The notes under the pieces are model-generated. The model searched no databases and was not told the DNA's origin. It saw only the letters and a program-made list of their open reading frames with translations. The position numbers and the translations under genes were made by a program. This document shows positions 1 through 33,341 of a DNA stretch of 33,341 nucleotides, piece by piece (the stretch's first letter is position 1; each line of letters begins with the position of its first letter). Origin of the DNA: Lentisphaeria bacterium (lineage in GTDB: Bacteria > Verrucomicrobiota > Lentisphaeria > Victivallales > UBA1829); NCBI GenBank assembly GCA_017524965.1, contig JAFXUM010000192.1, positions 1 to 33,341 of the forward strand, given 5' to 3'.

Positions 1-1754
1 AAGAGGCGCATCGCGGCGTTGACGGGTTCCGGCGTGGCGAAATCCGCCCCGGCGTCGCGGAGCAGGTCCAGCACGTCGCGCGTGTCGCCGGACTTGAGGA
101 ACCGGAGCGCGGGCGCCGGATTGCCGGCGATGATGTCGTCGGAGAGCTTGGCGGCGGCAGAGAGTCCGGTGGCGTACTTGTAGACGTAGAAATTGTAGTG
201 GAAATGCGGAATGCGCGCCCACTCGAACCGGATCGGTTCGTTGTTCACGACGTTCTTGCCGAAGTATTCGCCGTTCAGCTCGTAGTAATGGTCACTGAGA
301 GCCTCGGCGGTCAGGGGTTCGCCCTCCTCGCTCATCGCGTAGATGTCGCGTTCGTACTCGGCGAACTGCGTCTGGCGGAACACCGTGCCGCGGATGAGGT
401 CGAGCAGATGCGTCAGCAGATAGGCGCGGAGGTTGTCGTCCTGCGCGTGCTCCAGCAGATAATGGTTCAGCAGGAGCTCGTTCGTGGTGGACGCGACCTC
501 GGCGGCGAAGAGGCAGTAGCCCGCGTAGTGGTATTCCTGCGCGCGGTCGGAGAGGTAGGAGTGCATGGAGTGTCCGAGCTCGTGGGCGAGCGTGGAGACG
601 CTGTCCAGCGTGCCGGTGTAGTTCAACAGGACGTACGGGGGCTTGCGGTAGCAGCCGCCGGAATACGCGCCGGAGGTCTTGCCGCGGCATTCGTAGACGT
701 CGATCCAGCGGTCCCTGAAGGCGTGTTCCAGCGCCTCGCAGTATTCGGTCCCGTACAGCTTCACCGCCTGGCGCACCAGGTCGCAGCCCTCTTCCCAGCT
801 GTACAGCACCTTCGCCGGACGGACGAGCGGGGTCACGAGGTCGAAGAGCTCGAGCTTGTCGAGCTTCAGGACGCGGCGGCGCAGCTCGAAATAACGGTGC
901 AGGAGCGGGAGCTTCGCGCGGACGGCGTCGATCAGGCCGTCGTACATGGATTCCGGCACGTGGTCGGGGAACAGCGAGGCGGCGCGCGCGGACGGGAAAT
1001 GACGGAGTTTCGCCTCGAGCACGCCCGCCTTCACCGTGCCGTCGAGCAGAGCGGCGATGGTGTTCGCGAACGACGAATACGTCTTGTAGCAGGCGTCGAA
1101 GGCGTCCTTGCGGACGCGGCGGTCGGAGTTTTCGAGGAACTTGATGTAGTTGCCGTGCGTGAGCTCGACGTCGTTGCCTTTGTCGTCCTTGATGTGGGGG
1201 AAACGCAGGTCGGCGTCGTTGAGCTTGCAGAACGCGTGGTTGCCGGTGGAGAAGACGTCGGAGGCGAGGCCGAGGATGCGTTCCTCCGGCTCGGAGAGCG
1301 TGTGCGGACGCTGGCGCGCGGTGTCTTCGAGCGTGCGGCGGTAGAACGCCAGCGCGGGGTCGTCCATCAGCTCCTTGAAGCGCGCCTCGGGCATGGCGAG
1401 GAGTTCGGGGTCGAACCAGGAGGTCTCGCCCTCGATCTCGGCGTAACGCGCGGCGATGCGGTCGCGGCGGCCGGCGTTCTTGCCGTTGGCGAGGTCCTCG
1501 TCGGACTTCAGATGCGCGTAGGAATAGAGCGTTTCGAGGCGGAGTCCGAGGGCGTCTCCGGTCTCCAGGCCGCGTTTCAGCGCCTCGGCGGAGTCCGCCA
1601 GATGGCCGCGGCACGCCTGATGGGCGGCGAGCAGGTCGTCGAGCGTGCGGAACGCCTCCTCCCAGTCCGCGTCGGTTTTGTAGATTTGCGTGAGATCCCA
1701 GCAGGTTTCCGGGGCGAGTTCACTGCGGAGTTTCGGGGCGTTCGTCTCTGACAT
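1..1754 (-). CDS. pepF: Oligoendopeptidase F (M3 family metallopeptidase), C-terminus cut by window edge
   Basis: This cytoplasmic zinc peptidase is expected to cleave oligopeptides of about 6-20 residues for peptide recycling. The reading frame runs open off the left edge, giving 584 visible residues of an expected roughly 600, so only a short tail is missing. The zinc site HELGH lies at residues 391-395 (H391, E392, H395), followed by EVAST with E419, the usual third ligand position of the M3 family. The N-terminus (MSETNAPKLRSELAPETCWD) and the alpha-helical N-terminal domain are typical of PepF. The start is the ATG at 1752-1754 preceded by an AAAGGA ribosome site. It lies about 200 bp downstream of pckG on the same strand, behind a hairpin, so it is probably a separate unit. 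I see no clear promoter in the gap. The family call is secure; the exact peptide substrates are unknown. Confidence 0.93.
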   Translation of the reverse strand, partial: MSETNAPKLRSELAPETCWDLTQIYKTDADWEEAFRTLDDLLAAHQACRGHLADSAEALKRGLETGDALGLRLETLYSYAHLKSDEDLANGKNAGRRDRIAARYAEIEGETSWFDPELLAMPEARFKELMDDPALAFYRRTLEDTARQRPHTLSEPEERILGLASDVFSTGNHAFCKLNDADLRFPHIKDDKGNDVELTHGNYIKFLENSDRRVRKDAFDACYKTYSSFANTIAALLDGTVKAGVLEAKLRHFPSARAASLFPDHVPESMYDGLIDAVRAKLPLLHRYFELRRRVLKLDKLELFDLVTPLVRPAKVLYSWEEGCDLVRQAVKLYGTEYCEALEHAFRDRWIDVYECRGKTSGAYSGGCYRKPPYVLLNYTGTLDSVSTLAHELGHSMHSYLSDRAQEYHYAGYCLFAAEVASTTNELLLNHYLLEHAQDDNLRAYLLTHLLDLIRGTVFRQTQFAEYERDIYAMSEEGEPLTAEALSDHYYELNGEYFGKNVVNNEPIRFEWARIPHFHYNFYVYKYATGLSAAAKLSDDIIAGNPAPALRFLKSGDTRDVLDLLRDAGADFATPEPVNAAMRL

Positions 1755-1910
1755 GGATTCCGGTTCCTTTCGCGTCAATTCGGTAATCCGGGCATCAGAA
1801 AAGCCCGGAAAAAAGAAAACGAACCGACAGAGCCGCCGGACGGGCGGACATCGCCGGTTCATCGGAAGACACATCCGCCGGCCTGAGGTCAGCGGACGCA
1901 TCGGGAAAGC

Positions 1911-1935
1911 CCGCGGCGTTTTCGGGGCGCCGCGG
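1911..1935 (-). terminator. Hairpin downstream of pckG, likely terminator
   Basis: Read on the minus strand just after the pckG stop codon, CCGCGGCG pairs perfectly with CGCCGCGG around a nine-base loop. The following tract is only GCTTTCCC, so it is a weak intrinsic terminator or a processing/stability hairpin. The rest of the pckG-pepF gap (1755-1955) also holds a CCGGGC/GCCCGG hairpin near 1813-1834 but no gene. Confidence 0.45.
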
Positions 1936-1955
1936 ACTTGAAGTGATCGTTCAGA

Positions 1956-3782
1956 TTACTTGCTGAAGCGTTCTTCGAGGGCCTTGCGCTGCGCCTCGAG
2001 CTCGGCCGGGAGACGGTCGAACTTGGCATAGTGCTCGGAGATGGTCTCGAGTTCCTTCTTCCAGCCTTCCTTGTCGATGGCGAGGAGCTGCTTCATGTCG
2101 TCTTCGGTCACGTTGGTGCCTTCGCGGTCGATGGCGTCCAGGGTGGGGACGAACCCGATCGGGGTCTCGTCGGCCTTGCCTTCGCCGTCGCAGCGCTCGA
2201 AGATCCATTTGAGGACGCGGCTGTTGTCGCCGTAGCCGGGCCAGAGCCACTTGCCGTCGGCGGTCTTGCGGAACCAGTTCACGCAGAAGATCTTCGGCAG
2301 CTTGGCGCCTTCCTTCTTACCGATCTCAAGCCAGTGCTTGAAGTAGTCGCCCATGTTGTAGCCGCAGAACGGCAGCATGGCGAACGGGTCGCGGCGGACG
2401 GTGCCGGCCTTGACGTCGAGGGCGGCGGCGGTCACTTCGGAACCGACCGTGGAGCCGATGAACACGCCGTGTTCCCAGTTCTTGGACTGGTAGACGAGCG
2501 GGAGCGTGCTGGGACGGCGGCCGCCGAAGAGGAACGCGGCGATCGGAACGCCGGCAGGGTCTTCCCAGTTGGAAGCGATGGCCGGGCAGTTGCAGGCGCG
2601 GGCGGTGAAGCGGGCGTTCGGGTGAGCGGCCTTGACGGGCTTGCCGTCGGCGTCGACCTGACCGGGCTTCCAGTCCTGGCCCTTCCAGTCGATGAGGTGC
2701 GCGGGAGCATCGTAGCCGATGCCTTCCCACCACACGTCGCCGTCGTCGGTGAGGGCGACGTTCGTGAAGATGGTGTCCTTGGCGCAGGAGAGCATGGCGT
2801 TCGGGTTGGACTGCATGCTGGTGCCGGGAGCGACGCCGAAGAAACCGGCTTCCGGGTTGATGGCGTAGAGCTGGCCGTCCGCGCCGAACTTCATCCAGGA
2901 GATGTCGTCGCCGACGGTCTCGACCTTCCAGCCCTTGATGGTCGGGATGAGCATGGCGAGGTTGGTCTTGCCGCAGGCGGACGGGAACGCGCCGGTGATG
3001 TATTTGACTTTGCCGTCGGATTCACGCGTGAGCTTCAGGATGAGCATGTGCTCGGCCATCCAGCCTTCGTCGCGCGCCTGAACGGACGCGATGCGAAGCG
3101 CGAGGCACTTCTTGCCGAGCAGGGCGTTTCCGCCGTAACCGCTGCCGTACGACCAGATCTCGCGGGTCTCGGGGAACTGCGCGATGTACTTCTTGTCGAG
3201 CGGGGCGCACGGCCAGACGCCGTTGTCGCTGGCGCCGTTTTCAAGCGGCTTGCCGACGGAGTGGATGCAGGGGACGAACTCGCCGTCGTTGAGGACTTCG
3301 AGGACCTTCGTGCCGACGCGGGTCATGATCTCCATGTTCGCGACGACGTACGGGGAGTCGGTGATCTCGACGCCGATCTTCGCGATCGGGGAGCCGACGG
3401 GGCCCATGGAGAACGGAATGACGTACATGGTGCGGCCGTGCATGCAGCCCTTGTAGAGGCCGCGGAGGGTCTTCTTCAGTTCGACCGGGTCGATCCAGTT
3501 GTTGGTCGGGCCGGCTTCCTCTTTCGTCTTCGAGGCGATAAAGGTGCGGGCTTCGACGCGCGCGACGTCGGACGGATCGGAGCGGAACAGGAGGCAGTTC
3601 GGGCGCTTCACCGGGTTGAGGCGGATCGCGAGGCCGGATTCGACCATTTCGTTGCAGAGGCGGTCGTACTCTTCGCGGGAACCGTCGCACCAGTAGAGGT
3701 TGTCGGGTTCGCAGAGGGTCGCCCATTCTTTCACCCATGCGACCAGCTTCGGCGCATTGGGAGCGGCATTGAGTTCTTTCAT
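1956..3782 (-). CDS. pckG: Phosphoenolpyruvate carboxykinase (GTP)
   Basis: The enzyme interconverts oxaloacetate plus GTP with phosphoenolpyruvate plus GDP and CO2, at the branch between gluconeogenesis and anaplerosis or fermentation. The protein has 608 residues, the usual length of the GTP-dependent family. Visible motifs include [15 protein letters not shown] near 212-226, the P-loop [12 protein letters not shown] at 266-277 with the hyper-reactive Cys270, the kinase-2 motif GDDISWM at 291-297, and [13 protein letters not shown] farther on. ATP-type PEPCK has a different P-loop, so the GTP type is well supported. An in-frame extension to 3977 exists, but it crosses the promoter at 3850-3878, so I use the ATG at 3780-3782, where family homology begins ([14 protein letters not shown]). 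It is transcribed divergently from the phosphomannomutase gene. Confidence 0.96.
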
Positions 3783-3849
3783 AGTTGGATTCCCTATGGT
3801 TTTGGGGTTGTTAGGAATGGTTGGTTGAGTCGTTTCGGTAAATCCATAT

Positions 3850-3878
3850 AATATACACTCAAAACCCGCTGAAATCAA
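3850..3878 (-). promoter_or_regulatory. Sigma70-type promoter of pckG
   Basis: On the minus strand, TTGATT (3873-3878) is separated by 17 nt from TATATT (3850-3855), about 70 nt upstream of the pckG start codon. The 352-bp divergent region 3783-4134 holds this promoter and the facing one for the phosphomannomutase gene. An imperfect ATCGG/CCGAT hairpin lies near 3937-3961. I see no gene in it. Confidence 0.7.
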
Positions 3879-4015
3879 GATGGATTCGGAAAAATGTCGG
3901 CCCACCGGCGCGTTTTTTCCGGGAATTGTCTGAAGCATCGGAGGCACAGCTTTGCACCGATCCTGAAAACACCTCATACAAGAGCGGTTTTATCCATCTT
4001 TTTTCATTTTTCGGA

Positions 4016-4044
4016 TTGACTTTCCGCCCTTCGCGTGTTATGTT
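4016..4044 (+). promoter_or_regulatory. Sigma70-type promoter of the phosphomannomutase gene
   Basis: TTGACT (4016-4021), a 17-nt spacer and TATGTT (4039-4044) lie about 90 nt upstream of the start codon. The spacing matches other promoters in the window. Confidence 0.6.
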
Positions 4045-4134
4045 TATTGTTCGGATGCCCGGCACGTGCGGAAAACAGAACGCGGCGGACCGTCCGAACC
4101 CACGCATTTACAACCACTTTTGAGGAGTTTGACC

Positions 4135-5463
4135 ATGTCTGGAATTTTCAAAGCCTACGACATCCGCGGTATCTACCCGGAACAAATCGACGCGGACCTC
4201 GCTGAAAAGATCGGGCGCGCATTCGTCGTCTTCACCGGCGCGAAAAAGATCGTCGTGGGACGCGACATGCGTCCGCACTCCGCCCCGCTGTTCGAGGGTC
4301 TCACGCGCGGCATCACGAAGCAGGGCGCGGACGTGATCGACATCGGCCTCTGCTCCACCCCGATGTCCTACCACGCAAACGGCTTCCTCGGCGCGGACGG
4401 CAGCGTGATGATCACGGCCTCGCACAATCCGGGCGAATGGAACGGCTTCAAGCTCTGCAAGGCGCAGGCGGTCCCGATCAGCGGCGACACCGGCATCGCG
4501 GACATCCAGATGCTTGTCGAGGCGAACAGCTTCCCCGCCGCGGAGAAGAAGGGCACGGTCACGAAGTTCGACATCGCCCCGGAATACACCCGGTTCCTGC
4601 GTTCCTACGCGAAGATGGACCGCAAGCTCAAGATCGTGGTCGACTACGCGAACGCCATGGGCCTTTACGAATTCGCCGGCATCAAGGACTTCTTCGAAGT
4701 CGTCCCGCTGTACGACACGCTCGACGGAACCTTCCCGAACCACCTCGCCAACCCGCTCCAGGCCAACACGCTCGACGCCATCCGCAAAAAAGTCGTCGAG
4801 GTCGGCGCGGACTTCGGCGCGGCGTTCGACGGCGACGCCGACCGCTGCGGCTTCATCGACGACAAGGGCGAGATCATCCCGATGGACCTCTTCACCGCCC
4901 TGATCGCCATGGACATCCTCGGCGAGCCGGGCTGCGGAAGCGCCACCATCCTCTACGACCTCCGCAGCAGCTGGGCGGTCCGCGAAGCCATCCGCGACCA
5001 CGGCGGCAAGCCCAGCATGTCCCGCGTCGGGCACGCCTTCATCAAGAACCAGATGCGCAAGGAAAACGCGGTCATGGCGGGCGAACTCTCTGGCCACTAT
5101 TACTTCCGCGAAAACTACGTGTCGGAATCCCAGGGCCTCGCCATCATCAAACTCGCAAACCTGATCTGCAAGTCGAAAAGGAGCGTCAGCGAGCTCGTGA
5201 AGCCCCTCAAGAAATACTACCAGAGCGGCGAGATCAACTCCAAGGTCGCCGACGTCAAGCCCATCCTCGACAAGATCCGCACCAAATACGCTGACGGCCG
5301 CATGTTCGAGCTCGACGGCATCAGCGTGGAGTATTCCGACTGGTGGTTCAACATCCGTTCCTCCAACACCGAGCCGCTCCTCCGCCTCATCGTCGAGGCC
5401 AAGGACAAGGCCACCATGGAAGCCAAGCGCGACGAGATCCTCGCCGTGATCCGGGGAAATTGA
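4135..5463 (+). CDS. Phosphomannomutase/phosphoglucomutase (alpha-D-phosphohexomutase)
   Basis: The enzyme moves phosphate between C6 and C1 of mannose or glucose phosphates, feeding nucleotide-sugar, LPS or exopolysaccharide synthesis. The 442-residue protein has all four domains of the family: the N-terminal YDIRGIYP at 8-15, the phosphoserine loop TASHNP at 94-99 with catalytic Ser96, the Mg2+ loop DGDADR at 232-237, the sugar-binding GELSGHYYF at 316-324, and the phosphate-binding RSSNTEP at 408-414. The GELSGH form fits the dual-specificity PMM/PGM (ManB/AlgC) branch, although specificity cannot be fixed from sequence alone. The start ATG has GAGGAG seven bases upstream. The gene has its own promoter and terminator, so it looks monocistronic. 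Confidence 0.93.
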   Translation: MSGIFKAYDIRGIYPEQIDADLAEKIGRAFVVFTGAKKIVVGRDMRPHSAPLFEGLTRGITKQGADVIDIGLCSTPMSYHANGFLGADGSVMITASHNPGEWNGFKLCKAQAVPISGDTGIADIQMLVEANSFPAAEKKGTVTKFDIAPEYTRFLRSYAKMDRKLKIVVDYANAMGLYEFAGIKDFFEVVPLYDTLDGTFPNHLANPLQANTLDAIRKKVVEVGADFGAAFDGDADRCGFIDDKGEIIPMDLFTALIAMDILGEPGCGSATILYDLRSSWAVREAIRDHGGKPSMSRVGHAFIKNQMRKENAVMAGELSGHYYFRENYVSESQGLAIIKLANLICKSKRSVSELVKPLKKYYQSGEINSKVADVKPILDKIRTKYADGRMFELDGISVEYSDWWFNIRSSNTEPLLRLIVEAKDKATMEAKRDEILAVIRGN

Positions 5464-5524
5464 GGGTACACGAACTGATCGTGCGCTCGCGAAGCAGCGC
5501 ACTTCATCGGCACAGCTTGCTGTG

Positions 5525-5558
5525 GGGATCGTACAAAACGTACGGTCCCGCTTTTTTT
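5525..5558 (+). terminator. Strong intrinsic terminator of the phosphomannomutase gene
   Basis: GGGATCGTAC pairs with GTACGGTCCC (10 bp, one G-U pair) around the loop AAAAC. A GC and seven T residues follow (5552-5558). A smaller hairpin (CACAGC-TT-GCTGTG) lies just upstream at 5511-5524. On the minus strand no T-run follows, so it serves only the plus-strand gene. Confidence 0.88.
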
Positions 5559-5589
5559 GCATAAAAACGGGTAGTTTGAGGGGGGAAAA

Positions 5590-6807
5590 TCAGGCGAGGG
5601 AGTCCAGCAGCTTCGCGACTTTTTCCACGCCGGGGAAATCCCGGAACAGGAAACCGTGCGATTGGAAATACTCGCTCGCCTCGAGGCGTTCCTTCAGCAC
5701 GCCGTCCTTTTTCAGCAGGGAACGGTCCACGCCGAGCAGGAGGTTGCGCTCGGGATGCTCCTCGCACCATGCCAGGCGCTGTTCGAGCTGGTGCGCGTGC
5801 CAGAGGTGGAAAAGCTCCATCGGGTACTCGCGGCCGGATTCGTCGCGGAAGACGAAATCGGGGAACAGCAGCGTCTGTCCGCCGAGCGGGATCCAACCTG
5901 GCATGTCGTCGAGCGTCCAGCCTGTCCGCGAGGTGCGGAAATAGTCGGCGAACATGCGGATCTCCTCCGGCTGGTAGGCGGTGAAGTTGGCGTAATGGCT
6001 CACGAGGCCGCTGGATTCGTCGAGCTTGAGCTTGCGCGGGTGTTCCTTCCACATGACCTCGGCGGCGATGCTCCATTGGGGGAGCTGGCAGACGGCGGGG
6101 AAGAACGACGCAATCTGGAGTCCGTATTTCGCACTGTGTTCCAGCACGCTCGCCGGGCCATCGAACGTGAGGCGGATCGCGTCCTTGCCGGTCATTTCGG
6201 CGGTGAAGAGCAGCCGGAAGAACTTCATGTAGCGGAAGAGGCGGCGCAGGAAGGCGGGCTCCGACTTCGCCGGGATCGTCACGGTCAGCTTCGAGGCGAA
6301 GAGCAGCAGCGACTGCACCAGCGAGACGTTGTAGCGTTCCGGCACCTCGCGCACCAGCATCTTCTTCATCGGCAGGAGGCGTTCGCACTCCGGCAGGTCG
6401 CAGTAGATCCCCTGCGCGAACGTTTCGGCTGCGGACGGGACCGAGGCGAACACGGCGGTCTTCACGTCGTCCAGCGATTCCGGCGCGCCGCCCGAACGCA
6501 GCAGCGCGGCGGTCCCGCGGAAGAGTTCGACGCGGGCGGCGGGGTAGTCGCAGTCGGCGGGGAGCGAGAATTCGGCGCGGTCGCGGACGGTCTTGTGCAG
6601 GCCCTCCGCGAGCTTCTTGTCGCGGAACGCGGCGGCGAGCGCGGCGGCGGATTCGTCGAGTTCGGCGGCGGTCGCCCCGGCGCCTTCGCCGTAGAGCAGG
6701 ATCAGCGCCTCGGCGTAACGCAGAATCTCCGGGTCGTCCGTGCGGACGAACTGCGGCTTCACGGTGTCGCCGGAGAGGCGGGCGCGGATGAGGTCCTTCG
6801 TGAGCAT
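5590..6807 (-). CDS. DUF790 family protein, Bax1-like PD-(D/E)XK nuclease partner of XPB
   Basis: The 405-residue protein resembles the DUF790 family, known in archaea as Bax1, the nuclease that binds XPB helicase in a helicase-nuclease repair machine. The C-terminal part carries a RecB/restriction-endonuclease-like signature: LLFPDFVF with PDF at 316-318, a beta turn, then MELFHLW with Glu331, followed by a helix HQLEQRL. This fits a PD-x(n)-ExL variant of the PD-(D/E)XK core seen in Bax1. The N-terminal region (MLTKDLIRARLSGDTVKPQF) also matches the family style. Its ATG overlaps the stop of the helicase gene by one base (TGATG), implying coupled translation and a complex. Family assignment is from memory of the motif layout; the co-occurrence with XPB supports it strongly. 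Nuclease activity is inferred. Confidence 0.75.
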   Translation of the reverse strand: MLTKDLIRARLSGDTVKPQFVRTDDPEILRYAEALILLYGEGAGATAAELDESAAALAAAFRDKKLAEGLHKTVRDRAEFSLPADCDYPAARVELFRGTAALLRSGGAPESLDDVKTAVFASVPSAAETFAQGIYCDLPECERLLPMKKMLVREVPERYNVSLVQSLLLFASKLTVTIPAKSEPAFLRRLFRYMKFFRLLFTAEMTGKDAIRLTFDGPASVLEHSAKYGLQIASFFPAVCQLPQWSIAAEVMWKEHPRKLKLDESSGLVSHYANFTAYQPEEIRMFADYFRTSRTGWTLDDMPGWIPLGGQTLLFPDFVFRDESGREYPMELFHLWHAHQLEQRLAWCEEHPERNLLLGVDRSLLKKDGVLKERLEASEYFQSHGFLFRDFPGVEKVAKLLDSLA

Positions 6808-8192
6808 CAGCGGCGCCTCCGGGAATACGCGCTGTTCTGGCGGCGGCGGTCGCTCACGCTCATCTCGCTGGTGCCGTCGCTCACGAGTTCGTAGAGCACG
6901 GCCTCCTTGCCCTCGGCGCGGCGCAGGATGCGTCCGAGGCGCTGGACGTGTTCGCGCGTGCAGCCGCTGCCGGAGACCACGATGCCGATGTTCGCCTCGG
7001 GGACGTCCACGCCCTCGTTCAGCACCTTGCTCGTGACCAGCACCGGGTATTCGCCCTGCCGGAACCGTTCGAGGAAGTCCTTGCGTTCCGCCGCCTTCGT
7101 CTTGTGGGTCAGCACGGGCAGGCAGAGCGTTTCGCCGATGCGGTACGCCGTGTCGTTGTCCGCCGTGAACACGATCGTGCGCGCGGACGGATTTTCGCGG
7201 ATGATACGCCAGACCTCGCGGAGCTTCGCCGAGCCGCAGCGGGCGATGGCGCGCTGGCGCAGGTACGCCTGGTACGCCTCGCGTCCCCCGGGCCGCCGGG
7301 CGCACAGCGCGATGAAGTCGCTCCAGCCGGAATTGTCCTGGAACCGGATGTTGTTGGCGCGCAGAAACGCCACGTATTTGGTGTGCGCGGCGTTGTATTC
7401 GGCGGTCTCCTCCGGGGTGAGCCCGAGGCGGAGCCGCACGGTGCGGTAGGGCGACAGCACGCCGCCTTCGAGTTCGTTGATCTCGGTCCGGTACACCGGC
7501 TGGCCGATCAGGTCGCACATGACGGGGAACGTGTCGCCGGTGTCCGGCGTGGCGGAGAGCCCGAGGCGGTACGGCGCGAGGCAGAGCGAGGCGGAGAGGC
7601 GGTTCACCTCGCCGGGCAGATGGTGGCATTCGTCGTAGATCGCCAGCCCGAACTTGTTTCCGATCTGCGGCATGCGGAGCACGGCGGAATCGTAGGTGCT
7701 GACCGTGATCTGCCGGACGTCGCTGCTGCCGCCGCCGAGCATGCCGACCGGCACCTCGAAGGCGCGTTCGAGCTGGGACGCCCACTGGTGCAGCAGGTCG
7801 ATCGTCGGCACCACGACCAGCGTGGACCGCCGGACGGCCGCGATCGCCAGAAATGCGAGGAAGGTCTTGCCGGAGCCCGTCGGCATGGCCACGATGCCGC
7901 GGCATTTGGCGGCGAGCCAGGCGGACAGCGCGGCGCTCTGGTGGGGCATCGGCTTGAACTTCGTGCGGAGCGGCGCGCCGAACACGGTGTAGTCGCGGGC
8001 GCGGTCGTCGGGCCGGATCCCGCCCGCGTACAGCCGCCGCATGATTGCCTCGTAACGGCATGCCTCCGCGCGCCAGGCGCCGATGCGCGGATCGTCGGTC
8101 ATGAGGTCGATGACGAGCGCCGCCGCTTCGGGGGAGCCCTCCAGCACGACCGTGCCTTCGTCAAACCGCAGGAGACAGCCGCTGTCCTTCAT
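6807..8192 (-). CDS. XPB/Rad25-like DEAD/DEAH-box helicase
   Basis: This is an SF2 DNA helicase or translocase of 461 residues. Motif I is PTGSGKT at 104-110, motif II is DECH at 187-190, motif III is SAT at 213-215, and motif VI is QRLGRILR at 417-424. The region before the helicase core (residues 1-75) looks like the small damage-recognition domain of archaeal and bacterial XPB, and the length agrees with archaeal XPB rather than RecG, UvrB or large restriction helicases. The next gene encodes a Bax1-like nuclease overlapping by one base, which makes the XPB assignment more specific. Likely role: unwinding or remodelling at DNA lesions for nucleotide excision repair. It begins 144 bp after tyrS, behind a long hairpin with a T-run, so its expression may depend on read-through. 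Confidence 0.82.
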   Translation of the reverse strand: MKDSGCLLRFDEGTVVLEGSPEAAALVIDLMTDDPRIGAWRAEACRYEAIMRRLYAGGIRPDDRARDYTVFGAPLRTKFKPMPHQSAALSAWLAAKCRGIVAMPTGSGKTFLAFLAIAAVRRSTLVVVPTIDLLHQWASQLERAFEVPVGMLGGGSSDVRQITVSTYDSAVLRMPQIGNKFGLAIYDECHHLPGEVNRLSASLCLAPYRLGLSATPDTGDTFPVMCDLIGQPVYRTEINELEGGVLSPYRTVRLRLGLTPEETAEYNAAHTKYVAFLRANNIRFQDNSGWSDFIALCARRPGGREAYQAYLRQRAIARCGSAKLREVWRIIRENPSARTIVFTADNDTAYRIGETLCLPVLTHKTKAAERKDFLERFRQGEYPVLVTSKVLNEGVDVPEANIGIVVSGSGCTREHVQRLGRILRRAEGKEAVLYELVSDGTSEMSVSDRRRQNSAYSRRRR

Positions 8193-8230
8193 GCCGCGTC
8201 CTCCGATCGAGCGGAAATGAGGCCGGACAC

Positions 8231-8309
8231 GGACAAAAAGAGAGGACCGCTCACGGCGTTCCGCACGTCCGTCGCCGGATGTCCGAACTCTGCCATGAAG
8301 CGGTCCTTT
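8231..8309 (-). terminator. Long-loop hairpin with T-run between tyrS and the XPB-like gene
   Basis: On the minus strand an 11-bp stem (AAGGACCGCT pairing with AGCGGTCCT plus flanks; 8299-8309 with 8241-8251) closes a 47-nt loop. It is followed by CTCTTTTTG. This looks like the tyrS terminator, perhaps leaky towards the downstream helicase gene. I see no clear promoter between here and the helicase start. Confidence 0.55.
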
Positions 8310-8336
8310 CCTTCGAAAGCGGATGCGTTTTGGGGA

Positions 8337-9623
8337 TTACCCGATGACCACCCGTTTGAGGTTCTTCTTGCCCGCCTTCAGGATCAGGGCGCCGTCGGTG
8401 AAGTCGGCGGCCGTGACCATGCGGTCGATCGTGGCGACGCGTTCGTCGCCGCAGTAGGCTCCGCCGCCCTGGATCAGACGGCGCGCGTCGCTGTTGGACT
8501 TGCAGAGGCCCGCCTGCACGAGGAGCGTGATGATGTTGATGCCCTCGGCGGGGATTTCGAGGTTGAACGTCGGGAGGTCGGCAGCGGCGACGCGGCGGAC
8601 GGCGGCGAGGTCGATCTTCGCGATCTCGCTGGAGGTCGGGATCGCGCCCGCCTCGTCGGCGAATCCGAACTTGGTGCCTGCGGCGCAGAAGACCTTTTCC
8701 GCCTCGGCCTTGCCGTGCGCGAGCGCGGTCGCCTCGTAGGCGAGGATCTCCTTGGCGCGGTTGATGTTGCCGCCGGGGGCGCAGAGGCGTTTGATCTCGT
8801 CGACCGGGAGCGCGGTGAACCCGAGCATGAGCTTTTCGACCTGGGAGTCGTCGGTGTTGCGCCAGAACTGGTAGTAGTCGAACGTGCTGTAGCGGTTTGC
8901 GTCGAGCCAGACCGCCTGGCCGTTGGATTTGCCGAACTTGTTGCCGTCCTTGTCCATGAGCAGCGGCATCGTGAGGCCGTAAACGGAATTCTGTTCGAGG
9001 CGGCGGACCAGTTCGGTGCCGCACGTGATGTTGCCCCACTGGTCCTGTCCGCCGAGCTGGAGGCGGCAGCCGTGGGTGCGGTAGAGGTGCAGGAAGTCGT
9101 AGCCCTGCAGGATCATGTAGTTGAACTCGAGGAACGAGACGCCGACCTCGGAATTGAGGCGCATCTGCACGGATTCCGCCTGAAGCATGCGGTTCACGCT
9201 GAACTTGGAGCCGATGTCGCGCAGGAAGTCGAGGTACAGCATGCCCGCGAACCACTCGGCGTTGTTCGTGAAGATCGCGCTGTCCACGGAGATGAACCGC
9301 TGGAGCTGCGACTTCAGGCACTCCACGTTGTGCGCCACTTCCTCCTTCGACAGGATCGGACGTGCCGTGGACTTGCCGGACGGATCGCCCACGAGGGCGG
9401 TCGCGCCGCCGACGAGCACGATCGGGGTGTGGCCGCATTTCTGCATGATGCGCATCGCCATGACGGGGAGCAGGTGCCCCACGTGGAGGCTGCTGCCGGT
9501 CGGGTCGAATCCGACGTAGAAACGCACTTTTTCCTTCCCGAGAAGTTCGCGCACCTCGTCTTCGGCGGTGCACTGGTAAATGAAGCCGCGTTCCCGCAGC
9601 ACATCGAAAGCGTTCTGTTCCAT
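8337..9623 (-). CDS. tyrS: Tyrosyl-tRNA synthetase
   Basis: A class I aminoacyl-tRNA synthetase that charges tRNA-Tyr. The 428-residue protein has the HIGH-type motif HVGH at 47-50 preceded by the family signature YVGFDPTGSSL, the tyrosine-site segment GGQDQWGNI at 191-199, and KFGKS at 229-233 as the KMSKS equivalent. The C-terminus carries an S4-like RNA-binding domain (AGLCKSNSDARRLIQGGGAY). A TTG five codons earlier is in frame, but the ATG at 9621-9623 has AAAGGA at a good distance, so it is chosen. It has its own promoter at 9656-9684. The 5-prime leader is only about 30 nt, so there is no room for a T-box. Confidence 0.96.
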   Translation of the reverse strand: MEQNAFDVLRERGFIYQCTAEDEVRELLGKEKVRFYVGFDPTGSSLHVGHLLPVMAMRIMQKCGHTPIVLVGGATALVGDPSGKSTARPILSKEEVAHNVECLKSQLQRFISVDSAIFTNNAEWFAGMLYLDFLRDIGSKFSVNRMLQAESVQMRLNSEVGVSFLEFNYMILQGYDFLHLYRTHGCRLQLGGQDQWGNITCGTELVRRLEQNSVYGLTMPLLMDKDGNKFGKSNGQAVWLDANRYSTFDYYQFWRNTDDSQVEKLMLGFTALPVDEIKRLCAPGGNINRAKEILAYEATALAHGKAEAEKVFCAAGTKFGFADEAGAIPTSSEIAKIDLAAVRRVAAADLPTFNLEIPAEGINIITLLVQAGLCKSNSDARRLIQGGGAYCGDERVATIDRMVTAADFTDGALILKAGKKNLKRVVIG

Positions 9624-9655
9624 AGGTAGTCCTTTCAAAATGGATAAATCTATTT

Positions 9656-9684
9656 AATATAGCACAAAATCCGCTTTTCTTCAA
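9656..9684 (-). promoter_or_regulatory. Sigma70-type promoter of tyrS
   Basis: On the minus strand TTGAAG (9679-9684), a 17-nt spacer and TATATT (9656-9661) lie about 33 nt before the tyrS start codon. Confidence 0.7.
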
Positions 9685-9708
9685 TCGGATTCCGGCGTTT
9701 TCCGGGCA

Positions 9709-10476
9709 TTATTCCGGCAGAATCACCGGACGGCCGCCGCAATCGAAGCGACGGAACGGGCAGCCGTAAACGGGCAGGAGAGTCTCGGGCGTGAGGACGT
9801 CCGGGGGATCGCCCGCGGCGGCGATGCGGCCTTCGTGCAGCAGCATCACGTATCCGGCGCAGTCGAGCGCGAGCTGGAGGTCGTGCGTGACGACCAGGAT
9901 GCCGACCTCGGGCGCGAGGCGTCGGAGCAGGGACACGATCTTCCGCGTAACGGCGGGATCGGCGGCGGACGTCGGTTCGTCGAGCAGAAGCAGGCCCGGC
10001 GACCGCACCAGCGCCGCCGCCGTGAAAACGCGCTGGCGTTCCCCGCCCGAAAGCGTGCCGCACAGGCGTCCGCCCAATTCGGTCAGGTCAAGCAGTTCGA
10101 GCGTGCGTTCGAGGCGGGCGGACTGTTCCGGCGAGAGCGCGCCGGAGAGACGCGACACGCCGGTCAGCCCCATCGCGACGGTCTCCCGGACGGTGTAGTC
10201 GGTAAGCGGGACGGCGACGTGCTGCTGGACGACCGCCAGACGGCGGACGCGTTCCGCGGGGGACCAATCGGCGACCGGGCGTCCGTCGAGCGTGACCGTG
10301 CCGGAATCCGGGGTCAGGTAGCCGGAGAGCAGGCGCACGAGCGTCGATTTGCCGGAGCCGTTGCGTCCGAGCAGCGCGGCGAGGCGCCCCGGCGCGATCT
10401 CGAGGGAAACGCCGTTCAGGAGCGGTTCGCGCGCCCCGGGATGCGTGTAGACGAGCTGTTCCGCGGTCAGCTTCAT
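9709..10476 (-). CDS. btuD: ABC transporter ATP-binding protein, BtuD/FecE type
   Basis: The cytoplasmic ATPase of a metal-chelate/corrinoid importer, 255 residues. Walker A GRNGSGKST is at 37-45, the signature LSGGERQ at 142-148, Walker B LLLLDEPTS at 162-170 and the switch histidine in VVTHDL at 198. It is the last gene of a block in which the permease stop and this start share ATGA, so the three importer genes are translationally coupled. The family covers iron-siderophore, haem and cobalamin importers. The cobalamin role is inferred from the position directly downstream of B12-dependent methionine synthase and the fused MetF. No terminator is obvious before the tyrS promoter region. Confidence 0.82.
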   Translation of the reverse strand: MKLTAEQLVYTHPGAREPLLNGVSLEIAPGRLAALLGRNGSGKSTLVRLLSGYLTPDSGTVTLDGRPVADWSPAERVRRLAVVQQHVAVPLTDYTVRETVAMGLTGVSRLSGALSPEQSARLERTLELLDLTELGGRLCGTLSGGERQRVFTAAALVRSPGLLLLDEPTSAADPAVTRKIVSLLRRLAPEVGILVVTHDLQLALDCAGYVMLLHEGRIAAAGDPPDVLTPETLLPVYGCPFRRFDCGGRPVILPE

Positions 10477-11435
10477 GATCCTGCACGGCTCCTGTTCAAA
10501 AGCCAGAGGAAGACCGGACAGCCGACCGCCGCCGTGACCATGCCGACCGGGAGCTCGCGGACCGGCGAGACCACGCGCCCGAGGATGTCCGCGAGCATCA
10601 GGAACACCGCTCCGGCGAGCGCGGCGGGGATCAGGATCTTCCGGTGGGACCCGCCGTGCAGACGGCGCACGATATGCGGCACCACGAGCCCGCAGAACCC
10701 GATGATCCCGGCCATGGACACCGTGACCGCCGCCAGAAGCGAGGCGAGCGCGAGCAGGACGACCGTCATCAGCCGGGCGTTCACGCCGTGGTTCCAGGCG
10801 TATTCCGGGCCGAACGTGAGCAGGTCGACGTCGCCCGCGCGGAACAGCAGAAAAATTGTGGCGGCGGCGAGCAGGACGGCGGCGGGCGCGAGCTGGCGCG
10901 CGGGATCCACGTTCTGCACACTCCCGAGCATCCACCACACCACGCCCGCCATGTCCCGCGAATGCGAAAACGTGATGAGCACCATGAGCAGGCTGGATGC
11001 GAGCGTGCCGATCATCACGCCGCCGAGGAGGAGTTCCTCCGCCGTGCGCCTGCGGACCGCCGCGAAGACCAGCACATTCGCCGTCACCGCGCCCAGCAGG
11101 GCGAAGAGCGGCACGGACATGAACCCCCACGCGCTGAATCCGAGCAGGATCGCGCCCGCCGCGCCGAGGCCCGCACCCCCGGACACGCCCAGCAGGTAGG
11201 GTTCCGCGAGGGAATTGCGGAGCACCGCCTGGAAGACCAGCCCGGAGACGGCAAGCGACGCGCCGACCACGGCAGCCGCGGCGGTCCGGACGATACGGAG
11301 TTCCACGATGGGGTTCAGCGCGCCGTCCTGGATGAATTCGGACAGCGGGATATGGGCGGCGCCGAACAGCACGCCGCAGACGGCGGCGGCAAGCGCGGCG
11401 GCGAGGTAGATCAGGATGATGCGCGCGGTCTTCAT
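10473..11435 (-). CDS. btuC: FecCD/BtuC-type ABC transporter permease
   Basis: A polytopic membrane protein of 320 residues, the usual size of FecCD-family permeases, with about ten hydrophobic segments. Family landmarks are the LRIVRTAAAAVVGASLAVSG segment near the N-terminus, the NSLAEPYLLGVSGGAGLGA region, and the cytoplasmic coupling region GFCGLVVPHIVRRLHGG, followed by the conserved ELPVGMVTAAVGCPVFLWLL end. It overlaps both neighbours by 4 nt (ATGA). It would form the homodimeric channel through which the substrate delivered by the upstream lipoprotein passes. Cobalamin is the likely cargo from context, with iron chelates as the alternative. Confidence 0.85.
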   Translation of the reverse strand: MKTARIILIYLAAALAAAVCGVLFGAAHIPLSEFIQDGALNPIVELRIVRTAAAAVVGASLAVSGLVFQAVLRNSLAEPYLLGVSGGAGLGAAGAILLGFSAWGFMSVPLFALLGAVTANVLVFAAVRRRTAEELLLGGVMIGTLASSLLMVLITFSHSRDMAGVVWWMLGSVQNVDPARQLAPAAVLLAAATIFLLFRAGDVDLLTFGPEYAWNHGVNARLMTVVLLALASLLAAVTVSMAGIIGFCGLVVPHIVRRLHGGSHRKILIPAALAGAVFLMLADILGRVVSPVRELPVGMVTAAVGCPVFLWLLNRSRAGS

Positions 11436-12292
11436 GGCTGGGCGGTCCCGGCGGATTCTTTGCCCGCGAACATCGTTTCGAGGTCGGTTTTCAGGTCCGC
11501 GATGCCGTCGAAGATGCGCGGCCCCGGCCGGAGCAGCGCGGAGTCGTCGCGCGGGATCAGCACGCGTCCCTCGCGGATCGCGCGGATGCCGCTCCACGAC
11601 GGATTCGATTTCCAGTCCTTGCCGTGCGCGAACCAGACGATCACGTCCGGGTCCTCCTTCAGCACGAATTCGAGCGAGATGGACGGATAGCCCTTCTCCG
11701 ATTTCACGATGTTTTTCAGCCCGGCGAGACGCCCGACGGCGTCCGGGAGGGAATCCGCGCCCGCGGTGAGGAGCGGGCTGTCCCAGATCACATAGAGCGC
11801 GCGGAGCGGCTTTTTTTCGGATGCTTCAAGTTCCGCCTCGAATCCCGCGATACGGTCATTGGTGCGTTTCAGCTCATTTTCAGCCTCGCGCGGGCAGTCA
11901 AGCAGTTTGCCCATGAGGGCGACCCATGCGCGGTAGTCGTCGAACCCGTCGCACGGATGCAGTTCGACGGCGATCCCGGCCTGGCGCAGCGCGTCGGCGT
12001 CCTTCGGGTTCACGAATTCGTTGGAGACGACCAGCGCGGGCTTCATGGCGAGGATGCGTTCGAGTTCGGGCTCGGCGAAATTGCCCGCCGTCGGGAGCGA
12101 CTTCACGCTTTCCGGCCAGTCGCACGCCGTGCTCCGGGCGACCAGCTTCCGTTCCTGCCCCAGATGGCAGACCAGTTCGGTCAGCGCGGGCGAGAGCGAG
12201 ACCACGCCGCCCGGCGCGGATTTGCGTTCGTCCGAACACGCGGCGAGGCACAGGATGCAGGCTAGCAGAAGCAGGCTGAACAGACGGCGCAT
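11432..12292 (-). CDS. btuF: BtuF/FepB-type substrate-binding lipoprotein
   Basis: The 286-residue protein starts with a lipoprotein signal peptide ending in LAAC, so Cys19 is the predicted lipid anchor. The mature part has the class III binding-protein pattern: VVSLSPALTELVCHLG, then LPTAGNFAEPELERILAMKP and a second lobe with DVIVWFAHG. This order (SLSPxxTE, G-x-LERIxAxKPDLV) is typical of BtuF and related corrinoid or metallo-chelate binding proteins. It lies 30 nt downstream of the fused methyltransferase-MetF gene and overlaps the permease by 4 nt. Cobalamin binding is an inference from the metH neighbourhood. No cobalamin riboswitch is visible close upstream. Confidence 0.8.
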   Translation of the reverse strand: MRRLFSLLLLACILCLAACSDERKSAPGGVVSLSPALTELVCHLGQERKLVARSTACDWPESVKSLPTAGNFAEPELERILAMKPALVVSNEFVNPKDADALRQAGIAVELHPCDGFDDYRAWVALMGKLLDCPREAENELKRTNDRIAGFEAELEASEKKPLRALYVIWDSPLLTAGADSLPDAVGRLAGLKNIVKSEKGYPSISLEFVLKEDPDVIVWFAHGKDWKSNPSWSGIRAIREGRVLIPRDDSALLRPGPRIFDGIADLKTDLETMFAGKESAGTAQP

Positions 12293-12322
12293 GACTGACC
12301 CTCCGCGTTATCCAAGTTCAAA

Positions 12323-14155
12323 TCACGGCTTCATCACGGCGATCGCCGTCTGGACGTTGCCGAACGGCGCGCTCACGTGGATGCCGCGGACGGCGAACCG
12401 GATGGCGTCGACGGCCTCGCGTGCGATGGCGATGCCCTCAAGGCGCTGTTCCTCGCGCGTTTCCGGGCGCGCCATGCGCTGCATCACGGAATCGGGGACG
12501 ACCACGCCGGGCACCTCGTTCTTCATGAACTCGGCGTTGCGGAGGCTGGCGAGCGGCCAGATGCCGGCGATCACCGGGACGGAGCCGTCGGCGAGCTCGG
12601 GGACGGCTTCGATGAAGCGCAGGAGCGGGACGGTGTCGAAGACCGGCTGGGTCACGACCGCCTCGGCTCCGGCGTCGATCTTCTCGGGGATGCGGCGGAG
12701 TTCGCGCTCCATGTCGATGGCGTTCGGGTCGGCGCCGACGAGGCAGAACGCGGCGGTCTGCTTGCCGATGGACTTGCCGCCGAAATCGACGCCCCGGTTC
12801 AGCGCGGCCTGCACCTTCACGGCGGCGATGGAGTCGAGGTCGAACACGCCGGACGCGAACGGGTAGTCGCCAAGCTTCGGCGGGTCGCCGGTGATGAACA
12901 GGATGTTATGGATGCCCATGGCGGCGCAGCCGAGCAGGTCCGCCTGGATGCCGATCACGTTCTTGTCGCGGCAGCAGCAGTGCAGTACGGTCTCGATGCC
13001 GACTTCCTGCTGGATCTTGATCGCGGTCACGATGGTGGAAACGCGTGAGCTGGCGCGCGGGCCGTCCGGGATGTTGATGACGTCGAATCCCGCCTCGGCG
13101 CAGACTTTCGCCTTGGCGATGGTCGTGTCGAGCAGATAGCCCTGCGGCGGCACGATCTCGACCGCGTTCACCCACTTGCCGGAAGCGAGCTTCGCGGCGA
13201 AGGAGCTTTTTTCGGCGGCGGGAACGGGGTCCAGGAGCGGGACGGACGGCGCGGCGGGCGCGATCTCGACCGCGTGGGCGTGCTTCGCGAGCGGGCTCAC
13301 GCTGCGCGCCATGTCGGCGATGTGCTCGGGCGAGGTGCCGCAGCAGCCGCCGATGCCGCGCACGCCAAGCTGGGCGTAGCGCATGGCGTAGGTGGTGAAA
13401 TACTCCGGGCTGCACATGTAGAGCATGCGGTTGTCCACGCTGCGCGGACTGCCCGCGTTGGGCTGGGCGATCACGGGGAACTTCCTGTCGATCAGCGGCA
13501 GGACGGTTTCGAGCGCACGGAGCATCGCGCCGGGTCCGCTGCAGCAGTTGAGGCCGAACGCGACCGGCGGAACCGGGGCCGCATTGATGCGTTCCAGGAT
13601 GGCGGAAACGGGTTCGCCCTTCGCGGTCTGCGCCTTTTCGTCCAGCGCGAAGCTGAGCACGAACGGCACGCCGTCCGCGGACGATGCGGCGGCTTTCAGC
13701 GCGAGGTCGAGGTCGGCGAGGCTGGCGAGCGTCTCGAACATCAGGAAATCGGGCGCGGCCTTCGCGAGCACGGAGACCTGTTCGGAGAGGATCGTGAGCG
13801 GATCGAGGAACGCCGGGAGCTCGCCGACGGGGCCGACGGACGCGGCGACCATGGCGTTGTCGCCCGCCACCTCGCGTGCGAGCTTGACGGCTGCTTCGTT
13901 GATCGCGGCGGTCTGTTCGGCGAGGCCGAATTTCATGAGCTTGGCGCGGTTCGCGCCGTAGGAATTGGTCGTGAGTACTTCGGCTCCGGCGTCGAGGTAC
14001 GCCGTGTGGATGGCGCGGATCACGTCGGGCCGGGCGAGGCAGAGGTTTTCGAACGAGATGTTGACGAAGAAATTCCGCCGGTATATTTCGGTGCCCATCG
14101 CGCCGTCGAAGATCACGATGCGGTCATGCAGGGCATTTTGAAGAGACTGTGACAT
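12323..14155 (-). CDS. Bifunctional homocysteine S-methyltransferase / 5,10-methylenetetrahydrofolate reductase
   Basis: A two-domain fusion of 610 residues, like Bacillus YitJ. The N-terminal half is a homocysteine methyltransferase barrel: FDGAMGTE at 16-23 and zinc cysteines in GLNCC (204, 205) and GGCCGT (271, 272). The C-terminal half from about residue 320 is a MetF-type flavoprotein, with EIVPPQG (Glu333, equivalent to the MetF proton donor region), NIPDGPRASSRVS and ITGDPP (Asp424). It would make methyl-THF from methylene-THF and possibly transfer a methyl group to homocysteine. It follows metH by 78 nt and precedes the btu genes by 30 nt, so methyl-THF producer, consumer and cofactor importer are adjacent. 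The start ATG at 14153-14155 gives an N-terminus that aligns with the family. Confidence 0.92.
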   Translation of the reverse strand: MSQSLQNALHDRIVIFDGAMGTEIYRRNFFVNISFENLCLARPDVIRAIHTAYLDAGAEVLTTNSYGANRAKLMKFGLAEQTAAINEAAVKLAREVAGDNAMVAASVGPVGELPAFLDPLTILSEQVSVLAKAAPDFLMFETLASLADLDLALKAAASSADGVPFVLSFALDEKAQTAKGEPVSAILERINAAPVPPVAFGLNCCSGPGAMLRALETVLPLIDRKFPVIAQPNAGSPRSVDNRMLYMCSPEYFTTYAMRYAQLGVRGIGGCCGTSPEHIADMARSVSPLAKHAHAVEIAPAAPSVPLLDPVPAAEKSSFAAKLASGKWVNAVEIVPPQGYLLDTTIAKAKVCAEAGFDVINIPDGPRASSRVSTIVTAIKIQQEVGIETVLHCCCRDKNVIGIQADLLGCAAMGIHNILFITGDPPKLGDYPFASGVFDLDSIAAVKVQAALNRGVDFGGKSIGKQTAAFCLVGADPNAIDMERELRRIPEKIDAGAEAVVTQPVFDTVPLLRFIEAVPELADGSVPVIAGIWPLASLRNAEFMKNEVPGVVVPDSVMQRMARPETREEQRLEGIAIAREAVDAIRFAVRGIHVSAPFGNVQTAIAVMKP

Positions 14156-14202
14156 GGGATGGTTCCGCTGGTTCGATTGGGGTTCGCGTTTACTTCAGCT
14201 TA

Positions 14203-14232
14203 TTAATATGCCGTCTTTTTTCTATTTTTCAA
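14203..14232 (-). promoter_or_regulatory. Possible internal promoter between metH and the fused metF gene
   Basis: On the minus strand TTGAAA (14227-14232), an 18-nt spacer and TATTAA (14203-14208) sit just after the metH stop codon in a short AT-rich stretch. It would let the metF-btu genes be transcribed independently of metH. Confidence 0.4.
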
Positions 14233-14233
14233 G

Positions 14234-17200
14234 TCATTTGGCGGGGAAATGCGACTGCGACAGCAGGACTTTCATGCGTTCGACGGAGAATCCGCGGGCG
14301 GCGGCGAGCGCGGCGATCTGGTCGTTCCCGATCGGGCCGAGCGCACGGTAATCCGCCCTCGGGTCCGGGATCACGAAGGCGCAGACCGAGGAGGGCGGCG
14401 ACATCATGAAATTCGAGGTGAGTTCCACGAACTCGTCCTGAATGTCGAACAGGTCGAGCAGATGGAATATCTCGCGTTTGAGGCTGTGGTCGGGCAGGAC
14501 CGGATAGCCGGGCGCGGGCGCGATGCCGGACGGCGGATCGGATTCTTTCCGCCAGCCCCAGAAGCTTGTGGAAATAAACTCGAAAAGCTCCGACGCGGCG
14601 GCGTCCGCCAGGAAATTCGCGAGCGTGCGGTCGAGCAGGGAAACGTAGTCGTCGCCGGGCGTCGCCGGGACTTTCACGGACAGCACGAACATGCCGAGCC
14701 AGTCGCCGATGAAGTCCGCGAGGGAACGGCAGTCGCCGGTCTGGGCGCGCGGGAACGTGATGACCGCGGAGTCGCCGGCGCCGTCTTCGCGCAGCGTCGC
14801 GTGACGGCTGGTGAACACTTTGAACGAGTCGCCTTCGAGGCGTTCCACAGGGAAAATGCCCTCCCGGGACTCGATGGAGAACTTTGCCTCGGCGAGGCGT
14901 TTTTTCGCGTCCGCAATGAGGTTTCCGGCGGCCTCGGACGGCGTTTTCCAGGCGCGTGCGAACGCGTCCCAGTCAAGCCTGCCGGCAAGTTCGGATGCGT
15001 TAAAGAAGTGCCCGGTCTCGACCTCGGGAGCATCGGGATCCTCTTCCGGCTTATACCGCGGGACGGGGCAGAACGGCTTTTCGCGGGAGGCTTTCGCGCA
15101 GGCGTCCGCGTAGGGGATAAGCTCGGGGACGGCGCGTTTCGCGGCCTTCCCGGTCAGCTCGTCGTAGAAGGCGCGCAACGATTCGAGGTAAGCGCCGCGT
15201 TTGTCCGGGTTCATGAGCGTGTTCACCACGACCGCGGAATCCGAGGCGTCCGTGGTGTGGATGACCGGGCCGGAGTAGAGCGGCTGAAGTTTCAGCGCGG
15301 TGTGCAGCGCCGAGGTGGCGGCGCCGCCGACGAGGATCGGGATCTTCAGGCCGCGCCGTTCGAACTCGGCGACCGTGCGCGCCATCTCGTCGAGCGAGGG
15401 CGTGATCAGCCCGCTGAGACCGACGAAATCGGCGTGTTCGCGTTCGGCGGCGTCGGCGATCTCGTTGGCGGGGACCATCACGCCGAGGTCGTGGATCGCG
15501 CAGTTGTTGCACTGGAGCACGACCGACACGATGTTCTTTCCGATGTCGTGGACGTCGCCCTTCACCGTGGCGAACACGCCGACCGGGCATTTCGCGCCGG
15601 ACGAGGCGGATTTCGAGGCTTCGATCACGGGCATCAGCACGGCGACCGCGCGCTTCATCACGCGGGCGGTCTTCACGACCTGCGGCAGGAACATCTTGCC
15701 CGCGCCGAAGAGCTCGCCGGTCTTCCGCATGCCGTCCATGAGCGGCCCCTCGACGATCGCCATCGGGTCCGGGTACGCCGCAAGCGCTTCCGCCATGTCG
15801 GCGTCGACGAAGGAATCGTCCCCGCGCACGAGGGAGGCGGCGATGCGTTCCGCGAGCGGGAGCGAACGCCATTCCGGGGCGGTCTCCGCCTCATTTTTCG
15901 AAGTCGCGCCTGCCGATTTCACGGACGCGGCGAGTTCGAGGAGGCGTTCCCCCGCGCCGGGCGAGGTGTTGAGCACGACCGCCTCGACGGCGTCGCGGAG
16001 ATCGGCGGGGAGCATGTCGTAGTTGCCGAGCTGGGCGGCGTTCACGATGCCCATGGTCAGGCCGGCGTCGATGGCGTGCTTCAGAAAAACGGTATGGATC
16101 GCGCCGCGGATGAGGTCGTTGCCGCGGAACGAGAACGAGACGTTGCTGATGCCGCCGCTGATGCCGCAGAGCGGGAAGCGCCGGTGCAGCTCGGCGACGG
16201 ACCGGATGAAGTCGGCGGCGTAGTCGTCGTGCCCGGCGATGCCGGTCGCCACGGCGAACACGTTCGGGTCCAGCACGATGTCCTCCTCGGCGAACCCCGC
16301 CTGTCCGGTCAGGAGCTTCACGGAGCGCGACAGCGTTTCGATGCGGCGTTCGTAGCGGTCCGCCTGTCCCTTCTCGTCGAACGCCATCACGAGGACGGCC
16401 GCGCCGAGGCGGCGTATCTCGCGCGCCTTCGCAAGGAACGGCTCTTCGCCTTCCTTGAGGGAGATCGAGTTCACGATGGCGCGTCCCTGCACGCAGCGGA
16501 GCGCGATGCGGACGACGTCCCAGTTCGAGGAGTCGATCATGAACGGCACGGCGGCGATGTCGGGCTCGCCCGCGGCGTACAGCAGGAACCGCTTCATGGC
16601 GGCGGGCGCGTCGAGCAGGGCGTCGTCCATGTTGACGTCGATGATGGCCGCGCCGTTTTCGATCTGGTGGCGCGCGATCGCCATGGCGCCGGGCATGTCG
16701 TCCGCCTTCACGATGTTCAGGAACTTGCGGGACCCGGCCACGTTGGTGCGTTCGCCGATGTTGATGAAATTCTTGTCGCGGGAGGCGGTGAAGGCGTTGA
16801 GGCCGGAGAGTCGCAGGAGACGCGGCTGAGGCGACGGAACGCGGGGCTTCACGCCGTCGAGCGCCTTCGCGATCGCCGCGATGTGGGCGGGCGTCGTGCC
16901 GCAGCATCCGCCCGCGATGTTGAGCTGTCCGGCGTCAGCGAGCGAACGGATCACGGCGGCCATCTGTTCGGGCGTCTGGGTGTATTTGCCCTCGACGTCG
17001 GGCAGCCCGGCGTTGGGGTGCGCGCTGACGAGGAACGGCGACTTCGCCGCCATTTCCGCGATGTGGGGCCGGAGTTCCTCCGCGCCGAGCGCGCAGTTGA
17101 ACCCGACGGAGAAGAGGTTCCGGGCGTGGGAGACGGAGATCAGGAAGGCTTCGGCGCACTGCCCGGAGAGCAGTCGTCCGCTGGCGTCGCTGAGCGTGGC

Positions 17201-17833
17201 GGAGACCATGACAGGGACGTCGCGTCTGCGGGATGCCATCGCCTCCTCGGCGGCAAAGAGCGCCGCCTTGCAGTTCAGCGTGTCGAATACGGTTTCGATC
17301 AGGAAAAGGTCCGCGCCCGCGTCGAGCATCGCCTCCATGCACGTCCGGTAGGTCGCGGCGAGCTCGTCGAACGTGACATCGCGGGCGGCGGGGTCCTCCA
17401 CGTCGGACGACATGCCGGCGGTGCGTCCGGTGGGGCCGACGCTTCCGGCGACGAGGCGCGGTTTGGAGAGATCGCGGGCGGTGAACTCGTCGGCGACCTC
17501 GCGGGCGTTGCGCGTCCCTGCGAACGCCAGGTCGTACACGCGGTCCTGCAACCCGTAGTCGAGCTGGGAGAAATAATTCGAGTTGAACGTGTTGGTCTCG
17601 ATGATGTCCGCCCCGGCCTCAAGATAGGCGCGGTGCACGGATTTCACCAGGTCGGGACGCGTGATGTTCAGCACGTCGTTGTCGCCGGTCAGCGGGACCG
17701 GATGCGACGCGAACTCGCCGCCGTTGAAGTCGGCCGCGGTCGGGTGTCCCGCCTGAAGCATCGTGCCCATGGCGCCGTCCAGGATGAGGATTTTTTGTGC
17801 TGCGAGAGATCGGATTTCCTGTAAGGTGAGCAT
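14234..17833 (-). CDS. metH: Cobalamin-dependent methionine synthase
   Basis: Transfers the methyl group of 5-methyl-THF through cobalamin to homocysteine. The 1199-residue protein shows all four modules: the homocysteine barrel with zinc ligands Cys247 and Cys310/Cys311, a pterin-binding barrel (FINIGERTNVAGS from about 356), the B12 cap and Rossmann domain with GDVHDIG and axial His762, and a C-terminal AdoMet reactivation domain (GIFPVER, SLADF, PAPGYPVLPDH). The residue numbers of the zinc site equal those of E. coli MetH. The second of two adjacent ATGs is chosen because GGAGG lies six bases before it; starting at 17836 is possible. The reactivation domain is divergent: the Arg before PAPGY in E. 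coli is Ala1105 here and the preceding segment is shorter. It heads the methionine/B12 block. Confidence 0.96.
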   Translation of the reverse strand: MLTLQEIRSLAAQKILILDGAMGTMLQAGHPTAADFNGGEFASHPVPLTGDNDVLNITRPDLVKSVHRAYLEAGADIIETNTFNSNYFSQLDYGLQDRVYDLAFAGTRNAREVADEFTARDLSKPRLVAGSVGPTGRTAGMSSDVEDPAARDVTFDELAATYRTCMEAMLDAGADLFLIETVFDTLNCKAALFAAEEAMASRRRDVPVMVSATLSDASGRLLSGQCAEAFLISVSHARNLFSVGFNCALGAEELRPHIAEMAAKSPFLVSAHPNAGLPDVEGKYTQTPEQMAAVIRSLADAGQLNIAGGCCGTTPAHIAAIAKALDGVKPRVPSPQPRLLRLSGLNAFTASRDKNFINIGERTNVAGSRKFLNIVKADDMPGAMAIARHQIENGAAIIDVNMDDALLDAPAAMKRFLLYAAGEPDIAAVPFMIDSSNWDVVRIALRCVQGRAIVNSISLKEGEEPFLAKAREIRRLGAAVLVMAFDEKGQADRYERRIETLSRSVKLLTGQAGFAEEDIVLDPNVFAVATGIAGHDDYAADFIRSVAELHRRFPLCGISGGISNVSFSFRGNDLIRGAIHTVFLKHAIDAGLTMGIVNAAQLGNYDMLPADLRDAVEAVVLNTSPGAGERLLELAASVKSAGATSKNEAETAPEWRSLPLAERIAASLVRGDDSFVDADMAEALAAYPDPMAIVEGPLMDGMRKTGELFGAGKMFLPQVVKTARVMKRAVAVLMPVIEASKSASSGAKCPVGVFATVKGDVHDIGKNIVSVVLQCNNCAIHDLGVMVPANEIADAAEREHADFVGLSGLITPSLDEMARTVAEFERRGLKIPILVGGAATSALHTALKLQPLYSGPVIHTTDASDSAVVVNTLMNPDKRGAYLESLRAFYDELTGKAAKRAVPELIPYADACAKASREKPFCPVPRYKPEEDPDAPEVETGHFFNASELAGRLDWDAFARAWKTPSEAAGNLIADAKKRLAEAKFSIESREGIFPVERLEGDSFKVFTSRHATLREDGAGDSAVITFPRAQTGDCRSLADFIGDWLGMFVLSVKVPATPGDDYVSLLDRTLANFLADAAASELFEFISTSFWGWRKESDPPSGIAPAPGYPVLPDHSLKREIFHLLDLFDIQDEFVELTSNFMMSPPSSVCAFVIPDPRADYRALGPIGNDQIAALAAARGFSVERMKVLLSQSHFPAK

Positions 17834-17901
17834 CATGTGCCTCCGTTGCATTCAAGAGAGATGACTTTGCGGCGGATTCGGCGGATTCGCGACCGGGAAG
17901 C

Positions 17902-17942
17902 CGGATAAACGAAACGCCGGAAGCTCCGCAAAGCCTCCGGCG
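17902..17942 (-). terminator. Intrinsic terminator after the lipoprotein gene
   Basis: Minus-strand CGCCGGA pairs with TCCGGCG (10 bp counting GGC/GCT inside) with loop TTTGCGGA, followed by CGTTTCGTTT. It separates the lipoprotein gene from metH. The remaining 17834-17901 stretch must hold the metH promoter, but I cannot point to a convincing one, nor to a SAM or cobalamin riboswitch. Confidence 0.65.
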
Positions 17943-17983
17943 GTATAGAACACGGTTCGAAGTGTCCGGGAGGACGCGCGGGA

Positions 17984-18595
17984 TCAGTCCTTCGACTCGA
18001 TCGAGATGTCGTCCGCATCCGCGGGAGCGTTCTTGTCAAGCGGGTCCTGCGTGACCACGGACACGCCGTTCTTGTCCACGGAACGGAAATCGGAGGTCTT
18101 CGACGTGGCGTCGGTAACGGGGACCGGTCCCATGCCGAGGACCTGATCGTGGAGTTCGCGCGCGACCTCCTGACGCTTGCGCTGGGTGGCTTCCTGTTCG
18201 ATGGCGGACTCCTCGGGATCCGGGAGCGGCTGGAGATTGATCACGATGTTGCTCTCGGTGAACCGCCATGCGCCGTTGGAGAGGAGTCCGATCGCGGGCA
18301 GGATGAAAATCCCGCCGATCGCGTCGATCTTGCCCGTGGTGCTGAGTTCGCTGTCGGCGGCGTAGAACGCGGTCCGGTACCCCGGCTTGTAGGCGGTGAT
18401 GAGGAGCGCATCCCTGGTCGGGACTTCGATGAACATCGGGGAAAGCATGTGGTATTCCGAGCCGTTCGCGATGACGGCGGCGTCGCTCGGCGTGACCGTC
18501 ACGGAAACGATCTGCTCTCCGCGGGCCAGGAAGGAGCAACCGGAAGTAAAGACGAGAAAGAGCGCGGCAAAGAATGCGAGAATCGTGTATTTCAT
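17984..18595 (-). CDS. Putative lipoprotein with PEGA-like domain, function unknown
   Basis: A 203-residue secreted protein. The N-terminus is a hydrophobic signal peptide ending FTSGC (Cys20), a slightly unusual lipobox because Thr rather than Leu is at -3. The next stretch, VTVTPSDAAVIANGSEYHM and EVPTRDALLITAYKPGYRT, has the beta-rich pattern of PEGA-like or carboxypeptidase-regulatory-like surface domains, often found in PVC-group envelope proteins. A hydrophobic patch (AIGGIFILPAIGLLSNGAW) follows. The last 60 residues are polar and probably disordered, ending in an acidic DADDISIESKD. AAAGGA precedes the start and a strong promoter lies 50 nt upstream. I do not recognise a specific family. 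Confidence 0.78.
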   Translation of the reverse strand: MKYTILAFFAALFLVFTSGCSFLARGEQIVSVTVTPSDAAVIANGSEYHMLSPMFIEVPTRDALLITAYKPGYRTAFYAADSELSTTGKIDAIGGIFILPAIGLLSNGAWRFTESNIVINLQPLPDPEESAIEQEATQRKRQEVARELHDQVLGMGPVPVTDATSKTSDFRSVDKNGVSVVTQDPLDKNAPADADDISIESKD

Positions 18596-18644
18596 ACGTG
18601 AAATCCTTTCAGGAGGAATAAGAAAAAGCGGAAAACGTCTTTAA

Positions 18645-18673
18645 AATATAGCGTAAAACGAAAAAGAATGCAA
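18645..18673 (-). promoter_or_regulatory. Sigma70-type promoter of the lipoprotein gene
   Basis: Minus-strand TTGCAT (18668-18673), a 17-nt spacer and TATATT (18645-18650). The rest of the 273-bp divergent region up to 18868 is AT-rich with several T-runs and contains the facing promoter-operator at 18776-18805; I see no gene there. Confidence 0.72.
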
Positions 18674-18775
18674 GCAGGAAACGTCTGTTTTCTTGAAAAA
18701 AATGTTTTTTTCCGGAGAATAACGCAGTTTTTTAAATAAACACGCACCTTTTTCGCTTTTTTCGGGAAAACGAGC

Positions 18776-18805
18776 TTGACAAATCCCGCGGCGGGATTAC
18801 ATTAT
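18776..18805 (+). promoter_or_regulatory. Promoter with palindromic operator filling the spacer, ahead of the U32-like array
   Basis: TTGACA (18776-18781) is followed directly by the perfect 17-bp palindrome AATCCCGCGGCGGGATT (18782-18798). The -10 would be TACATT (16-nt spacing) or CATTAT (18-nt spacing). Dyad symmetry exactly between -35 and -10 is the classical place for a repressor, or a MerR-type activator. It lies about 65-70 nt upstream of the first U32-like gene. Confidence 0.6.
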
Positions 18806-18868
18806 GGAAAGCATCCGAACAATACGATTCACTATTCAACCGTGTCTTATCCTGCCATACTGTCAAAT

Positions 18869-20014
18869 ATGAGCTCGAAAACGATTACCAGAACGAAATT
18901 CGCCGTCGGACATTACCTGACGGAAGATCCTGCCAGTCCGACATCATTCGCCGAACTGGCAAAACGCTTCGCCGACAGACTTCGCGAAGTCTATTTCCCG
19001 TGGCCCGGCCTTTCGAACGCCCGCGCGAAAGTTTACGACAAGCCGGACGACGAAGCGCGCATCGTGACCGATTTGAAATACTGCCGCGAACACGGCATGA
19101 AGCTGGATATTCTGGCGAACGCGACCTGCTACGGAGAAAAATCTTTCACGGAGGAGCAGCGGCTTCAGATCACCGGGATCATCAAACATCTCGACGAACT
19201 CGGCCTGTACCCCGAGATCGTCACGACCACATCGCCGTATATCGCGAAGGTATTCAAGGTCAATTTTCCCGATATCGAGGTCCGCGCCTCCGTCAATATG
19301 CGTCTTCGGAACACTCTGGCGCTCGAATATCTCGCACCGCTTTACGATTCCTACTACATTTGCCGCGACGTCCAGCGCGACCTGCCGACGTTCCGGAAGA
19401 TGGCCGCATGGTGCCACGACCACGGCAAAAAACTCTGCATGCTGGCGAACAGCGGCTGCGTGCGGAACTGCCCGTGGCAGGTCTTCCATGAAACGCTTCT
19501 TTCCCACAAGTTCGTCTCGGCCTTCCCGGAAATGCTCGAACAGAATATCGAACTTGTTTGCAACCATATCTTCATGAAAAACAGGCAGATTTCCGAATTC
19601 ATGCGTTGCACGTGGATCCGGCCGGAAGACATCCATGTGTTCGAGCCCGAGCTTGAGACGATCAAGCTTTCCACCCGCGAAGCAAAATATCCGCACGAGA
19701 TCGTGGCCGCTTATGTGAGCGGCGACTATGACGGCGACCTGCTCCGCCTGATGGACCCGTACCACGGTTATTCGTTCCGTCCGAACCGCCTCGACAACAA
19801 ATCGTTCCCCGCCGACTGGGTGACCAGCGGGATCGCTGCGAAATGCGCGGAAAACTGCGTCCACTGCGGCAAATGCGAAGAGGTCATGCGGAACGCGCTG
19901 AAATACGACGTCAACCACGAACTGCGGGCATCCTCCCTCTCTTTCACCAATAACTTTTATTTGAAGGCTCCCGAACGGATACATCCCGTCAAGCTGGGGC
20001 CGGATTTCAAATGA
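18869..20014 (+). CDS. U32/PrtC-like cysteine-rich protein, paralogue 1
   Basis: A 381-residue protein resembling the collagenase-like PrtC/U32 group (the superfamily that also holds UbiU, UbiV, RlhA and TrhP). Conserved stretches are EVYFPWPG at 40-47, NATCYGE at 84-90, TTTSPYIA at 119-126, RASVNMR at 139-145, ICRDVQRDLPT at 164-174, CMLANSGCVRNCPW with Cys197 and Cys201, WIRPEDIH at 249-256, and a terminal Cys326-x3-Cys330-x2-Cys333-x2-Cys336 cluster. The cysteines suggest an iron-sulfur centre. The frame is open back to 18776, but MSSKTITRTKFAVGHYL matches the starts of the two downstream paralogues, so ATG 18869 is used although no strong SD is seen. Peptidase activity should not be assumed, since several U32 members are hydroxylation enzymes. 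Confidence 0.68.
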   Translation: MSSKTITRTKFAVGHYLTEDPASPTSFAELAKRFADRLREVYFPWPGLSNARAKVYDKPDDEARIVTDLKYCREHGMKLDILANATCYGEKSFTEEQRLQITGIIKHLDELGLYPEIVTTTSPYIAKVFKVNFPDIEVRASVNMRLRNTLALEYLAPLYDSYYICRDVQRDLPTFRKMAAWCHDHGKKLCMLANSGCVRNCPWQVFHETLLSHKFVSAFPEMLEQNIELVCNHIFMKNRQISEFMRCTWIRPEDIHVFEPELETIKLSTREAKYPHEIVAAYVSGDYDGDLLRLMDPYHGYSFRPNRLDNKSFPADWVTSGIAAKCAENCVHCGKCEEVMRNALKYDVNHELRASSLSFTNNFYLKAPERIHPVKLGPDFK

Positions 20015-20094
20015 AAGCGGCAGAAAGACGGTCGCACCAACGGCCCGGTTGAGACGGAAAGCCTCCCATTCATGAACTACCCCCCCCGGTAAAA

Positions 20095-20358
20095 ATGAGC
20101 ACGGAAAAAGCAGACAGAACCCAGTTCGCAAACGGTCACTTCCTGACGGGAAAGCAGGACGATCCGAAGTCTTTTCCGGAACTGGCCAGACGCTATGCAC
20201 CCGGACTCCGCGAGGTCTGTTCCGCATGGCCGGGACTTCCGAACGGCCGCGCCCGTCTCCACAAACGGGAGAACGACGGCAGCTTCTCCCTGCCGGCGCC
20301 GGAACGGAAGGTCCCTGCCGGGCTTGAAATGACGTCCGCGCTCAAGACCGCGGCTTGA
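20095..20358 (+). pseudogene. Truncated fourth U32-like paralogue (N-terminal stump)
   Basis: The 87-codon frame begins MSTEKADRTQFANGHFLTG and continues with SFPELARRYAPGLREV and AWPGLPNGRARL, matching residues 1-53 of paralogue 1 almost position by position (SFAELAKRFADRLREV, PWPGLSNARAKV). After about residue 58 similarity ends and the frame finishes in unrelated sequence. None of the cysteine motifs is present. A run of eight C residues lies just upstream (20081-20088). It looks like a relic of duplication followed by deletion, though a short expressed protein cannot be excluded. The promoter-like TATAAT of paralogue 2 starts right after it. Confidence 0.7.
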
Positions 20359-20369
20359 AAACGATATTA

Positions 20370-20375
20370 TATAAT
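20370..20375 (+). promoter_or_regulatory. Possible -10 element ahead of paralogue 2
   Basis: A consensus TATAAT lies 33 nt upstream of the paralogue 2 start codon. No -35 at the right distance is clear (TTGAAA at 20355 is only 9 nt away), so this could be an activator-dependent promoter or chance. Confidence 0.35.
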
Positions 20376-20408
20376 GCTACATATTTGAAAACAACAAGGA
20401 TTCCACTC

Positions 20409-21557
20409 ATGAACTGGCAAACCTATCAGCTGACGAACAAACCAGTCAGGATTCCGACGCGGGACGAGATCGAGGCCCGCAGGAAATACGCATTCGGGTA
20501 CTTTTTCGAGAAACGCGGAGGCCGCACGTTCCGCGACCTCGTCGAACAGTATGCGCCATTCCTGAAAGAAGTTTATTTCCCGTGGCCGGGACTGCGCTCA
20601 GCCCGCGAGCTGGACAAGGATATCGCTCCGCTCCGCAGGAAACTCATTGATGACCTGAAGTTCTGCCGCTCGAAAGGTCTTGCCCTCGACCTGCTGGTTA
20701 ACGCGACATGCTACGGGGACACGGCGCTCACGTCCGTGCAGCGGGAGGAATACTTCGGCCATTTGAAGGAGCTCTCCTCGTTCGGACTCATGCCGGAAAT
20801 CGTCACGACCACGTCGCCGTACATCGCGACGATCACGAAGAAATTCGATGCGTCCGTGGACCGCAGAGCATCCGTCAACATGCGGCTGAACTCGACTCTC
20901 GCGATGGAATACGTCGCCGAAACGTTCGATTCGTTCTACATCTGCCGCGATCTCCAGCGCGACCTGCCGACCGTGAAAATGTTCGCCGAATGGGGGAAAA
21001 AGAACGGCAAGGGTATCTGCATGCTGGCGAACAGCGGCTGTCTGCGCTATTGCCCGTGGCAGACGTTCCACGAAACACTCCTCGCCCATGATTTCCGGCA
21101 TATCCAGGGAGAAATGAGGAAACTCGACTTGCCGTCGACCCTGTGCGTCGGAATCGTCCAGTCCAAGCAGTATGAGGAGATACTCCGCGCCTCCTGGATC
21201 CGCCCCGAGGACCTGTACCGATACGAACCGTATATCTCCGTCTTCAAGCTCTCAACCCGCGAAGCCGACCGTCCCGACCTGATCCTGCAGGCATATACCT
21301 CGCGCTCCTTCAACGGCGATCTGCTCCTGCTTCTGGATCCGGGTTTTTCGTTCATGGTCCGCCCGTATGTCTTTGATAACAAGGAGTTCCCGAAAGAATG
21401 GAGCGAAGGGAAGATCGCAGGAAAATGCGCGAGCAACTGCACGCACTGCGGCAAATGCACCGAAGTCATGAATCTCGTTTTCAAGCGCAGTCCGAACCTG
21501 CCGCCTCCGCCCAAGTATTCCATGGCTCCTTATAAGCCGCTCGTCATCCCGGATTAA
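20409..21557 (+). CDS. U32/PrtC-like cysteine-rich protein, paralogue 2
   Basis: The 382-residue protein is clearly related to paralogues 1 and 3 throughout. It carries EVYFPWPG at 54-61, NATCYGD at 98-104, EIVTTTSPYIA at 130-140, RASVNMR at 153-159, YICRDLQRDLPT at 177-188, CMLANSGCLRYCPW with Cys211 and Cys215, WIRPEDLY at 263-270, KLSTR at 280-284 and the Cys340-x3-Cys344-x2-Cys347-x2-Cys350 cluster. Its N-terminus is about 15 residues longer than in the others (MNWQTYQLTNKPVRIPTRDE). The ATG at 20409 is preceded by AAGGA. The C-terminal tail is proline-rich and unlike the others. Conservation of the same six cysteines in all three copies argues that each is functional. Substrate and reaction are unknown. 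Confidence 0.68.
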   Translation: MNWQTYQLTNKPVRIPTRDEIEARRKYAFGYFFEKRGGRTFRDLVEQYAPFLKEVYFPWPGLRSARELDKDIAPLRRKLIDDLKFCRSKGLALDLLVNATCYGDTALTSVQREEYFGHLKELSSFGLMPEIVTTTSPYIATITKKFDASVDRRASVNMRLNSTLAMEYVAETFDSFYICRDLQRDLPTVKMFAEWGKKNGKGICMLANSGCLRYCPWQTFHETLLAHDFRHIQGEMRKLDLPSTLCVGIVQSKQYEEILRASWIRPEDLYRYEPYISVFKLSTREADRPDLILQAYTSRSFNGDLLLLLDPGFSFMVRPYVFDNKEFPKEWSEGKIAGKCASNCTHCGKCTEVMNLVFKRSPNLPPPPKYSMAPYKPLVIPD

Positions 21558-21606
21558 CGGCCCCAGTCCGATGCCAGGCAGCCTCCCCAAGTGAAAGGAT
21601 TGCACA

Positions 21607-22701
21607 ATGAATGAAAAGCCTCGACAGCCCAAAAAGAAATTCGCGGTCGGCCATTTCTACAACAACAGCCATTGTGTTTTTCAGGATGTGGCCGGGCGTT
21701 ATCTGGATCATATTCAGGAGATCTTCTTCTCCTGGCCGGAACTGAAAAACGCCCGCAAAATGACGGGCGACCCGGAAGCTCTGAAAGACCTGATCGCCGC
21801 CGACATGCGCTGGGCCCGGTCCAAAGGGCTTTCGCTCGATCTGCTCATCAACGCCATGTGCTACGGCGACGAGGCGTTCACGCCGGAGCAGCACGCCCGC
21901 GTGATCGGGGCGCTCGCCGACATGGACCGCCGAGGCATCCTGCCGGAGACCGTCACGGTCATCTCGCCGTATCTGGCGCAGATCATCAAGCGCGAATTCC
22001 CGAAGATCGACATCCGGGCGTCCGTGAATGCACGCGTAGACAGCATCATCTCCATGGAATACATGGCGCCGATGTTCGACTCCTATTACATCAGCCGCGA
22101 CCTTCAGCGCGATCTGCCCACGCTCCGCGCGTTCCGCAAATGGACCCGCGACCACGGCAAGAAGCTGTGCATGCTCGTGAACGGAAGCTGCCTGCGGAAC
22201 TGCCCGTTCCACTTCTTCCACGAGACGCTCAATTCGCACGGACTGGACCGGACCGTGGCGGAAACGAAACGCACGGGCATCCAGCCGTCGCGCTGCATCA
22301 ACATGTACATGAAGAAACAGTACGAGGAGATCCTGCGTTCGTCCTGGATCCGTCCCGAGGACCTGCACATCTACGAAGACGAGGTCGACGTGGTCAAGCT
22401 CTCGACCCGCACCGTGCCCGATCCCGAACGCATCGTCCGCGCCTACTGCGAACGCAGCTACGACGGAAACCTGCTGCGCCTGCTCGACCCGGTCTACACG
22501 TTCTTCTTCCGTCCGTACATCCTCGACAACAAACGGTTCCCGGCCGACTGGGCGGAAAGCGGCATCGGCGGCAAATGCGCCACCAGCTGCACGCACTGCG
22601 GACGCTGCACGGAAGTCCTGTCGAAAGTCCTGGTCGTCGATCCCGAGTTCGGGAAAGCAAGGGCCGCGGACTTCCATTTCGTCCCGAAGATGAAGTTCTG
22701 A
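21607..22701 (+). CDS. U32/PrtC-like cysteine-rich protein, paralogue 3
   Basis: A 364-residue protein, the most divergent of the three: FFSWPEL replaces YFPWPGL, NAMCYGD replaces NATCYG, and ISRD replaces ICRD, so that Cys is not essential to the family. It keeps the SPY motif, RASVNAR, RDLQRDLPT, the Cys195-x3-Cys199 pair (GSCLRNCP), WIRPEDLH at 247-254, KLSTR, and the terminal Cys324-x3-Cys328-x2-Cys331-x2-Cys334 cluster. The start ATG has AAAGGA eight bases upstream and lies 49 nt after paralogue 2, so the two are probably co-transcribed. A glycosyltransferase gene begins 50 nt downstream. Divergence among the copies suggests different substrates rather than recent dosage duplication. Confidence 0.68.
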   Translation: MNEKPRQPKKKFAVGHFYNNSHCVFQDVAGRYLDHIQEIFFSWPELKNARKMTGDPEALKDLIAADMRWARSKGLSLDLLINAMCYGDEAFTPEQHARVIGALADMDRRGILPETVTVISPYLAQIIKREFPKIDIRASVNARVDSIISMEYMAPMFDSYYISRDLQRDLPTLRAFRKWTRDHGKKLCMLVNGSCLRNCPFHFFHETLNSHGLDRTVAETKRTGIQPSRCINMYMKKQYEEILRSSWIRPEDLHIYEDEVDVVKLSTRTVPDPERIVRAYCERSYDGNLLRLLDPVYTFFFRPYILDNKRFPADWAESGIGGKCATSCTHCGRCTEVLSKVLVVDPEFGKARAADFHFVPKMKF

Positions 22702-22751
22702 ACCGGAACGGGAGAATCATTTTTCCCGGAACGCCCTGAAGAAAAGATAAA

Positions 22752-23570
22752 ATGACACAGTCTCCGTTATTCACTGTAGTTCTGGCCGGGTATCAGACCG
22801 AGCCGTATCTGCGGAAAGCTTTGGACTCCATTGCGAGCCAGACATTCCGCAATTTCGAGGTCATCTGCTACGTGGAGGAATCGACCGACCGTTCGCTCGA
22901 AATCTGCCGGGCAGAAGCGGAACGGGATCCCCGGTTCAAAGTCGTGACCGGACCGAAAAGCGGATGCGTGGGACCGACGCGCAATTACGGGATAGATCAT
23001 GCTTCCGGGGAATATATCGTCTTCGTGGACGGAGACGACTGGATTATGGAAGACATGCTGGAAAAATTGTCGGTCAAGCTCGAACAAACCGGCCCCCTTG
23101 ATGTTCTGGCTTTCGCCTGCGTCAGCGTTTCCGACGAGGATGCGGATTTGAAAACCACGCCGAAGCTTTCCAATTTTTCCGCCCGGGACACGGACACGTT
23201 GTTTTCCGGGCCGGACGCCATCAGGCGTTCCGGGCGGAACGGCGGACAGTTTTTCGCGTACACGGTCCTGAATACCTATCGTACCGCCTTCCTGCGGGAA
23301 AACCATCTGCATCAGCCGGGGGGAATACTGGAAGATTTCGCATGGATGCCGCATGTATGGTATCACGCAAAACGAATGGCATATCTGGACGAGGTCTTTT
23401 ATGTCTACCGGCGCAGACCCGGTTCTCTTACGACGGAAGCCTCCGCCCGCGTCATTCACGACATCGCGAAAACGGTTCTGCCGGGCCTGCTTGACCTGAT
23501 ATCGGCAGAACCGGTTCCCGAAGACATCCTTACCATCTGGAGCAACCAGTGGATTGCCGTGTTTTACTGA
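22752..23570 (+). CDS. Family 2 glycosyltransferase, interrupted by an in-frame TGA
   Basis: A GT-A fold glycosyltransferase of 272 residues before the stop. The N-terminus FTVVLAGYQTEPYLRKALDS, the nucleotide-binding stretch through GPTRNYGIDHASGEYIVF, and the metal-binding DGDDW at 93-97 are typical of GT2. The segment ILEDFAWMPHVW, with its acidic pair, resembles the acceptor or catalytic ED region. The frame continues past the TGA at 23568-23570 for another 80 codons of plausible sequence, so the protein was probably about 350 residues. The core catalytic domain is intact, so a shortened enzyme may still work. It likely adds sugars to a surface polysaccharide. It sits 50 nt after the U32-like array with no terminator between, so co-transcription is possible. 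The SD is weak. Confidence 0.75.
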   Translation: MTQSPLFTVVLAGYQTEPYLRKALDSIASQTFRNFEVICYVEESTDRSLEICRAEAERDPRFKVVTGPKSGCVGPTRNYGIDHASGEYIVFVDGDDWIMEDMLEKLSVKLEQTGPLDVLAFACVSVSDEDADLKTTPKLSNFSARDTDTLFSGPDAIRRSGRNGGQFFAYTVLNTYRTAFLRENHLHQPGGILEDFAWMPHVWYHAKRMAYLDEVFYVYRRRPGSLTTEASARVIHDIAKTVLPGLLDLISAEPVPEDILTIWSNQWIAVFY

Positions 23571-23810
23571 TTCATGTTCCATCCCGTCAGCTCCAGAAAG
23601 ATCGGGGACGACGACCGGCTGGATGCCCTGAACGCGCTGTTTGCGGAGAACGGGAAGAAACGGTTCCTGCGTCTTTTATCTTATGCCACCTTCCCGAAAC
23701 GCCTCGCCCGCCCCCTGATCCTGCTTGCGGCAAAAGGATTCCTGTTTCCCGCAAAAGTCTATTTCCGCAATCTCTATTATCCCCTGATAGAACGGAGAAG
23801 CAAGGCATGA
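23571..23810 (+). pseudogene. C-terminal continuation of the interrupted glycosyltransferase
   Basis: This stretch is in the same frame as the upstream glycosyltransferase, separated only by one TGA. It encodes FMFHPVSSRKIGDDDRLDALN and then a basic hydrophobic tail (FPKRLARPLILLAAKGFLF) ending ERRSKA, which looks like the amphipathic membrane-binding end of many GT2 enzymes. An ATG at 23574 could restart translation, but no SD precedes it. The simplest reading is a nonsense mutation or a sequencing error. Confidence 0.6.
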
Positions 23811-23887
23811 ACTGGCGGCGGGACTCTACCGCGTGGAACCTGATGCGCGAAAAGTCAAAACGCTGACCGTCAAGCCGAAAAACAAGT

Positions 23888-25411
23888 TCATCGGCCACCC
23901 GGATACCCGGGGTCCCTGCAGGCGTCCTGCGGGATCACGCCGCCGGCCTTCCTGCCGTCGCCCGTCAGCTGGTAAATGTCGCTGCACTCCTGGAACACCC
24001 TCAGTCCGAAGACAGGCAGGATTGCCAGCAGATGGTCGAAGATGTCCGACTGGATCCGTTCGTATTCGATCCAGTCGGTCGTTTTCGTAAAGCAGTAGAT
24101 CTCGATGGGAAGTCCGGTGGAGTCCGGCTGAAGCTGCCGCACAAGCATGGTCAGATCGGGGTTGATCGACTTCAGGGAACGCAGGTACTTGTCGATGTAG
24201 ATGCGGAACGTCCCGATGTTGGTGATGCGGCGTCCGTTGATCGGCTTCGCGCCCTTCTCCGCCAGCGCGCGGTTCCACTCCTCGATCTCCTGCCGTTTCT
24301 CGTTCAGGTAGTCGTCAAGCAGCACGAATTCGTCCAGGCGTGCGATCTCGTCGTCATTGAGGAACCGGACGCTCCGCATGTCGATGCGCAGGGACCGTTT
24401 GATGCGGCGGCCGCCCGCCTCGCTGATGCCGCGCCAGTTGATGAACGTCTCTACAGTCAATTTGCGCGTCGGCACAGTCACGATGGTCATGTCCCAGTTC
24501 CTTACCTTTACCGTGTGCAGCGCGATGTCCACGATCACGCCGTCGACGTTCTCCGACGGCAGTTCGATCCAGTCGCCGAGCCGGATCATGTGGTTCGTGC
24601 TCAGCTGGATCCCGGAGACCAGCGCCAGGATCGTGTCCTGGAAGATCAGGATCAGCACCGCGAGCACCGCGCCGAGACCGGACAGCAGCATCACCGGGCT
24701 TTTGTTCATCAGGATGGACGCGATCATGATGATCGTCACGATCACGGCGAACAGCTGGATCAGCTGGATGCCGCCTTTGATGGAATGGTCGTGCGTGCTT
24801 GAATGGCTGCGGTACCAGATGTCCAGGATATTCAGAAGGCTGATCAATGCGGACACCGCGCAAATGAGCGTGAGCGCCATGCAGATCTTTCGCGTGATCA
24901 CCAGGTTTTCCGGATTGACGTTCACCGTTTCCAGGATCAGGTACACCACCACGATCGGCACGATGAACGCCAGGCGCGAGGCGGTCACATACATCTGTTT
25001 TTTGTACTCGCCGTTTTGAGTCGGAAGCTTCCTGAATATGAGCTGCAGCCCGTACAGGAAGACCTGCCGTATGGCCAAGTTGATCAGGATAATGGCGAGC
25101 AGAGCCCCGGCAAGGCACAGATTGGTCAGGATGGGACGCTCTACCATCGATTCCTTGATGAAGACGGTCAGTTCGAAAAGGGGGGCCGGTCTCTTTTTCG
25201 CGCCGGTTGCGCTGCGGCTTGCGTCCGTTTCTGTGACGGGAGCGGCGGCGGACGGCTGTTTCGGGGACGGCTTCTCAACGGCCTGCGTTTCGACGGCGAC
25301 GGTGTCCGTCCGGGAAACGGGGGGCTGTTCCTGGGAAAAGACGCTGGTGAACAACAGGGCCGTCAGGACGATCCCCAGACCCCATACCTTCAGTTTTCGC
25401 GATTGTCTCAT
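23888..25411 (-). CDS. Mechanosensitive ion channel of the MscS family (YbdG-like)
   Basis: The 507-residue protein releases solutes on osmotic downshock in related systems. A signal peptide (cleavage near VFS-QEQ, residue 26) is followed by a low-complexity Pro/Ala/Thr linker to about 75. Five hydrophobic segments follow near 93-120, 138-160, 170-197, 210-232 and the pore helix 236-267 (LLSGLGAVLAVLILIFQDTI). The MscS beta domain (RLGDWIELPSENVDGVIVD, VPTRKL, NWRG) and the long YbdG-type cytoplasmic part ending FDHLLAILPVFGLRVFQ come next. The C-terminus has an extra tail of about 25 residues. The start codon follows AGGAG inside a small hairpin. It converges on the glycosyltransferase with a 77-bp gap and no clear terminator. 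Confidence 0.9.
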   Translation of the reverse strand: MRQSRKLKVWGLGIVLTALLFTSVFSQEQPPVSRTDTVAVETQAVEKPSPKQPSAAAPVTETDASRSATGAKKRPAPLFELTVFIKESMVERPILTNLCLAGALLAIILINLAIRQVFLYGLQLIFRKLPTQNGEYKKQMYVTASRLAFIVPIVVVYLILETVNVNPENLVITRKICMALTLICAVSALISLLNILDIWYRSHSSTHDHSIKGGIQLIQLFAVIVTIIMIASILMNKSPVMLLSGLGAVLAVLILIFQDTILALVSGIQLSTNHMIRLGDWIELPSENVDGVIVDIALHTVKVRNWDMTIVTVPTRKLTVETFINWRGISEAGGRRIKRSLRIDMRSVRFLNDDEIARLDEFVLLDDYLNEKRQEIEEWNRALAEKGAKPINGRRITNIGTFRIYIDKYLRSLKSINPDLTMLVRQLQPDSTGLPIEIYCFTKTTDWIEYERIQSDIFDHLLAILPVFGLRVFQECSDIYQLTGDGRKAGGVIPQDACRDPGYPGGR

Positions 25412-25430
25412 GGGTATCTCCTGATATCCC
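25412..25430 (-). promoter_or_regulatory. Ribosome-binding site of the mechanosensitive channel gene inside a hairpin loop
   Basis: On the minus strand GGGATATC and GATACCC pair (7 bp with one bulged A) and leave AGGA, the core of the SD, in the loop immediately before the ATG. This could moderate initiation. A second perfect hairpin (TCCGGAGC-CAC-GCTCCGGA, 25487-25505) lies upstream in the same roughly 140-nt leader. Confidence 0.45.
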
Positions 25431-25556
25431 GTCTTGGTTTGCGTTCGGTTCGATCCGTCCGGGCGCGCCGGTCATGTTCGGGGAAGTCCGGAGCGTGGCT
25501 CCGGATCCGGGAACATTCCGCGATGCGCCGGGACGAAGTAAGCGGTTCATCAACAT

Positions 25557-25584
25557 AATCTATCTTTGATTTTTGAAAATGCAA
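25557..25584 (-). promoter_or_regulatory. Probable promoter of the mechanosensitive channel gene
   Basis: Minus-strand TTGCAT (25579-25584), a 16-nt spacer and TAGATT (25557-25562). It would give a leader of about 140 nt containing the two hairpins described at 25412-25505. Confidence 0.5.
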
Positions 25585-25595
25585 GCCGGTTTCAA

Positions 25596-25619
25596 GGTTT
25601 CTTTCAGGGTTTCTTTCAG
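25596..25619. repeat. Perfect 12-bp tandem repeat, two units
   Basis: GGTTTCTTTCAG occurs twice in succession, directly upstream of the -35 of the channel gene and about 30 bp upstream of the rpsD promoter. It could be a binding site or simple slippage. Confidence 0.6.
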
Positions 25620-25648
25620 GCGGGCCGCGGCTTTTTTCCGATTCCGGT

Positions 25649-25678
25649 TTGACTTTTCCTGATGAAGCAGTATATTAT
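25649..25678 (+). promoter_or_regulatory. Promoter of rpsD
   Basis: TTGACT (25649-25654), an 18-nt spacer and TATTAT (25673-25678). A second consensus TATAAT occurs at 25737-25742, closer to the gene, but its nearest TTGACG is only 12 nt away. The leader of about 90 nt could hold S4 autoregulation, though no specific structure is evident. Confidence 0.65.
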
Positions 25679-25772
25679 AAGACTCGTTTTGTGCGGCCGG
25701 CCCCCGGTTTACTGGAGCTTGACGCCTGCCGTGCAGTATAATTAACCCTTCTTATGAGAAAGGACACATGGG

Positions 25773-26384
25773 ATGAAACAAGGTCAAGCCAAACACAAAA
25801 TCTGCCGCCGCATCGGCTACTGCATCTGGAACATGCCGAACTGCCCCACCGTCAAGGGCCGCGCCCGTACCTACGCCGCCGGTCTCCAGGGCAAGAACGC
25901 GCACCGCAAAAAACTCACGGCCTACGGCGAAATGATGCTCGAAAAGCAGAAACTCAGAGCCCACTACGCGCTCACCGAAAGCCAGCTCCGCGCCGCGTAC
26001 CTCTACGCCAAGCGCATCGAAGGCAAGACCAACGAAATCATGATGCAGCGCATCGAAACCCGCCTCGACAGCATCGTCTACCACGCCGGTTTCGCGCCCA
26101 CCATCTTCGCGGCCAAGCAGTTCGTCAGCCACCGCCACATCCTCGTTGACGGCAAGATCGTCGACCGCGCCTCCTACATCGTGAAGCCCGGCCAGGTCAT
26201 CTCCATCAACGCCGAAAAGTCCCCGAAGATCGCCGAGATCGCCAAGGCCGTCACCGCCGAGGCCCCGGCCTATTTCGAGGTCGACAAGGAACAGCTCAAG
26301 ATCAAGCTCGTCAGCCTCCCCACCATCGACGCGATCCCCTTCACGGTCGAGTCCATGCGCGTGGTCGAATACTACGCCCGCTAA
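25773..26384 (+). CDS. rpsD: 30S ribosomal protein S4
   Basis: Binds 16S rRNA early in small-subunit assembly and lies at the mRNA entry channel. The 203-residue protein has the S4 N-terminal region (RKKLTAYGEMMLEKQKLRAHY) and the S4 RNA-binding domain (MMQRIETRLDSIVYHAGFAP, AKQFVSHRHILVDGKIVDRASY, VKPGQVI). The start is unusual: instead of the common MARYTGP opening it reads MKQGQAKHKICRRIGYC, with cysteines at 11, 17 and 24 rather than the standard CxxC zinc arrangement. The ATG at 25773 is chosen because AAAGGA lies eight bases before it; the ATG at 25768 runs into a stop at once. The gene stands alone, outside the alpha operon, with its own promoter and terminator. Codon use is strongly biased to C-ending codons, as expected for a highly expressed gene. 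Confidence 0.97.
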   Translation: MKQGQAKHKICRRIGYCIWNMPNCPTVKGRARTYAAGLQGKNAHRKKLTAYGEMMLEKQKLRAHYALTESQLRAAYLYAKRIEGKTNEIMMQRIETRLDSIVYHAGFAPTIFAAKQFVSHRHILVDGKIVDRASYIVKPGQVISINAEKSPKIAEIAKAVTAEAPAYFEVDKEQLKIKLVSLPTIDAIPFTVESMRVVEYYAR

Positions 26385-26407
26385 GTCTGACAGATTTCTG
26401 TTCATAC

Positions 26408-26444
26408 AAAAACCGCCCGGACCTCAATCCGAGCGGTTTTTTTT
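26408..26444. terminator. Bidirectional intrinsic terminator between rpsD and the Sel1 gene
   Basis: AAAAACCGC-C-CGGA pairs with TCCG-A-GCGGTTTTT around the loop CCTCAA, with a T-run to 26444. The A-run on the other side gives a T-run on the minus strand, so it can also end the convergent Sel1 transcript. Confidence 0.9.
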
Positions 26445-26466
26445 CGATCTAACGATCAACATGCTT

Positions 26467-28563
26467 TTATAAACCATTCTGAAGATATTGAAGATAATCC
26501 CTGCGGTTTGCCTCATTCTTTCTGTCCATATCCCGTATCATTTGTTCAGTCCTTCGATTGATTTCCATTTCCTGAGCTCTTAATCTGGCCTGTTCCGCAT
26601 CAGTCAGAACTCTGCCTGTACTTGTTTCGGGATTTGATGAAGATGCTTTTGTGTTACTTTCTTCTTTCCTTTTCGGCTTGTTCTCATTCAGGTTATATCT
26701 GTTTTTGTCGGTCGATTCCACAACAGCTTCTTTCCTGTTCAAATCGGCGGAAATAACCTTGTATTGTTCTTCTCCGGTTTTCGAATTGCCGACTTTAAAA
26801 GTGTTTCCAACTGAAACGGAAAACTCCCGGTTATTCAGTGCATTGACGAAATTGACACGAAGAACAGGATCATAAATAGGTTCTTTGATGCGGCATGGAA
26901 TGCGTTCCTGTCTGCCAACACGTTTGATATAAACCTCGTATGTTGTTCTGAAGAATCCTTCATAGACAGAGCCTGTACGGGTAGCTTTAATGTCAACGAT
27001 GCTGAAATTGGTGTTATTGTGATTGAATGTGTCATTGATGCGAACGACCACGGAACGTTTGTGGTTGTTGCGAATTACATTAAATGAAGCTTCCCATGTC
27101 CCTTTCCCCCCTCGTTCTTCGATGGAAACCAGCTCCAGTCCGGAGAATCTTTGTTGGCTGACAGAAGAAATGTATACTTGTGTAATATATTTCGGATGAC
27201 TGCCGGGGTCACGGGGATTTGTTCCGGCTTCCGTCTCTTGAGCATATGTAAATCCATCGGAATCCTCATCCGAGTTTTCCTTTTGTCTCATTTTTTCTTG
27301 TTCAATGGCTTTTTGTTCGGCTTCCGCCTCTTTGCGGATTTCTTCCTCTTTCCGTACTCTTTCCGTCTCAACTTTTTGACGTTCTTCTTCCTCCTGACGA
27401 CGTTTTTCCTCTTCCTGTTTTTTCTCTAGCTGCATTTTTTGAATCTGTTCCTCTTCTTGCTTTTTTTGTTCCTGTTCCTTTCGAATCTGTTCTCTTGTTG
27501 CGTCGCGAATCATCAGTTTCCATTTGTCAGCCAAATATTTGTCTTTTCTTGCTCCGAATCCATAGGCAAGCTCCTCCATCGCTTTCATGTATCCTTGTTC
27601 TGCGGCTTTCGTATACCAGTCAATGGCCTCTTCCTCATGTCCTAGTGACCAACGATACAATTCCGCCATTTTATATTGCTTTTCTGGATTACTATCGGTA
27701 TTGCTTTTTTCCATTTCCAACAACAGTTCGCATATCTTCAATTCATCCTTCCCCTGATAATCAGCTTTCTGAAACCACTTTATGGCTTCGCTGTAGTCTT
27801 TATCAACACCCAAGCCGTATTCATATAAAAGGCCAAGGTTATAGCACGCCTGAATTGATTCCATTTCTGGAATTGATTCCATTTCTGCGGCTGTTTTGTA
27901 CCATGGAAGAGCTTTTTCTGCGAGTTTACTAAAGGAGGAATCATTTAACGCTTCAAATTTGTGATCTGATGGATTGAAATAACATGTTCCGCATTGATAC
28001 GGCGCATCCTTATGCCCCTGTTCCGATGCTTTTTCGAACCAGAAAATGGCTTCCGATTTGCTTTCTCTGACTCCAATCCCGGCCTGATACAATTTTCCAA
28101 GCCTGTATTGCGCGTTCATGTGCCCTTGCTCGGCGGCTTTATGGAACCATCGGATTGCTTCAGGGATATTCAATGCCGTGCCTTCCGGTTTTGAATAACA
28201 GCACCCGAGTTCGTATTGAGCTTCGGGATGACCTTTCTCCGCAGAATTCTTGAAGTGTTCAAACGCCGCATCATAACGATGTTCCCTTTGTGCTTCCATG
28301 CCCTTTTTGTAGGCAATACTGGCGATTATGCCCGGGAATACGATGATTCCGAGTATGATGGCTACAACAAAAACTGCCGCGACGACGGACGAAACGATAA
28401 TTGTTTTCTTTTGAGGTCTTGGAGAGCATGTTTGTTTGAAGCTTATATCTTTCGATGCGGTAAAGGTTGCCCCGCAGCTTTCGCATTTTACAGCTTGGCC
28501 GAGGCAGGAATCGTCAATGACATATTCCTGACTGCAGTTCGGACATTTGATTTTCACTTCCAT
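26467..28563 (-). CDS. Membrane-anchored Sel1-repeat protein with zinc ribbon and DSDG-type segment
   Basis: A 698-residue multidomain protein. Residues 7-30 form a CxxC...CxxC zinc ribbon (Cys7, Cys10, Cys27, Cys30) of the kind often fused to envelope or signalling proteins. One transmembrane helix lies at about 54-80. Sel1/TPR-like repeats follow from 90 to about 350 (units such as EAIRWFHKAAEQGHMNAQYR). A charged Glu/Lys/Arg coiled coil occupies 354-430. The segment SDEDSDGFTYAQETEAGTNP at 431-450 looks like a calcium-binding thrombospondin-3-type repeat. A beta-rich C-terminal domain of unknown type follows. The start at 28563 has TAGGAGG upstream; the longer frame adds no homologous residues. 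GC content (about 43 %) is far below its neighbours, suggesting transfer or relaxed selection. Likely a scaffold in the cell envelope; no precise function is visible. Confidence 0.8.
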   Translation of the reverse strand: MEVKIKCPNCSQEYVIDDSCLGQAVKCESCGATFTASKDISFKQTCSPRPQKKTIIVSSVVAAVFVVAIILGIIVFPGIIASIAYKKGMEAQREHRYDAAFEHFKNSAEKGHPEAQYELGCCYSKPEGTALNIPEAIRWFHKAAEQGHMNAQYRLGKLYQAGIGVRESKSEAIFWFEKASEQGHKDAPYQCGTCYFNPSDHKFEALNDSSFSKLAEKALPWYKTAAEMESIPEMESIQACYNLGLLYEYGLGVDKDYSEAIKWFQKADYQGKDELKICELLLEMEKSNTDSNPEKQYKMAELYRWSLGHEEEAIDWYTKAAEQGYMKAMEELAYGFGARKDKYLADKWKLMIRDATREQIRKEQEQKKQEEEQIQKMQLEKKQEEEKRRQEEEERQKVETERVRKEEEIRKEAEAEQKAIEQEKMRQKENSDEDSDGFTYAQETEAGTNPRDPGSHPKYITQVYISSVSQQRFSGLELVSIEERGGKGTWEASFNVIRNNHKRSVVVRINDTFNHNNTNFSIVDIKATRTGSVYEGFFRTTYEVYIKRVGRQERIPCRIKEPIYDPVLRVNFVNALNNREFSVSVGNTFKVGNSKTGEEQYKVISADLNRKEAVVESTDKNRYNLNENKPKRKEESNTKASSSNPETSTGRVLTDAEQARLRAQEMEINRRTEQMIRDMDRKNEANRRDYLQYLQNGL
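27852..27887. repeat. Perfect 18-bp tandem duplication inside the Sel1 gene
   Basis: The unit GAATTGATTCCATTTCTG occurs twice in a row, duplicating six residues and giving MESIPEMESIQ in the protein. It keeps the frame and lies at the edge of a Sel1 repeat, probably replication slippage. Confidence 0.75.
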
Positions 28564-28652
28564 CGTTTCCAACCTCCTATTGATAGTTCGATCGTTTCGT
28601 TTTGCCGATTTCAAAGCAAAATGATCTCGGAGGGAGGTCCGTGCCGGGGCAA

Positions 28653-28874
28653 TAAAAAAGCCGAACGCCAAATCATTGCCTTACACTGCTCCGTAGGTCC
28701 AGCCAGAACCCGCTAAACACATGCAAAGATGAAGAAGCGTCCGGCAGGATGTGTAGACACAATCCGTCCGGGCACAATTCACCTGTGTGTTTAGCAAAAG
28801 CATTGAAACTGGCTGGTTTACGGAGCATTTGCTGAATGGAATCGGATTTCAAATAGCAGCCGTCTTTCCGGCGG
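28653..28874 (-). ncRNA. Rod-shaped structured RNA, 6S-like candidate or long leader of the Sel1 gene
   Basis: Between a good promoter (28881-28909) and a T-run (28654-28659) the minus-strand sequence folds into a long hairpin. The closing stem GCTCCGTA/TACGGAGC (28819-28826 with 28688-28695) leads to CCAGCCAG/CTGGCTGG, then an asymmetric 13/5-nt internal loop, then a perfect 10-bp stem GCTAAACACA/TGTGTTTAGC (28786-28795 with 28712-28721), AGGTGAA/TTCATCT, and an apical CCGG-GGAT-GTGT stem. A rod with an asymmetric central bubble is the architecture of 6S RNA, the RNA polymerase-binding regulator. Total length of about 220 nt also fits loosely. The alternative is a 5-prime leader of the Sel1 gene that starts 90 nt beyond the T-run. 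No reading frame here looks coding. Confidence 0.5.
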
Positions 28875-28880
28875 TGCGAT

Positions 28881-28909
28881 ACTATATCACGCCGGAAAAC
28901 GAAAATCAA
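28881..28909 (-). promoter_or_regulatory. Promoter of the rod-shaped RNA
   Basis: Minus-strand TTGATT (28904-28909), a 17-nt spacer and TATAGT (28881-28886), a near-consensus promoter directed into the structured region. Confidence 0.65.
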
Positions 28910-28933
28910 GCAGTTTTCCGTATTTTTTCCGCC

Positions 28934-29074
28934 TTTTAGGACGCGTTCGCGTCCGGGGGGGCTCGCATCCGCGAGCCTCGGAAATCGTGCTGACGCACGA
29001 CAATCCTTTCATTACCGCGAGCCACGCACGGCAGAAGATGAGGCGTGAGGTTCATTCCCTTTCCGCGAGCCGCG
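28934..29074. repeat. Hairpin-rich direct repeat, copy 1
   Basis: From TTTTAGGACGCG onward about 127 bp recur almost unchanged 267 bp downstream. The unit contains three consecutive perfect hairpins: GGACGCG-TT-CGCGTCC (28939-28954), GGCTCGC-ATCC-GCGAGCC (28960-28977) and TCGTGC-TGAC-GCACGA (28985-29000). Similarity fades after the ATTCCC near 29059, though GCGAGCCGCG recurs. It looks like a REP/interspersed palindromic element rather than a gene. Confidence 0.8.
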
Positions 29075-29200
29075 TGTGCAAAGACCGTGTACGTTTGTCT
29101 GTAAATACTCTATTGTTCGCGTCCCGCGTTATAAAAAAAACGAACTCGCGAAAACGAGTTCACCGAGGCGGCAACGCCGCCCCCAGCGAAGCGGCAAACG

Positions 29201-29349
29201 TTTTAGGACGCGTTCGCGTCCGGGGGGGCTCGCATCCGCGAGCCTCGGAAATCGTGCTGACGCACGACAATCCTTTCATTACCGCGAGCCGCGCACAGCA
29301 GGAGACGAGGCATGAGGTTCATTCCCCTTCATTAAGCGAGCCGCGCGCG
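29201..29349. repeat. Hairpin-rich direct repeat, copy 2
   Basis: Second copy of the element at 28934, near-identical to about 29327 with a few transitions in the stretch after GCGAGCC. The 126 bp between the copies also carries perfect hairpins: GAACTCG-CGAAAA-CGAGTTC (29142-29161) and GGCGGC-AAC-GCCGCC (29167-29181). The open frame spanning both copies repeats the same peptide (LTHDNPFITAS), which is a by-product of the DNA repeat. Confidence 0.8.
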
Positions 29350-29559
29350 GCAGGGGTGGGTATCAGAAAAAACGGAGCGGGCAGTCGAAGCGACTTCTTT
29401 TGCTGCATGGGATGAACGGACGACCAATCAGATACCATACCGTTTTTTCAACACAACGGCGGTATTCGCAGTTGCAAAGAGTGTAAAGCGGCGGACATTT
29501 TTCCGGCTTTTTCCCCGCCGGAGCTTGATTTTCCGCGAAAAACACGTAAAGTATATAAC

Positions 29560-29744
29560 AAAGGCGTTCCGCCCGTCTGTAACACCGCAACACGGAAAAG
29601 AACCGTGCGCCCCGGTCCGTGCGATGTACGACATGGAGCCGGTCCGCACAGCCGGGCGAACGGACAGAGGACGCCGCATGAACTCGCACTCCTGAGGCAG
29701 CAGGGTTTTACCCTCCCTTTTTCCCTGCTGTCTCACTTTTTTTT
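29560..29744 (+). ncRNA. Structured leader or small RNA ending in a strong intrinsic terminator
   Basis: A possible promoter (TTGATT at 29525-29530, TAAAGT at 29547-29552, 16-nt spacing) precedes roughly 185 nt rich in small hairpins such as CACGG/CCGTG (29591-29607). The end is a 12-bp terminator stem, GAGGCAGCAGGG (29694-29705) with CCCTGCTGTCTC (29723-29734), and eight T residues at 29737-29744. It stops 70 nt short of the membrane-protein start codon. It is either an independent small RNA or an attenuated leader. A 23-codon frame from ATG 29624 to TGA 29692 ends just before the terminator and could be a leader peptide. Confidence 0.42.
29694..29744 (+). terminator. Intrinsic terminator or attenuator upstream of the small membrane protein
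   Basis: A 12-bp stem with one G-U pair, a 17-nt loop, a two-base CA gap and eight T residues. Its position ahead of, not behind, an annotated gene is the notable point. Confidence 0.82.
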
Positions 29745-29814
29745 GACTTCGAACAGCCCGATTTTGAACGGCGGCGGGCCAGTCCGGCCGCCCCGCCACG
29801 GACGGAGACCATCC

Positions 29815-30285
29815 ATGACGATCCATTCATGCCTTTTCCCGACGCTCCTCGCGGCGGCCGTTTCCGTGGCCGCGGCGGCCGTCCTGCGCCGGACCGTGCG
29901 GAAGGAATACGCGTCCCTGCTGCCGTGGCTGCTCCCGTGGGGCATTCTCTGCACGTTTCCGGCGCTGGCGTTCGCGCTCCTGTGCCTGCCGCCGTTCGCG
30001 GCCCTGGCGGATCAGGTGAACGCGGAGATCGCCGGGACATGGTTCGAGCTCCTGGCGGGGGCCGCGGGCGTCCTGCCGGGCCTGCTGTGGGACGAGATCG
30101 CCGAACGCCTCGAAATGAACCGCGAGCTTCCGCTGCGGCTTCCGGCGGCGGCCCTGCGCGCGGCCATGCTCGTCGTGCTGCTGGTCCTGATCCTGATCCC
30201 CTACGGATTCCTGTTCAACCGCCCCGCGCCGGCGCAGCAGCATGCGGCGCAGGCCGTGGAGACCGGATCCCCCGCGAATCCGTAA
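29815..30285 (+). CDS. Small hydrophobic membrane protein, unknown function
   Basis: A 156-residue protein with about four hydrophobic segments near 5-24, 36-60, 76-92 and 114-134. I do not recognise a family. Charged residues sit in short loops (RRTVRKEY at 25-32, DEIAERLEMNREL at 93-105). The C-terminal 20 residues (PAPAQQHAAQAVETGSPANP) are polar and probably disordered. The frame is open upstream to 29605, but that part crosses the terminator at 29694-29744, and the ATG at 29815 is preceded by GGAGA at seven bases, so the short form is preferred. An intrinsic terminator follows. Strong GC-rich codon bias like its neighbours supports it being a real gene. Confidence 0.65.
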   Translation: MTIHSCLFPTLLAAAVSVAAAAVLRRTVRKEYASLLPWLLPWGILCTFPALAFALLCLPPFAALADQVNAEIAGTWFELLAGAAGVLPGLLWDEIAERLEMNRELPLRLPAAALRAAMLVVLLVLILIPYGFLFNRPAPAQQHAAQAVETGSPANP

Positions 30286-30311
30286 CAGGAAACCTTTGTT
30301 TCAACTGAAAT

Positions 30312-30350
30312 CCCGGTGTCCGGACACAATCCGGCGCCGGGTGTTTTTTT
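30312..30350 (+). terminator. Terminator of the small membrane protein gene
   Basis: Nested stems CCCGG/CCGGG and CCGGA/TCCGG around the loop CACAA, then seven T residues at 30344-30350. Confidence 0.78.
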
Positions 30351-30397
30351 GAACGGGGAATGAAAAGAAGAAACGCGTTTCCGAACGCGAAAAAAAC

Positions 30398-30488
30398 TGG
30401 CGGAGAGAGGGGGATTCGAACCCCCGAACGGGAAAAACCCGTTAACGGTTTTCGAGACCGCCGCCTTCGACCGCTCAGCCATCTCTCC
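30398..30488 (-). tRNA. tRNA-Ser (anticodon CGA)
   Basis: The minus-strand cloverleaf has acceptor GGAGAGA/TCTCTCC, discriminator G and an encoded CCA. The anticodon stem GCGGT/ACCGT closes the loop CTCGAAA, giving anticodon CGA (30452-30454), which reads UCG. A long variable arm (AACGGG-TTTTT-CCCGTT) marks a class II tRNA-Ser. The T arm is GGGGGTTCGAATCCCCC. A CGCGTT/AACGCG hairpin followed by a T-rich tract at about 30366-30388 may be its terminator. Confidence 0.96.
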
Positions 30489-30512
30489 GGATCATAGAAA
30501 AAAAGGTAAGAG

Positions 30513-30542
30513 ATAATATAGCCCGCAAATGCGAAAAAGCAA
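30513..30542 (-). promoter_or_regulatory. Promoter of tRNA-Ser
   Basis: Minus-strand TTGCTT (30537-30542), an 18-nt spacer and TATTAT (30513-30518), ending 24 nt upstream of the tRNA 5-prime end. Confidence 0.6.
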
Positions 30543-30698
30543 GCCAAGACGCGTTTTTTTGCCGGAATGAGACGCTTTCCCGATGATTTATCGCACGTTT
30601 TCCGCGCGTTTGCCGCGCGTTGCCGTTTCCCCGGACCAGGCACGGATTTCCGCGCCGATTGCGTCTGAGGCGCCGTCCGCACCGCTCCGGGTACGGGA

Positions 30699-30983
30699 TC
30701 ACTTCATTTTCAGCAGGGCGTCCCTGCCGGACATCCCGGGTTCGACGCCGAGTTTCGCGGCGGCGGACGACACGCTTTTCACCTGAGCGTTCAGCATGTC
30801 GTCGAAATTCTTCACGCCGCTGACGATGGCGACCGCGTCGCCGACTTTTTCCGCGGTCTCGAGCGAGATATAGCCGCACCCCAGAAATCCGTTCCCCGCC
30901 TTGATGACGAGGATGAACGTATTCCCGGACGGGATCGCGTATCCGTCGAACGGGGTTCCGTCAAGAATGATTGTATCGTTCAT
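30699..30983 (-). CDS. DUF1805 (YunC-like) domain protein
   Basis: A 94-residue protein matching the DUF1805 family typified by Bacillus YunC and many archaeal single-domain proteins. Family landmarks are the N-terminal strand with NTFILVIKAGNGFLGCGYIS (Cys36 in the GCG turn), VGDAVAIVSGVKNFDDML in the middle, and the conserved closing segment KLGVEPGMSGRDALLKM. The function of the family is not established. The start ATG at 30981-30983 is preceded by GGAAAGG. The gene has its own promoter and lies between tRNA-Ser and a divergently oriented kinase gene. The stretch 30490-30698 downstream holds only the tRNA promoter and no further gene that I can support. Confidence 0.85.
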   Translation of the reverse strand: MNDTIILDGTPFDGYAIPSGNTFILVIKAGNGFLGCGYISLETAEKVGDAVAIVSGVKNFDDMLNAQVKSVSSAAAKLGVEPGMSGRDALLKMK

Positions 30984-31025
30984 AGCCTTTCCTTTCCCGG
31001 TTATGCCGGTGATGATGCCGGATAA

Positions 31026-31054
31026 AATATACCCGGTTTTCCGGGGAATTGCAA
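31026..31054 (-). promoter_or_regulatory. Promoter of the DUF1805 gene, with inverted repeat in the spacer
   Basis: Minus-strand TTGCAA (31049-31054), a 17-nt spacer and TATATT (31026-31031). Within the spacer CCCGG and CCGGG face each other across four bases. The 331-bp divergent region 30984-31314 contains this and the kinase promoter; I see no gene in it. Confidence 0.65.
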
Positions 31055-31250
31055 GCCGGATCCGGCAAAAAAGCGACCATTCCGGTCAAGTCTTTCCTCA
31101 CTAAACCCAAAACGATCCCGCCCCTGCCGTCACATCCGGCGCCGTGCCGGACAAAACGCCCCCTGCCCCGATCCCGCCCGTCCGTCGCCTTTTCCAGATG
31201 GCGATCCCGTATCTTTCGGCATCTTTCCGGCGCACATTCCGGAATCCCGT

Positions 31251-31279
31251 TTGAAAACCGTCCGCACAGGTGCTATATT
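31251..31279 (+). promoter_or_regulatory. Promoter of the Ser/Thr kinase gene
   Basis: TTGAAA (31251-31256), a 17-nt spacer and TATATT (31274-31279), 35 nt upstream of the start codon. Confidence 0.72.
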
Positions 31280-31314
31280 ATTTGGTTCAGCTTTTTATAT
31301 GAGGATTTTCCCCC

Positions 31315-33341
31315 ATGCTCCGTTTCGCCTGCCCCTTCTGCCATTTCCAGATCTCCGTCGAAGAGTCCGACGCCGGAGGCCGCATCGTGTGCCCGGCGTG
31401 CGCCAAGACGGTCGCGATCCCGGCCACGCGGTTCGACAACGGCTGCATCATCGGCGACTTCGTCATTCAGAGCCGGATCGGGGCGGGTTCCGCCGGGACC
31501 GTGTTCCTGGCGCAGCAGATCTCGCTGGAACGCGAGGTCGCGCTGAAGGTGCTGTCCCACAAGAACATGACCGAAAAGGGCGTGGCGACGTTCCTGAACG
31601 AAGCCCGCGCGGCCGCCAAGCTCAGCCACGTCAACCTCGTGCAGTCCTACGCGGTCGGCGAGGACGACGGCTACAGCTACATGGCGATGACCTACATCAA
31701 GGGCGAGACGCTGAAATCCCGCCTGAAACGCGAGAAGCGCATCCCGATCGACGAGGCGCTGCACATCGTCCAGCAGATCGCCGAGGCGCTGTGCTACGCC
31801 TGGAACGAAAGCCGTCTGATCCACCGCGACGTGAAGCCGGACAACATCATGCTCACCGACGACGGCATCGCCAAGCTCACCGACCTCGGCCTCGCCATGA
31901 ACCAGAAGGACTGGTCCGAGGACATGGACATCTCCGGCAGCCCGTCCTACATGAGCCCGGAGCAGTTCGCCGGCGAGCCGCTCGACACGCGCAGCGACAT
32001 CTACAGCCTCGGCGTGACGCTCTACCAGATGATCACCGGCTCCCTGCCGTTCCGCGCCATCTCCATCAGCACGCTCGCCAACCAGCATTTCAACCAGAAG
32101 CCCGAGCCGCCGGAACACTTCGTGCCCGGTCTGCCGTCGACCGTGTCCGCCCTCATCAAAAAGATGATGGCGAAGAAGCCCTCGAAACGCTTTGCCGACA
32201 TGGAGGAGCTGCTCGACGCCATCTGGCGTCTGCGCCAGATCACCGCGCCGAGCCGCAGCCTCGTGCCGGACGTCCACACGATCTCCATCCGCCGCCTGAA
32301 CTACGAGATCCAGACGGAATACATGAACAACAAGCGCAAGCAGGAGCGCATCCAGCGGAAACAGCGCGCCGAGGCGAAAAAGCCGTGGTTCACCCGCGTG
32401 ATGCTGATCCTGCTCCCGCTCGTCCTGCTCGGCATCCTCGGATTCCAGCTTTTCTCTGACTTCCGGCGGCATTCCCTCGAACGCTCCATGTTCGCGAACG
32501 TCGACGCGTTCGAACGCCTCGCCGCCAACCCGGAGATCCCCGTGGAACGCCTGAACGCCGAAGCCGCCGCGCTGGTCGCCGAGTTCACGGAGAATGACGC
32601 CGTCCGCAGCGACCGCATCGGCCGCTACGTGCTCTCCCACATCAACTATCTGCTGAGCCAGCGTACGGACAGGGAAACGCCCGCCGACGGAGGCGCGACC
32701 GCGTCCGCCGAGACCGCGACCGTGCTGGAGAATCAGATCAGCCTGCTGAACGACGAGATCGCAAACCTGAAGACCAAGGTCATCCCGCGTCTCAAGGAGG
32801 AGACCGACGCCGCGCTCAGGGACGGCGAAGTCTACCACTCCGACCTCATTTCCGCGCAGCACGACCTCGTGAAAAGCAGGGCGGACTTCAACGCCCTGAG
32901 CAAGACCCGCGAGGAAGAGCTCGCCGCCTCCGACGAACAGAAGCTCAACACCCTGCGCCAGCGCCTCCATCAGCTCGTCATCACGCAGCGGTTCTCCCTC
33001 GCCCGCCAGATGCTCACGACCGAACTGCTCCGTTCGCCGCGCCTCGAGGAATGGTGCACGGAGATGATGCGCAGGATCAATTTCCTGGACCGCGTCTACG
33101 CCGTGTTCTCCGGCGACGACGTCGACCTGGAGAAGATCACGCAGGAGGAGGCGAAGGCCGCCTACATCGAGCTCTACGGCGACGACGGACGGACCGCCGA
33201 GACCATCCTCTGCGCGTTCGAGACCCTGCGCGGAGACTACGACAAGGCCGCCCAGCTGAGGCCGGAGGACCCCGAGATCCAGGCCACCGCGAACGCCGTC
33301 GCGGAGGAACTCGTCTCCGCCGCCCGGACCCTCCACGCGAT
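31315..33341 (+). CDS. Zinc-ribbon Ser/Thr protein kinase, membrane anchored, C-terminus cut by window edge
   Basis: At least 675 residues of a Hanks-type kinase. A small CPFC...CPAC zinc ribbon is at residues 6-29. The kinase domain spans about 46-305, with glycine loop IGAGSAGTV at 55-63, the VALK lysine at 78, catalytic HRDVKPDN at 170-177 (Asp172), DLG at 190-192 in place of DFG, activation segment SPSYMSPEQ, and RSDIYSLGVTLYQ. All catalytic residues are present. One transmembrane helix lies near 361-380. After it comes a largely helical extracytoplasmic or periplasmic region with a probable coiled coil around 455-500. Such kinases with N-terminal zinc ribbons are common in PVC bacteria. 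The ATG at 31315 follows AGGAT eight bases upstream. Signal sensed and targets are unknown. Confidence 0.93.
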   Translation, partial: MLRFACPFCHFQISVEESDAGGRIVCPACAKTVAIPATRFDNGCIIGDFVIQSRIGAGSAGTVFLAQQISLEREVALKVLSHKNMTEKGVATFLNEARAAAKLSHVNLVQSYAVGEDDGYSYMAMTYIKGETLKSRLKREKRIPIDEALHIVQQIAEALCYAWNESRLIHRDVKPDNIMLTDDGIAKLTDLGLAMNQKDWSEDMDISGSPSYMSPEQFAGEPLDTRSDIYSLGVTLYQMITGSLPFRAISISTLANQHFNQKPEPPEHFVPGLPSTVSALIKKMMAKKPSKRFADMEELLDAIWRLRQITAPSRSLVPDVHTISIRRLNYEIQTEYMNNKRKQERIQRKQRAEAKKPWFTRVMLILLPLVLLGILGFQLFSDFRRHSLERSMFANVDAFERLAANPEIPVERLNAEAAALVAEFTENDAVRSDRIGRYVLSHINYLLSQRTDRETPADGGATASAETATVLENQISLLNDEIANLKTKVIPRLKEETDAALRDGEVYHSDLISAQHDLVKSRADFNALSKTREEELAASDEQKLNTLRQRLHQLVITQRFSLARQMLTTELLRSPRLEEWCTEMMRRINFLDRVYAVFSGDDVDLEKITQEEAKAAYIELYGDDGRTAETILCAFETLRGDYDKAAQLRPEDPEIQATANAVAEELVSAARTLHA

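What the first reader, a model, noticed from the sequence alone, without database searches (positions are those of the whole stretch)
18776..22701. Tandem array of three U32/PrtC-like, six-cysteine paralogues with its own operator
Three divergent copies (381, 382 and 364 residues) lie head to tail and share invariant blocks (SPY, RASVN, RDLPT, WIRPED, KLSTR) plus a C-x3-C pair and a C-x3-C-x2-C-x2-C cluster. The cysteine pattern suggests an iron-sulfur protein. U32 relatives include enzymes that hydroxylate ubiquinone, rRNA and tRNA without oxygen, so RNA or cofactor modification is as likely as proteolysis. Three copies plus a fossil next to a glycosyltransferase is not a layout I know. Could be a modification system with three substrate specificities.
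Basis: partly seen in the sequence, partly recalled or inferred. Interest (0 to 1): 0.66.

Follow-up and report, generated by a model that had tools for sequence, protein, structure and literature searches.

The report
Triplicated non-canonical U32 iron-sulfur enzymes
A rumen bacterium carries three old, still-selected copies of an unclassified protein related to enzymes that add oxygen to molecules without using air, and in related bacteria a single copy sits beside a vitamin-B12-type reductase in sugar-use gene clusters, which hints at an undescribed kind of anaerobic chemistry.

Summary
The array is real: A 18869-20014, B 20409-21557, C 21607-22701, plus the remnant of a fourth copy (20095-20358). 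The family occurs in 12 of 13 genomes of the genus: A and B in all 12, C in six. A, B and C form separate supported clades under purifying selection.

U32 homology holds but is remote. Pfam, NCBIfam and PDB sequence searches miss the three proteins; the AlphaFold2 model's best solved match is U32 protein 5d88, and profile comparison agrees. Eight cysteines, not six, are conserved in 72 relatives. The canonical U32 motif CX6CX15CX3C is absent.

The "operator" is a conserved promoter; its perfect palindrome is not conserved.

New: outside the genus, members usually sit beside a protein with the reductive dehalogenase/QueG (cobalamin class III) fold, often in sugar-use loci. Among 48 non-genus genomes the strong form of that partner occurs in 21 of 23 with the family and none of 25 without. 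The window's genus lacks it. This favours small-molecule, sugar-linked anaerobic redox chemistry over RNA modification or proteolysis. Clusters, substrate and reaction are unproven.

The parts
18776..18803 (+). Promoter TTGACA-16-TACATT of the array
   Evidence: Consensus scan 10/12; conserved in 11 genus arrays; extended exact form unique in the genome
18782..18798 (.).
18869..20014 (+). Copy A, 381 aa, non-canonical U32-superfamily protein
20095..20358 (+). Remnant of a fourth, A-type copy: N-terminal 61 residues kept, about 300 codons missing; frame still open
   Evidence: 62% identity over 61 aa to the C9 copy; 77% DNA identity over 159 nt
20409..21557 (+). Copy B, 382 aa; AlphaFold2 model pLDDT 90.7
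21607..22701 (+). Copy C, 364 aa, present in six of twelve array genomes
22752..23570 (+). GT2 glycosyltransferase downstream; neighbour in some but not all genus arrays, not counted as part of the system
   Evidence: PF00535 E 1.5e-24; synteny

Best explanation
The three genes encode paralogous enzymes of an unclassified subfamily of the U32 superfamily. Each is predicted to be a TIM-barrel-like protein with eight conserved cysteines, which I read as two [4Fe-4S] clusters: one from C101/C211/C215/C246 near the barrel mouth and one ferredoxin-like from the C-terminal CX3CX2CX2C. In most relatives outside the genus a single copy is paired with a protein of the reductive dehalogenase/QueG (cobalamin class III) fold, often within IclR- or LacI-regulated carbohydrate-use loci. 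The most likely job is therefore oxygen-independent redox chemistry on a small molecule of sugar catabolism, with the U32 protein as the oxidising or oxygen-transferring partner. In the window's genus that partner is absent and the gene was duplicated before the genus radiated; A and B, whose genes overlap by ATGA in 6 of 10 arrays, probably act as a pair as UbiU-UbiV do, and C is an optional extra copy. Shown: array, conservation, remote U32 homology, cysteines, clades, linkage to the partner gene. Inferred: clusters, pairing, chemistry, substrate class.
For: Array conserved in the genus, three supported clades, dN/dS 0.13-0.19. AlphaFold2 pLDDT 90.7, best PDB fold match U32 5d88 at E 6e-8 with the next at 1.4e-5, hhalign to canonical U32 E 7e-7 with an unrelated control at probability 1.8, two outlying relatives over Pfam's U32 cut-off. 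Eight conserved Cys. Partner gene within three genes in 50 of 81 non-genus loci, same strand in 47, and genome co-occurrence 21 of 23 versus 0 of 25. Partner fold: all 46 hits below E 1e-3 are dehalogenases or QueG. Sugar-use neighbours: SSS symporter, GHL6, GH39, rhamnosidase, GH129, aldose epimerase, Gfo/Idh/MocA, AraA-like. U32 precedent for Fe-S hydroxylation and a UbiU-UbiV heterodimer (PMC6747719; PMC11574389).
Against: The window's own genus lacks the partner, so function may have changed there. 31 of 81 loci show no partner nearby, some because contigs end. The U32 relationship is remote: alignment A3 alone gives only probability 55.6, and the stronger A1 score rests partly on two outlying rows. 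The canonical motif is absent. Cluster geometry could not be measured. Neighbour genes vary from locus to locus, so the substrate is not pinned. The A-B pairing rests on gene overlap and analogy only.
Confidence: 0.5

Rival explanations
1. RNA modification enzymes: the copies hydroxylate or otherwise modify tRNA or rRNA, as RlhA and TrhP do, each with its own site.
For: RlhA and TrhP are U32 proteins that modify rRNA and tRNA (product names). The partner gene of relatives is related to QueG, a tRNA-modifying enzyme.
Against: The family is patchy (72 of 289 genomes of the phylum sample), unlike a housekeeping RNA enzyme; non-genus neighbours are carbohydrate-use genes; the partner scores better against dehalogenase than QueG. 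Ten of 13 genus members also hold a canonical U32 gene.
Confidence: 0.17
2. Accessory or electron-transfer proteins: the U32-like protein delivers electrons or helps mature the class III reductase (and another enzyme in the window's genus) rather than acting as an enzyme itself.
For: Ferredoxin-like CX3CX2CX2C at the C-terminus and tight genomic linkage to a reductase that would need an electron donor.
Against: Invariant polar residues across the barrel (E54, R66, R153, N157, R180, R184, H221, H227, R265, E267) look like an active site; the family persists and multiplies in genomes without that reductase.
Confidence: 0.18
3. Peptidases of the PrtC/collagenase type with structural Fe-S clusters.
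For: Only the superfamily name and the name of the best structural match, 5d88.
Against: The characterised U32 proteins reviewed are Fe-S hydroxylases; cysteines are among the most conserved features; neighbours are not peptidase-like.
Confidence: 0.04
4. Radical SAM enzymes, since C340-x3-C344-x2-C347 matches the spacing CX3CX2C.
For: Cysteine spacing only.
Against: The motif lies at the C-terminus after the barrel and is followed by a fourth Cys; no radical SAM model matched in Pfam or NCBIfam and none appears among the listed fold matches.
Confidence: 0.02

Closest known systems
UbiU-UbiV, RlhA and TrhP (U32 oxidases)
   Same: Superfamily by fold and profile; conserved cysteines suited to Fe-S; adjacent paralogue pair like ubiU-ubiV
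   Different: No CX6CX15CX3C (0 of 72 rows versus 23 of 25 canonical); four extra C-terminal cysteines; no sequence-level match to these families; different neighbours
U32 'peptidase' MK0906 (PDB 5d88)
   Same: Best solved-structure match, E 6.1e-8, TM-score 0.62 over the target
   Different: 12% identity; about 130 residues shorter; function of 5d88 not established in the sources read here
Reductive dehalogenases and QueG (cobalamin class III), for the linked partner gene only
   Same: All 46 Foldseek hits of the partner below E 1e-3 are of this kind; sequence matches to both
   Different: About 350 aa, far below both NCBIfam cut-offs, often in sugar-use loci, and absent from the window's genus

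Membership tests
U32 superfamily (Pfam PF01136 and relatives) | TIM-barrel-like fold matching a solved U32 structure | tested here: met
   Best PDB match of a pLDDT 90.7 model is 5d88, E 6e-8
U32 superfamily (Pfam PF01136 and relatives) | Match to the Pfam U32 model over its cut-off | tested here: inconclusive
   Not for A, B or C nor anywhere in this genome; met only by outlying relatives L053 and L054, over a part of the model; 15 of 47 members at E up to 1
U32 superfamily (Pfam PF01136 and relatives) | Profile-profile similarity to canonical members | tested here: met
   A1 probability 91.8, E 7e-7; A3 weaker, 55.6; control 1.8
U32 oxidases (UbiU/UbiV/RlhA/TrhP) | CX6CX15CX3/4C cysteine motif | tested here: not met
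   0 of 72 rows; UbiU and UbiV also deviate (PMC6747719)
U32 oxidases (UbiU/UbiV/RlhA/TrhP) | Four or more conserved cysteines able to bind a [4Fe-4S] cluster | tested here: inconclusive
   Eight conserved Cys; binding itself not testable here
U32 oxidases (UbiU/UbiV/RlhA/TrhP) | O2-independent hydroxylation with prephenate as oxygen donor | not testable with these tools
   Needs an assay
PrtC-type U32 peptidases | Peptidase activity | not testable with these tools
   No assay possible; no sequence support beyond the superfamily
Radical SAM | CX3CX2C motif within a radical SAM domain | tested here: not met
   The spacing occurs only at the C-terminus; no radical SAM domain hit
Reductive dehalogenase or QueG (partner gene) | NCBIfam cut-off of TIGR02486 or TIGR00276 | tested here: not met
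   39-51 bits versus cut-off 160, and 26-46 bits versus 200
Reductive dehalogenase or QueG (partner gene) | Cobalamin class III fold | tested here: met
   Fold matches E 1e-10 to 5e-8, none of another kind below 1e-3

The most novel reading that the evidence does not exclude
A U32-type Fe-S protein and a reductive-dehalogenase-type corrinoid protein form a new two-enzyme module for oxygen-atom chemistry on sugar-derived molecules without O2 in anaerobic Lentisphaeria, Kiritimatiellae and relatives; in the window's genus the module was rebuilt as an A-B(-C) U32 complex that works without the corrinoid partner.
Probability: 0.22. Interest if true: 0.78.

Novelty: new variant of a known kind. Interest (0 to 1): 0.52.

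Why it matters
The U32 superfamily is one of few known routes to hydroxylation without oxygen, and few of its subfamilies have a known function. This subfamily has a different cysteine layout (possibly two clusters), is missed by the Pfam and NCBIfam models tried here, and is linked to a cobalamin class III reductase relative, often in sugar-use loci. My searches of the open-access library found no description of such a pairing. If the linkage reflects one pathway, it points to unknown anaerobic chemistry in gut and sediment bacteria, and a cultured species, Oligosphaera ethanolica (L091, L111), carries the pair and could be used to test it.

Tried and rejected
Dedicated operator: unsupported, because the palindrome is not conserved while the promoter is; one other exact copy exists in the genome, so no sign of a regulon. 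Glycosyltransferase as part of the system: rejected, not constant across the genus. Array as replacement for lost canonical U32 enzymes: considered because this genome has none over cut-off; rejected because 10 of 13 genus members have one and the genome is 89% complete. Corrinoid partner elsewhere in this genome: only a partial 33%-identical hit. Defence system: no PADLOC match. phmmer of B against PDB sequences found nothing; the A1 profile search gave repeat-protein hits that look like chance, and 5d88 only at E 0.83. Literature searches for U32 with QueG-like or dehalogenase genes found nothing relevant. My first gene caller picked antisense shadow ORFs; it was retrained on family codon usage and still errs in places (for example window 4066-5460 versus 4108-5562).
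Full report
OBSERVATION. The longer frame of copy A (TTG 18776, 412 aa) would start at the promoter's -35 hexamer, so ATG 18869 is preferred. A fossil lies between A and B: 20095-20358 is 62% identical over 61 residues to a fourth full copy on contig C9 and ends in a stretch that resembles that copy's C-terminus, so about 300 codons are missing; the N-terminal match is strong (E 1e-22), the tail match weak (E 0.026).

CONSERVATION. A search of 61 related genomes found the family in 12 of 13 genomes of the genus, usually as a head-to-tail array. A maximum-likelihood tree separates A (100/99), B (100/99) and C (100/100), so the duplications predate the radiation of the genus; A and B are in all 12 genomes, C in six, and G012 and G009 have further copies. 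Nei-Gojobori dN/dS is 0.13-0.19 in all three, although synonymous change in A and B is close to saturation. Synonymous difference is lower in C (0.32) than in A and B (0.48-0.49) for the same species, which suggests later spread of C by transfer or conversion, or stronger codon constraint. B starts within the last codons of A (ATGA) in 6 of 10 arrays; in the window the fossil separates them by 394 bases.

FAMILY. Pfam, NCBIfam and PDB sequence searches give no U32 hit for the three proteins, only weak ferredoxin-like matches at the C-terminus of A and C (PDB tested with B only). Evidence for U32 comes from four sides. AlphaFold2 with 72 sequences gives pLDDT 90.7 and pTM 0.88. Foldseek's best PDB match is 5d88, a U32 protein, E 6.1e-8, with the next at 1.4e-5. 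hhalign against 25 canonical U32 sequences gives probability 91.8 and E 7e-7 for the broad alignment A1, but only 55.6 and 1e-4 for A3; an unrelated control gives 1.8. Two outlying relatives pass Pfam's U32 cut-off over part of the model. I accept superfamily membership and note that it is remote.

CYSTEINES. Eight cysteines are conserved: C101, C211, C215, C246, C344, C347 and C350 in 72 of 72 rows and C340 in 71. None of the 72 has CX6CX15CX3C, which 23 of 25 canonical proteins have. UbiU and UbiV also depart from that motif and still bind [4Fe-4S] (PMC6747719), so an unusual layout does not exclude a cluster.

CONTEXT. Eighty-one unique loci outside the genus were examined with a home-made gene caller. 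A gene of about 350 aa (cluster c1) lies within three genes of the family in 50, on the same strand in 47. c1 matches reductive dehalogenase and QueG models far below their cut-offs, PceA, NpRdhA and QueG by sequence, and only dehalogenase and QueG structures by fold below E 1e-3 (model pLDDT 85.8). Cobalamin binding by c1 is inferred from its family. In 48 genomes outside the genus, strong c1 matches (E below 1e-120) occur in 21 of 23 with the family and none of 25 without; that threshold was chosen after seeing the scores, and weaker c1 relatives do occur in a few genomes without the family (G015, G047, G058). Fisher p is 1e-11 by genome and 2.5e-7 with genera collapsed approximately; neither corrects for phylogeny. 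The two exceptions, G020 and G027, are one genus whose copies are sister to the window's genus in the tree. Within the window's genus c1 is absent apart from two weak hits. Other neighbours include IclR regulators, LacI-type regulators recognised by eye, SSS symporters, GHL6, GH39, rhamnosidase, GH129, aldose epimerase, Gfo/Idh/MocA and arabinose-isomerase-like genes. Each of these occurs in a minority of loci.

DISTRIBUTION. In a sample of 289 genomes of the phylum, 72 carry the family. Named records include Lentisphaeria, Kiritimatiellae and Oligosphaera ethanolica, and some labelled Bacteroidales or Lachnospiraceae whose labels I did not check.

REGULATION. TTGACA-16-TACATT upstream of A is conserved in 11 genus arrays (one with TTGAAA), and its extended exact form is unique in this genome. 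The palindrome is perfect only in the window and occurs once elsewhere in the genome. No operator can be claimed.

INTERPRETATION. A sugar-linked, oxygen-independent redox enzyme family, commonly paired with a class III corrinoid-type protein and amplified without it in this genus, fits the evidence best. The A-B pairing follows the UbiU-UbiV example and gene overlap only. RNA modification and an electron-transfer or maturation role remain possible. Nothing here shows the substrate or reaction.

NOVELTY. A known superfamily; a subfamily missed by the curated models used here, with a different cysteine layout and a linked partner gene for which I found no description in the open-access library. 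I rate it a new variant of a known kind, interest 0.52.

Noticed in passing
window 11435-17851 (-): Directly upstream and divergent: a MetH-like methionine synthase, a homocysteine methyltransferase/MTHFR-like protein and a BtuF-like lipoprotein (named by reading the sequences), conserved beside the array in most genus members. All would use or bind B12 or methyl groups; relation to the array unknown.
   Followed up: partly
window 21607-22701 and orthologues: Copy C differs less at synonymous sites between the same species (0.32) than A and B do (0.48-0.49), as if it had spread later.
   Followed up: partly
G000, G005, G006 whole genomes: No canonical U32 gene over Pfam's cut-off in these three genus members, although ten others have one of about 770-860 aa. 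Incomplete assemblies may explain it.
   Followed up: partly
G000:C275:1847-1859: The only other exact copy in the genome of the core palindrome TCCCGCNGCGGGA.
   Followed up: no
L053 2415-3611, L054 7643-8851: More distant relatives, over Pfam's U32 cut-off, sharing a neighbour family (c97) instead of the dehalogenase-like partner: a bridge between this subfamily and classical U32 proteins.
   Followed up: partly
window 26470-28671 (-) and 31315-33339 (+): A Sel1-repeat protein with a possible zinc ribbon and, at the contig end, a Hanks-type protein kinase.
   Followed up: no
window 23574-23810 (+): A 78-aa ORF that continues the glycosyltransferase family downstream of a stop, so the GT gene may be split or shortened here compared with the 350-390 aa versions in relatives.
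   Followed up: no
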